DNA of 64,000 nucleotides from Isoetes taiwanensis (taxonomy: Eukaryota; Streptophyta; Lycopodiopsida; Isoetales; Isoetaceae), in contig JAJEKV010000005.1 in NCBI GenBank assembly GCA_021234155.1, forward strand, positions 17,592,089 to 17,656,088, in the 5' to 3' direction. The translations under genes and the position numbers were made by a program. The notes under the pieces were generated by a model that had not been told where the DNA came from, did no database searches, and saw nothing but the letters and a program-made list of their open reading frames with translations. This document shows, in pieces, positions 1 to 64,000 of the stretch. Position 1 is the stretch's first letter; each line of letters starts with the position of its first letter.

Positions 1-42
1 ATTTAAGGTTCTTTTCGCAGATTTGCCCTTTTATTTCGAGAT

Positions 43-426
43 TTGTTTTTCTGTTCTCGCTTCTTGAGCTCCTCATCTTCATTGTTGCGGCAGCTTTATT
101 TCTATTTAAATCTCAAAGCTCTAGTATTCTTTTTCTTCGCCTCCGCTTTTCATATTATGTGTGTGAAGCAGGATCGTGATGGAAATGTTTGGAATCTTAT
201 GTTTTTCATTTTAGCAACTTTCGGTGTGGTTTTTAAGACATTTCTAAGTGGACATCTGGCATTGAGAGGCTCCAAGATATGGCGGCAGGAGCGGCAGGAG
301 GCAGCGGCAGGTCGCAGAGGCTTTGAGAAAAATCTGGCCGGACTTGAGGAAGCTGTTCTCGCTCATGGGGCTCTTGAGGCTTTAGTTTTCTTGCATGTTG
401 CCGCAACTGTCATATTTCTATTAAGG
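43..426 (+). CDS. Hypothetical exon-like ORF with hydrophobic ends
   Basis: An open frame of about 128 codons starts at an ATG at 43. It has a hydrophobic N-terminal half (Phe/Leu-rich, roughly residues 1-65), a basic and Ala-rich middle, and a hydrophobic C-terminus ending in a run of aliphatic residues. A good splice donor (AAG followed by GTAAGA) sits at about 426, so this could be a first exon rather than a complete gene. I recognise no family. The membrane-like composition could also come from T-rich noncoding DNA. The next candidate coding stretch begins at 568, and no clear acceptor connects the two in phase. Low confidence. Confidence 0.22.
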
Positions 427-567
427 TAAGAAAGCAAATTTGAGGGCTTTACCAGCATCGATTTTTGTTTGGATGCAGAGGCGAAGAATTTTGGGTTCTG
501 TTTGTTTCTTTTGGATTAACGCAGTGATTTCTCTTTTGGGCTGTAAAGATTTTGGAAAGAATTGGCT

Positions 568-1120
568 ATGGCACAGGTGACAAGACGCGGCCAAGGATTT
601 CCGACCTCGGCCTCTAATTCTATCTGTGCTTCGAGCAGCACCACTCTCAAGGAGCAGGGAAATGCTCTGCCTCTGCAATTCCAATTCCGCCAAAACTAAG
701 TTTGAATCTACGCTGCTGAAAGGGGATTGCAAGGCAAAGATCTGTTCGATTGAATTATGTTGGTCTTTGTTAGAAATAGCAGAGGACCACATGCATGAAT
801 CTGCGCAGCAATTTTTACAAGAGATCAAGGACTTGAGAGTTAAAATTCAAGCCAACCTCCCGTTCTGCAAGGATATGGAGGCCAGAGAAGCAGGGGATTT
901 GATTTTAGAAAAGGCGAAATGTTTAAGAGCAAATAATACTGTCAGATCAGAGCTTTTCCTTTCTGCCATAGACAAATTCAAAGCATCGAAAGCCCTGTGC
1001 AGAAAAGACATAGATTATCATGCCCAAGCACTGTCTCTACTCAGCATTGCCCATGTCTACAACGGATTGTCCATGGACAAACAAGCAGAAACCCACTACC
1101 AGAGTTGCACCAGATGTTAG
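568..1120 (+). pseudogene. TPR-like protein fragment, frameshifted
   Basis: A frame opening with ATG at 568 contains the words T-L-K-E-Q-G-N-A-L, a common start of a tetratricopeptide repeat, and stops at 697-699. Coding resemblance continues in another frame from about 700 to 1120. There a helical region rich in Leu, Ala, Lys and Glu ends in a TPR-like block (A-L-S-L-L-S-I-A-H-V-Y-N-G-L). The switch of frame within a helical-repeat protein suggests a frameshifted relic or an unrecognised intron around 690-700. No specific TPR subfamily can be named. A real gene with a short intron remains possible. Confidence 0.33.
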
Positions 1121-1983
1121 CTTACCGGATGTTAGCTTACAGATAATTCATTGATGAAAGGTTTTAGTCGTCAACATCTCTCCCTGTTTGACACCATCTC
1201 TCCCCATTTAACATCGTGGAAAACCAGCGTACATGAAAAAACCTTTTGGACAATGAACAAAAAGCATTCATTTGTGATAGCGAAAAAAACAAAACCTTTT
1301 GAACATTGTGGAAAAAAAAAAGCATTGTTTTGAGTTAGATTTTTTGTGTTAGACGATGATGTCTTGATGTGCAAATCACAACTTGGTGTAATGATTACTT
1401 ATAATCATTTTTTGATGTGACATCTTTTGCATGCACATAATAGCTCCTTCAACAAATTAAATTCCTATCTTCTTCACGATTTGGGAAGTGACAACATGGC
1501 CCTTTTCCTATTTATTTGTAATATGGCCCTCTTTCTAACTCATGCTCGCAAAGTGAATCTCAAAATTTGAACCTCATTTTGAGAGACTTGAAATAACACT
1601 ATTTTCTTTAATATGAGGGCAAAGCATCATGGCTTGAGATTGTTTTTCACTTGGAAGATTTGCTTTACTAAGTTTATTAAATACTTTATGTGATGGGCTT
1701 TCCAGTTTATAATAGCATGCCCATGCCTAAAATCCTCACTGCAGTAGTTCTGTGGGCCTAGCTTGTAGTTAAGAATACCCAGGTCTTACATATGAGATCA
1801 TGCAAAAGTTCAGAAGAGACTGAAATCATCTCTTTTGAATCATTACAATATTTTTTCTACGGATAGTGGAAGCGTGACGTTTCCCTGAAATATACGGTAC
1901 AAATATGTATATTTCTAAGCCACGTCATCATACAAGCCTACCTTAGTAGCCTTGTATACCATAGAGTGTGGATAAGGGAGCAT
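1121..1983. other. No gene seen
   Basis: AT-rich sequence with only short frames on both strands. I see no conserved protein motif, RNA gene or clear repeat boundary here. Confidence 0.5.
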
Positions 1984-2009
1984 GGCTAAGTTATTTACAT
2001 AACTTAGCC
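1984..2009. repeat. Perfect short hairpin
   Basis: GGCTAAGTTA (1984-1993) and its exact reverse complement TAACTTAGCC (2000-2009) flank a 6-base loop. Function unknown. It lies ahead of a possible TATA-like ACATATAAATGG at about 2110, so it could be part of an old LTR promoter region, but no paired LTR is seen. Confidence 0.5.
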
Positions 2010-2699
2010 AACCTTAGGGATGGGCCCATTTCCACATGGTTCCATCTTATTGGGCACCCGCCACACAGACGCACCCAATTGGAGCCATGTGGCATGACAT
2101 GGCAACCATAACATATAAATGGCCAAACCCTAACCCTAGGCCATTTTTTGGCTCCAACAGTCTTGGAACATTGTTCACACTCAAAACTTCATTTTGAGAA
2201 CTGCCTGCTATGGCATAGCATAGCACAGCGGCCCCTGAAGCGTGCACGAATTGGAAGGAGCAGGATCTACTTCAAACTCCTTGAAGGCCATGGAGACGCC
2301 GGGAGCAGGAGGGAGTTCCTCAGGAGCAGATATTTGGAGTAAATTCCTTTGTAGATCATTTGGAAGTTAGTATTCCAAATGAGTTAGCATTTCGTATCTC
2401 TAGTAGAGCCATTCTAGAACCCTCAGTTTAGATGTTGAACCCTAATCAATGAACCGTAACTGTAAGTTAGATGCATGTGATTAGGATTAGGTGTTTGCTC
2501 TAACTTGATCAAGATGACATTATGTGGACATCAAGATGATCAAGATGATTTAAGAGGACATCCAAACATTATGTGGATATGTGATGTTGGTTGATTATGT
2601 TTTCTCCTCTTGTATTGAGAAGGGAGGTAGAGACGTAGCGGCCATTATTTAAATAATGGTCCTAGTTTAGACCCCTTCGTTTCTATTAGATGCGGCCTG

Positions 2700-2792
2700 T
2701 GCATGGAGCCTACCAGTAGCGGGAATCGAACCGTCCACCCATAGGGATGAACCTCCCAAAACCTCCCATGCCAACCACTGAGGCCGAGCATC
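2700..2792 (-). mobile_element. tRNA-derived SINE head, copy 1
   Basis: Read on the minus strand, the stretch holds an A-box-like GGCCTCAGTGGTTGG (2771-2785) and a B-box GGTTCGATTCC (2721-2732), about 50 bases apart. This is the internal pol III promoter layout of tRNA genes. It cannot fold as a functional tRNA: there is no acceptor stem pairing or anticodon arm of normal form. The same head occurs on the plus strand at 40030-40118 with similar order and spacing. Two dispersed copies of a tRNA-like head, in opposite orientations, are best explained as a SINE family. The 3' ends of the copies differ, so the SINE tail is not delimited. Confidence 0.6.
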
Positions 2793-5700
2793 ATTTATGT
2801 TTGAATTGTAATCCTTAACTAAATTTAAGCTTTAATCATATTGGATAATATTAATGCCCAAGACCCTTAGAGTTAGAACCAAGATCCTTAAGCTAGATAG
2901 AGACCGCATCTGCATTCATCTTAGCTTAGTTGTGGCACTTATCTTGCTAAGTGTCCTCTTGCCTACACATAGGTAATATAATCAAACCATTTTCTTAGCA
3001 ATCCAGCTACTTGCCAAGGGCTTAGAAATTGTTGTCACACGTTGGTATGACACACCAACATGCCCTATAGAAGCACCATAATCAAGTGCCTCCTGCCATG
3101 CCTCTGTATCATAGAAAATTGTCTAGGAATTCATTTTACCTAAGTAATTTAGCCCAACACATCAAGTGCACCCATAAATAAGTCTCCTGACACAACCCCA
3201 TGACAGTAAATAAGTACTTTTCTCACCTCTTAGTAAAGTGCCAAATGCCAACGGGGCCATTTGGGGTTAGAGTAGATAAAAGCTTAAATATAGAGATTGT
3301 AGAGTGAATAGGCATAAATAATTGTTGTTTGTGGTAGTATTAGCTGCCTAGTGTACTTTAGGGCAGTCAAATAGGTCAGAAGAACCTTCATTGCAGACCC
3401 TCGAGCCCTTGACACGGGAGCCACTTGACAACATCGACGAATGTGAAAGCAGAGGGCAACCTTATGAAGGAAACTTCAGCAAAGCAAAGGTCAAGATGGT
3501 GTACAGGGAAGCTTGAACACAAATAATAAAGAGGAACCTACAGAAAGGATGATTGAAACATCAAGACGGGCATCAAGAGTAGACACATGAGTTGCCAACA
3601 AGGGCTATGCAATAGCCAATGGGCATACACCATTGATCACATTAGGGGAGGAACATCTCCTAGACAAAGATATTTTCCAAGTAGCATATTATCTAGAGAA
3701 AGGGCCCCACATCGACGACTACTGCCACAATTTGCCACCAACAAGTAGATGACTTCATCGACTAGTGACATCAAGAGTTTCTAAAAGAAGAGACCAGACA
3801 TATCTCCTAGGAAGAGCAACTATCTCAAATATACAGGCCCATAGTAGTATCAGATCTATACATCAAGCAAATATGCTTTGACTAAGGAGTATTACAAGCC
3901 AGCGAGGACGAGCAACTCAGGAATAGGAGTACGGCCAGACCGCAACCAATTTCCTCCTCGTCAGCCCCAATACTTTAAAGCAGCTACATCAACCTCGATA
4001 GCACCATCTCAAGATCATGATGACCTTCTACCTTAGAGATTGGAGGTCAAACACCTACAAGGAGAGACACCACGGGGGAACAAATACCAGCATTATTAAC
4101 TAATCAAGTAAGATTATAGTCCTTGCACATGGATGCAAATAGAAATTTTTCAGGAAGAGAAGTTGCATAGTTAGAAGTGGTAAAGCACCCAACATTGTCA
4201 TCAGTCTTATAGCAGCAACATGCGACCGCCAAGACAGAGAATCGAATAGACAAGGTCAACACAACAATATCAATTCAGGGAGTGGAGAACATTCCTTCGA
4301 GCTTCTGGGACGAGATATCCAAACCTTACATCCTCAACCACGTCATCAAGTCCACGAGCATGCATAGCTCCACTAATGAAGGAAGTCAACATCAACATTG
4401 AGAACAAGCACAATCAAAATATATTCGACAAAAAGACTAGGGTACATGAATGATTATACAAGGTGATCAGATTTTTCCAACAAAATTGTGGAACATCGCC
4501 ATGCTACCCCAACAATTAACAAGTACACCAGCTTTTCGCAAGCTAGAGGACCTATCAGATAGATGAATATCTTAGAATGATGGGTGATAACATCCATGAT
4601 GGAGATTCAGACAAAATTTCGAGTAGATTTTTGTCATTTTTTTGAAAGGATGGACGTAAGAATTGAGCAAAGCTTCAAGATATATTGGAACCTCTTTGTG
4701 AGCTTGATCATCTCTCTAAACAGGATTCAATAATAAGATCATCGTCGACCATGTATACCAGAGTACCTCCACAACATAAGGAATAATCTGACCAAATGAA
4801 GAGAAGCAATCTAACAAGTCTGGCCAACTTCTTGGATGGCATCAAGGCAAATGTGGGACTATTTCAAGAGGGTGATAATTAACAAATGGGGATCCTAAAG
4901 TATAGATTAGATCTGAAACAAGAATAATAATTTAATTGCTAGTTTTGTGTCCAAAAGAAATGTCATGTCGACAAAATCTTGTGGCCATAGGATTTATGTA
5001 AATAATTCTTTAACCTGTAACCTTGCACCTCCTAGATGGCGAACACCTTTAAGACCAAAACTCTTAAGTCTAAATCTAGACCAGTAATTATGGCAAGGTT
5101 GAGCAATTAGCAGCACTAAAGAAACAAAAGACAAGTTCGACATCAACCTTAAGTAGAGCAAAGTGAAGGGTCGGCGGCAAGTTATGCAACGACAAGTATG
5201 ACCTCATAATAGACATGGAATATTTAAAGTTGGCTAAGGCAATAAGTGATTATCATAAGCAAGATATGTCTATCCTAGCACCGGATGTCAAGCACCTTAT
5301 AATTAAGATTAAAGAAGTAATTACAGTCACGCAATGCATGTCAATGAAGCAATTCACACTGGCCCCAAAATTTGATCCACTGTTGAAAACTCTAATTTTC
5401 TTAGGTCCACATGTACTTTATTCAGAGATCACAAAAAAAGCTACATGTAGATTTGTGGAGGTGTGGTTTTACTAATTGGCAGTGTTGTTTTTTAAGTGGA
5501 CAAGGAACGTCCACTGTGGCCAACATGACACAAAGCATATGTCAGATGACAAAAGACACCCTCCTGGAGATTGCCAAGCTTGCTTCATCCAAATCGAATT
5601 CCTAAATTGAGGCCAAATTTTCGAGGTATTTTACCCGTCAATTCAATTTCTGTTTTTCTGTTATTCTGTAAGTGGTTGCTACAGTACAATTCTGAGTTGT

Positions 5701-6796
5701 TGTTGCTGATTTGTCTTATATTGTCTCATGATGTAATGTGTATGTCATGTTCAATTCTTTAGGATTTTGCTATTTGCAAACTGAAGTAGTCTGACACAAC
5801 AGTCTACCCCATAAGTTCGAACCCAATAACATCCTTGTTATTGGTCTGGTAGTCATATAATTCCCTTTCGAACCTATATAGATTTCGGACCAATATAGAT
5901 TTTGGTCCAATGTACCATCCGCCAGCACCACATAAATGCACCCTCGGATGGTGTGCCAACATTATTTCTTCTTTTTTGCTTCAGATTCCGCCGTTCTCCA
6001 TCTCCATCTTCTTCAAGATCTTCAGCCATATCCGAGGGTAGTGCAACCTCTGCATGCACGGTAGAGCAGAATGAGGTTTCTATTCTGCAAACAAGGAAAA
6101 TCCATAATTCCATCACTGCACAAGCTTTTGTGCAGTATCTGGATATGGGCACTGTCAGACTCGAGGAGGAGTTGTTCAACTGGGCTATGCATGCATTGTG
6201 CGACAAAAGGTGGATGTGGAATTCACATTTGTGAAAATTTCTGGTGCGTGGGTGCTGATGGAGATCAAAATGCCAACAAACAGTTATGTTGCATGCTGAA
6301 GTCGCCCTGCCATGGTTTTTTCGTTTTTTTTTTTTTGTTCTTATGACCCCACTCTGTTTTATACAGCTTAACTACTTTTCCCACAAAAAAATCTCGGCTT
6401 CTATGGCTTTACAACCCTTTTTGGTTGTTGGCTACTGTAAACCAGTGCTTTTTGTAGCACTACTTTTTGTAATATATGTATTTATATGAATGAAAGCATG
6501 TTTCAATGATTTGCTAGTGTCCTACTAATAAGTTTTTTGGGTTCCTTTGTGTCTGTGCACAGGTTGGAGGTCTAGGGTTGATGAGTAGTTGTTTTGCCCT
6601 ATTTTTTAAGGCTTCCCATTTTCAGTTATGCTTCCCATATTCAGTTGGCACTAAAACTATCTGGAATGTACTTTTTCCCATATTAAATACAGAAACCTTA
6701 ATACATGCTATTGGTCTGTTTGTGAATGTGTTTAATCTGTTTGTCTAATTTGTTTCTACTTCTTCAAATCTGTTTTTAATTCTGTCAAATCTATGT
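2793..6796. other. No recognisable gene; decayed repeat-like DNA
   Basis: The longest frames are about 86-110 codons (5215-5475 plus; 5902-6234 plus with a minus overlap) and carry no motif I know. Around 3260-5200 the sequence is A-rich with purine-biased composition like a strongly decayed retrotransposon interior, but no gag, protease or reverse transcriptase motif could be read. A B-box-like GGGTTCGAAC occurs on the minus strand near 5815 without a convincing A-box. Confidence 0.4.
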
Positions 6797-7272
6797 TCAA
6801 CTACAACAACATATGAGAAATAAACAGCAATGTGACGAATACATTCCAACAAAAGTTACTGCTACAGTGTTGTGGTCAATGCCAAATGAATAGTGCATTG
6901 ACCAAGAAAATTTATGGATGCAGCTATTGTAAATCAGACACAATTCACATTGTAATTGGTTAATGAAAAAAGAACTATCTGCCAAATGAATAGTGCCACT
7001 ATCAAGAACACTTAACTTTAACACACTGCAAACAACAATTACACTTGTGGTGTTACATAACAGAAAGTGAGAACAAGAAAGATAATTGTATTTCAACCAT
7101 GTAACATTGTTGTTCAAGCACATCTTCACATGATTTTATATTTTTGCATAACAGATATATGCATTATGTACCAATTATATAGCAGCACTCAATCTGCATT
7201 TACCTGTTCCAGATTCTGGAATATAACATGTCGAATTTGATCCCCTTCTTTCTTCATCCTTTTGTTCATTAC

Positions 7273-8644
7273 CTAAGTCTCATAGTAATCAATTTCAGGA
7301 ACATGAGGTAGCAATGGCAAGTAATCGAGCTGAAGATCTTGCATGATACAAAAGTTCCACAACACACAAGTAGCATGGATTATTTTGGCAGCTCTACCAA
7401 CATGGATAGGCAATGCCTTTAAAATTCTGAATTTTTCTTTTATGATACCAAAACCATTTTCTACACACACTCTACCTTTGCAGATCCTTTTATTAAATCT
7501 GCCATAGGCTCCCTTTCCATCAGGGAAAACTTTAATCAGAAATCTTCGAGAGGGGCTGAATCCCCAAGCAGCATTGGTGGAATTGTAACAACCACCTCCT
7601 GATCAATCATTTGACCCTGACTAATCTTTTTTACCTCACATCCGAATAAAGAGGGCTCTTGCATTATCCGCTTTGGCAGCCAACCTCTTGTATAACAAAC
7701 TTTTCTTGAATTGATTTGCATCATGCACGTAACCAAATCCCTATTTACACAAACATTAATGAAGAGTCTTTGGTGAGTAACCACACCTTGCATAAGGCGT
7801 GAATGTCTTTTGTGCCCGAATAATAGTCATGACCCTTGTCTTTGCTCCATGGTTTTCTCAGACAAATAGATATGAGATCCATCAACAGCTCCAAATATAT
7901 TTGGTATACCTGTTGCATCTTCAAACTCTTTGTTTATGTCCAACAATCTTTGGCCTGTTGGTAAAGCAATGAACCTCTTGTAAAGCATAGTCTTGGATGC
8001 CAAAGCAAGAGTTATTTTTTTCGTATTTTTCACGCACAAGAGCTTTACCTACATAAAATCTTTGACCTACATGCAGGGGTTTCTCACCATGTGCTAAGAA
8101 ATAAAGCGCCATGGCCACTGCCTTCCTGGGATCAACAGGCGGTCTGACCTTCATTCCAGGTCTGATTAAGTAAGGCACAATGGAACTAAATTCTCAAATG
8201 CAGCCCTCTTCATCCGATAGAACTGGTGCCACATATCATCCTCAAAAGAGGGGAGGCAATTCCAAGCATGGTTATCAATGCTGTCCCACTGTGTTGTCTG
8301 CCTTGGACATACCAAAATCTTCGGGGAGGCCTCCTTTATTTCGAAGAAGCTGCTAGGAAGAGTGTGGATGCTACACACATGTAATTAATATTATCTTCTA
8401 CCTCCGCATTCTGCTCTAAAATATCCATTGACCCATCTCGTTCATTCTCTTGTATCAGATGTAGACAGTAGCTTTGGAAAGCCAAGCCGAGTTGAATAGC
8501 CCTCAAAAGCATGGCAATCATGTCCAAAATGACCGGATCCATCAAATAATGCAAATCAGGGCCGAGAAGTCTGATTGTAGAGTTGAGATTGAACAAAAAT
8601 GGCTGCTGAACACAAAATATGGGACAACAGAAACTGGAAAACAA
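7273..8644 (-). pseudogene. PIF/Harbinger transposase (HARBI1-like nuclease), broken
   Basis: Minus-strand coding blocks in shifting frames match the DDE nuclease of PIF/Harbinger transposons, which cuts and pastes DNA at 3-bp target sites. From the N-terminus: a region near 8240-8180 with a Phe-rich helix (M-K-R-A-A-F-E-N-L-V); then V-D-P-R-K-A-V-A-M-A-L-Y-F-L (about 8130-8090), the family's HTH-like stretch. The catalytic triad is readable: Asp in G-A-V-D-G-S-H-I (codon 7881-7883), Asp in L-G-D-S-A (7560-7562) and Glu in V-E-N-G-F-G (7459-7461), followed by H-A-T-C-V-L-W-N-F. At least three frame changes and several stops make it nonfunctional. The family is confident; terminal repeats and the partner Myb-like gene were not found. 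Confidence 0.85.
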
Positions 8645-8796
8645 GGATATGGGATATTTCGGTACTCACCAGGAGGCGAAATCTTGACTGTGGGATAATT
8701 CGAGCTTGGAGCTTGCGCCAAGGAAGAGGCGGGAAGAAAAATCCCGGTGGATTCCCTCCCTTTCCGGTGGATCTCCCTCCTAACGGGCCAGTTAGA

Positions 8797-8822
8797 GGAC
8801 GAGAGACATTCGTCTCTCGTCC
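8797..8822. repeat. Hairpin with 11-bp perfect arms
   Basis: GGACGAGAGAC (8797-8807) pairs perfectly with GTCTCTCGTCC (8812-8822) across a 4-base loop. The core GACGAGAGA recurs in the 34-bp palindrome 25 bases downstream, so the two structures share one motif. Confidence 0.75.
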
Positions 8823-8846
8823 ATCTCTGAACACATACGGTATAAA

Positions 8847-8880
8847 TTTTATCTCTCGTCGTATACGACGAGAGATAAAA
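8847..8880. repeat. 34-bp perfect palindrome
   Basis: The 17 bases 8847-8863 are the exact reverse complement of 8864-8880, with no loop, centred on GTATAC. Each arm carries CTCTCGTC / GACGAGAG, the same word as the preceding hairpin. The location just upstream of the minus-strand Harbinger relic suggests fused element ends, but this is not proven. Confidence 0.8.
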
Positions 8881-9586
8881 AAAAATTGGAGCCACAAAGC
8901 CGGAGAGATGATGGATTTTGTCTGGGTATTGAGGCCGTTTGTGTACCCAACAAAGCCTGCCACCGGATTAGCTTGTAGAATGAATTCAAACTGCTTACAG
9001 TCCAGTCGTTTAGATCTATGGACCAATTTGTCTTCTAATATAAAGCATCTCCGATTTAGAGCTTTGAGTATTTCACACGAAACGGATGCTTCCACAGATC
9101 CTTTTTACCTAAGCGTCTTTCTGTTCTATTTTTCTTCCTGTTTGAGTTTTCAACGCATGAGTTTTCTGCCTTTTTTTCTGAAAGCAAAGGATCTGCAGCA
9201 CCAGAGCACAGATTGCTGATCGAATCAAGGGCACGGCGGATGATTCATGCATGGTTAACGCAGTATGAGATTTGTGAAGGTTTTGTGCACAGAATCATGC
9301 CATCAAGGCTTCTGGTGGGCGCTCCAACGCCCCAGCCTCGCCATAGCCAAAAAAATGCCATGACTCACCATGCTTTTTCTCACGAGCACCTGGCATCTCT
9401 GTGCTGTCAGAAATGATGGATTGGGTACAATTCATTGCTGGGGATAGAAAACCACACTCCACAAGTTGGGCGCCCGATCCTCATATTCCTTTACTTGGTT
9501 GGTTTCTAGTTTGGGGAGCACAGAAGAGAGGCCCATTCTCGCCTCATGAGGCAAGAAAAAACTTCTCATCATTTGTTAAATTGTTT
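8881..9586. other. No gene seen
   Basis: A plus-strand frame of 206 codons spans 8599-9219 but crosses the palindromes and matches no family I know. Its composition is not convincingly coding. Nothing else was found. Confidence 0.4.
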
Positions 9587-9654
9587 AATAATATAATTAA
9601 TTAACCCTGCTAATTATTTATTGTTTAATTAATTAGTTAATTAATTATATTATT
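9587..9654. repeat. AT-rich inverted repeat, 19-bp perfect arms
   Basis: Arms 9587-9605 and 9636-9654 are exact reverse complements built from AATTAATTAA words, around a 30-base centre. It could be a cruciform or a miniature inverted-repeat remnant. Confidence 0.65.
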
Positions 9655-9704
9655 TAAGCTATCTAATTAATTTTTTTTTTATTTTTTCGAATGGTTGTTT
9701 AGTT

Positions 9705-9905
9705 ATGGAACCCCCCTCCCTCCTCCCTTTTGCCCCATTGCTCTCCCCCTTTGTCCCTCCTCCTCTTCCCCATGCCCCCCCCCCTCCCCTCGCCCTTCCC
9801 CTTCCTCCCATCCCCTTTGCCCTTTGCCCTCCTCGTGCTCCTTTGTTTTTTCCCTCCCTCTCTCCCCGCCTCCCCTTCCTTCCTACTCTTCTTTCTCCAC
9901 CACCC
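9705..9905. repeat. Polypyrimidine (C/T) tract
   Basis: About 200 bases are almost entirely C and T on the plus strand. The minus strand is therefore G/A-rich with several G-runs of four or more, a composition compatible with G-quadruplex or triplex formation. Long proline/serine or glycine/arginine frames here are by-products of composition, not genes. Confidence 0.75.
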
Positions 9906-10072
9906 CCCTTCATTTTCTCGGATTGTCGTATGTAAATGTTATTCTTATTTTATCAAGGAAAAATCTAATAACGATTCATTCGCAACTTACTTTTTTTTGC
10001 ATGAGTCCCATTTTCAGTTCGAGTCTCAAAATTCGAGATTTGTCCCACTTTAATTAAATACGACTTCTAACA

Positions 10073-10194
<122 letters not shown>

Positions 10195-10245
10195 GAAAAT
10201 GTATTACGTCTATGGGAGGCCTCGAAGGCCTATTAGACGACAATT

Positions 10246-10917
10246 TTAAATGTCATTGTAAAACAATAGATGAGTTTTTGAGTCCTCGTCTAGCTCATCA
10301 CTCTCACTCAAACTGTCATTATCATCAACATTATGATTATGCATACAAACTTCTCTATATTGTAAAAGCTCAATCAAATACTTCCCTAATATATCCCCAT
10401 TTAGGGTGCAAAAGGTTGGCAGTTCTTCGTAGTATATTCCAAACTTATCACATAATACATTGTATGTCGTACATCGATGCAATGCATGGTCCTCATCCTC
10501 TACATTATCTTTCCCACATATTTTACAGTATCTTTGATCTCTAGGAATAATATATCCCCATCTACCCACTTCTACACCTAAATGATGTGAACTAAGCCGA
10601 ATCCTGCAAATAGCATGTCTTTTTTGGATAGAAATATTTTCCCTCAGGTGCCCTGCCATTTCCAACGTGGGGTTAATATTCTGCTTATACAAAATCATTT
10701 TGGTCTTGGGCTATGACCACATCTTCTTATCTACCTTCTTAGATATCCATTGTCTTAAATCAGATTTTACTAAGACCACTTCATCCCAATATATAGCAAA
10801 ATAACAGGGGGTTCCAGGGGGATTTGATGTGGATGTAAAAATAACAATTCCTGAAATCATAGACCATATATCCCTAAAATAATTGAATGGGTTGTGATAA
10901 AAAAAACATAGATTCAA
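10246..10917 (-). pseudogene. LINE-type retrotransposon tail with zf-RVT-like zinc-binding domain
   Basis: Minus-strand frame 10698-10246 shows the C-terminal signature of plant non-LTR reverse transcriptase proteins: an R-L-R-L-S-S-H block, a G-R-W, then R-D-Q-R-Y-C-K-I-C and D-E-D-H followed four residues later by Cys. This is a CCHC-type zinc-binding arrangement (zf-RVT). The C-terminus becomes Asp/Glu-rich. Related text continues upstream to about 10917 in a different frame. The reverse transcriptase core and endonuclease are absent, so this is a 5'-truncated, frameshifted LINE end, which is usual for target-primed insertion. A short piece near 10785-10835 recurs at about 11232-11272. Confidence 0.65.
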
Positions 10918-10932
10918 GACAAAAAATAATCA

Positions 10933-11010
10933 CATTAGCTCACCGAATACATTGGTTAAAGTAGTCTTATTAGAACATTGAGTTAATTTTGGTAGAGGTT
11001 CGAGCCCCCG
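10933..11010 (+). mobile_element. Possible second tRNA-related SINE fragment
   Basis: TAGCTCA (10936-10942), then TTGGTTAAAG, and about 55 bases later GGTTCGAGCCCC resemble pol III A and B boxes, with an extra segment inside the A-box region. There is no cloverleaf and no second copy in the window, so this is tentative. Confidence 0.25.
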
Positions 11011-11100
11011 TATTTCATATTCTAAAATATTAGGCAAAGCCGTATAGAGATTCGATATTCCCTCAAAACCTTAGGCGGAATCGTATTTCATATTTCAAAA

Positions 11101-11400
11101 TCATACGCGCCTCCAATCATAAATGACTATAAGGGAAATGAGAGGTGCCCAGAGGCTCCAACATATATACGATCTGGGTCGTAGGATCGAGGAATTCGAC
11201 GATTGTGGTAGTCCAGGGTGCACCTCGTTTAGAATATATAGCAAAATAACATGGGGTTCCAGGGGGATTTGATCATAAATGACTATAAGTGAAACGAGAG
11301 GTGCCCAGAGGCTCCAACATACGATCTGGGTCGTAGGATCGACGAATCCGACGGCTGTGGTAGTCCAGGGTGCACCTCGTTTAGAATATGTATATCCCAT
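11101..11400. repeat. Imperfect tandem duplication, ~170 bp unit
   Basis: The segment at about 11112-11232 recurs at about 11272-11395, including ATAAATGACTATAAG, GAGGTGCCCAGAGGCTCC and a shared end GTGCACCTCGTTTAGAATAT. The linker carries the LINE-derived AGCAAAATAACA word also present near 10795. It looks like local duplication of LINE-flanking sequence. Confidence 0.7.
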
Positions 11401-11481
11401 TTATTGAGCCACTTCTTGACATCTTAAAACAAACCATTCTTCTTGCCCTTGCAAAGGCATGATACCATATTCTGCTAACAT

Positions 11482-12465
11482 CACAAAAAGTTTGATGATG
11501 CACTTAAGCATGAAGGATTTCAAGTTGCTACAACAGATTCTAATGTCTACATCAAGTGCATGGGAGGTATGTATTTGATTTTAGTGCAATATGTGGATGA
11601 TATGCTTGCAATGGGCAGCAATCTTCTTGATGTTCAGGCACTTAAATCTAAAGTAGCTAGCAGGTCTAAGCCAACCTCGGTATGCTGATTTTTTGCTTGA
11701 GCAATTTCGCATGGCAGATTGTAAGCATGTTTCTACGCCAATGGAAGCTGGCATCAAATTGTTTGAAGATGAACCTGTTTCTGACAATGTGCAGTTATCT
11801 TCTCTACCATATAGGCAGCTTGTTGGGAGTTTGATGTATCTCATGACCATAACACGACCTGATCTTTGCTTTGTTGTGATTGCATTAAGTCAGTTTAACC
11901 ACTGTTAAAACATTCACAGCTAGCAAAGCGTGTTCTTCGCTATTTGCAAGGAACAAAAGAGTATGGGATCTGTTATTGTGATAACAGATCAGCAAGTCTT
12001 CATGCATTTACTGATGCAAGTTGAGGCAATAATAGGGATTCTTATTCCACTACAGGTAGCACATGCATGTTTTATAGAGGTGCAATAGGATGGATAAGCA
12101 AAAAGCAATATGTTGTAGCACGATCTTCAGCAGAGGCAGAATACATTGCCTTATCTACTAGAGTTGCAGATCATATTTGGTATGATTACTTGCTTGACGA
12201 TGTTGGTATTTCTGCGCAGCAGCCTATTCATGTTTATGTGGACAACCAAAGTTGCATGAAAATGGTAGAGCGACCAGGACATCATCCTCGGACAAAGCAC
12301 ATTCCAATTCATTATCATTATGTCCATGATCTGGTGGAGAAAGCAATCATTTCATTAATTTATTCGCCCACTGGTGCAATGGTTGCAGATATCTTTACTA
12401 AGCCACTGGGTACACAAAAGTTTGTACAGCTTAGGTCAGCACTTGGTGTTATACCTTTACAGTAG
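11482..12465 (+). pseudogene. Ty1/copia reverse transcriptase and RNase H, 3' half only
   Basis: The frame opens mid-domain with the copia reverse transcriptase active site Y-V-D-D-M (near 11591). It continues after a lesion with S-T-P-M (about 11736) and Y-R-Q-L-V-G-S-L-M-Y-L, I-T-R-P-D-L (about 11810-11870). RNase H follows (W-I-S-K-K, S-S-A-E-A-E-Y-I-A-L at about 12091-12150; Y-V-D-N-Q-S about 12235), then T-K-H-I, D-I-F-T-K-P-L and a stop at 12463-12465. Around 11650-11690 roughly 50 expected codons between the active site and the S-T-P-M region are missing, and there are stops near 11685, 11906 and 12023. Gag, protease and integrase are absent on the left, where the ~170 bp duplication begins. 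It is followed by a polypurine tract and LTR. Confidence 0.9.
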
Positions 12466-12493
12466 CTTCAGATTGTCCAGCTTAAAAGGGGAG

Positions 12494-12801
12494 TGTTATA
12501 ATTCAAGATGTACATTAGATGCATTGATGTACATCAGAGTACATTAGGTACATTGATGTACATTAGAGTACATTGGATACATTGAAATACATCATGTACA
12601 TCTCTGGCCTTTGGCCTTCTGTTTCCGACTGTTGGCCTTTCAGTGCCATTTATTCCATGTATTTATAGATTACATGCAATATAGAAAACATCTAGATTGT
12701 TCCTATTCTATTCCTATTGTGCCTCTTCCATTCTTGCTTTTGCTTTGACTCACTCTGTGCTGCAGGTTTGTATCAGTCCATAGCTGATACGTTTTCCAAC
12801 A
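12494..12801 (+). mobile_element. 3' LTR of the copia element
   Basis: A purine run AAAAGGGGAG (about 12484-12493) directly precedes TGTTATAATTC, giving the usual polypurine tract then 5'-TG LTR start. The right edge is placed at the CA of CCAACA (12801), with a two-base uncertainty. Length about 308 bp. The U3-like first 110 bases are a degenerate tandem array of GTACATT/GTACATC words. No 5' LTR is present in the window. Confidence 0.7.
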
Positions 12802-12839
12802 CATTCAAATTAAATAAATTAAAAACTTCGTACTTTTAT

Positions 12840-14091
12840 CTGCTGAAATAACAAAGTCATAAATTTATCTGCTACAAGAACAAACCCTTAACGATAAATC
12901 CTTCTGATAGGGATTAATTCCAAGGCTTACAGCATCTAAACCCTATTCCAATGGAGCCTACCACAGTAAGCCGATATGCTAAATCTATCTCTGCCGAGTA
13001 TAGAAATAAGAATGTGCATGGCTAGCAGACATTTTGTTGCATAAAATACTCGCGATGCTACAATGTAGCAAAATGTAATTTTAGAATCTTAATTTCTTTG
13101 TATGGCACAGGTCCGGTGAATGCAGAGGGTTTAGAACAATAGGCAGACCTTGGACTACACTTAAAAGTTACTTCAATCACAAAACGTAAAGTGAGAGGCA
13201 TATTTAAGGGGTTCATGTTTTAACTCCACGTTCGCAGTTATTTATTGGTTCCACGTTGGATGTCAATGTATGAATCAGTGTTGTCACGTACTTACTGTAC
13301 ACTATTTGTACAGTTGTCTTCCAAGGTACAGTACCTTTTATGTACTTTAGAGTTTTTTAGTATGTTATGTACGTTTGCCATGTACTGTTCTGTTTTATGT
13401 ATAGTACGTACAGTACGTTACGTATGGGAAAAATATAAAGTTCTTTATGTAAATTTTGCAAATTTGCACCTGAGGTTAGACTTTTTTGAGGATTTTCTAT
13501 AAGATCTGAACTATAAGGAGTTGGTTAAGAGATCTGGCTGGTCAAATAAGAACCCACAATAAGAAGTTCATGTAAATGGATTGAAATTAGTACTAAAGCA
13601 AAGAAATATAAGCACAAAAAATTTACCTGCTCTTTGTCGAACACTACAAGAGCTAGAAACATACAATTAGAGTTTTTTTAGCCTTGAAATTGACATTAGA
13701 CATTAGGGAGGCACAAAATTGTCTTGAGGATATGATTTAAACTCATAAATTGTTTTTTTTTTTACCATACACTTTAGAGGTACAAGACGTATTGTACACT
13801 ACCCAAGGTACTATAAGTACACAATCGTAGTGTACGGGTATTTAAACAACGCTGGTATGAATCTAGATCTTCCTTGCAATAGTGGACCAAATTGTAATCA
13901 TTTTTCATTAGAATAGCCAAGAATGCTCTATTCATATGAACCAGCTAAGAACAAGCTCGATGCTTAATATAGAGTGCGTATTGCCATCCTTGGATATAGG
14001 AAGTTTCTGAAACTAAAGAACGGTATTATCTACCTAAATGATAATGGGTGGCACATGTTACATTTTGTTAACAAGAGGAATATCTAATTCC
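12840..14091 (-). mobile_element. Probable LTR (minus orientation) interrupted by a hAT MITE
   Basis: Read on the minus strand, AGGGGGGAG (14092-14100) followed by TGTTGGAATTAG looks like a polypurine tract and LTR start. The other end is near 12840-12897. Parts of it recur elsewhere. 12897-13045 matches 15728-15870 (shared CCAAGGCTTACAG, GTAAGCCGATATGCT and GACATTTTGTTG words), and 13050-13275 plus 13863-13910 matches 49617-49880. The 579-bp insert at 13276-13854 is absent from the 49.8 kb copy. The assignment as LTR is an inference; the superfamily is unknown, possibly copia from the TGTTGG start. Confidence 0.5.
13276..13854. mobile_element. hAT-type MITE with GTATGAAT target duplication
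   Basis: The element is flanked by perfect 8-bp direct repeats GTATGAAT (13268-13275 and 13855-13862). Its ends are CAGTGTTGT and ACAACGCTG, inverted repeats of 9 bp with one mismatch. Eight-bp duplication and a CAG terminus are hallmarks of hAT transposons. No transposase is encoded: its only frame (85 codons) lacks any motif. Both subterminal regions are crowded with GTAC words. A related sequence at about 49.6-49.9 kb has an uninterrupted GTATGAAT (49832-49839). Confidence 0.85.
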
Positions 14092-14100
14092 AACACTCCC

Positions 14101-15715
14101 CCCTAAAATGTGACATCTATTACAGGACTTAGAAAACAGACTTCACCAACAAGAATAAAACCAAAAACAAGAACTTTCCTGCAGCCACTACATGCATCGA
14201 TACCTTAGTAACCTTAGCAAGCCCTGTTGCATCTGCATGATAGAACTATACTTGGACTCCCCCTGAAATGTGACATCTGTTATAGGACTTAGAAAACACA
14301 GAGTTCACCAACAAGAATAAAACCAGAAACAAATCTCCCCCCCACTCAATACATCGTCATCCAAAACCTTAGCAACATTAGCAAGTTGTGCTCCATTGCA
14401 TATCAGTATATGTTCCCCTACTACATTATGCATGGCATCACTTGTACATGTTAGCATCTCCCCTTTGCATATTGAAGTAGTTTCTGCTAACAAAAGAGGC
14501 CTTAACAAGCTCTGCTGCATATCGATATATGCTGCTCTGACCTTAACAAGCTTTGCTGCATTGCATACTAGTATATATTCCCTACTACATGATGCATGGC
14601 ACCACTTCTCCTAGCATCTCCCCCTTGTGTCTTGGAGTAGTGTATAATACCACCTTATCCTGATGCATGCTTCATGTTTAGCCACATATACCTTAACCCT
14701 GGTGAATATCACTATTTAACAAGCAACTGATATGCACATTTAACTTGTGCAACCTCCTTGCTTGTCTCTTTTGATAAGGGCGAGGAGCAGAAACGGTCAC
14801 GAGTCAAGTTTGCAGTGTAAACAATTGATTAAAATACAATTCCATCTGAAGCACAAATCTCACTTCTCAACTTCATTTCTAATGCTTTACTTCTCATATC
14901 CATATCGAGATGCAGCAGTCCCATGCCTGATGTTATGCAAAGTGGTAAACTTCCACTTTGCACCATCTTTACAGATGGTTTGCTCAGATCCCTGCCCTTT
15001 ACCAGACCATCATTGTCCCTTTTACTTTTGGTATTCTCAAAACTCACTGTAATAGGCTTAGTTGGTGCCAATAATGATGTTTCAAAGACTTGAATAGAAG
15101 GAAAAATATTCTTGCCATCAAATTTGCTCCTAAGAAACCTTCCTTCATTCTTTCTTTCAGTACTGATACCTTTCCAGTGAGCTCGACACATTCTTTCTCA
15201 ATATGCTTCCATCAGTAGTGGCAGGAGGCTCACACAATTTCTGACTACCATCTGCATGATTTGCCCTTCCAAACAATTTACACATAGATTCAGAAACCCA
15301 TGTTCTAGGGGATCTCTCTTCTGAAATTTTTCAACATTGATCGGTTTGCATCCATAATGTACCTTTGAGAGAACATCCAGATTCCTTTCCCATCACAAAT
15401 ATCACTTTTCTTTTGCCTCCATACTTGGTTGGAAAGAAAGGATTCCTGTACATGCACATCAATTGGACAATAAGACACAAAATTGCCATCCATAATTCCG
15501 CTCTCAAAGCTTTGTCTTAGTTTCCATCTTCTTTTCTACAATTGCGCCCTGCATGGCAGAATTTTCATTACATTTAGAAACTTCTAGTGCACTCCTGATA
15601 TTTTGCAAAACTTCTTTGTGCCATGTACTGCTGCTAGCTGTTCATGACGCATTTCTCTACAAGAAATACGCTTTGCGCAAGCTGTCATATAAGTCAGCAC
15701 TATTACCCATATGTG
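14101..15715. other. Internal region between LTR-like repeats; no recognisable gene
   Basis: An approximately 150-bp imperfect tandem repeat opens the region: the CCCCCTAAAATGTGACATCT block at 14100 recurs as CCCCCTGAAATGTGACATCT near 14259, both followed by AGGACTTAGAAAACA. AGCAT CTCCCC-type phrases repeat again to 14630. A minus frame of 120 codons (15191-14829) is Lys/Arg/Ser-rich without motifs. If the flanking repeats are LTRs, this would be a polymerase-less interior. Confidence 0.4.
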
Positions 15716-15875
15716 GTTTTCAGAAATAACAAATCCTTCTGATAGCGATAAATTCCAAGGCTTACAGCCCTATTCTAGAGTAGCCTATCACGGTAAGCCG
15801 ATATGCTGGATCTATCGATGCTGAGTATAGAAATAAAAAATTGCATGGTTAGAGACATTTTGTTGTTTCAAGTAC
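15716..15875 (-). repeat. Second, partial copy of the 12.9 kb LTR-like sequence
   Basis: About 150 bases match 12845-13045, including the AAATCCTTCTGATAG and AAGCCGATATGCT words, but a ~45-base segment present at 12853-12897 is missing. The orientation is the same. The similarity ends in a T-run at about 15880. Confidence 0.65.
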
Positions 15876-16059
15876 CCCTTTTTTTTTTTTGAAAGATCAA
15901 ATTAATTAAGGGTAGTTGCACGAAAGGGTGTCTCATATTTCTTGTATAATGTAATAATAGGTTACACTAGGCTAGTGTAGTTAGGGGGAAAAATTTAGAT
16001 TTTACATGACATTTAATGCTAGCAACCAACGTGAAAGATTCCATATTTAATGCCATCGA

Positions 16060-16545
16060 TCCGGCCCTCGGATCGACATTCTAGAAGGAGCGAGCATGCA
16101 TGTCTTGCATGCATGCATGCCTTCTCTGGTTGATCGCTATATTAGGTGGGGTTCTTCATCGACGTCTCATCGGCCCTTCCTCTTCTCTCTCAGCAGTACC
16201 CTATTCTCTTTTCTTTGTAACCATGCAGGGGAGGGGCTTCTCCATGCTTGGATTGACCAGTTTGGCATTTCTTTCATGCTGTGGCATGTCCTTTCCCGGC
16301 CTTGCCTCTTCTTTAGCCATAATCTTTTGACCTTCGTCCTCGATCCCGTTTTGATATGGAAGTTCTCTTCTATTCGGGAGGTTTTTGTCAGTTTGGATCG
16401 ACATTCTAGAAGGAGCGAGCATGCATGTCTTGCATGCATGCATGCCTTCTCTGGTTGATCGCTATATTAGGCGGGGTTCTTCATCGACGTCTCATCGGCG
16501 CTTCCTCTTCTCAGTATCCTATCCTCTTTCCTTTGTAGAGGTTTT
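16060..16545. repeat. Two tandem ~325-bp modules (TTCTAGAA / GCATGC family)
   Basis: GATCGACATTCTAGAAGGAG at 16071 recurs at 16396, each followed by nested GCATGC palindromes and TTGATCGCTATATTAGG(T/C)GGGG. Spacing 325 bp. Reverse-complement relatives make up the 23.7-25.5 kb block, where the ends are a TCTAGA palindrome followed by an 8-bp-arm hairpin. The Met/His/Cys-rich frames here come from the GCATGCATGC palindromes and are not credible genes. This looks like a dispersed, locally tandem noncoding repeat family of unknown class. Confidence 0.8.
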
Positions 16546-16728
16546 TGTCGGTTTCATGCGAGCTCCTTCTAGAATTATGGTAACTAACAAAATTCGTGCA
16601 ATGAATTTGAAATTGGAATTGCCTTCGATTTCGGACTCCCTCGAATTCTCCTCCCAACCGATTCAATCTGTTCCCAAATCAATCGAACCTAAAAAATCAG
16701 AAAGCCCCATTTTGATCTTGTTTTTACA

Positions 16729-19547
16729 GTGGCTGAATTCATTGTTTTGGGTGAGAAAGCTATGGAAGAGGGTAGGTTGGAAACAAGAGCAAAAGACTCT
16801 ACTGATGAATCGGATCAGGCCAAGAACCCAACAGGTTCCCAAGGGAGGTCAAAACGAAAATCTTGTGACATTGGATATGTGACAAAACGTGTAAGAAGAA
16901 TGGTGAATGAAGCTGTTGATCTTATAGTGCATCAAATCTCTAATTTGGACCCAAAACACCAAATTACTTTTTCCAAAAGACTCTTGCAGGATAAAAGGTT
17001 ATGTTTTCTATTCGAACCCATCCTTGGGAAGCCTGAAGAGGCTATTGTGAAGGAAAAAATGGTAAAAAATCTCAGGGATGGCCTTCAAGAGGTCAAAACA
17101 GCAAATAGCAATGATAAACTTGCTGCTAAACACTCTATTCTTGCTATGGTAGTTGGAAAAGAGGGAGAATCGTTGAAGCGTACAAAGGCAGCCAAATTGT
17201 TGAAATTACATCCACGGAATATGAGCCTTGCAGCAAAAAGAAGGAAGGAAATGTCATTGGGTGGAGCAAATATGTGGGCATTAGCAGGTCGAAAATCCAG
17301 AACAAATGTTGTAGATCAAGCTATGAAGAATTTGATTGCCCAATTTTGGTTGGATAACACAAAAGTCTCGCCAAAAGTTAGATATGTCATGAAGAAAAGG
17401 ACACAGGCAATTCAATACAGTGATATTACACAGGCACAAATTATACATTGCCTTGATTTGATTATACAAATGTATGTACTTGGGTGTTATTATTTACATT
17501 GAAACAATATTCATAATTCTTTCTAATTTACCTTATGAGTGTAATAATAGGAAAATTTACTTTGCTTTATGGTTGTACAAACTGAAATTCTGTTTTACAT
17601 TTCTTCCCAATTGTTCAAATTCATTCTGGAGATGTATTACAGAGGTAGACTCTTGAAAGTAAGGATGTGAAAGATGTAGGATGTGTAATAGATGTGAAAG
17701 TTGTAATAAATGTAGGATGTGGACAAGATTGTAATCTGTATGTGAAGCTATAATAGATGTAATAGAAATCTTGAAAATGTATTGATGTAAACTCTGTTAC
17801 TATGCATTTTACAGGCTGAATTATTTCAGAACTTTGTGGATCAGCATCCCGATGTTGGAATTGGCATTAGACAGTTTATATACTTAAAACCAACATGCAT
17901 ACAAAGCTAAAAGAAAGAAACACTTGGTGTTGTGTCAAACACGAGCAAGCAGATTTATTTAGGAAGGCATTTTATATGATGAGGTCAAAAGTCCATGAGA
18001 ATTGCTCTTGCAATTGTAGAATTTGCAACTCAGAAGATAATGCTGGAATTTGTCAGGCAAAGAAAAGGACATTTGAGAATGTCAGCATGCTTTGGAGAGC
18101 CATGGTATGTGACAGAGCAGAAGATGAGGAGTGGCACTATCTAAAATGTATAAGTTCAGCTTGTGGAAATTGTGGAAAAAAGAAGATTGAATTATGTCCA
18201 AGGGAAGAGAGTGAAAGCATTGAAGAACCTGTTGCATGGCAAGCCTATAGCTATGTTAATGAACCTTCGAAGAAAGGAACTTCTCGAAGGCTGAAGCTGG
18301 TTGACAAGAACAGCAGTGCAAAATGCATGTTAGATAATATGTTTGATCATATGGCTAAATTTGTACATCATAACTTTGTGGCACATTGGCAAAGCAAGCA
18401 ATTCAAGGAATCCATTAGAACACTTTGGGATGATGCTGTACTATCGGTTGTTGATTTCTCAGAGAATTATACTTTGAAACCATTCAATGAGATCCAAGCA
18501 CAACATTGGTACAACGAGCAGATCAGCATTTTAGTTCATATCACAATGTTCAAGGTAAATGGAAAAATGAGGAAATGTGTGCACTTCTTCATTTCAGATG
18601 ATAGGACACATGATACTCACTTTGTACAGGATGCATTCAGGTTGCATCTTAAGTGGTTGCAAGAAAACGATGGCAGTCAGAAGAAGTTTCACTTAGTTTG
18701 GTATGACAGGTGTGCAGCTCAATTCAAATCGAGACGAGCATCTATCATGTAACCAGGTATCACCATGAACATAAAATAAGAATGCAATGGAATTTTTTTG
18801 GTTCAGGACATAGTAAAGACACCAGAAGAAGCTATTGCGAAGCTATAATTGAGGCAGAACAAAGAAAGAAGGAGGGCAAGGTGGTCATAAATGCTAAAAC
18901 TGCATGTGATGTTTTGAGAGAAAAAAAATTAGATGTGGAACGGGTTTTTTGGGAGGTTACTAACATTGACCGATCACAAAGACTTGATGTGTTGCCAGTC
19001 AAAGGTGTGCAGACAATTCATTGCGTGTCATCGATAGACCCTAGTGATCCAACAAAGCTACTATGCAGGTCTCTTTCATGTTTTTGCAAGGCATGCATAA
19101 GTTTTGATTGGTCTGCTTGCGACAATGTTGGCCATTGTGATAAGTGGGATTTAAGAAAACTAGAGCCTACAAATGGGCAAATGACATAGACAATGTGGAT
19201 GAGACAGTCCAAGTTGGAGATTACTTCGGATCATTCGCAGCTCCAGACAATTATGAAGGGGTGGCCTATTATATCATACAATGCACGGAAGTGAAACATG
19301 CTCTTGAAGTAGACGTCATGGATGACTATGGGAATCAATTTTACCGTGGTGATGAAGTTATATCAGGAAGTATAAATTACTTAAAGGAAAGAAGGTGCTT
19401 GTCCGTCCCGAGTCCGTGATAGGGGCGAGATTTCCATTGGAGCCAGTCCAGCATAAAATAAAAGGTGTTGCTTATGCATATGAATTATCCAATTACTGGC
19501 ACGAGATGCTTTTGGAAAATCTGCCCGAGATTGTAGACTGTATGTAA
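16729..19547 (+). pseudogene. DDE/RNase H-like transposase-type protein of an animal-like family, frameshifted
   Basis: Six coding blocks in changing frames make up one protein. Block 1 (16729 to ~17478) is Lys/Arg-rich with a K-R-V-R-R start. A probable intron ends with TTTTACAG at 17814. Block 2 (17815-17905) and block 3 (17895-18740) carry a Cys-rich region (W-C-C-V-K-H-E; C-N-C-R-I-C; C-G-N-C-G). They also hold three Asp motifs: V-V-D-F-S-E-N-Y (Asp 18453-18455), I-S-D-D-R-T-H-D (18597-18602) and W-Y-D-R-C-A-A-Q-F-K (18705-18707). Block 4 (to 19189) has W-N-F-F-G-S-G-H-S-K. Blocks 5-6 have V-G-D-Y-F and a conserved tail ending at TAA 19545-19547. I know this order of motifs from repetitive uncharacterised proteins in animals (D-F-A-E-N-Y, S-D-G, F-F-x-T-S-H-G-K). 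The transposase role is inferred from the triad and repetitiveness. Frameshifts near 17900, 18745, 19180 and 19400 inactivate it. Confidence 0.65.
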
Positions 19548-20187
19548 ACTGAAGACAGTTTTTTTATGCAGTCCCTAAGTCAGAAAATGACCATTACAGA
19601 AAATTGTTTACCATATTTACTGTATTCATCATTTTCATGCCAAATCAATTGTATTGTGTGGTCTACTATATGAGGAAGGTTGTGTAAAAAGTCTGGCCAG
19701 ATATCTCTAACTGATTGGGAGCAATTCAATACATTGACTAGGTCAAAACTAGGTCAATGGCCCAGACAGAATACAAAATACATCTGATTTACATTCAGTG
19801 GACATGAAATCAAACTTTTTTATACATGATCTGTGCCTTATCTTTGAACTAAAAATTGCAGATTACCATGCTACTATACAAGTCAAGAATATGGAAATAT
19901 TGTCATTTAAAAGTGGACAAAATTTTGTATTTAAAGATGAAGATCTGGTTACAATATGTTTCTGGTTACAATATGAAGATCTGGTTACAATATGTTTTTA
20001 CAAAATTTCACTTCATCTCATGTCATTATGTTACATGTCAACTCCTTCACATATCTTCATTTAGTTCCACATGTATGACTCCTGGAGCATCGATAAACAA
20101 CATGAGATGGTTAGTACACGTAACACATCAACTTAATCTTTAGAAGACTATTAATTAATTACCTCGTAAAGTATGCAAGGTAGGAGC
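19548..20187. other. Intergenic stretch with a small tandem repeat
   Basis: The convergent gap between the transposase-like relic and the Ulp1-like gene. AGATCTGGTTACAATATG occurs at about 19940 and 19977, with a shorter TCTGGTTACAATATG between, so three tandem copies of a ~18-bp word. No gene seen. Confidence 0.6.
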
Positions 20188-21893
20188 TCATGATGATCCG
20201 AGCGGGTCTAAATATGCTGCTATAGCAGCAGTCTCATCATCATGGGTGCCGTGATATGTTGGCATTCGAGAGCCCGTGCTTCTCGCTGAAGAACTTGTCT
20301 CCTCGTCATCGAGATCATCGACCATACATGTGTGAGTGCATGCAGCCCGCAACTGCATCCGGGAACTGCCATACTCATATGTGATCCGCTCCATAACCAA
20401 CTTGTCAAATGCATCAATTGGTGAATGGAACGGGTGATCCCTCACGTATGTTGAAATCTCATCCGCATTGCGAAGTCCTTCAATCTGGGGGTAGAGTGTT
20501 ATCGGCCTAGCATGCCGTGTTTTTGCAGCTGAGAACTCATCCTTGGATGTGAAACAACCCAATCCTCCGTCAATATCAAACACTAAGACCTTTCTTTTCC
20601 CTAAACCTGCCAACAATAAAACATGATGAAATTAAATAAGAGAAATGTTTAAATTGAATCAGTTTACATTCCATCTGCTCATGAGAATCAGTTTACATGC
20701 ACAATATACCAAATTTATTTAGACCAGAAAAAATATTATTTAAACATTCAGGACTGCAAGTTCAAGGACATGTTTGGAGACCAAAGTGGCATCCAAGGAA
20801 GATTTAACTACCAAATGACTCTTCAAGTGCATCTGCCCGTGCTTGTTCTATAGAAGCTATTGTTGAGCAGCCACCACCCTCACTAATGAGAGCGTCTATC
20901 AAGACCTGTCGTCGTGAAAGGGCATACTCATACGTAAACCAGTCTTGTGTAATCTACAACATATAATAATGTGCCAATGTTAGAATTGATCATGAAAAAG
21001 GGTCTTGAATAATGTGCCAATGTTAAAATTGATCATGAATAATGTACCTTTGAGTCTTTTCCAGAAATAAGCAGGTCAACAAACTTGTGCATAAATGACA
21101 TCACAAACAACCTGCAAGATGTCAAGTCAGGCTGTTGCCGTACTTCAAGGTAATTTATACCTTTTATGTTTTTTTTCCTCAAGTAATCCATTCCTTTGGA
21201 TGTCTGACTCATCAAGATCTGCGTGTGTAGTCTGCGCATATAAAATAGTCATGTAAGATTCAGCAAAACATTGAGATTAATTGAAATAAAAAACATATCA
21301 AAGGGATGTCATACCCTCTAATTGCCTTTTCATTTGTGGCAAAGCCATTTAAAGGGTTCAGGATATGTACAAATGATGCATCTAGAACTTTAGACTTGCT
21401 CTCAGCAAGAGCAAATATGGCCAGCACGAAGTGTTCTTTCTCAAGTACAGATACAAGGATGTATTGGCATTTAGCCATTACTAGCCCAGCAACGCCTTGC
21501 TTCACTGCGTTTACGGCAGACTTTGATGCATCATTTCTTTTCTTGTTGCTTGAAGCCTCCTTGAATAAAAAGTAATTGTAAGCAGAGAAGATACGGATTC
21601 TGCTTTTCCACTCCTGCGGCAGCTTATCATGCAAATATCTAATTGAGCACAAGGTCACAAATAAGAGCATATTCATAAAAAAGCTTTCCAAATCTTGATA
21701 AATGCTTCAAAACAGGGAAAGAATGGAAAATCACCTGCCATAGAGTTCCACAAGGCGGTTCGTCATCCTCGAGTTGGCTGTGCACAAAGCTTCAATGTCT
21801 AGATCAACCACTTTCATTGGAGGTTTAGGCTGGCTATTCTTGAATGGGAAAAGTGGAGTGCGAGCCTTCAACGTCTTCATGTTCTCCACCATT
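20188..21893 (-). CDS. Ulp1-like C48-family cysteine protease, five C-terminal exons
   Basis: Five minus-strand exons with GT-AG borders join without a stop: 21893-21735, 21638-21315, 21231-21048, 20953-20812 and 20606-20188 (TGA). Phases agree at every junction, giving about 408 residues from the ATG at 21892. The family cleaves SUMO or ubiquitin-like proteins in the nucleus. Evidence for the fold: His in E-H-F-V-L-A-I-F (codon 21431-21433), Asp in V-L-D-A-S-F (21380-21382), then Gln five residues before Cys in Q-P-D-L-T-S-C-R-L-F (Gln 21132-21134, Cys 21114-21116). The usual D-C-G around the Cys is S-C-R here, so activity or specificity may differ. The last exon is an acidic tail after a V-F-D-I-D-G-G segment. 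The first exon is preceded by a good acceptor (TTCTTTGTAG), so coding probably begins upstream. Plant transposons often capture such domains, so host or transposon origin is open. Confidence 0.7.
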
Positions 21894-21954
21894 CTACAAA
21901 GAAGAATAGAATGTTAACTTTAAACGACGACAATTGTTTTAACAAGGTGCTGCG

Positions 21955-21975
21955 CACGGAGGGTTGCCCTCCGTG
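21955..21975. repeat. Perfect 9-bp-arm hairpin
   Basis: CACGGAGGG and CCCTCCGTG flank TTG. It sits just upstream of the Ulp1 exon acceptor region. About 45 bases further on, part of the dispersed GGGTTGCCCC repeat family (about 22020-22075) can be read on the minus strand. Confidence 0.6.
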
Positions 21976-22154
21976 ACCCGAGAGTGAAATGGCTTAAATC
22001 ACACTTCAAAGTCATGTTTTCGAGCATATACTGACATATACTTGGAATATGCCACAAACCCACATGGATGAGGGTAAATATAATATAGCTGGCATAGGAT
22101 CTGTAAGACCACAAGGAAAGCTATACCTCAAAGCCAATCAACTCTCAGTCTCCA

Positions 22155-22213
22155 GGATGGATGGATGGATGGATGGATGGATGGATGGATGGATGGATGG
22201 ATGGATGGATGGA
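22155..22213. repeat. (ATGG)n microsatellite
   Basis: About 59 bases of uninterrupted GGAT/ATGG tetranucleotide repeats, roughly 14-15 units. Confidence 0.95.
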
Positions 22214-23689
22214 GCTAAAAAAAGGTAGCAGTTAAAAGAGCAGCCAAGCCAGTTGAAACTTTTGGCATAAGATGAAGTTTAAACTTTTTGTGGCATGCGA
22301 TGTAGTTCTTGTTTTCCTGGCAGTGGAAATGGCATTAACTATATCTAAAATTTGCCTTTGAAGTACTTGAAGCAATAATCAAATGCTTCAAGTATTTGGT
22401 AGTAGATTGTTCATCTGTGTCAATCATACTATTGTCCAGAAATATTTGGCATCCTAGGAATTGGTGCCCTAGTGGTGCATCGCTCATCTCTCAATAACCA
22501 AAATCTTTTCCTAGCTGTTGTCATCATTGTTGTTATGGATAAGGTATGTCTGGTTGCTTTTGTGTATCTATGGAAGCCCGTGGTACTCTCTGTGCTGGGT
22601 GTTGCTAATATTTCACAATTGCTAATTGAGCCCATGATATTGTAATAAGAATTATACTTATTTTTCTATGATGTCGAAATGTCACACAAATCCTCTATAC
22701 ATCATCACATGTACATATATGCTATCGCATCTACATAGATGCTATGTAGACAAAATGAATTAACCATCATTCAAAAGACTAAGGGATATTGCAATCACCA
22801 CAATGAGCAAGGACTTTGCGAATAAAACAATAAGTCTCAATTCAATATGAGCCAGATCTGATCAACCTGTTTTGCATTTTTACATATGTTCACTTTGGGC
22901 TTGTTAATGATGCATTATATTTATGGGCAATGTTGATGGCAAACGTCTAATTTATTGCAAACACTAGAAAAATAAGTGGTTTCTTAATTCATGATGTCTG
23001 TATTTTTGGCATTATTACACCTGTACTTTTTGGCATTGTTGTATCTGCAAATAATGTATCAAGAGACATAGCAAACATGTCGGTGTAATTAAGGAAGATG
23101 AATCAAGTGAATTTTGCTAAACAATCAAGTGAATTTTGTTGTCTAATTACTCCAATAATCTATTGCATCCATATACTCTATAGTTATGCGACCCTAACTT
23201 GTTCCTTCACCAAGGGAATAGCAAAATTAAAAAAAAGAGCATAGCTGAACCTTAAACAATTACAAAGAAGCCGGAAGGGCGTACAGCACCTTTCATTTGG
23301 AAAAGTGCCCACTCGCAACACAAAATCTACTGCTTCTCAACATTGTATATCACATTTAAACTATAAATACTCCAACATTAGGACAACCTTTACGACAAAA
23401 TTAGCTCTAGTTATTATGCAATTTGTCTTGCAACTCAAATTTTGACTTCTATTATAAGAGCCATAAAGATAAGTACAATACCTGTCTCCAAGTTTACAAA
23501 TGTTTCTTCTTCATTTATGAAGGGCGGTTTCATTTATGGCCCAAAAATGTTGATGTAAAGCATCTGAAATAAGATCCCTCCACAATATCTTGTCCAAAAG
23601 TTCCATAACCCTCCAGAATATTATGCATCTATTTGCCAAGAGGACTCGCATGAAACCAACAAATAGATAGGCTTCTCATTCATCTCAGC
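22214..23689. other. No gene seen
   Basis: AT-rich DNA with only short frames. If the 29-30 kb exons belong to the Ulp1-like gene, this is part of its large intron. Confidence 0.45.
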
Positions 23690-23823
23690 AGATTTTCTAC
23701 AATGGTGGACAGTGGGTAGCCGCACACATGCGGACTACCCACGAAAAATAAAGGGAAAATCCAATCATATCATTTGGACCCCAAAACAAATACAATGCTA
23801 ATAGATGAGTGGCTGATGTACCT

Positions 23824-23902
23824 GCCGAAAGTTTATCACCGGGATTAAAAAACCCCGCCCTTTCGGGTTTTCGAGGAAAAACCCTAGTGATAAGCCTTCG
23901 GC
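23824..23902. repeat. Conserved stem-loop, copy A
   Basis: Left arm GCCGAAAGTTTATCAC (23824-23839) pairs with GTGATAAGCCTTCGGC (23887-23902) with two mismatched positions. The 47-base loop contains a second hairpin, AAAACCC / GGGTTTT. The same structure recurs at 24701-24779. Confidence 0.7.
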
Positions 23903-24700
23903 AAGGGGCTTAGACAAACGTAAGGCATAGAATCGCTCCCAAAAACCCCCGCATGGAGAAGTCGAAACGGATGCAGCGCCAACCCGTACACTGCACATCA
24001 CCAACACAACAAACGAGAAACATACCAAAAGAATAGCATCACCCGGTGGTGGAAAAAAAAGCATCACCCAGGGGTGGAAAAACATGATAAAATGTAACTT
24101 GTACAAAATACAATAAACAAAGAAGGGGGAGGGTGGGTTCAAAGAGAATAAGGTGCTGGCGAGAGAAAGAGGAAGCCCGATGAGATGGATGCGTGGATCT
24201 GCCGCCACCAAATAGCGAACTCCCAACCCAAAACGGGCATGCGCCGCCGCATGCATGCATGACATGCATGCTCGTCCCCATTCTAGAATGGCGATCCGAT
24301 GTCTCGGATCGATCGCGATTCTAGAATGGGACTCGCAAAAAACCAACAAAAACCGCCCGACTACCGTAGAACTTCCTTACAAACTAGGATCAAGGGCGAG
24401 GTCATTGGGACGAGGCCAAAGGCCGTAAAGGATAGCAAGAAAGATACGCCAAAATTGGCTAAACCCAGGCAGAAGAAGCCCTCCCCACCTCGAAACAATT
24501 CAAAGAGAATAAAAGATGCTGGCGAGAGAAGAGGAAGACTTAGACTTGCTTCTCATTCATCTCGAAAAGATTTTCTAATAATGGTGGATAGTGGGTAGCC
24601 GCACACATGCGAACTACCCATAAAAATAAAGGGAAAATCCAATTATATCATTTGGACCCCAACAAAATACAATGCTAATAGAGACTGGGCTAGTGTACCT

Positions 24701-24779
24701 GCCGAAAGCTTATCACCGGGATTAAAAAACCCCGCCCTTTCGGGTTTTCGAGGAAAAACCCTAGTGATAAGCCTTCGGC
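24701..24779. repeat. Conserved stem-loop, copy B
   Basis: Left arm GCCGAAAGCTTATCAC (24701-24716) and right arm GTGATAAGCCTTCGGC (24764-24779) pair with a single mismatch. The loop again contains AAAACCC / GGGTTTT. It pairs better than copy A, which differs by one base in the left arm. Confidence 0.75.
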
Positions 24780-25813
24780 AAGGGGCTTGGACAAACGTAA
24801 GGCATAAAAATCGCTCCCAAAACCCACGAATGGAAAAGTCGAAACAGATGCCGCCGCTAACCATGTACACGCACATCACCAACAAAACAACAAGACAAAA
24901 CAAACCTCCCCCGAGTGGAGGGCTGATTCTGCCGTGCCCGCGATAAAAATACAATAACAAAGAAGGGGGGGAGGGTGGGTTCAAAGAGAATAAGGTACTG
25001 CTGAGAGAGAAGAGGAAGCGCCGATGAGAAGTCGAAGCAGAAACGCGCCTAAAATAGCGAACTCCCAACCAGAGCGGGCATGCGCCGCCCGCATGCATGC
25101 AAAACATGCATGCTCGTCCCATTCTAGAATGGCGATCCGATGTCTCGGATCGATGGGATTCTAGAATGGGACTCGCATGAAACCAACAAACCGCCCGAAT
25201 ACCAAAGGACTTCCTTAACAAACTAGGATCGAGGACGAAGGTCACAGGATGAAGGCTGAGAAAGGACAGCATGAAAGAAACGCCAAATTGGCCAAACCAG
25301 GCACCCCTGCCTGGAAACAATTCAAAGAGAATAAGGTACTGCTGAGAGAGAAGAGGAAGCACCGATGAGAAGTCGGCGTAAACGCCGCGCTAAAATAGCT
25401 TACTCCCAACCGAAGGCGGGCATGCGCCGCCCGCATGCATGCAAAACATGCATGCTCGTCCCATTCTAGAATGGCGATCCGATGTCTCGGATCGATGGGA
25501 TTTGCCAAGAGACTGTTCCTAAGAGAAAACATCATGAGTGTTGTGTCTTTCACAAAAGAGGCAACATGCAGAAGACAAAAACATCACGAGTGTTGTGTCG
25601 TGCCAATGAGCACCTAAATGAACGGTCTCAAAAAAGGAGGTTGTGTTGTAGGCGCCAGACTGACTGAACATTAAGGATGTCCAAGAGGGCCCAGTCTAAC
25701 ATTTGATCTAACCATATTGAAGAATAGTAAAAAGAAAGCGTTTTGCTCAGAAAGTCTAAGGCTGGAGGCGCTCAAATTAGCTATGGCCAGTAGATCAGGC
25801 ACTGCGCTTGATC

Positions 25814-26522
25814 CAGGGATAGGTTCAATACTGTATACGTTTTATACGCAATACGTATTTTTCGTTTGATACGGCACAAATTTGACGTTTAATACGTCAA
25901 AAATACGGCTAAAAAAAATTTCCGGCTGTCGAAAACTTTCGCGTAGTTTAAAACAACTGCTTTAAACTACGCTCCGGTTCGCCGCAAAATTTAAACAAAG
26001 CATTTTTCGCCACGCCGAACTCAAATAGTTTCGCGATAAGCGAATGAACTGCTTTCGCTTACGCCGAAAACATCTTCGCCAGTTTAAACAAATAACTTCG
26101 CTGCAGTTTAACGCCAAATAAATATATATAGAAAACTTCGTTTAAAACTTAAAACTGCCGCTTTTACGCCGAACCGCCTTTTGGCGTAGTTTAAACGCAA
26201 AAGAATGTTTATGCATCTAACAAAAGTTTCGCTGTAAACATTAACCTTTATACTTTCGCCGAAAAGAGTTTCGCTGCAAGTTTAACATTAAGGCTTTCGC
26301 TTTACGCCGGCGAGGGGATTCGCCAATAGTTTAAAAATTAGACTTCAAAAGCTACGCTGAAGAAAGTTCGCTGTGTAGCCGAAATTAAAGGTTTCGCTTT
26401 ACGCCGAACTTTTTTCCTACCGGCGAAAGATTAATACAAAAATACGCATTTTCCCAAAAATACGTATTTTTGCACTTTATACGTCTGAAAAAATAGTTTC
26501 ATACGTACAGAACCTATCCCTG
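25814..26522. mobile_element. 709-bp hAT-type MITE with GCTTGATC target duplication
   Basis: Perfect 8-bp direct repeats GCTTGATC lie at 25806-25813 and 26523-26530. The terminal inverted repeats are CAGGGATAGGTTC (25814-25826) and GAACCTATCCCTG (26510-26522), identical over 13 bp. CAGGG ends and 8-bp duplication are typical of hAT. Subterminal regions on both sides are full of ATACGTATTTTT, TATACG and related words. The centre is unusual: dense TTCGC, CGCCGAA and GTTTAAA words in both orientations. No coding capacity, so it depends on a transposase elsewhere. Confidence 0.92.
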
Positions 26523-26530
26523 GCTTGATC

Positions 26531-29019
26531 AAGCGATGCCATAGGCCACTTTGTAAATAGATTCGTAAACAGATTTGCTTATTCCACTTTGATGTGTTTG
26601 TGTAGATAGATAGTGAACATATATAGATAATGAAGAAAGATGCAGCAGAAACAAATCTGTGAGGGAAGGGGTACAGATTTTAGCATGTTTTTCTATGAGC
26701 TACTTACTGCCTAGTAATGCATACACCACATATATTTGAACTGCCCCCATGCATTTTATACGGATCTATGAGATTCGAACTGTAGCAAAGCTAGAGACAA
26801 CCCATATTACTACTGGATGATTCCATGGTGTAAGACATAATTTCAACAAGTCTAATTACTTCGCTGTAAGAGCATTTAAGAAGGCAAATAATTCTCTATA
26901 TTCTATTTGCTTAGACACCTACACAAAATTTTCACTCTGCAATTTCTAGACAGCTATCATAGGATCTCATTGATGTGCTAAAAATAGAGGCGTGAAAATG
27001 AGAAAGGAAATGTGCCTCCTCAGTCTATACCTAGCCAAAATTGATCTAATAAAATAGCAAATTCGTACAACTGGAGAAAAAACAGCACATTTGCAAGTTT
27101 GATTAAAATCAATACTCTGCATGTAAATAATCATATTCACTGTATATAGCTGTTATTCTAATAAATAGAATACAGAATCCCCCAAAAATCAACTCAGAAT
27201 AGAGTGCTTGTTGTGTTTACATTGCACAATCTTCTGCAGGGCGTGGAAGTGAACTAACTCCAACGTGTTGACAATTTACCCAACACTTTCAAGTAGACAG
27301 AAAAGCCTGGGCCATATATCATCCTGCAGATGCTCCCCAAAAAACAAAGAATTGCAAGTGAATGTAAATGACGAAAAAATGTGGCGTGTAATTGTCATCC
27401 AATGTAATTTATCCCATAAAGCAAATGGCAATGTAGCATGCCAAACTATCAACATTCGAGATGTAAAGCGGTATACTGCATGAGGTATTGGAGTTTTGAA
27501 TATGCGTTCACATGTAACCGGATGATCATAGAGCGTGTCGTTTCATGTCCCGAAAAATACTATCGAATTTGGAGACCCATCAAGTACGGGGAGAGATCGA
27601 AGTCGATTTGGAGACCCATGAAGAAACAGGATTCAAAGGTCAATTTTAAAAATACTTCTTGTGGGTTCACAACCGAGGATTTGCAGCAGTCAGAGGCATA
27701 GGCTCATGATTTTGACTCAGTAGATGGATAGAGACCCTTGAGAATACATAGATAATAGGTCAGTATTCACAGAGTCATAGGGTTTTTGCCTCGAGAAATG
27801 TTAAGTTTGAAGCGATTGCAATCGATATCAAAAACATAATAATATGCCATATCGAGCTAAGGAAAGAAATAAACCTCTATGCATAAGCCGGGCTCACTTT
27901 CGATCCTGCTAACCTCTGTGACAATAGAGAGACAAACCTATAAATATGCAGCTCATCCCGGGCATAATCAACTAACAGATTTCATGACATGAAAAATCTA
28001 ACTACCGCAAGAGTGTTTTCACAGATAGATAAATCTTCTACATTTTACTACGGGAACTATAGTCTAACCTCGATGTGGCATGTCTCTCAAGGCGGTCTTC
28101 AAGAATCAATGCGGTGCCTTGTGATTCTAGTCTAAATCCTGCAATAACAACTCCGGACCCGGCAAGTTGTGGGGACCACGCTGACCTCTTCATCTCCGAA
28201 ACGCAGCCAAGGCACGTAAAAAATATTAGGTCGCTTACCATAGTTTGCACCTAAAATAGAAGCACGACCCACATAGGCTTATGCTTACGAAATGGCATTT
28301 CATGAAAACCCCGACCCATTGCCTCAACGAAAATCCCTCAATCCATCAAAGACCGGAGGGTCGCAGGCATCTCAATCCGATGTGCTTGTTCAAACCGACA
28401 AAAAGAATGAGAGATAAACAATGGTCTAAGCCTTTGCATACCGCTGCGTTAAGTTGCTTTAGCCCTTCCCGAGAGATAGGGGTTTCAAAAATCGCCTACG
28501 TAATGGACATTTAATTGCTTCCCTCGTCATAAATCTATTGTTACATACACATTTCCGGCATTGAGAGTTACTCCGGCACACCAATCTCCTCCTAAGAATC
28601 TGCGTTTAGAGCTCGCTATTCGTGCTTTGCTGCTGCCCCTCTGAAACCACAAGACCCACGCTTTTGAGGTCTGCGGCCCCACGGCTCTGCTATGGCAATC
28701 AAATTGGGGCCTTCGAATCAGGCCCATGGGCCTTATAAATCATAGCGCATGCACAAAAAGCAATGCTAGAGCAGATGTGAAGGCTACGAGGTCGCCCTTG
28801 AACCTTTGGAGTACAATCTCGGATATCAAAGCAGATGTCACCACTAAAGAGGCTGCTTCAAGAATGCACGCAGTAAAAAATAAACTTAGAAATAGCTACG
28901 AACCTAAATCTAAATCTTCAAGTTCCGAACCTGCAGAATCAACCTCTGAAGCAACACGACCAGAGCCATAGCCAAGTCCGAGGTGCAGAAGCCATAGCCA
29001 AGTCCGGCTGGATGACCGA
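26531..29019. other. No gene supported
   Basis: Several frames of 60-90 codons on both strands, none with a recognisable motif. The stretch around 28030-28970 has higher GC and overlapping frames on both strands (for example an 81-codon plus frame at 28726-28971, Lys/Ser-rich). It could hold exons, but I cannot choose a strand. Between the Ulp1 exons and the 29.3 kb exons this may be intron. Confidence 0.35.
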
Positions 29020-29155
29020 GCATTTACAGGCAGCAGCCAGTTTTTAGCAGTCATCAGCATATGCTAGGTATATGCCAGCATATACTTGAATATGCCCACA
29101 TACCCACATAAACGAGGGTTTGCCCCCCTAGGGGCAACCCAAAAAACATACACAA
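29020..29155 (-). repeat. Dispersed repeat containing GGGTTGCCCC, copy 1
   Basis: On the minus strand TTTTTTGGGTTGCCCCTAGG leads into GCAAACCCTCGTTT, a TATATGCTGG word and TGATGACTGCTAAAAAC. The same order is found on the plus strand at about 53401-53540. A shorter, more diverged piece lies at about 22020-22075 (minus). No terminal repeats or duplications identified. Confidence 0.7.
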
Positions 29156-29333
29156 ATACCTTGATTCTAATTGAGCATTTTTATGCCTACAAACATAAGT
29201 GTATGTAGTCAGAGATGTATTCATATGCTTAATATTTGAATTAGACATTAGCATACAAGAGTTAATGATGCCTATAATTACAATTCCAAGTAATTAAACC
29301 CTAAACTAAACACCCAAAACAGGCAAGTCTCAC

Positions 29334-30090
29334 CTTTTTACATTTGTTGCTTCCTTTCTTGAATCTACCTTTCTTTTTAACTTTGCTGCCTCGTCCTCCT
29401 TTTTCACGAACACCTGTACAGCCTTTGTTGCAACTTTGCATGCCCTTTCAAGATCTACGCTCTCCAATTCAGCTACCCCTTTCACATGTAGGCTCTCCTC
29501 TCTTGTGTCATCTACTACCAACAAATTAAAACCCCAATGCAAATTTGGTATAGATATGGAAAACATTAAAAATATGCACCTGACATTGAATTCTTGCATC
29601 ATGGCAGCTTGATGTCATCAGATTGCTCACCATTTAAATCAGCCCGTTCACCTGGAAAATGGCAAGTTCAGGCTTTTGAGTTCAGCACTAAATTAAAACA
29701 GTAAGAATGTAGTTAGAGACACTTACTATTGAATGGCTCGTGTTGCTGCTGCAACAAAGCCAACTCTGTTTCCACATTTGGGATCTCACCTACAAGAATA
29801 AACCCTAAAATCAATTCATTAACAAATTGGGCTAAAAACACTTCTACTAGACCGGGTACCTTGCACATCTTCTATCAACACCTCATGAGGTTTCTGCCCC
29901 TCTAGTGCAGCCAACTTCTGCTCTAAATGTGCTTTGTCCTCCACATTGTCAAAGATTTGTTCTTTCACAGGCGACCTAGATGTGGATGGAGTTTCACTAC
30001 TAAGGACATCATCCTTTGCTGATGTTTCAGCTCCAGAGGACTCCTCATATGTCAATTTCAACCCTTTTCCATGAAATTTCTTCGTGCAAC
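29334..30090 (-). CDS. Four phase-consistent exons, charged coiled-coil-like; probable upstream part of the Ulp1-like gene
   Basis: Minus-strand exons 30090-29860, 29789-29727, 29651-29631 (a 21-base micro-exon) and 29511-29334 have canonical GT-AG borders, and their phases fit at all three junctions with no stop. This gives about 164 residues. The product is rich in Glu, Lys, Ser and Ala: a Ser/Thr-rich acidic part, a Leu-rich heptad-like stretch (L-A-A-L-E-G; E-L-A-L-L-Q-Q-Q) and a Lys/Glu helix at the end. I recognise no domain. The last exon ends in phase 2, which is what the first Ulp1-like exon at 21893 needs (AG plus A gives Arg). One gene of at least nine exons, with a ~7.4-kb intron carrying the repeat block and hAT MITE, is therefore plausible but not proven. 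Further exons upstream of 30090 are expected. Confidence 0.55.
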
Positions 30091-30499
30091 CTAAACCAAG
30101 TAACAATGAAGTCACAAACATGCTTAGCAAATATACATGGCTGCTGGTTTCTTGATGCTATCCATATCTACATTGAAGAAATTTGTGAGTAAATTAATTT
30201 TATTATCTTGTTAACATGTACATCCCAACATGTCAAAAGGTAAATGTAAAGGAAAAATTCATGTCAATGAAAAAAAGCTAAAAAAATTGCAAACTAGATG
30301 TAAATCAGAAGTGGTAAAACAGATGTACAATTATAGTATAATAATATCTACCAACATGACTGCTATAAATGTAATAGAAAACTTGAAAGATAGATGTAAT
30401 CATAATCTCATTTGCATTCTAGCATGTTATATGTACATATAAAGAGAAAATACACAGATGTGAAAAAGAACTGCTCAAAACAAAGATCCAATTGCAATT

Positions 30500-30796
30500 A
30501 AAATACATTCAAGTGCATTTGGTGATTTTCAAAGGAATCCGGAAGGGAACTGCCGGAATGCATCAGCTCCGGCTCTGAATCTAAATCCAACAACTCTGAT
30601 AGGAGAGATTTCAATGGGGAGAATGGCATGGACAATTTCAGCAATGATATTCGGTTGGTCCAGCAAGCATCTAGGTCTGTAGGGGGTGCCACGCAGCCGG
30701 CATTCTATTTTGCAGGGAATATCGCACAACAAGCATCTGTGGTTTATGCTTTCGAGAATACCTCTGCACCCAGCAGATCAAATGAGTGGATTTGAC
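30500..30796. other. Ambiguous coding-like segment, open on both strands
   Basis: On the plus strand a frame stays open for ~95 codons up to TGA near 30795, with Ser/Asn/Asp-rich text and no ATG. On the minus strand a 64-codon frame (30692-30498) reads as an acidic Leu/Ser-rich peptide. If the minus reading is right it could be a further exon of the gene at 29.3-30.1 kb. I cannot decide. Confidence 0.25.
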
Positions 30797-31585
30797 CCTG
30801 CGTCTCTGGCTGCATATCAAGGGGTGTTTATGGGTAGTTTGAAACATGAGCTCTTGGATGATAAAGCATTTGGGTTAGATTTTAATCGGTTTTGCTTTGA
30901 GAAAAGGTCAAGTTACAGTTGATCTGCTACATTTAGGTTAGGCTTGCCTAAATTATGCAGGACCTGTGGTGATTTTGCCTTGTGCAGACATTTATGCTGG
31001 ATCTCTATTTTTGGCAATATTACCAAATTGGATATCTGCAGCGACAGCATTTGGGTTTGGTTGGTCCTGTTTGGACGATGGATCAGTGGAGCTGTTTTTG
31101 ACCTGCTTTATTTACTAAAGCCAGTTTACATGTACTCTGTCAATCAATCAGAAGATTCTTGCAGTTTTTGAGGTGTTTTGCAAATCTGGGAGATTACAAC
31201 GAGAGATGATTCGAGGCAGAAAAGGAGCAATGTTATGCATAGGCTGTGAGTCTTGTTTGAGAGCATTCTTTTAGGTTGGATTTCTAGTCCCTTGTACAAG
31301 ATTGATAATTGAACATTACGCATTTGGTTTTAGTGAGGGAATACGTACAGCAGAATTTATGAAGCTCTGTCTACAAACCATAGTTCGATCTCATGAAGAG
31401 ATTGGCCTGAATCTCCGATTTATGGTCTGCTCCTTTAGGATGTAGCTGAGATGGATCCGTAGACATAGCAAGGGGCAGATATTCAAGAGGGAAATGTATT
31501 GGCTGTAAGCATTGGTCTAAATTGGGTGAAAAGTGAACGGCATTGTGACTGCAAGTTCAAAACAGTTTCTGGTAATCGGAATTTA
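30797..31585. other. No gene seen; left flank of the LTR element
   Basis: Short frames only. The TGAAT at 31586-31590 is the target duplication of the adjacent retrotransposon. Confidence 0.5.
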
Positions 31586-31590
31586 TGAAT

Positions 31591-33038
31591 TGTGACGTCC
31601 CCTACTCGTATACGATGCCAGCACCGTATACCAACAGGAGTTCATCCCCCGCACCAGCTCCACACTGATACAGGGCCCTCCACATATCACTGTGACCGGC
31701 TAGAGTTCACAGTGGGAAGAGTGAAGGGGTCATTTTACCCCGTCTTCCTCAGGGCCTACCTAGCTGCGGAGGCATAAACATACATGTCAGTAGTACATAC
31801 ATCAACATCATATGACCATCACGAAGGATGGTTCTCCACATATCTGCATAGACAAAGATCAGCACATCACATAGGGAATCCTACCCAAGGCTCGCATTAC
31901 GAGGGGATGGGTGACAAGCTCGGGTCTCCGAGAGGTCATTGCGCATGCGAATTCATGGCAATGGATTTGGCTGGCATAAGAACATGGCTTAGGGTTGTCC
32001 ACTCCATCCACCCCTCCTGTGCACACTTTGCAGAGTAGGTTGAAAAGTGTTGGGACCTGACTATAGCCCGCCGGGTGCATAGCCAAAGGGGCTACGTCTA
32101 CTGGGTTACATCTCCCCCACCCAGATGGGGCGGTAGGGATCACTCCCTCCGAGATCTACATCTTGACTCAAGGTGACTAGAGGGCCACTTGCCCTTATTC
32201 GACTTGAACTCACTTTGGAAGGTCATATCCACCACCCCACGAGTGTGAGCCCATGCCTTGCCCACACGCCAGTGGCAAGCCATTAGACCTAGTCACAATG
32301 ATCCCCGGTAGGCCTTACACACCAGAGGGATCGTTCAAGAGTCAGAACACGAACCTCATTCTAAGCCAGTGGACCAGCTAGGAGCATCATCTACTAAGCT
32401 TTAAGTCTCTACCCCCCTTCCCAATACAATGAGTCCACAGAATACATCCGTCCATCATATCAACATAAGTAAATAAGAACTAATCTAATTCATAGAGTTA
32501 GGTTCTTTAGTTAGAGTCAATCTCAGGATCTGCTTGGCTACTAAGGGTGATTTAATAGGCTAAACCTACTGGTTCGAAGGCTGGAACAAGGTTTAGGCTA
32601 TTCAATCGACAAATACCTGATCCTGGTTCACTCCTCTCGATCCGGCGTCCATGTCTCGCTCGCCCGGGATGCGGTCGGAAGGATGATCTGACAAGCTGGG
32701 GCGCACTGGCAGATCGTGGGAGTTGGAATTGACTCCTCGGTAGCCTGAATCCCAGCTCCGGAAGGTCCGTAGGCGAAAAAGGGAAAGTTAGGGTTTGGTG
32801 CCTTATGTAGGCTATCGTTAGGTTTAGGGTTTCCATGACCCTTGGTCTACCTTTAATGGGTTAAAGGTCTAAAAGTCGCCTTGCTAAGTGTGCGCACCAT
32901 TGCAAGTTGCCCCCTAGGGCACCCTTGCTTGGGTACACGTCGGCGAGACCGCGTCGATTGGGGCCGGCGTAATGGCGTGGCGGTGCTGATCAAGATATAG
33001 ATCACCCCCGACCGTGATATCAGGCTTGGAACGTCACA
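31591..33038 (-). repeat. Left LTR of the LARD (3' LTR of the element)
   Basis: 1448 bp, beginning TGTGACGTCCCC and ending GGAACGTCACA on the plus strand, so the ends are an 8-bp inverted repeat TGTGACGT/ACGTCACA. It differs from the right LTR by substitutions and several indels. For example, it lacks a ~65-base segment present at about 41505-41570. Confidence 0.92.
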
Positions 33039-33119
33039 TTCTCCCCACCTTGAAATGATGCTGTCCGCAGCATCGTGGGTCTCCCCACCTTGGAGTCTTC
33101 CTAACCTGCAATCAACTTG

Positions 33120-33665
33120 ATGCATACAATATTTTTCTATTATACTTACACAATTATTAGGATTACCTTAAAGTACTATTAAAACATTATTACGTCATTA
33201 CATTATCAAGTAACTTATCAATTCGTAACTTCTATTAAAACAAGGTACTTATTAGTTTCCGTTATCACAACATTTAGTTTATCACAATTTAACACTTTCA
33301 TATACAATTATTATTTAAGGTACTCTTCATCCCTTGCAACACATTCCAATAAAATTTGTGTTGCAAGTCTTCGCACCTTAAAATCCTGCATTAATTCTAC
33401 AATATCTATAATTACATACTTACTATCTTAATTATTAGAATTACTCTAAGGTAATGTTTAAGACATTACTGTACTATTTCATTATCCAATTAACTTATCA
33501 CTTCATAACTTAATTCACGCAAGGTAATTATTAACCTTACTTAATACAACATTTAAGTTTATCAAAGTTTATCAATTTCATACCAAATTTACACTTCTAA
33601 GGTACTCTTCATCCCTTGCAACACATTATAACAAAATTTGTGTTGCAAGTCTTCGTAGCTCGACC
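33120..33665. repeat. ~280-bp imperfect tandem duplication inside the LARD
   Basis: AAGGTACTCTTCATCCCTTG followed by CAACACATT and AAAATTTGTGTTGCAAGTCTTCG occurs at about 33318 and again at about 33600. The AT-rich sequence before each (ATTATTAGGATTAC / ATTATTAGAATTAC and on) also matches. Confidence 0.75.
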
Positions 33666-36348
33666 TCCTTGCCCTCCGGAGCGCTATAATGGCCTGCAGG
33701 TCGACACTACGTTATTACCATTTTAATAAAATTTTGGTTATATGGTGACCACCCCACCTATCTACATGAATGCATGGCTAATCTCCCGGCATAGGAAGAG
33801 GATGCTCCTTCCATCGTGGCCGTGGAGACAGCGCCCTATAATGCCTATATGCCGCTCATGCCTACACCTTTAGTTGCCCAACGTGGAGGATAGGTCCTTC
33901 CCGTATATGGGTCGTGAAGGCCAGATTCCTCCTATCAAAGCATATATGGGGCTAGAGGTGCTTTTTCTATCAATGCATTCCTCAATGACCTCCTTTCTCT
34001 CAAGGTCGTCTACTTCCGTGGGACAGAAGTAGACTTTGCAAGCGGCACCGCGGTCATGCCTACATTGACATTACACCACGTCCTAGAGATCACCGCAATG
34101 ATCTCATCATCGGTAAATACGCATGCAACCCATACCTGGCATAGGTTGCATGTGTAGATTAATCTTAACTACACATGAAACTAATCTAAACACAAATCGA
34201 CATGCCTGAGCCGATTTTTGCTGGCTCCTTTAATGCATGTGATTAACATAATTACCCTAAGGTAATATTTATGAATTACTTCCGATAGTACAATTATATT
34301 TACTCTAATCTTTACAATATTTAACGACTTTAGATCGCGATTATTTAAACAATAACCCTGATTTAGACCTATTGTTACATAGACAAGGTTTTAATTATCA
34401 TACACAAGAATTATATGTGCTTCTTATTCTCTTCCTTGGGTCCTGCGTTACCCTTGGAAGTATATCCCTAAGATGCACTTAAGTATATCTGAATTCTATT
34501 TTCTATTTATATTTAAAAGGACCCGAGGTCATGTAGCTATCCTTGGAGGAATTGCATCCTTGCGAAGGATTAATTAACATGCTACCTCGCATTACCATTG
34601 TTATTTAACTTATTTCCCTATGATACATATACGTACAACAATTTCTATGCAGTTATTGGGATCTATATTTAACTTATCAATAAGACACATTTAAAGCTTA
34701 TAATACATGCGCACACCTTACCTAAGGCTAGCGCATCCACCCATTGAGCCGGCGTCGAGTAATTTGGAGATGACTTGGTCGTTGCATTGCTCCCATAGTT
34801 TTGCTCCACTTCATTGGTGTAGATAGCTACTATGCCAACCTCGCACGTTGAAGGCCACCTGAGCACTAAGGTATCTATCTAGCTTACGCTCTATTCTCTT
34901 CGGCCATTGCCGGAGTGAACTCTATTCTACAGGTCGGTCAATTTGATGCAAGTACGTTCAATCATAAGATTGAGCCCTCCCACTTTCTTCGAAAAGAAAA
35001 TGGTCCTGCACTCCTTTAATGACGTTGTACACAACGTCATATCTATTCTCTCCCCTTAAGAGGTTATACGCTTCTTACTTAGCGCATTAATTTACTAGCC
35101 TTAGCTGACATATATAATCATCTAAGATGGATGCACATATTATGTTATCATTTATTTCAATATAGTTATGGCACCTACTTAGCTAGAACGATTCTAAACC
35201 ACAAGGTTTTGTCATCATGACAATTCCTTTTGTCTCAAAAGACTATTTGATTACTATAATTGTTATTTTAGATGTATCTTACATGTACTATTCTTTTATA
35301 TTCTAGAGATTCCCCCTTTCTTAGTTATTTAGCTCTTGGAATATTCCTACCAATCGAATTGATGTCATCGTAACAAGTTGGCCGGACTTGCTAGATTACT
35401 TCTTTTCTTTCGGTTGGATTATTCTTTTGGAGGTACTAGATTTATACATGGTCAACAATTATCCTAGTAATGATTCCTTCTTAGCGAGGAGATCAATCTC
35501 ACCAAGTGGTTTCAATACGTTGGATGTCTGTTAACAATCGTGTATAATTTTAGTTACTCCTATGCGTTTCCTTCCCAATACTTGACGCTTAGCTCAATAT
35601 TGGGGCAATCCTTTCGGCGAGAATGTCTAACAATGCCTTCTAATCCCAATATGGATGTTACCGTCCATACATTTAACCTACTAGGCCGCATGGCCTTAGA
35701 TCCTTGAGCTTGCTAGAAGCTCATCCACTCGTTGCCTGCTTGAAGTAGCAAGGTAACGTTCTTCCGAGTCGCTCGATGCTTCAGTCTCCTTGACGGTGGC
35801 TCCTCTTTGATGTAGAGGTTGACTTTATTCGTTAGAAACCTCTCATCGCTGGCTTTGATGGCGTAGTTGGTCACTTGAAATCTTCCATGCCGCTTTTCAA
35901 AAGATCTTTCATCATGAACTCTTTGTCTTGGCAGCTGAAGGACGACTCTGTATCCGATACGACTCCATTGACGTCTCATACATCGAGTCCTCTTGTTGCC
36001 CGAAGAGTGTTGAGGATGTTGATTGCTTCACCCCTGCAAATTGCCTGACATCTCTTCCTTTGATCTGTTACGCTATGGGGGGGGAATAACAAGGGAACTA
36101 TATATGCAAAGCATATAACTTACATAATTACAATTACTACTAGAGCTATTAGGTCCCCCTTGTGCCTCCCTCCGAGTTGCACACCTACTCCTTGGCAATG
36201 TCATCGGTGTTCCTCCCGGTGCAATGGTGTTGACGATCCATATCCTCCTATTTGTGCGTCATTTCATTACTCCGGGTAACTTGTTGATGTACTTGGGCCC
36301 TCCGATGTTTGTCGCCTATGGCACAACACGCTTTGCATCACATTCTAA

Positions 36349-38813
36349 CTAAAGGTGTGCTGGTCGTTGATGCTTCGACATTTGATTACCTTCTTCCCCG
36401 ATCCTGTTCTCGGCGGTAATTGTTCCCCCCCTCATGATACTTGAAGCTATTTGAAGGCGTCTCTTGAGGTCATGTCTGCGATTCCTTTGGCTATACTCCT
36501 GCGGTTGTTCTCTTCTGCCGGTTGTTCTATGAATGGGTCCATCCTTGGGTTCACCAAGTTGCGTGTAAGTCAGCGTGCAAGTCATCGGCTCGCCTCGCCT
36601 GGTTGCTTCTCCATCGAGCTTCCAAACCTCCTTGTTTGATCCCCTCGATCACATGGCTTGGGCGTTGTCACGTTCCACGATGCTATATCGTCTTCTTGTC
36701 TTGAGGTACCTTCCGTGGCTTTGATTGTGCTCGTCAATTTTGATCCTTACATTTGCCTCTAGGGAGCTGCGTGGAAGAAGTCGGTTGCTAGCACTTCTCC
36801 AGACTTTCGGTTCCTGGCCTTTGTCCCTCTATGCATGTCGGTCTCTCGGCAAGTAAGGCATCATGGCTCTCCTCCCCGATGGCTCGGTTGTGGGATGATG
36901 GATCCTTATATGTGTGCGCCTTTACCCTTGAGTTGAAGAAGTACCGCCTTAGATATACTTTCTTGTCGTTGGATAGCCCGGCTGTTCTTGAACTCTCTTT
37001 TTGCTTTGAAGGTGCTTCGGTTGCTATCCTTGTCGTTAAGGTGCGAATGCTTCTACCTTGGGCATTTGATGTGCCCATGTCGGGAGATGTGATTGGCTTC
37101 TTCTCTACTAATTCTTGGTAGGAGTACCGACGTGAAGCCATCACCTAGTTGTTGAAGGCATATTTCCTCGTCGCGATGCCTTTTCGTAAGTGCATCTCCA
37201 TCTAATACCCGTGTCATAGGGCATCACCCTATATTACCACAAGGTGGAGCTATGGTCGTCGAGATGTTGCCTTCTTAGTTGGCTCGTTGATGTCGGGTCG
37301 TTCCTTCTTCTATTGTTGAGGCCACTAGTGTCATAAGTTCGTCAAGTGTTGCCGATGTGCGGTGCCGTTGATCACTTGAGTAGGATCACCTGGCTGTTGC
37401 AGTCAACCATTCTTGAATATCTTCGAAGCTCTGAGATCGTGGTCGGTAGGCAGGCATTGTCATTCCTTCGGTTGAATTTACGAGTGCAACTCCCCGTTGC
37501 TTGGGCTTTGCTCCATTCCAAGGTGCCTCTCTTGTGCCTGGAAGTGTGATCATCTTCATTGCACCTATCATAGCTCCTTTTGGTCGCCTTTGCGTGATTT
37601 GTACCTGCTGGCTAGGTCGTCTCCTCCGTCCTTTGGGTCCTATCCATTCGAGTCTCGTGCTCACAGGCTGGCGTAGTAAGGTCGTCCTTCCTTTGGTTTC
37701 TAGGTGTTTTACGGGTCCGGAATTCTTGTTCGAAAGCAGAATATGCTCCCTCCTTGATCTTGCCCCTAATGCTGATATAGGCCTTCAAGTCGGAGATGTT
37801 CCTTCCACGATATCGTCTCCTCCCCTCATGGTCTCCTACTTTTTGGAACCGATGAAAGTTCTCCTGCTTGGTGCAAGGGAGCTGGAAGCTTGTCTGGGTC
37901 AGCTTTAGGTGCTTTGTGGTTGCGTAGCTTGGTTGCTCCTTTTGTTGACATTGCATGACATTCGCTTGAGCTACTGGGCTGCAAGGTCGTGGTGGTCTTC
38001 CCTCCGGTTTCTATACGCTCCTGTGTCGCCATGACTTCTCTCCTCGACAGAAGATTATGCCTTCTGGCCCTAGCTCGTGATGCTAATGCGGTATCGATTC
38101 TAACGTCTTCCTGCACCTGTATTTTGCTGCCTTGCGTTCTTCCATTTGAAACTCATGTGCGTCGAGTTGGTGAAGGCATCGAGATCCTCTTTCTGATGTG
38201 AGCTCATGGACGTGGTAGCCGAGAGGTTGACATCTAGAAATTTCTTGATGCCGCTAGTTACCAAATATCCTTCCCATTTGATGAAGATTGATGCTAGGCC
38301 GATGGTGTCCTGTTCTACTCGTTTGTCAGTTGAGGTATTTGTCGTTGTGCTTCCCTCTCTTGGGTCTGTCTTTTCAGTCTCCTCTCCTTATCTGTTTGTA
38401 GATCGGCTAGGTCCTCGATGTCTTCCAGAAGTTGCGCCTCTAGCTCTTCTGTGGCTTTGGCCCTGTACTTCGAAAGCAACGCTCGTATATTCTAGAGTCT
38501 AAGGGTCTACTTGAAGGGCTCTCCTACAAGATTTTGGGCTCTATAAGCAAGCAAGGTGGCTCGAGCAGCATTACTGGAGCCATATCTATAATCTACAAGT
38601 CTATGGATATTAGGACGTGTGGTATGGCATGAAATGAAGGTTGTTTTGCAAGACCTCCATGATGTTTGAGGCATACTCTAAGGTCCTAGCAAAGTTGGTT
38701 TGAGGGAGGGGTCCAATCTCTACACATGGAGCGGCTTGGGCAGCTCTAGACTCTAGCTCCTTTCTAGGTACCCTGGCAATAGGGAGTGTTAATGTGGCGG
38801 CTATATAAGTCAA
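36349..38813 (-). pseudogene. Degenerate LARD-internal coding remnants, function unknown
   Basis: Overlapping minus-strand frames of 67-118 codons (38813-38610, 38116-37826, 37956-37612, 37664-37386, 37144-36788, 36585-36349) read as Arg/Lys/Gln/Glu-rich protein. A coiled-coil-like stretch lies near 38460-38300 (L-E-A-Q-L-L-E-D-I-E-D-L), in the frame that continues into 38116-37826 after stops. A gag-like origin would fit position and charge, but there is no CCHC knuckle and no recognisable gag domain. The plus-strand frames in the same place look like shadows. Confidence 0.3.
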
Positions 38814-39224
38814 ACTCTATTAGAAGGATACAAAATTAGGTCAAGGTTTATGCCTTTGGCATGAGCAGAGATGATGTACCAACAGTTGGACTTGGGTTGC
38901 TATGCTGAGGTCTAGATGACTATAACAAAGGGGTGTTCTTGGGCACTTCTATCTAGGAGTAAGGCATCAGCTTCGAGCTGAGAGCAATACTTGCGAGCTA
39001 CTAATGGGGTATGCTTCTATTTACAAACAAACCACAGTTTGGAAAAACAATTCAAGGGTTTGAGCAATTTTGGTCATTTTGAGCTAGGGTTTGACATTTC
39101 TAGCCTAATTTGAGGTCATAAATGGATTCTAGGTTGTCTAATGGTCCTATTGCAACAATTTTCAGGCGATTTGGAGCTCTGTAGCTCAAGTTATGGAAGT
39201 TCAAAGTTTGGAGGTCTCACAGGT

Positions 39225-40575
39225 TGCGCCCTGCTCAAAAACTAAAGTTTAGTTCTTTGACCAGGCGCGAGCTATGAGACATTGGCTGTAAATTGGGTTA
39301 AACTTGTCCAATTTGGGTGATCTAAGGTTCAAATCATGCTAGTCTCCTCGAGTTAGGCAGAATGGACCCCTTACTTGGTCAATTTGGAGGTGTTTTGGTC
39401 TAGTTTGGACATGGTCTAGGTATGAAGGTCTCCGCATTAGCCTGCGTTCAAAAAACTAAACTTTAGTTTCTTGACAAAGGCGAGTGTGAGACATCACACT
39501 TTTGTCCTGAGAATATCCTATTTTACTAAAATAAAAACTACTACTTGCTAACTCGTCCTAATTAAGCAAGATTTGACACATAAACTACTCAAAATTATCA
39601 TGTATTAACAAAATTATTGATTATTTACAACATATCTACTGGGGATCTCCCTTAATTAAATTAGCTAATTACATGTCTTCCCTCATGAGGGTTACTCGCT
39701 TCGCATGAACAATGCAGGCTGTTGAGTCTTCAAATGTTGGACCCGGCTTTCATTCTGCTTTGCTTCTTGAGCCTTGGCCTCCCGCTCTCGTTCTGCCCTC
39801 TCCTCTTCTTGTTTCCTTGGCCTCCTTGGCCTCACGGCTGTTTAAGCCTTGTCGAGAAAGTCGGCGATGCGTTTAGTGCGCATCATGTCGATCGGAGTCC
39901 TGGTGTCTATCAAGATGCTGTCTCTATCTAGCTTAAGGGTCTTGGTTCTAAGTCTAAGGCTTAGCCATTAATATTATCTAACATTATTAAAGCTTAAATC
40001 TAATTAAGAATTATGATTCAAATATAAACGATGCCCGCCCTTAGTGGTTGGCACGGGGGGGTTTGGGGGGGTTCAACCCTGTGGGTGGGAGGTTCAATTT
40101 CCGCTACCGCGGGAATTCTTTTAAGATGAGGTTCGAATAGATTGAAAAACTAGACTAATGTAGCTAATTGCTAGGCTAAAATTCAAATTACCAAGTTACT
40201 TTTTAAAATTTTATGACTTTTCAAGATGTTTGGATCAATGACTTGCGCCTCGCTCAAAAACTAACAGCTTGCGCCTCGCTCAAAAACTAAAGTGTAGAAG
40301 CTGCCTCGCTCAAAAACTAAAGTGTAGTTCTTTAACCAGGCGCGAGCTGTGAGACCACCTTGCTTGAGACCTTTCCGACTCTTTCTCCCTTGCTTGAGGA
40401 GGTGTTGGCTCTTTTCTGCGTGAGACCACCTTGCTTGAGGAGGTGTTGGCTCTTTCCGAGAAGGTGTTGGCTCTTTCTCCTTGCTTGAGGAGGTGTTGGC
40501 TCTTTCCGAGAAGGTGTTGGCTCTTTCCGAGAAGGTGTTGGCTCTTTCTTTTTAGTCTTATTAAGTTCCAATTCA
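39225..40575. repeat. LARD-internal short repeats, including a GAGGTGTTGGCTCTTT array
   Basis: The phrase CTCAAAAACTAAAGT, followed by TTCTTTGACCAGGCG-type text, occurs near 39235, 39450 (diverged) and 40255-40340 in three or more copies. From about 40375 to 40555 the words GGTGTTGGCTCTTTC and CTTGCTTGAGGAGGTG alternate in a local array of at least six copies. Such arrays near the primer-site end may be replication slippage products. Confidence 0.75.
40030..40118 (+). mobile_element. tRNA-derived SINE head, copy 2 (inside the LARD)
   Basis: GATGCCCGCCCTTAGTGGTTGG (A-box region, 40030-40050) and GGTTCAATTTCC (B-box, 40091-40102) are arranged as in the copy at 2700-2792, which lies on the opposite strand. 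Runs of G have expanded between the boxes. The copy is in opposite transcriptional sense to the LARD. Confidence 0.6.
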
Positions 40576-40709
40576 CTTAACTGTTACTAGCTTAGCACAA
40601 ACTACAAAAGTGAGAAAAAAATTTCCCACTTTCCGAGGTTTGAGGGTCCTATCAAGTTAGTACTACTGGGAGCATGGCCAGTGCTTTGCTCTTGGTCTCC
40701 AAGAACATT

Positions 40710-40721
40710 GCTCTGATACCA
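40710..40721 (-). promoter_or_regulatory. Primer binding site for initiator Met tRNA
   Basis: TGGTATCAGAGC on the minus strand, one base inside the LTR that ends at 40723. This 12-mer is the standard plant retrotransposon site for minus-strand priming and fixes the element's orientation. Confidence 0.9.
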
Positions 40722-40722
40722 C

Positions 40723-42212
40723 TGTGACGTCCCCTACTCGTATACGATGCCCGCACCGTATACCAACAGGAGTTCATCCCCGCACCACGCTCCACAATCG
40801 ATACTGGGGCCCTCCACATATCACTGTGACCGGCTAGAGTTCACAGTGGGAAGAGTGAAGGGGTCATTTTACCCCGTCTTCCTCAGGGCCTACCTAGCTG
40901 CGGAGGCATAAACATACATGTCAGTAGTACATACATCAACATCATATGACCATCACGAAGGATGGTTCTCCACATATCTGCATAGACAAAGATCAGCACA
41001 TCACATAGGGAATCCTACCCAAGGCTCAGACACAGGGATGGACTGACAAGCTCGGGTCTCCAGAGGTCATTGCAGACAGAATTCATGGCAATGGATTTGG
41101 CTGGCATAAGAACATGGCTTAGGGTTGTCCACTCCATCCACCCCTCCTGTGCACACTTTGCAGAGTAGGTTGAAAAGTGTTGGGACCTGACTATAGCCCG
41201 CCGGGTGCATAGCCAAAGGGGCTACGTCTACTGGGTTACATCTCCCCAGCCCCGATGGGGCAGGTAGGGATCACTCCCTCCAGAGATCTACATGCTGACT
41301 CAAGGTGACTAGAGGGCCACTGCCCTTATTCGACTTGAACTCACTGGAAGGTCATATCCACCACCCCACGAGTGTGTTGCCCATGCCTTGCCCACACGCA
41401 GCGGGGCAAAGCCATTAGACCTAGTCACAATGATCCCCGGTAGGCCTTACACACCCGGAGGGATGGCTCAAGAGTCGAACACCACGAACCTCATTCTAAG
41501 CCCGGTCGGCCCCTTCACCCACAACCGGTGGGCTCTTGTACACAAAGCCGAAAACTAGTAATGCACTAAGAGGGACCAGCTAGGAGCATCATCTACTAAG
41601 CTTTAAGTCTCTACCCCCCTTCCCAATACAATGAGTCCACAGAATACATCCGTCCATCATATCAACATAAGTAAATAAGAACTAATCTAATTCATAGAGT
41701 TAGGTTCTTTAGTTAGAGTCAATCTCAGGATCTGCTTGGCTACTAAGGGTGATTTAATAGGCTAAACCTACCGGGTTCAAGGCTGGAACAAGGTTTAGGC
41801 TATTCAATCGACAAATACCTGATCCTCGGTTCACTCCTCTCGATCCGGGCGTCCATGTCTCGTTCGCCGGGATGCGGTCGGAAGGATGATCTGACAAGCT
41901 GGGGCGCACTGGCAGATCGTGGGAGTTGGAATTGACTCCTCAGGCGCGCGAATCGGAGCTCGGAAGGTCTGTGGGCGAAAAAGGGAAAGTTAGGGTTTGA
42001 TGCCTTATGTAGGCTATCTGGTCTACCTTTAATGGGTTAAAGGTCTAAAAGTGCGCACATTGCTAAGTGTAATATCACCATTGCAAGTTGCCCCTAGGGC
42101 ACCCCTTGCTTGGTACACGCCGGGCGTACACGCCGATTGGGACGGCGTAATGCTGCGGATTCGCGCAAAGATGCGATACACGGGACCGTATAATCGTGGC
42201 CGAAACGCCACA
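40723..42212 (-). repeat. Right LTR of the LARD (5' LTR of the element)
   Basis: 1490 bp, beginning TGTGACGTCCCC and ending AACGCCACA on the plus strand (the other LTR ends AACGTCACA). It is 42 bp longer than its partner, mostly from a segment at about 41505-41570. Long identical stretches remain, for example around 40850-41020 and 41575-41780, so insertion is not ancient. Confidence 0.92.
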
Positions 42213-42217
42213 TGAAT

Positions 42218-43156
42218 TGTGTTCAGAGCACGCAGAAACTTGTTAAGGGAGAAGATGGTTTAAGGAAGCTTGTGGTTCGAGGAGATCCGATTTCGTGGTG
42301 AATTATGGTCAGAAGCATCCGAATTAAAAAAGTTGTAAGGCATTGGCGGTTTTGTAGATCCTAAAATTATGGTTGCAGTCTCGAGATTTTGATGTGAATC
42401 TGATACAATCAATGCTTGCCGATGCTTCCATGAAGGACATTGGTGCTAGAACATGAGGGAGCTAAGCCGCCGGGATCTTGGTGCAAATCGGTAACCAATT
42501 GGATAAGGCGTGAAGCCGAATGATGAGCCGCAGTACTCTAATGGATTCAGTTGCAATAGTCACATGAAAAATCTATGTTGGTGGCTAGGGAGGGTATGAT
42601 ACAAGCTTGCAGCCATGGCAGAGATGCTTGATCTCAGGGAGAGTTCAAGCTGGCACAAATGATTTGTTTGAGCAATTCGTGGATTGTTTTCGGTCTGGAT
42701 TCCGCTTACTGTGATTGTTTGTACATAGTCTGCATATGAAGTGTAGTGTACAGGTTTGGACATCTATATATTGTGCAGGTAATAGTCTCACATATATAGT
42801 TCAGGGAGAGTCTTGAAGATAGAACCTATATATGTGACGTGTACATATGCTGATTTGCAAATAAATGGATGATATTAATTGACCAGCCCTGTTATGTTAT
42901 GTAGCACTGTAAACAACTCATATCATGATGGATGGTTAACTCTGGGTTCAAATTCCAGACCAAAGCTATCGCTCCACCCAGAAATTTCATACACATGAAT
43001 TGGATGCACAACTATTCTAAAAATTGCAGTTGCTCTTCTCATTATCTATTCTAAATGTACACTTGTTTTGTTTTGTTTTGCTTATATTCGCAACATCAAC
43101 TCATCCAAGTGTCATGTAACGTTGCTTGTTTTTGGCCCCGAAGGGGCAAAAAATTT
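42218..43156. other. No gene seen; right flank of the LARD
   Basis: Short frames only. A T-arm-like hairpin (CTGGGTTCAAATTCCAG, about 42940-42956) resembles a pol III B-box but lacks the rest of a tRNA. A short hairpin GGCCCCGAAGGGGC at about 43134 lies just before the fold-back element. Confidence 0.5.
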
Positions 43157-43565
43157 TTTTAACGTATAACACAAACCATTACATTACACGCATTAAAATT
43201 AAATTCCCCCTTAAACCCCCTTTTGTTTGGGTGCATATTCACACGGGGGTTGACGTAGGGCAGCGAGAGCCCTTATAATTATGTTTTGCACGTACAAAAT
43301 CAACACCATATAGTATATTGCCTGAAATCTTATAGTATTTTGCAAATCTTGTTATACAGTATAACAAATTCTGTACATCCATACCCCACAAACGAGGAAC
43401 TTTGTGTACGGTGTAGATTAAGGAATAAGGGGCGAATATGCCTATCCAATAGCTCTCGTTGCCCGGAGTCACCCCTCGTGTGAATATGCACCCAAACAAA
43501 AGGGGGTTTAAGGGGGAATTTAATTTTAATGCGTGTAATGTAATGGTTTGTGTTATACGTTAAAA
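43157..43565. mobile_element. Fold-back/MITE element with ~89-bp near-identical inverted arms
   Basis: Left arm 43157-43245 and right arm 43477-43565 are inverted copies with essentially no mismatch (TTAACGTATAACAC... ending ...CATATTCACACG). Weaker pairing continues to about 43273 / 43447. The 230-base centre has no coding capacity. The outer ends read TTTTAACGTATAAC. No convincing target duplication was seen, so the superfamily is undetermined. Confidence 0.85.
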
Positions 43566-43972
43566 TGCCATCAGCTTTTTAAACTGTCCAATAAGAGAAG
43601 AGCTCCAGTATATCTCATTCCAGTATTATGTGGCAGCCTGTAATTAATGCAGCTGCAACTAACTTCTGTAGTATTATTTTTTCATTATAACTTTTGATCC
43701 AGAACTCCGATTCAAAAACTTTTTGTACCAATGGGTTCGTCTTCACAAGATCTATCTAGTGATAACCCATTCATACATCTTTTACGATATAAATATATAA
43801 GAAATAAGCAAAAAATCATATTTTTTTAAGGTTAACACATATGACCATATTGAAATACATCATTGGAAAGATCTTTTCATTCCGCATCTAATGCAACAAA
43901 CGCCGCAACATTTTGACAAGTGGATCAAAAGTTATGGGGAAAAACAACAGCAATCAAGTTGTTGGTGCTGCA

Positions 43973-45041
43973 TTAATTGCAGTTCATAGAGGGTAAGCCA
44001 TTCCATTGGAGGATTCTTATGGGGATGAAATGAGATCTCAAATTTCCTCTAATGATTTTAAAAAAGTCCTGCATCCATGCTGGCTCGATCCTACTCTCCT
44101 GATAACCCCTCACTGCTGGAGCTTCACTACCCCAAACTCCTTGCACTATTTGTAAAAGCCCTGGATAAAGAGTATCAAAATGGTTGCTTCTAAGGTGTTT
44201 TACTGTTACCTTCTCAAACTTGGGCTGAAGTACTTGTAGCTTTCTCTTTGCTGATGGAGACGTCCCACCCTTCATTTTCTTTGCTGCATGCTTTGGAGAC
44301 CTTTGCATTGGCTTCAAACATGGTGATTTCCTGGGGGAAACACGAGATGGAGGCTTTGTCATGATCCCAAACCTAAGAACTAAACCCTGATACAAGCTCG
44401 GCCTTCGAGCCTTCTAAAAGACCAAGAAGCTTCTGATGCAGAAGGAAACTAAGAATCGGCAAGTAAGGATTTCGGATCGGCCACTGAGACAGAGATTTGC
44501 TAACAGAGAGTCTGGGAGTGGCTTGTTGAGCGGGAAGGAGAAAACGCACATGTTCAAAATCCTTCCAAATGTGGTTCCCCCCAAACCTCCAACCATTAAT
44601 TGTGGTACTAGTAATGGTGCCCAGCGTTGCTGGGCATACTTTGGGAGGCTGTAAATGTTTTAGCCACAATGAGAAAAGCGTGCAGTATAATTCAACATTT
44701 GTGCCTTTTTCGAGGCGTTGCAGGCCCATTATGACATCCCCTTCAGTAATGACCAGTGCTAGGCCAGTCTGCGGAGGTACTGCTGCCCGGTTTCCCATTG
44801 GGTCATATAGCTGCTGCAAGTATCTCACCCATTGTTCCGGGGTAATCTTTCCTGTGGGTTGTGCAGGCTTACTCAAGACCTTTCTCCAGAAGGCCCTAGG
44901 GTGGCGGTCTAGTAGACCAAACATCATTCTTGGTGCTCCGCAATGTACACAGCTTTCTTGGTCTTGAGGAAGGAGGTGTGATTGGGCGACTGCTTGAAGG
45001 CGAATGGTGGGGTCCAGCACTTGGCGGAGCCATCGTTTCAA
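43973..45041 (-). pseudogene. LINE reverse transcriptase N-terminal fragment
   Basis: A 222-codon minus-strand frame (45041-44373) contains F-W-R-K-V-L, then I-T-P-E-Q-W-V-R-Y-L-Q-Q-L and D-V-I-M-G-L-Q-R-L-E-K-G-T. This is the layout of the linker between endonuclease and reverse transcriptase in plant non-LTR elements (F-W-x-x-L, then D-V-x-x-G-L-x-x-L-x-x-G-K). The polymerase fingers and Y-A-D-D active site are not readable. A second frame (44395-43973) continues as a Lys/Pro-rich region, probably after a frameshift. It may belong to the same broad group as the LINE tail at 10.2-10.9 kb, but the two pieces do not overlap. Confidence 0.5.
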
Positions 45042-46437
45042 CTCCCCGACATTAGATCATCCAACCAATGATTGCGGGGAAGGTGGTTGCAGCCCACGTG
45101 GATCGTCGACAAATGGCCTCTCCCAAAGCATCATCCCCTACCCTCGGAAGGAGCCGGTTCACCGGGCCGTCAGGTTGTGTGGTGGGGAGCTGCGGCACTC
45201 CGGCAGCTCATGCTCAAGCATCCTCGCATAGACCGCCCGCATGATCATAGTCCGAGCCCGGCCAGGTGGTACATGGGGTGTTGGGGCAATGGGTGCTTTC
45301 GGTTGGCACCGCCAATCTATCTGCAAAGAACAGGGGTCTGATGGTCCGAGTCTACTTCCTCGTCCCTACCACTGTCCCGAACATTAATCGGCAAGTGATC
45401 AAGTGTAGGCATTGCTCGTCCGCTAGCACGTAATCCACCACACTGGTGCCGCCCCCCTGGTTCTCCTGTCTACAAGTGAAGCGGCTGGAGGACGACCACT
45501 GGTTAGAGAGAAAGTTCTTTAAGAAGCAGCCTTTTTATCCACATCACACATCATTCCACCCTTTCTTTTCATACGATCTAACAAATTTACCTATTTTCCG
45601 ATCTAACAAATTTATTCTCTATATGATGATCTAACAAATTTATCTATTTCCTTCTCTATATGATGATATATTTTGCAACATTGCTAATAGCTGCTAAATT
45701 AATCAAGGGTAGTTGTAGTCGTTGGAAAAGAACATTGACAATATAATTATTCAAGTAGTTGTTGGAAAATTATTGAAGTATATTGTAGTTGTTGGAAAAG
45801 AACATGGCATTGGAAAAGGACATTGAAATACAATTAAATATTTAAATGTAAAATTGTAATTGTTGGAAAAGAACATGGCAATGCAGTTGAATATATAGAT
45901 CTACTGCAATCATTTGTTTGCCACCTTGCATAATTCTTGTAGTTCTAAGCATTCTATAAATCTACCCAAAGCCTGAGAAATATAGCATTCCCTCCATGCA
46001 AAGATATCTTTGCACTGATTAAATTTACCCAAAGCCTGCCAATATAACAAATTGAGGAACGGTCAATTTTGAAGGAGAAGTTTTTAAATTCTCATTACCA
46101 TTGTGCAACCTAGATTTGCTAGAGAAGGGCCATGGTTTTTAGAAAATAATGCAAGCTTGAGTACTTGATGTATAAGGAATGGCAGAAACCATGCATATAT
46201 GGGCCTTCATATTCCACTTTCATGTTATGTTGATAACCTAGACACATACAGATTCACTCTATATTACATCACATTTTGCCACCAAAGATAACAAAAAGCG
46301 GTTATGCCACGGCACCTTTGCATCAAATTATTCTATATGGTGCTAGACTTAAATACCGGATGTTCATAAACAAAGTGCGGTGAGAGTGGGGTGGTTAATT
46401 AGTCTTTGCGGGATAATGTTCTCCAACTCAAAACCAA
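45042..46437. other. No gene; two short tandem repeats
   Basis: GATCTAACAAATTTA occurs three times between about 45566 and 45645. A GTTGGAAAAGAACATTG/GGC word recurs at about 45720, 45793 and 45858 with AT-rich spacers. The rest is AT-rich without coding signs. Confidence 0.6.
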
Positions 46438-48096
46438 CCTTTTTATCAAACTTCTTTAATATTTTACATATTCCGGTTGTTCGATTCAATTAGTAAAACA
46501 CTTAAAAGCTGGAAAAACCTACCCATATGGCAAATATCTTGGAACTTAATAAAGATTAGGTCTTGTAACCCTAGACATTTGATCCATCACTTTGCATATT
46601 CCAGCACAACATAAGCACCGGAATGCCTCAAATACATTTACCATTCGATTTTGTACCTAAAGGCGAGTTGCATTATATATTGCGAGTTGCTCATGTGGCT
46701 CGATCAATAATCTTCGACAAATTCCGCAATGTTAACATAAGTACAACCTTGAAGGAAAAAAACCTTCTGATATATGTTGCTCCAAGAGGATCTGCAAATA
46801 GAAGAGAATAATAAAATTTACAGAAAAATCTTGGAGTCCAGGGCTAATATACTTTCATATACCTCACATTCGCAGCAAGATGTGAAGAAAAATATGAAAG
46901 TTATGTTTAAGCGCGGATTTGTAATACGCACAGACATAATCTCCACCAAGTTTAAACTGCCGAAAACCATTCAAACATCACAACTCTGCTACAAACCTTT
47001 TTATTACATATTCCAGTTGTTCAGTTCAATTCCGTAAAACACTTAAAAACTGGAAAAACCTATCCATATGGCAAATATCTTGGAACTTAATAAAGATTAG
47101 GTCTTGTAACCCTAGACATTTGATCCATCACTGCATATTCCAGCACAACATAAGCACCCCGGAATGCCTCAAATACATGTTACCATTCTGATTTTGTACC
47201 TTAAGGCAGAGTTGCATTATATATTGCAGTTGCTCATGTGGCTCGGTCAATAATCTCCCTGACAAATTCCGCAATGTTAATATAAGTACAACCAGGGTTG
47301 CCCTTAAGGGGCTATTTATAGCCAAATGGCTATATTTTGAATATTTTCAAAGATGAGATACTAAATCTGAATAGGTTACTATTGAAAATAAATTATATTC
47401 TTTCGCCAAAGTTTTACCATTTCGTCCGCCCGCCTTTCTTAAATTAGCCATGCATTTTTAAGCTCAGATCTAGAGTTTCGCCTCCAGTTCGATGGATCTA
47501 AGTGTTTAGGATCATAGATTATCCCCTTAACAACATTGTAGATCAAGTAATTGTTTGCTAGCTCTAGTGGACCATAGTAGAATACTCAAAAAATCAACAA
47601 CTACTCAAATTTTGCTAAACATAATAGGTTTCCTTAATCCTGTAAGTTGTATGTGAATTGACATCTAATTTATTTATTTCAATTACCACATTAACGTTGG
47701 CAAGGTTCGCCAGAGTTTCTATGAAACAGTTCACAGTTCAAGTCGCAAAAAGTAATCGCCTACAAAATTAATATAGAAAGCATATGATTCGCCTCACCTT
47801 CTAAATCACGCCTATGCAGATATGGCCTTAAGGGCAACCCTGAGTACAACCTTGAAGGAAAAAAACCTTCTGATATATGTTGCTCCAAGAGGATCTGCAG
47901 ATAGAAGAGAATAATAAAATTTACAGAAAAATCTTGGAGTCCAGGGCTAATATACTTTCATATACCTCACATTCGCAGCAAGATGTGAAGAAAAATATGA
48001 AAGTTATCTTTAAGCGCGGATTTGTAATACGCACAGACATAATCTCCACCAAGTTTAAACTGCCGAAAACCATTCAAACATCACAACTCTGCTACA
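46438..48096. repeat. Tandem duplication (unit ~555 bp), second copy split by a MITE
   Basis: Unit 1 (about 46438-46998) and unit 2 (about 46997-48096) share CTGGAAAAACCTA, CATATGGCAAATATCTTGG, a CCTCAAATACAT block, and the closing CATCACAACTCTGCTACAAAC. Unit 2 is longer only because of the 550-bp element at 47293-47842 and its extra 8 bases. A frame in each unit (46774-47037; 47877-48425) is similar but has no known motif. Confidence 0.88.
47293..47842. mobile_element. 550-bp hAT-type MITE with AGTACAAC target duplication
   Basis: AGTACAAC flanks both ends (47285-47292 and 47843-47850). Terminal inverted repeats CAGGGTTGCCCTTAAGG and CCTTAAGGGCAACCCTG are perfect over 17 bp. The matching unoccupied site, with one AGTACAAC, survives at 46740-46747 in the other tandem unit, so the insertion and the size of the duplication are directly visible. 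No coding capacity. The interior has several TTCGCC words, as in the MITE at 25.8 kb. Confidence 0.95.
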
Positions 48097-48425
48097 AACT
48101 TCGCCCAGCGAAGATGCCGGAAAATAACATGCCATTTGAGACTGCATTCACAGATAGACAATCCGGTTGGATTTATAGGCCTGACAGAGTCTTGCTCAAG
48201 AACCGCCCAAGGAGAAACCCAAGCCCTTGCTGCAAAAGGAGAATCAATAAGAACCACAACTGTGAACACCCTAAATATTACACTGCTTTTTATCTCTTCA
48301 ACTGGCAGAGAAGATTGATTCCAGCTTCGGTAAGAACATTGGCAGATCAGGTGCGGAGCGAACTAACTGCTGAAGAAGATTTCTGCAACACGGCCGCCAT
48401 GCTCTCGGAGATCCGGTGCCTATAA
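48097..48425. other. Coding-like segment of unknown identity
   Basis: A plus frame stays open from within the tandem unit to TAA at 48423-48425. After 48097 it reads as an Arg/Asn/Pro-rich peptide with a C-C-K-R-R stretch. The minus strand also has a 62-codon frame (48269-48081). No family recognised, and the strand is uncertain. Confidence 0.25.
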
Positions 48426-48784
48426 CTTTTACTCGAGATAGTTAAGTTTGAAGAACAGGCCAGATGATGCCCTAAATCCCTAAATCGCATAGAGCGAGAA
48501 GAGAAAGGATATTTCGACCGTCCAAATTTTTAATCAAATCTTGGCCGTCGGATCTAGGGCTGGGTCCAACACTTACACAATAACTTTATAATAAAGGATT
48601 AATGACCCCCCTTCAAAATATTGCCTACATTTTGCCTTTGTAAATGTAAAATTTGGGCCCTTTTTTTAATCCACCCTTTTGTGCAACTACCCTTAACATT
48701 AATACAGAGTAAGTACAAGAAGAGCGATACTAGGGTACTCCTGCCCATACATGAGCGAGAACTCAAACGGCACGCACACCTACT

Positions 48785-49494
48785 TGACATATTTAACAAA
48801 ACTTGGACTTATTCAATTCTAATAGATAGCCTTCCACGATGCCCTGATAAAATTTTAATAATTTCATCAGTTTATTTTTAAATTAAAATTATGATGGCTA
48901 TTAAAGTATAGAATTAATTTCTATACAGCTCCAATTAAAATTTTTATAGGAAGAACTATATGTAATGAAACTTTCAGGTTCGATAGTTTATTATTGATGA
49001 AGTAACTTATAAAGTTGTTAAAAAATAGTTTAATACCAAATTTCAACAATAATAAATGATGTAAAAAATGGTCATTAAAACAAAAGTTTATCATTTAATT
49101 AATTTAACCTAAAACTCTTCTTAAAATATTTTTAAGATGACTAAGAGTTTGTAAATTGTGAAATCCTCATAGTAATATTAAGTCAATCGCTTATCAAGCC
49201 ATCATGTTTCATATATATAATATCCTGATTGCCAAATTTTTAAGCACTGAAAATTGAAATTATATATTTTTGAAATGTATAATTCTAAATAAATTGAAGT
49301 AAAAATTAGTGTAGAAAGTAATTTTATGCTTTGATAACTATCATATTTTTAATTTAAAAATGAACTTATATAATTAAAACTTATAGGAATTATTAAAATC
49401 AAGAAAGATTAAACGATACATATAGCCTTATAATCGTATTCTTAAAGTGCTATCTATCTAATATGAATAAGTCTAGATTTTCTTGAATACATCA
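48785..49494. mobile_element. Long-TIR nonautonomous DNA element, copy 1
   Basis: The left end TGACATATTTAACAAAACTT and the following ~70 bases are imperfectly inverted at the right end (about 49415-49494). The same ends bound 52217-52976. AT-rich, noncoding. No target duplication confirmed, so the superfamily (perhaps Mutator-like from the TIR length) is a guess. Confidence 0.65.
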
Positions 49495-49599
49495 TCTACC
49501 TACGACTCATGAAACAAACCTGCCAATGCTCTCTACAATGAGGAGGGTCCTTTCCCAGACAGCTGCCTTGAACTGCTCTTTCCGAGGGGACGCCAGGTA

Positions 49600-49990
49600 A
49601 GAGAGATATAATTGTTTCAAGTACCTTCGATGCTATAATATAATAAACTGTAATTATAGAATCTCAATTTCTTTGTATGGCAGCAAATGCAGAGTGTTTA
49701 GAATAATACGCAACTTTGGACTGCTTAAAAGTTACTTCCATCACAAAACATTAAATTGGAAGGCATATTTAAGAGGTTCGTGTTTTAATCCACGTTCGCA
49801 ATTACTTATTGTTTCCAGGTTGGACGTCAGTGTATGAATTCAGACCTTAATTGTAGTAGTGGACCAAATTATAGTCGTACGGTCATTCATGTTCTTCTTT
49901 CATTCATCTGACAGTCCAACATACCAGAAGATGTAGTTTCCTTGCAAAGGGGAATGGGGCCCAGCATACCGAACTTAAAGAAAAGGTTAG
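49600..49990 (-). repeat. Copy of the 13 kb LTR-like sequence, carrying the empty MITE site
   Basis: AATTTCTTTGTATGGCA, TTAAAAGTTACTTC, AATCCACGTTCGCA and GTGGACCAAATT words follow the same order as at 13080-13910. GTATGAAT (49832-49839) is uninterrupted here, where the 13 kb copy holds a 579-bp element. Confidence 0.7.
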
Positions 49991-52095
49991 ATTAAGTGAT
50001 AATTTTTTCTCTGTCGAACATGTTTTTTCTATATTGAACGGGGTTCATGTATGCACAAAGCAAAACATTTCCAGGGAAAAAATTAAGCACACTATATATT
50101 TTTTTATAAAAATAGTTTGGTTATTTTTCAAAATCTTACAGTATTTTACGATATATATTTGGCTAAAGTTATTATTAACATTAGATTTATATGTATTTGG
50201 ACTTGGCGAAACAATTGAATTAAGTATTTCTTTAAGCTTTTACTTGACTATTTTTTCTAACTAGAAAAGGCAAAAAATGTAACTTCTATAGTTTTAGACA
50301 TATTGTACTACAATCATAAATAATAATCAGCAATCAAGGAACATACAATAATATTAAAAAACTTTAACAGAAACTCACAACATAGCTTATAACATCCATA
50401 GTCTGAACTACATTCAATGCAACGATATCCTTCTAGATATGGTGATCAAATTGCACTTATCTCTAACCGTTGAATGAAGTTATGCAACCAACTCGGGCAT
50501 CTAGATGGATATTGCCATCTCTTACGACTCCTTTCTAGGATGCATATGTAATATATATAAAAAAAATTCATAGTTTGAAAAACTACTATCACTGATGATG
50601 GTAGGTGGCGATCTGTAAAAACTGTTAATAAAAATTCAGTTTTGTTTGGCTATTAATGATCTACTATATAAATATTGTGATATAATGAAAGGCTAATATC
50701 TTTTTCTTTAAGGAAAAGGGGAAAAATAGTTTGGCTGATTCTAAAAAAACAATGGAGTATTTGTTTTAATTATGGCTATTTTTTATTTTTTTTTAAAGAA
50801 ATCTATCTTCATAAAATTCGTTGCAAAAATTGCCAAGACCCCTTAAAAAATTGCCATTTGGCTAATAGTAGCCACTAATTTTTTCCGTGGACGTTCCTGG
50901 TTTAAAAAGTTCATGAGCTGCCTTAAAAGTGTTGGATCCTTGGAAAGATAATGGTATCTTCCTCTTATTTCATTGCGTGTTGGAGACATGAAGATAATCT
51001 TTTCTTCTAATTGAACCATCCCTAAGTTGCACGTTTGATAAATGCCCTTGGCCAGAGCTCCAATCTCTAACCGATGAGAGGAGATACGAAACTATCTAAA
51101 GTCCTGAGATTATGTGGCAATGGGTATATAAGCATCCAGGGCGTCGAAGCAAAACCATCTCTAAATGTATTCAAGAAATTGTCCTTGTAGAACTGTCTTT
51201 TGGTAAATAATTCTTTCGAAGATGTCCACTTGTCTGCCACATACATGTGTTTTATATTATGACGAATACCTCACGGCGTTTCATAGTGAGCGAGTGGTTA
51301 ATATATGGAGCCTCTTGAATTGGTTTCATTGTTCTTCTTGAGATCAGATATCTAAACATACAAAGCAGTTGGTTTAACCAAAGTATTGACAAATAAATTT
51401 AGTGTTCACATCATAAAAATGCCTCTCGAAGCATTATCTGGAGGTGAAGATCATCACCTTGGTCTTCTGCAAATTTACTTGCAATTCTCCTTCTTTGCAA
51501 AAGGCATCCAAAGACAAGGAAAATTAAGACCACATCAGCATTGAGCAAGATTGGAATATACTCTTGAGCTAGCAGGACACGTCAATTTTTTTTGCCATTT
51601 TCCAGCCATTTTAAATTTGCTTTAGATATTTTTATAAAGAGTGAAACTGCCCAAATAAGATCATCTGATTCTAAAGATTTCAACCTCTAAAGAGCTTATC
51701 TCTGAATTGTATTGAGTGCTTAGCAGCTCATTTCATTTTGTGATGCAGATGCATTCAGAAAGAATTCTGGAGACCATTATCGCAGGATATAAAGAGAACG
51801 AAGCGAGTCTTACTGTGAAAAACAATATTCAGCAACAAGAAATTCAACCACGTCATTTTCCTTGCTTGTTGTTCCTTCTTTTCTTTTTCTTTTTTTTTTC
51901 TTTTTTTGCAATGTTGTTAATTTGGACGCTACTTTCAGGGGACAAAAAAGAACAAGGTACAATAGACAAGGTCAATGAATGCATGCAAAGACAAGTGAAG
52001 ACTGAAAATAGATTGACTAAAAGGAATCGTAACAACAAGAGAAACCAGAAACTAGACTACCCTAAGAGACGCATGACTATGGCTTATATATGTCT
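49991..52095. other. No supported gene
   Basis: Very AT-rich. A 155-codon plus frame (51716-52183) has a Phe-rich middle caused by a T-run and no motif. Nothing else was found. Confidence 0.45.
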
Positions 52096-52182
52096 GCCAT
52101 GTCAGCAACAAGCATGCACAGCCACGTCAGCAGGCGTGCAATGCCACGTCAGCAGTGTGACGTCATCATACACGTCAGCATA
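52096..52182 (+). promoter_or_regulatory. Cluster of ACGTCAGCA / TGACGTCA bZIP-like sites
   Basis: Within about 85 bases: ATGTCAGCA, CCACGTCAGCAGG, CCACGTCAGCAGT, GTGACGTCATC and ACACGTCAGCA. ACGT cores with TGACGTCA context are the classic binding sequence of plant bZIP factors. No gene follows directly downstream: the long-TIR element starts at 52217. Regulatory function is only suggested. Confidence 0.4.
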
Positions 52183-52216
52183 GATCTAACAACAAGAGCT
52201 TAAAATTGAAGAGCTA

Positions 52217-52976
52217 TGACATATTTAACAAAAGTTGGACTTATTTAAATCTAATAGATATACTTCAAGGATGCCACGATAAGATCATATGTATTTTTAA
52301 ACTTATTGATTTTCATAATTTGTGCAGTTTATCGTTAGATCAAAAGTATGATAGTTACTAAAATATAAAATTGCTTTTTAAATTAATATTTACTTTAATC
52401 TATTTAGAATTAAATTCTCATCTAATTCTATATGATTAAAATGTTATTTTTAAAAATATTTAAAGAAGAAAATTTTAGATTGAGATTAACTAAATGATTA
52501 TATTTATGTTTTAATGATAACTATTGAACAATTTATTTTTGATGAAATAAATATATTGAAAATTAATCAATAATAAACTCAACCTAAAACTTTTTTAAAG
52601 TATTTTTAAAAGTATAAAAGTTTGCAAATTGTGAAATTCTCATAATAGTTTTAAGTCAATCGTTTATCAAACCATCAGATTTCATTTAGAAATTATCATG
52701 ATTGCCAAATTTTAAATTTGTAAAATCACTAAGAATTAAAATCTTATATTTTTGAAATGTCTAATTCTAAATAGATGCAAGTAAAAATTAATTTAGAAAG
52801 CAATTTTATTCTTTGGTAGCCGTTATACTCTTAATTTAAAAAAAAAACTTATATAATTAAAACTTATAAAAATTATAACAATCGAGAAGAATTAAACAAT
52901 GCATATGTTCTTATAGTGGCATCCTTGAAGTGCTATCTATTAAATCTAATAAGTCCAAGTTTTGTTAAATATGTCA
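52217..52976. mobile_element. Long-TIR nonautonomous DNA element, copy 2
   Basis: TGACATATTTAACAAAAGTT at the left is matched by AAGTTTTGTTAAATATGTCA at the right. Similarity of the two ends continues for ~90 bases, including TTCAAGGATGCCAC and ATCTAATAGATA. Internal stretches also match 48785-49494. AT-rich and noncoding. Confidence 0.72.
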
Positions 52977-53400
52977 CACCCCGTTTGGTACTCCCCGGTC
53001 TGTGTCTTCTTGTCGGTTATCATATCAAAAGATGATAACTTTATTTTGATACGAGCTCAGGAAGTAGGTATTGGATGTCTTTATTTGGGAGCGATACTTT
53101 TATTTAGGCATGTGTCATAGTTGGTGTCCACTTCGACGAATTGAGCCTACTGTAGGGATGTTTTTCTACATGACTGTCTAGTTGCTTTTCTTACTCTTGT
53201 TTCTCAATATGATATCAAACATGTGATGAGTGGCATCCAACCGGTGCGAGCTGGGTAACCCGAAGCGAAGGTCGAGCAAGGAGGGCCGACACACACTCCG
53301 ATGGATGTTTCTTCATGTTCGGATGTGCCAATGACTCTATGGACTGTTGTAGATTTATGAGATTGATAAAATGAAAAAAAAAAAAGTAATTTTGTTGAGT
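52977..53400. other. No gene seen
   Basis: A mixed-composition stretch with frames shorter than 60 codons. Text around 53230-53330 is GC-richer but shows no motif. Confidence 0.45.
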
Positions 53401-53540
53401 CTCTTTTTTGGGTTGCCCCTAGGGGGGCAAACCCTCGTTTGTATGGGGTTGTGGCATATCCTGAGTATATGCTGGAATATACTCAGAATATGTTGATGAC
53501 TGCTAAAAACCGATTACAGGCTGTAAACTGGCGGTAGCTT
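53401..53540 (+). repeat. Dispersed repeat containing GGGTTGCCCC, copy 2
   Basis: Matches the minus strand of 29020-29155: GGGTTGCCCCTAGGGGGGCA, then AAACCCTCGTTT, GTATATGCTGG and TGATGACTGCTAAAAAC. Similarity fades near 53540. Confidence 0.7.
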
Positions 53541-53885
53541 TTTTTGCTAAACAGCCACTCACGAAACCGGCTAACCGGAGGGGCTCCTTTCCTCATCTTC
53601 TTGCTTGTAGCGTGGCATGCATTTTCCTCTGCCTTCCAAGATCGCGGCAGATATTAACTCTGCCTTCCATGATTTGCTTAGCTGAGAATCGAAGAAGAGC
53701 TCTCTTTGGCATAAATGGCTATAGAGTATTGTTACTATTTTGCCACCGTCACTGTTGGCATCCCCTATACCTGCAACTTACCTGAACCAGTGGTTCCAGT
53801 TCTAAACCTAATCATGCAATGGGAAGCATTGGGGTTCCGAAATTATGGATTATGATCATAATGAAGCTACAATGTCTCTCGATGC

Positions 53886-55239
53886 AGAGTACTTTCATGG
53901 ACGGAGGCATCTTCTTGTACTATGCAGTGATTATTGCAGTTCTTGCTGGCTTGGGTTTCATGTATGTGCCCCGGCTGTTACAAGAAGGTGCTAAAATAAT
54001 CTCGCGTATACAGGTACTGCTTTCCTTAGAAACGATCATATATAGTTGTAATGAGCTGATTTTAATGTGATCCAGCAAAATGAGGATCCGTATGCCCTCC
54101 TTTCAGAAAAGCTTTGAAGTGGTTTTGGAGAACAAATTACAGATCAGGTTTATTAGCTGGCATGTTGTTACGTCCCTTATCGAACCAGAAATTCTTGTGA
54201 AGTCTAAGAAAACGAGCTGAGAACGCCTATGTGATCTTTTACATTGCCGTACATGGATAGGAACGTCTTTGTTGTTTGGATCAGGAGTTTGAGCTTTCAT
54301 GTCTAAGTAAAACTATCAATTGTGCTGCTGCTATCCTGAACAATCAGGCTATTTCTTGGAAAAGTAAACTTTTCTATTTCCTAATTTGTATCTGATGTTT
54401 GATACGCATGGAACTTTAGAAGTACCATGGACAGAGATATTTGGCACATTCTCTCTAGCAGTTGGAGCTGCAGTAAGTTGCATCAAAGAACTCTTTGACA
54501 TTTGCCATTACCCTAGTTTTTACGCATGTTTCACTGCTTCATGCATTGTCTGAAGGCTTTTGCACGCCATTTGTGTAATGAAATCTTAACTGCTATGTAT
54601 AGCAACTCAAGTATGTAAGCTGACATTAAGAACAATTCCAGGTGGGTATGGAGTTTTGGGCTAGATGGGCGCACCGCGTTCTTTGGCATCACTTTGGAGC
54701 ATGCATGAGGTGAAAAACAACACATTCAAGACGAGTCTGTTGCTTGCTGTACTTGTTAAATAAAGTGCAGTGCAGTAGATGAATTGTAGTTGCGACAATA
54801 TGAGAATTGTACTCATGCATCTAAAATTTGATTGTTGAAGTTATGGTTGCCATTATGTGTTGATTATTTAATGTAACCATCCAGCTTAACCAGCTCAGCC
54901 AAAACACCTCATCTTATTTATGATGGTTTCAGGAGTCTCCTAGAGTACATTGAGGTTTGTTCTAAGCGGCGCAGACCTGGTAGTGTCTAGCCAGGGAGGA
55001 TAAGGAATATGATATTTGGCATCCAAGCATGAGTGAAGTTGCTATTGAAAGCATCTGGGTCCAATTGGTTGATGGGCATGATATTGCTGGATTTGTAAAG
55101 TTCGTTTTCATTTTCTCATTTTTCTTGTTTGTGCATATAGGGTGCAGGAAATGCGAATCGTCCCCAACTGCCAGAATTAATTTGTTGTATGCTGGAAAGC
55201 CTATCAGGACTTGAAGACCAAAGATTAAATTATGCAGAG
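53886..55239 (+). CDS. Two phase-matched exons of an unknown membrane protein
   Basis: Exon-like segment about 53887-54013 follows an acceptor-like CTCGATGCAG and ends at CAG before GTACTG. It encodes a strongly hydrophobic helix (F-L-Y-Y-A-V-I-I-A-V-L-A-G-L-G-F) then V-P-R-L-L-Q-E-G-A-K. A second segment 55141-55239 follows CATATAG and ends at GAG before GTATCT. It is exactly 33 codons in the matching phase (G-A-G-N-A-N-R-P-Q-L-P-E-L-I). A third open stretch to about 55671 ends at a GTAAGT donor. The codon phases agree, which supports one gene, but I do not recognise the protein. Exons of a different protein (beta-carotene hydroxylase) lie between them at 54421-54713, so the region may be a composite of captured fragments. 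Confidence 0.35.
54421..54713 (+). pseudogene. Beta-carotene 3-hydroxylase (CrtR-B/BCH-type) two-exon fragment
   Basis: The plastid di-iron enzyme of this family hydroxylates beta-carotene rings on the way to zeaxanthin. Exon 54421-54473 (after CTTTAG, before GTAAGT) reads V-P-W-T-E-I-F-G-T-F-S-L-A-V-G-A-A. Exon 54642-54713 (after TTCCAG) reads V-G-M-E-F-W-A-R-W-A-H-R-V-L-W-H, the family's most conserved segment with the first His ligands. The phases fit. A 2-base loss after the second His (near 54688) throws the frame: the expected S-L-W-x-M-H-E is readable in the next frame and stops the original at TGA 54711. The remaining His clusters and all N-terminal exons are absent, so this is a relic or captured fragment. 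Family call is strong from the F-W-A-R-W-A-H-R core. Confidence 0.85.
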
Positions 55240-55675
55240 GTATCTTTGGGTTTACAAATAGTTATTAAATAAGTAGAATGGAAGCTCATCATTAATCTTT
55301 CATTGTTTGTCATCATCTTACAACTCCAAAGCTTAAGCAACTTGCTCAACATGTAATCAGCAATCGTTCATAAAACCTGGGGTTGAATCACAGCATGTTC
55401 AAAAATGCACGAGGGATACACTTATCTTCATATTTGCAACATTCCTTAGGACTGCCGCATGCACCGAGTCCAGCCCCATGTCCCATGCAGGGATTTGTTA
55501 CAGCTTCATGGCAAGCTAAACCGTCAGATAGTTTATTTCAGCCTACTCTTGCTCCTGCTTCATCTCTATCACTTCATCTGCCCGAATTAGGTCGATCTTC
55601 TGCTCCATCAGCTACAATTGTGGAAGAGACAAATGAGCTCTCACACAAAAGTGTTCTCCTGCCTACGTCAGGTAA

Positions 55676-56460
55676 GTCAAATGTCTTATCAAAGTTGTCT
55701 GGTATTTTCTTAATCATTTGAGCATGCCGATAGCAAGTTCGAAAGGTTTTTTTTTTAGATGTGGCACCTTGATAATGGCTGCAAGGGATTTGGAGTCCTG
55801 GCCAGTACATCTCTATGACTGATTCTTAATAAAAAATATAATTTTAATCACTGCAGAGGCTTAAGTACAAGTCAATAATGGGCTATGCAAGTTGTTGAAC
55901 TTACTTGGTCTCGGTGTTAAGTCTTAGCTGCTATATCGAACAAAGGTATTTTCTTGAAAGAGTTTTCTATACTGATATATCACAAGACAAAGGTCTTGTT
56001 TATAAGTGCTGTAAGGGCCTATATAAATGGAATGTGCTAACGATTAGTGCACGACATCAAAGCGATGCAACTTGACTCTGTTGTCACTTTTAAGTATTCT
56101 TTGATTTAATCCTCAAGGCAAAGGTTTAGTGAAAAGTCAGCTTATGAGAGAGATTGCGTAAGCTTGTAATTAAAACTAATTAAAACTACAATGGAAAGTT
56201 CAGCAAATGAGCCCTTGCAGGCCCGTGCCTTGTATTGATTTAATATGAAAAACTTCAACTTTACAAATGTGGGGACATGATATACCCTCACTTGGATGAT
56301 TTAAATATATGAAAGACAGCTTTACAAATTTGGGGACATGATATACCCTTTTAAATTGTGACTAATAGCGGCTTATTGGCTTGACTTTTGATTGTGCCAT
56401 TGTTTGAATGCATCACCTTGTTCTAGCCTTCTAGTTCCCTGTATTTCTTTTGGATAAAAC
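55676..56460. other. No gene seen
   Basis: AT-rich. TTACAAAT(G/T)TGGGGACATGATATACCC occurs twice (about 56260 and 56325), a small local duplication. The first gypsy LTR begins at 56461. Confidence 0.5.
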
Positions 56461-56757
56461 TGTTGGGGTCGTCACCACTCACCACATTCATCATAGACCG
56501 TATATAGAGTGATATACGCGCATGCACGCGTGCAGGATATTTGCACATATGCATTGTGGAGCCATTATCACCACTGTATTATCTGAGCAGAGAGAGAAGA
56601 ACAGAGAGGGACGGTGTATTGAGGGAGAGTGATTTTGCTTGATCTAGCTATGGAGATGATGATTCTTTGTCTTGTGCATTGCCTTGATTTGATAGATTGA
56701 GCTTGGATTGTTGGGGTTTTTCATCCTTCTTGCAAGGTTAGAGTTCTAGCTCTAACA
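56461..56757 (+). mobile_element. 5' LTR of gypsy element 1
   Basis: Starts TGTTGGGGTCG and ends CTCTAACA, followed at once by ATTTGGCGACCACGG, a primer-site-like sequence. Length 297 bp. The gag frame begins ~190 bases further on. The matching 3' LTR is outside the window, or lost behind the second element. Confidence 0.7.
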
Positions 56758-56947
56758 ATTTGGCGACCACGGTGCTCGACAGACCATTGATCGGCAAGAA
56801 TTTCCATTGAAAAAGGAGTTGTTACCATTGGTATTGGTGATCGTCGGTAAAGAACGACACCATTGTGAAAGGAGCAATTTCTTGTGTGAAGGGGATTTTG
56901 CCGTAATTGATTTGTGGAGTAAAATTTGACAAGGGGAGCATAGTTTT

Positions 56948-57802
56948 ATGCCCAAGAGAAGTAAGAAGGAGATCCCACTAAGCTCCATCGTAACAAGAAG
57001 GGGACCGGTGAGTCAATCTTTGGGCTCAAAATTGCATCAAGATTCAATTTCGTTTTCAGATTTGGGAGCAGATCTGGGGTCTAATTCTCAGATCCAGGAG
57101 GTTTTGATTCCATTTACCGATCTAGAAGGTAATCCAATTTCGTTTTTCAAATTGAAGGGAGATTCAATTTCGTTTTTCCAATTTCAAGAAACCCAAGAAG
57201 AGGCAGAGATGGCTATATTACCACCTATGGTATGGGATTTTCAGACAATGGGGATTCCAAAGTTTGATGATCTGGTAGATCGGGATCCTTTGAAGCATAT
57301 TGTGAAGTTTGAGAGGTACTGCCAGCAGTGTAAGTTACCGGCTGCTGATTACTTGCTTTGGTTTCATAGTTCTTTGCAAGATTCAGTGGAGGAATGGGCA
57401 CAAACTCAGCCAGATACCATGACATATCAGGAATTAAAGGAAGCTTTCATTGCTAATTATCAAGAAGTCCATGGTAAGGATAAGACTATGGAAAGGTGGA
57501 CAAATTTCACACAAAAAGAAGATGAATCAATTAGAGAGTATAATCGAGGTACATTCTATGTTCTCAAAGCCGTGGTTCATTGAAAGATTGCAAGGAGTGA
57601 TGAAATGGATATCCAATGGTATGTGAAGGGGCTGAAACGAGCTATTGCTCATAAGGTGAAGGCTAAACAGCCTACAACATTACTAGAGGCACAAAAGTAT
57701 GCTCTCAAGGCTGAAGATAAGCTAGGATACATTCATGAAGTTGCTGCTCCGAGCATAAAACAGGATATTGCAGCCAAGATTTCTAAGCTTACAATTGGTG
57801 AG
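56948..57802 (+). pseudogene. Ty3/gypsy gag (element 1), interrupted by a second LTR element
   Basis: ATG at 56948 opens a 211-codon frame. Its N-terminal part is Ser/Gln-rich with local repeats (three D/E-x-x-x-I-S-F phrases, about 57040-57185). The gag core follows (I-P-K-F-D-D-L; D-P-L-K-H-I-V-K-F-E-R-Y; W-A-Q-T-Q-P; T-M-T-Y-Q-E-L-K-E-A-F). After a stop near 57583 the frame resumes at 57605 (A-K-Q-P-T-T-L-L-E-A-Q-K-Y-A), typical of the end of the retrotransposon gag domain. It is cut at 57802, where element 2 begins with TGTTAG. The CCHC knuckle, protease and pol expected downstream are missing from the window. Confidence 0.8.
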
Positions 57803-58368
57803 TGTTAGTCCCAGGCCTCCCGTACAGACTATTCATGCATCTGACAGACCACTGGTCAAGCTCAAGGATCCTCATCAACTACTGGTCAGCCATCAAAAGC
57901 TCGGCCAGAAGACCAAGCGGCCCTTCATCATCAAAAGCCTATCAAGAGGCGCCGCCGAGACAAGTGATTTGGCCCGCCCACGCCACGCCGGCGTCGGCGT
58001 GATTCTAGGCATTTCAAGAGGCACCGCCCACATTCCTGCAAATCAGGCCTCCTTCCGAGAGTCGGCACCCTAGATCAGTCGAGTGTCTATATTGGGCCCA
58101 AGGCCATTGTACTATATATATGAGTAGAGCTAGCATATGATGGCTAGATGAGTTTTGAGTCTTGTCTCATTTCAGTTCTTCTCTCTTATTAGAGCTCATG
58201 TATGTTCATCATTGATATCAAGGAAGCTTATCATTTTCCTCTCATTTGTTCTGTTTTCTTCTTCTTCTTCTCTTCTTACAAATCCCGTGACATAGTCCCC
58301 GGACTCTCTGTTAGATCCACGAGGTCCTCACGGAGGGTGTCTTCCGAGTTCCTAACCTGACCCAAACA
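57803..58368 (+). mobile_element. 5' LTR of gypsy element 2 (nested in element 1)
   Basis: Begins TGTTAGTCCCAGG in the gag of element 1 and ends CCCAAACA at 58368. Next is CTTGGCCCCGATGCCG, a decayed version of the common gypsy primer site TGGCGCCG-TTGCCG. A TATA-like ACTATATATATGAG lies at about 58110. The 5 bases before it, GTGAG (57798-57802), should reappear after its 3' LTR, which is beyond the window. Confidence 0.72.
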
Positions 58369-61300
58369 CTTGGCCCCGATGCCGAAGATTCCATCCTACT
58401 TTCTTTCCGCCATGTCCGTCCGGGAATTTCACGCCGAAAGAACTCCTTTCTCGAGGCGGCCTCGCTTGGAGCGCCATCATGTCGGGGAAATCGTTTCCTA
58501 CGACATGTATGGATCTGCTTATGACATGGGGGGAGGCCATCTTGGCTAGGGCTCGGTCAGCGCCACCAACCCCTCGTGTCCTGTCTCGTCCCAGTTCCCC
58601 GCCCCAAGCGTGCAAACATTGCTCACAACCTCAGTCACCTCATCACTATCAGGAGCCCTATCGGGCTCAACCTTCTCAACCGTACTTTCATACACCTGAA
58701 CATGCCTACATCCATCATTCTTGAGGCCATCGCCTCTTCCTTCACAACCATCATCTCCCGGGTGGGCAAGGATATCCACAAGTCTCTTTTTGCGCCTACC
58801 GTGATTATCCCTTCCCTACATTTCCCACTTTGCCCTTCCTGTTTTACAACCTTACGGATCTCAAAACCAATGCTCCAAAGAACCCGGTTCCTCAACCGCT
58901 ATCACCCCTTCGCCGTGGTCCTTCAGCACCATGCCACATCCAACTCAACCTCAATATCCTCACTATATTGTTCCCATCCCGCCCAAGCACTTTCACATCT
59001 ACCTTTCGGACTGAACCCCGACTTATCCCACCTTTGGCAACACGAAAAGGCAAACCCTTAGACCAAAGTGCTCAGGCCCACATGGAAGAATTTGAGGCTC
59101 TAGCTGTCCTAAATGGTATCGCCCCACCTCAACTGAAATTCCACATCTTTTCCACCACCCAGCATGGCTCTCCTCATCAATGGCTCATGTCCAACAAAAG
59201 CCATTGGAAACAAGACCGGGTCGGAAATGCGAACCTGCTTTTCTCGTCTCATTCTGGGACCACGGATGATGATCAACTTCATCTCAAGCAACTCAATGAA
59301 CTTCAACAAGAGCCCACGGAGTGCGCCTCGGATTTTGCGGATCGACTTCACATTCTCGCTAAGTAAGCTCAAGGAGTACCCCACCGCGAGCAGATTTTGG
59401 TGCGGTTTCTCCCAGACTTCCTCCAGCTATTCGACTCATGACCCGAATACTGCGTCCCAAGACTTTGGAGCAGGCTATCGACCTTTGTCAATCACTTTCG
59501 ATCAATGTTTCCTCCCGAGGCGTGGCTCTTCAAGAGCTCCCCCGTTCATTCCACCTGTCATGGTTCCCACAGGGCGAACGTCCGGCCTCAACACGCTAAT
59601 CCACCAAGTAGATCGGATGCGGTGCCATTTTGCAAATACCAAGGCCATTTGGCAAATGAGTGCAACTCCACCAATGGCCCGCCTCATTGCAAGCGATGCA
59701 ACATGTGCAATCATGCCACGGAAGAGTGCACTTCGCACTCATCCCACACCGTTCGCAACAAAATGGTTTATCAAGTGCAAACCACACCTCAGCAACAATC
59801 GCACTATCGGCCACCACCGCCCGTAAACCCACTCAACTCTATCGCCAGCAGGGGAGCAACAAACGGGGACCCAACCCACTCCTTTTTTGATCCTTCTAAA
59901 GCTCGATTGTTTATCACCGTCAAGAATGGGTCATACCACCACGGGCGTGTCCTCAACTTCCACAAGTTCAGGTACAGCTTCCTGGCACAAATCAGACCAC
60001 ATCGGTCCGCCTCACGGCTTACCAACTCTGGATTGCTAATGGCAAACAAGGCCCGAGACCAGTTCTTAAGAAGCCACCAAGAGCGCCTCAAAGAATCACG
60101 CTATCAACCAGCTCCGGCAAATCAACCTCAGCTGGATCAACAAGCACAAGAGGAAATTTTTCAGGCACTTAATCCTCCAGTCCAGCCGTCAAATTGGGTT
60201 GGTTTAGTTTCACGCCGGACCAAGGCATCACGCCCCTTGACCATTATTCGAATGGCACGCAACCGCTTTGCGCTGCTTGACACCATTCCTCATGAGGACG
60301 AAAAAAGGTTCACTTTTGCACCTGACTTGGAGAAGCTCATGCCACATGTCATGCCAAAGTTCGCGAGCATTTTGAACCTCATGCAAAGGCTGCTTTGAAG
60401 GCCGCACATTGGCAAATGTTCATGCCACCACCACGAGCTCAACAAAACAAGATACACCTTCCACATCTCAACCTCCACGCTCTCGGGCGTATCCCAATAT
60501 TGCTGCAGAGGTTGACTTACTCAAAAAGTTGCTTTGCTTCCTACCACGCGCACTCCGGCCCCGTGGAACCGGCAGATCCTTTTTCTCATGTGCCTTTAGA
60601 ACTCCAAGAGGAGCTAGCCAAGATCAAAATTCCTTTAAAAGCTTGGCAACCATTTTGAAACTTCGTCCCTCTCAAGGACCGATTACCACTCCCAACTGTT
60701 TTAGTTGTGGGTGGCTACCTCTACACCCACGGTCCATGCCACGGTGGGTAATCAACAAGTCAACCATGTTCAAATAGATGGAGGTAGCGCAATCAATCTC
60801 ATCACGGATAAACTCCTCAAAACAAATGGGCATCACACAACTCTTTCGGTGCCTCATATGACATCAAGTTGGCTAATGGCCATATCACGCGACCTCAAAG
60901 GCGTCACACCTCTTCTTCACATCAACATCGGTGATCTCCGCTTCCCCATGGAATTTGGGTTTGGAAAGTCGGGCGAAGATCCGGTGACTATGAAATGTTG
61001 GTCGGCGGACCTTTTCTCCGCCAGCCAAGAGTATCCATTCATTGGGCCACGGACCGGTTAGTCATCACCGATGGTCACCTCAATGCCACCATGGACTTGC
61101 AAAATGTGCAGATCATTTCATTGAACATGGAACCCTCTCTCGCATTACCGCATTCTCAAGAAGCTCGAGATATTTATCAAGTTCGGGCTCCACTGCAAGG
61201 AAGTCCGCCTCCATCCTACCCCAATATGCCGATCCTTGGGAGAAATGACTCTTGATCGTGGAACGGTGATTGGCTGCTTTGCTTGACCCTTACCCGCTCC

Positions 61301-64000
61301 TTGCAATCAATCCAACGTGTTGATCACTTTTCGTCTGCCGAACCTCCTCCCGGGTGAACTCCTCCGTTGATGTACACGCCAGCCATGAAGCAACCTCTGG
61401 GCTGATGAAACTCACCCCCTCTTTTTCACCACGCAGTGCCACGCGATCCGTTATGCTCCAACCTCCTGCACATTGTCCGTGATACCGGGCATACCCCATA
61501 TTCAGACTCGGTAAGTCGAGATCGTGGACGGGGCAACAATCAACCCGCCATTCATTGCCAAATCTTTCGCCCCTTATCGTAATGTACGCCAAGCCGCTTC
61601 AAAAATTCAAACACATTTTCGCCGGAGTTGCAGATCTTCGGGGAATCAACAAAAGCTTGGGGAACTCACCATTCCTACCAAATCTGATGCACGCCCGTTT
61701 AGCAACGACAAGCACGGCTCAACCCTACTACCAAATGATCGCGTCAAGGCAGAAATTGACAAACTCCTTGCTGCGGGTTTGATCTATGAGGTCAAACATT
61801 CTCAATGGGTGAGCCCCATCGTCATTGCACTCAAACACAATGGTAAGATCCGGCGTCGTGTGGGACTACCGGAAACTCAATCGCCCGCGGAGCGTGATCA
61901 TTTTCCACTTCCCTTCACGGACCGAAGGTTAAGAAGAGGTGGCTAGACATGAGATGTACTCCTTCATGGATGGTTTTTCGGCTGCAATCGGATCTCAATC
62001 AAAGAATCTGATCAACTCAAGACTACTTTCACCACCTGGTAAGGCTTTTTTGCCTACAAGGTGGTTCCTTTTGGATTATCAAACTCTCCATCAACGTTTC
62101 AACGCATCATGCTCTCGCCATGATTTCATGAAGGAAAATCCCTTCTTGCAAATTTTTCAAGATGACTTCTCCGCCTCTGATTCCATGGTGACCATTTGGA
62201 TAAATTGGAACTCGTCTTCCAAAATGTGATGAGTCCCGGCATTAGTCTCAATCCGAGAAATGCACTTTTTATACCACCTCCCGGTGTTACGTTAGGCCAT
62301 GTTGTCGACCGGCGGTATCACCACGTATCCCCGCCAAAAATCGGGTTATTGCTCAAGGCTCAAGCACCAGCCAATATCAAGGAGACACGCTCTTTCTGGG
62401 TAAGGTCAATTATTACTCCACCTTCATACGGACTAGCAGCCATTGCGCATCCCATTCATAAACTCACGGGTGACGAATCCACCGGGCTTGGAATTCCCCG
62501 GCGGATGTCGCTTCCAACACCAAGCTTTTGCTTACTCGGGCACCGGTTCTTGTTCCTCCTCAATGGGACAAGCCCTTTCATGTTCATGTAGATGTCTCGG
62601 CGTTTGCTATTGGGCTGTTCTTTCTCAAGAATATGATCGCATTAATCGACAAACCAAATCGCTTCGCCCGTGAAAACTCAATTTCACCGAAAGCAACTAT
62701 TCTCGCCACAGGCGTGAAGCTTTGGATCTCATTTTACGTGTCCAACGCCTTAGTCACTACCTTTTTGGGCAGTCAAATCAAGTTCTTTGTGGACCACCAA
62801 GCACTCCTTTATTTGATCAACAAGTCCACGCCCACGGGCCGCGTTGCTTTCGTTGGGTCCTTCTTCTCAAGAATTTGCTCCTTTTGAAATCGCTCATAAG
62901 GCCGCAAATCTCATGTCGTCCCGGATTATCTTTCACGCATCCACACAGATGATCCCTCAACTGGAGTCTCGGGCGCCTTTCTGATGCTTTCGGCTCTTTT
63001 TTAGTCACGGCAACACCACATTGGTTCCATGATTTTCAGCCAGCACCTCCTCCTCGGTGCTCTTCCACCCGGAAGATGAGACGCTCTCTCACCTTAATAC
63101 AATCCGTCGCCATCAATTTTCTCCCGCGAGGTCCGTGACTACACCATGGTTGCAGGACATCTCTACAAAAAGGGTAAGGACACCATCCTTCACCCGTGGT
63201 TGTTCTACCTCATGAAGTTCCGGATATTGCTCGCAAGCTCATCAAGGGCTAGGTGGTGGTCATTTTCATGGTGACACCACGCACGCAAAAATCCTTCTAG
63301 CTGGGTATTATTGGCCCACGCTCTTCAAAGATGCTCACCACGCCAAGACGCGTGACGCTTGCCGGTGGGTGGGGCGCCCACGACTGTGGACGCTCTTCCC
63401 TTGACGCCGCCACGCCACGCCACTTCCCTTCAAAGAAATGGGGAATGGACTTTGTGGGACCTATAGATCCTCCGCTGCGCGGCACACCCGCGCGGGCTAC
63501 ATCCTGGTTCTCACCGACTACGCTTACCAAATGGGCGGAAGCTTGTGCACTTCCGCACAACACCGCAGCAAGCACGCCTAGGGTCCTCTATCAACAAATT
63601 ATCACGCTGATTCGGCTGCCCCATGGAGCTGGTCAGTGATCGTGGTGTCCATTTCATCAATCATACTATCAAGGAGCCGACGGATTATCTCCCTACATCA
63701 TCACAAGAGCACACCTTACTATCCTCAAGGTAATGGTTTGGCGTAAAGCACCAACAAAACTCGGTCATCATTCTCAAGAAAATTTGTGACGCTTCCCGCA
63801 CGCATCGCGCACAAAACTTCCCTATCGTTCTTTGGGCCTACAACACTTGTTTCAAGATTGCTACCGGGTCACACTCCTTTTTCAAATTGGTTTATGGTCG
63901 AAACTCTCATGCCGTTTGAATACATCCTTCCAACACTCCGTTTTCAATCAAGCACGCTCATAATCCACCCGGCCGCACTCAAAGAAAGGGTCTATCAATT
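58369..64000 (+). pseudogene. Heavily frameshifted Ty3/gypsy gag-pol (element 2), incomplete at the window edge
   Basis: Conserved words appear in the normal order but change frame repeatedly. Gag: about 59050-59366. A CCHC knuckle C-x2-C-x4-H-x4-C lies at about 59695-59735. Aspartic protease: I-D-G-G-S-A-I-N-L-I near 60777. Reverse transcriptase: I-D-K-L-L-A-A-G-L-I-Y-E-V (about 61750), H-F-P-L-P-F, then F-M-D-G-F-S, F-Q-D-D-F-S in place of the catalytic x-D-D (about 62157), and L-G-H-V-V. RNase H-like D-V-S-A-F-A-I-G and F-F-V-D-H-Q-A-L-L-Y-L-I. Integrase: an HHCC region (about 63255-63360), W-G-M-D-F-V-G-P-I (about 63440) and S-D-R-G-V-H-F (about 63638), then Y-P-Q-G-N-G text near 63720 and a closing Y-G-R-N. 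Many small indels make it a pseudogene. The density of single-base shifts is higher than in the other elements here. Confidence 0.88.

Follow-up and report, generated by a model that had tools for sequence, protein, structure and literature searches.

The Sola superfamily of DNA transposons reportedly goes back to a founding description by Bao et al. in 2009. In the review passages cited here, Sola elements are described as encoding a DDD transposase, generating 4-bp target site duplications (TSDs), being mostly 2-9 kb in length and carrying terminal inverted repeats (TIRs) of 11-1124 bp (PMC10741241). They are recorded from bacteria (PMC10741241) and from metazoans and the moss Physcomitrella, and are seemingly uncommon in flowering plants (PMC10741241, PMC9033089). 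For MULEs, the same source gives TSDs of 7-12 bp (PMC10741241). Capture of ULP sequences by plant transposons is on record for MULE and CACTA elements, and the KI-MULEs (Kaonashi), described there as non-TIR MULEs of flowering plants, carry a ULP domain that is oriented opposite to their transposase gene (PMC2528002). KolobokP elements are described as pairing a DDD/E transposase with an accessory gene that is read from the complementary strand, and piggyBac insertion as TTAA-specific (PMC9587614).

The window analyzed here (the whole 64,000-nucleotide stretch from the lycophyte Isoetes taiwanensis) contains a transposase gene in decay, part of a large, multicopy DNA transposon that would move by a cut-and-paste route. 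We consider it very likely that this is a fossil copy of a two-gene family of elements of about 9 kb, probably of the Sola superfamily, with a D-84-D-41-D transposase and an antisense SUMO protease (Table 1). The antisense SUMO protease is the most unusual feature of the transposon.

Table 1. Features of the transposon copy and of the sequences inserted into it, in window positions
Feature	Position	Strand	Basis or remark
Target site duplication, left copy TTAA	15906..15909		Exact 4-bp match with 48693-48696
Left terminal inverted repeat GGGTAGTTGCACGAAAGGGTG	15910..15930	+	20/21 bases match the right end
Element segment 1, left end, 5' non-coding	15910..16051	+	Aligned to C908, C919 and C1069
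Nested insertion 1, other repeat family, AAT on both sides	16052..16572		Missing in C908
Element segment 2, transposase and Ulp1 genes	16573..21945	+	Colinear with C908 and C919
Transposase N-terminal coding exon, 249 codons	16729..17475	+	Acceptor TTTTTACAG; in-phase donor GT at 17476; translation
Transposase catalytic and C-terminal coding region	17815..19547	+	At least four frame changes; open-frame homologues L018, L019, L021, L023
Cys-rich stretches, probably zinc-binding	18003..18197 (starts 18003, 18147)	+	CSCNCRICNSEDNAGIC and CISSACGNCGKKKIELC; several Cys invariant in alignment A1
DFSENY	18453..18470	+	Putative first catalytic Asp; Asp invariant in 18/18 A1 rows
ISDDRTHD	18591..18614	+	Conserved block, probably not catalytic; both SDD Asp invariant in 18/18 A1 rows
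YDRCAAQFK (other copies SDGCAAQFK)	18702..18728	+	Putative second catalytic Asp; Asp invariant in 18/18 A1 rows
QWNFFGSGHSK	18785..18817	+	Other copies run on into HGKGxHDGE with putative third Asp
VGDY-based C-terminal domain (VQVGDY at 19207)	19207..19547	+	Frames; matches C-termini of L018, L019, L023
Ulp1/SENP-like C48 cysteine protease gene, several exons	20188..21905	-	Tail to tail with transposase
Nested insertion 2, ~7.2 kb, inner insertion 23643-25499	21946..29141		C908 uninterrupted; borders within a few bases
Element segment 3	29142..30520	+	Homology stops at 30454 versus C908, 30520 versus C919
Nested insertion 3, direct-repeat pair 31591-32974 / 40723-42152	30521..44054		Alignment to copies
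Element segment 4	44055..44610	+	Aligned to C908 and C919
Nested insertion 4, ~4 kb	44611..48597		C908 uninterrupted
Element segment 5 with right TIR	48598..48692	+	94-95% identical to right ends of C908 and C919
Target site duplication, right copy TTAA	48693..48696		Pairs with 15906..15909

The element, of about 9 kb, lies in the window in five segments separated by four nested insertions, and spans 15910..48692 with 21-bp TIRs. Homology among independent copies starts at window base 15910 (15909 in one copy), and the flanks outside this point are unrelated. The right end was placed by alignment to two complete copies, C908 and C919, which measure 8988 and 9011 bp; a third copy followed rightward, C1069, diverged before its right end was reached. 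About 1 kb of the element has been lost beside nested insertion 3. A blind TIR/TSD search close to the gene found no ends, because the nested insertions move the right end to 48692. The region 16729-19547, to which the earlier note refers, is one gene of a far larger element, and the second gene had been overlooked.

Several repeats were observed within and beyond the nested insertions. The sequences at 23643-25499 and 16052-16572 belong to one repeat family composed of tandem hairpin-rich units (CGATCCG..CGGATCG, CATTCTAGAATG and GCATGC..GCATGC). We considered the inverted repeats at 16049-16570 and 23643-25499 as possible long TIRs and rejected them, since a separate 12-bp TSD (at 23631 and 25500) flanks the right one and C908 lacks the left one. 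The repeats at 31591-32974 and 40723-42152 are direct, in the same orientation and 89-94% identical, and probably represent the two LTRs of a retrotransposon nested here. An imperfect palindrome of roughly 410 bases with 76% self-complementarity occupies 43157-43565. Overlapping direct repeats with 93-99% identity (46464-47293 and 46740-48099) lie within nested insertion 4. Farther right, a retrotransposon gag protein is encoded at 56948-57583 (Pfam PF03732, E=1.3e-6).

Genome-wide, the end pattern GGGTAGNNGCAYGAAAGGGTG was detected 315 times in forward and 316 times in reverse orientation, and its reversed control 0 times. Facing neighbors less than 35 kb apart formed 24 pairs (all such pairs among the end matches listed of the 631), which together with the window element, C908 and C919 gave a sample of 27 elements. 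Exact 4-bp TSDs flank 22 of these, as against one of 702 mismatched control pairs. Selection of the 24 pairs by their ends largely accounts for the identity of their TIRs, while the TSDs are independent of it. Five of the 27 elements have no TSD, the complete C919 copy among them, and we count this against our explanation. No match longer than 4 bp was found at the flanks of any of the 27 elements; a MULE of the KI-MULE type was rejected on this ground, and the Pfam matches include no Mutator domain. The 22 duplications show no strict sequence, with TTAA in the window copy alone, so the TTAA-specific Kolobok and piggyBac were also rejected, as was Tc1/mariner with its 2-bp TA duplication, given varied 4-bp TSDs in 22 of 27 elements. 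Alignment of genomic copies, which the earlier note had proposed as a check, thus recovered both terminal repeats and target duplications, and its guess that the protein is a transposase gains from the finding that the gene belongs to a multicopy element with such ends.

The genome (1,658,258,908 bases in 1110 contigs) was searched with the 285-residue transposase core as query. We detected at least 137 matches at no fewer than 136 places, the window's own match counted; this is a lower bound, as 136 of 9575 candidates were scored. Among the matches listed, copies outside the window are 54-96% identical to the window core. The similar copies at 135 further places rule out a chance origin of the motifs. 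Moreover, shuffling the sequence 100 times never produced the motif pattern DFxENY-11-HWxxxQ, of which the window has one instance, and the two longest open stretches at the gene, measured from one stop to the next, have 269 and 293 codons, compared with 236 codons for the longest in 40 Markov sequences of 64 kb and like composition. We took 20 stretches of 10 kb around genomic copies for comparison. The best-related copies compared are 97% identical, which counts against our explanation as regards current activity. A diverged subfamily, L018 and L019, begins with GGGGTAAAAGCATGCTAGGGTG (at 2771 and 2466, respectively, in gene-orientation coordinates), an end that is related but different; these two copies are 97% identical over 4.1 kb.

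The blocks of the window transposase are spread over three reading frames, and with at least four frame changes and a probable intron at 17476-17814 this copy must be regarded as broken and dead. The motifs and the Cys-rich region named in the earlier note are present, and with positions recomputed, the Asp of DFSENY, ISD and YD are indeed separated by 48 and then 36 codons. In other copies open frames reach 629 codons. These open-frame copies carry DF[SA]ENY, SDGCAAQ and HGKGxHDGE, with WSDGCAAQFK where the window has WYDRCAAQFK and with HGKGxHDGE following WNFFGSG. In an alignment of 18 transposase rows, the window included (A1), every row keeps the Asp of DF[SA]ENY, ISDD and SDG. Eleven of the 18 also show HDG; a deletion removed it from L024, and the remaining six, which include the window, either are shifted or stop short of this motif.

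Averaged Chou-Fasman values, a crude estimate, suggest in order a strand (VVDF), a second strand, a third that ends in ISDD, a helix, a strand ending in SDG, a short helix that passes into a strand, the WNFF strand and lastly a helix that begins with HDG. This order largely fits that of the strands in an RNase H core. If it is such a core, the catalytic residues would lie at DF[SA]ENY, SDG and HDG, and ISDD would be structural. We infer that the catalytic triad is probably D-84-D-41-D, formed by the Asp of these three motifs. The earlier note had taken the three Asp blocks visible in the window as the triad; its middle Asp, in ISDD, is probably not catalytic, and the triad probably comprises DFSENY, its third block and the later HDG that the window copy has lost.

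Values of dN/dS were obtained from 10 of 28 ORF pairs, the other 18 being saturated. They range from 0.09 to 0.17 in eight between-family pairs (one with a dS of 2.77, near saturation) and are 0.29 and 0.45 in two very close pairs. Protein-level selection acts on the transposase between families. Purifying selection of this kind, together with a spliced gene, might be expected of a domesticated or single-copy host gene, the outcome that the earlier note had named as speaking against a transposon. Since a single genome holds the gene at 136 places, and inverted ends and target duplications go with it, that reading has a negligible probability.

By its sequence, the second gene is an Ulp1/SENP-type C48 SUMO protease. 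When its window exons were joined at plausible splice sites, the product matched PF02902 at E=4.5e-4 (20.5 bits, just under the cut-off of 20.7). The corresponding genes of two other copies matched at E=1.1e-11 and 1.6e-10 (45.4 and 41.7 bits against the cut-off of 20.7), and one of them finds SENP7 in PDB (E=0.0026). We detected the catalytic part in nine of the 20 fetched copies, two of which are the query sources; the nine include L031, the most diverged, with a core 56% identical to the window (members L031 and L032 range from 56 to 62%). The C-terminal part also matches in L019, L021 and L025. In the remaining 11 of the 20 fetched 10-kb stretches the catalytic part was not found, which we count against our explanation, and in eight stretches neither part was found; there the gene may be absent, diverged, interrupted or outside the stretch. 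Within the Ulp1 region, approximately 380-390 bases that are present in L013, L014, L016 and L030 are missing from the window at 20499/20500.

The 11 copies in which the catalytic part was not found could suggest that Ulp1 is an unrelated host gene that came to lie beside the transposase by accident, and plant transposons are known to capture ULP sequences (PMC2528002). We judge this very improbable, as C908 and C919, two independent insertions, both have Ulp1 between their mapped ends and in colinear arrangement, and the gene recurs in L031 and L032. An Ulp1 gene that belongs to the element has a precedent in other transposon families, namely the ULP domains of KI-MULEs and CACTA elements.

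Searches with the transposase returned matches below the cut-off only in Pfam (best E 0.0038) and likewise in NCBIfam, and no convincing match in PDB (lowest E 0.31). With E values of up to 1 admitted, the 18 members matched eight Pfam families, among them no integrase, Mutator or other transposase model. Viral, prokaryote, phage and plasmid collections yielded no relative: pattern matches there comprised one hit and three hits attributable to chance and 32 others, none of which was confirmed. In prokaryote genomes one hit of the strict motif pattern was obtained and is attributable to chance; divergent relatives could be missed by this search. None of eight motif strings was found in print in the literature searched.

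The Academ and Ginger superfamilies and the Chapaev branch of CACTA-like elements make 3-4-bp TSDs, and Academ combines a Cys-rich region with an XPG nuclease. These TSDs, and for Academ the Cys-rich region, would accommodate the element in one of these other named superfamilies with 4-bp duplications. We consider such an assignment improbable, given that none of the 18 members has an integrase or other transposase model among its Pfam matches and that the matches of the two genes contain no XPG domain. Ginger in particular, with its Gypsy-like integrase core, was rejected since no integrase model is among the eight families.

A group of uncharacterised animal proteins bears a DFAENY / SDGxASQxK / HGKG signature. 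A 395-residue composite of this group, put together before other copies were seen, serves as a lead and not as a database test. It aligned to the read-through of the window with 25% identity (E=1e-20); with L018 the identity was 26% across 425 columns (E=2e-31), with the motifs in the same order. Its SDG and HGKG-DG blocks were later seen in other genomic copies: the animal signature given in the earlier note thus has a near form in open-frame copies, whereas the window copy, being decayed, lacks it. The composite also had no Pfam model above the cut-off. A protein group described as "uncharacterised" is now tied to a mapped element with exact ends, and the transposase guess becomes testable.

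It is possible, if rather unlikely, that these elements form a new DNA transposon superfamily apart from Sola, common to animals and seed-free plants and paired with a SUMO protease in plants. Neither the transposase nor the animal composite has a Pfam model above the cut-off, the eight motif strings were not found in the literature searched, and the Ulp1 pairing is present in diverged members. The 4-bp TSD, the three-D motif and the occurrence in seed-free plants are nevertheless traits given for Sola in the passages cited. We hold with similar reserve the fuller version of this idea, an unnamed DDD superfamily in which the plant-side SUMO protease would evade or exploit SUMO silencing.

Returning to the two-gene transposon, probably a Sola, we propose the following mechanism. 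The transposase, with its putative zinc-binding Cys-rich stretches and D-84-D-41-D core, would bind the 21-bp inverted ends (GGGTAG...), excise the element and join it to staggered cuts in the target. Such cuts would yield 4-bp duplications without a strict target sequence. The Ulp1/SENP protease would probably aid the element against SUMO-dependent control by the host or act on the transposase. Such elements are abundant in this lycophyte genome, with hundreds of ends. If a further kind of plant transposon besides MULE and CACTA carries Ulp1, this would suggest that transposons have captured SUMO proteases repeatedly and under selection.

Membership in Sola seems likely to us because the TSD, the three-D motif, the size and the occurrence in a seed-free plant fit the description of that superfamily, the assignment being made from described traits. 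The earlier note had located the gene and recognized its nature, and needs correction in its coordinates, its triad and its view that the group is unknown in plants. The last is probably wrong, as the 4-bp TSD and three-D motif fit Sola, which is reported from Physcomitrella.

In combination, the comparison with Sola covers the 4-bp TSD (22 of 27 elements), the TIR and size ranges (a 21-bp TIR, and 8988 and 9011 bp in two copies) and the DDD signature, for which three D motifs are conserved in 18, 18 and 11 of 18 rows with a putative catalytic role. Sola is known from bacteria, whereas the strict pattern for this family gave the single chance hit in prokaryotes, and an Ulp1 companion goes unmentioned in the passages of the Sola reviews cited here. 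The animal DFAENY group, as represented by the composite, has like motifs in the same order. KI-MULEs share a ULP domain in reverse orientation to the transposase but are non-TIR elements, unlike the family described here with its 21-bp TIRs. KolobokP is likewise a two-gene element with genes on opposite strands; the accessory gene here is a C48 protease.
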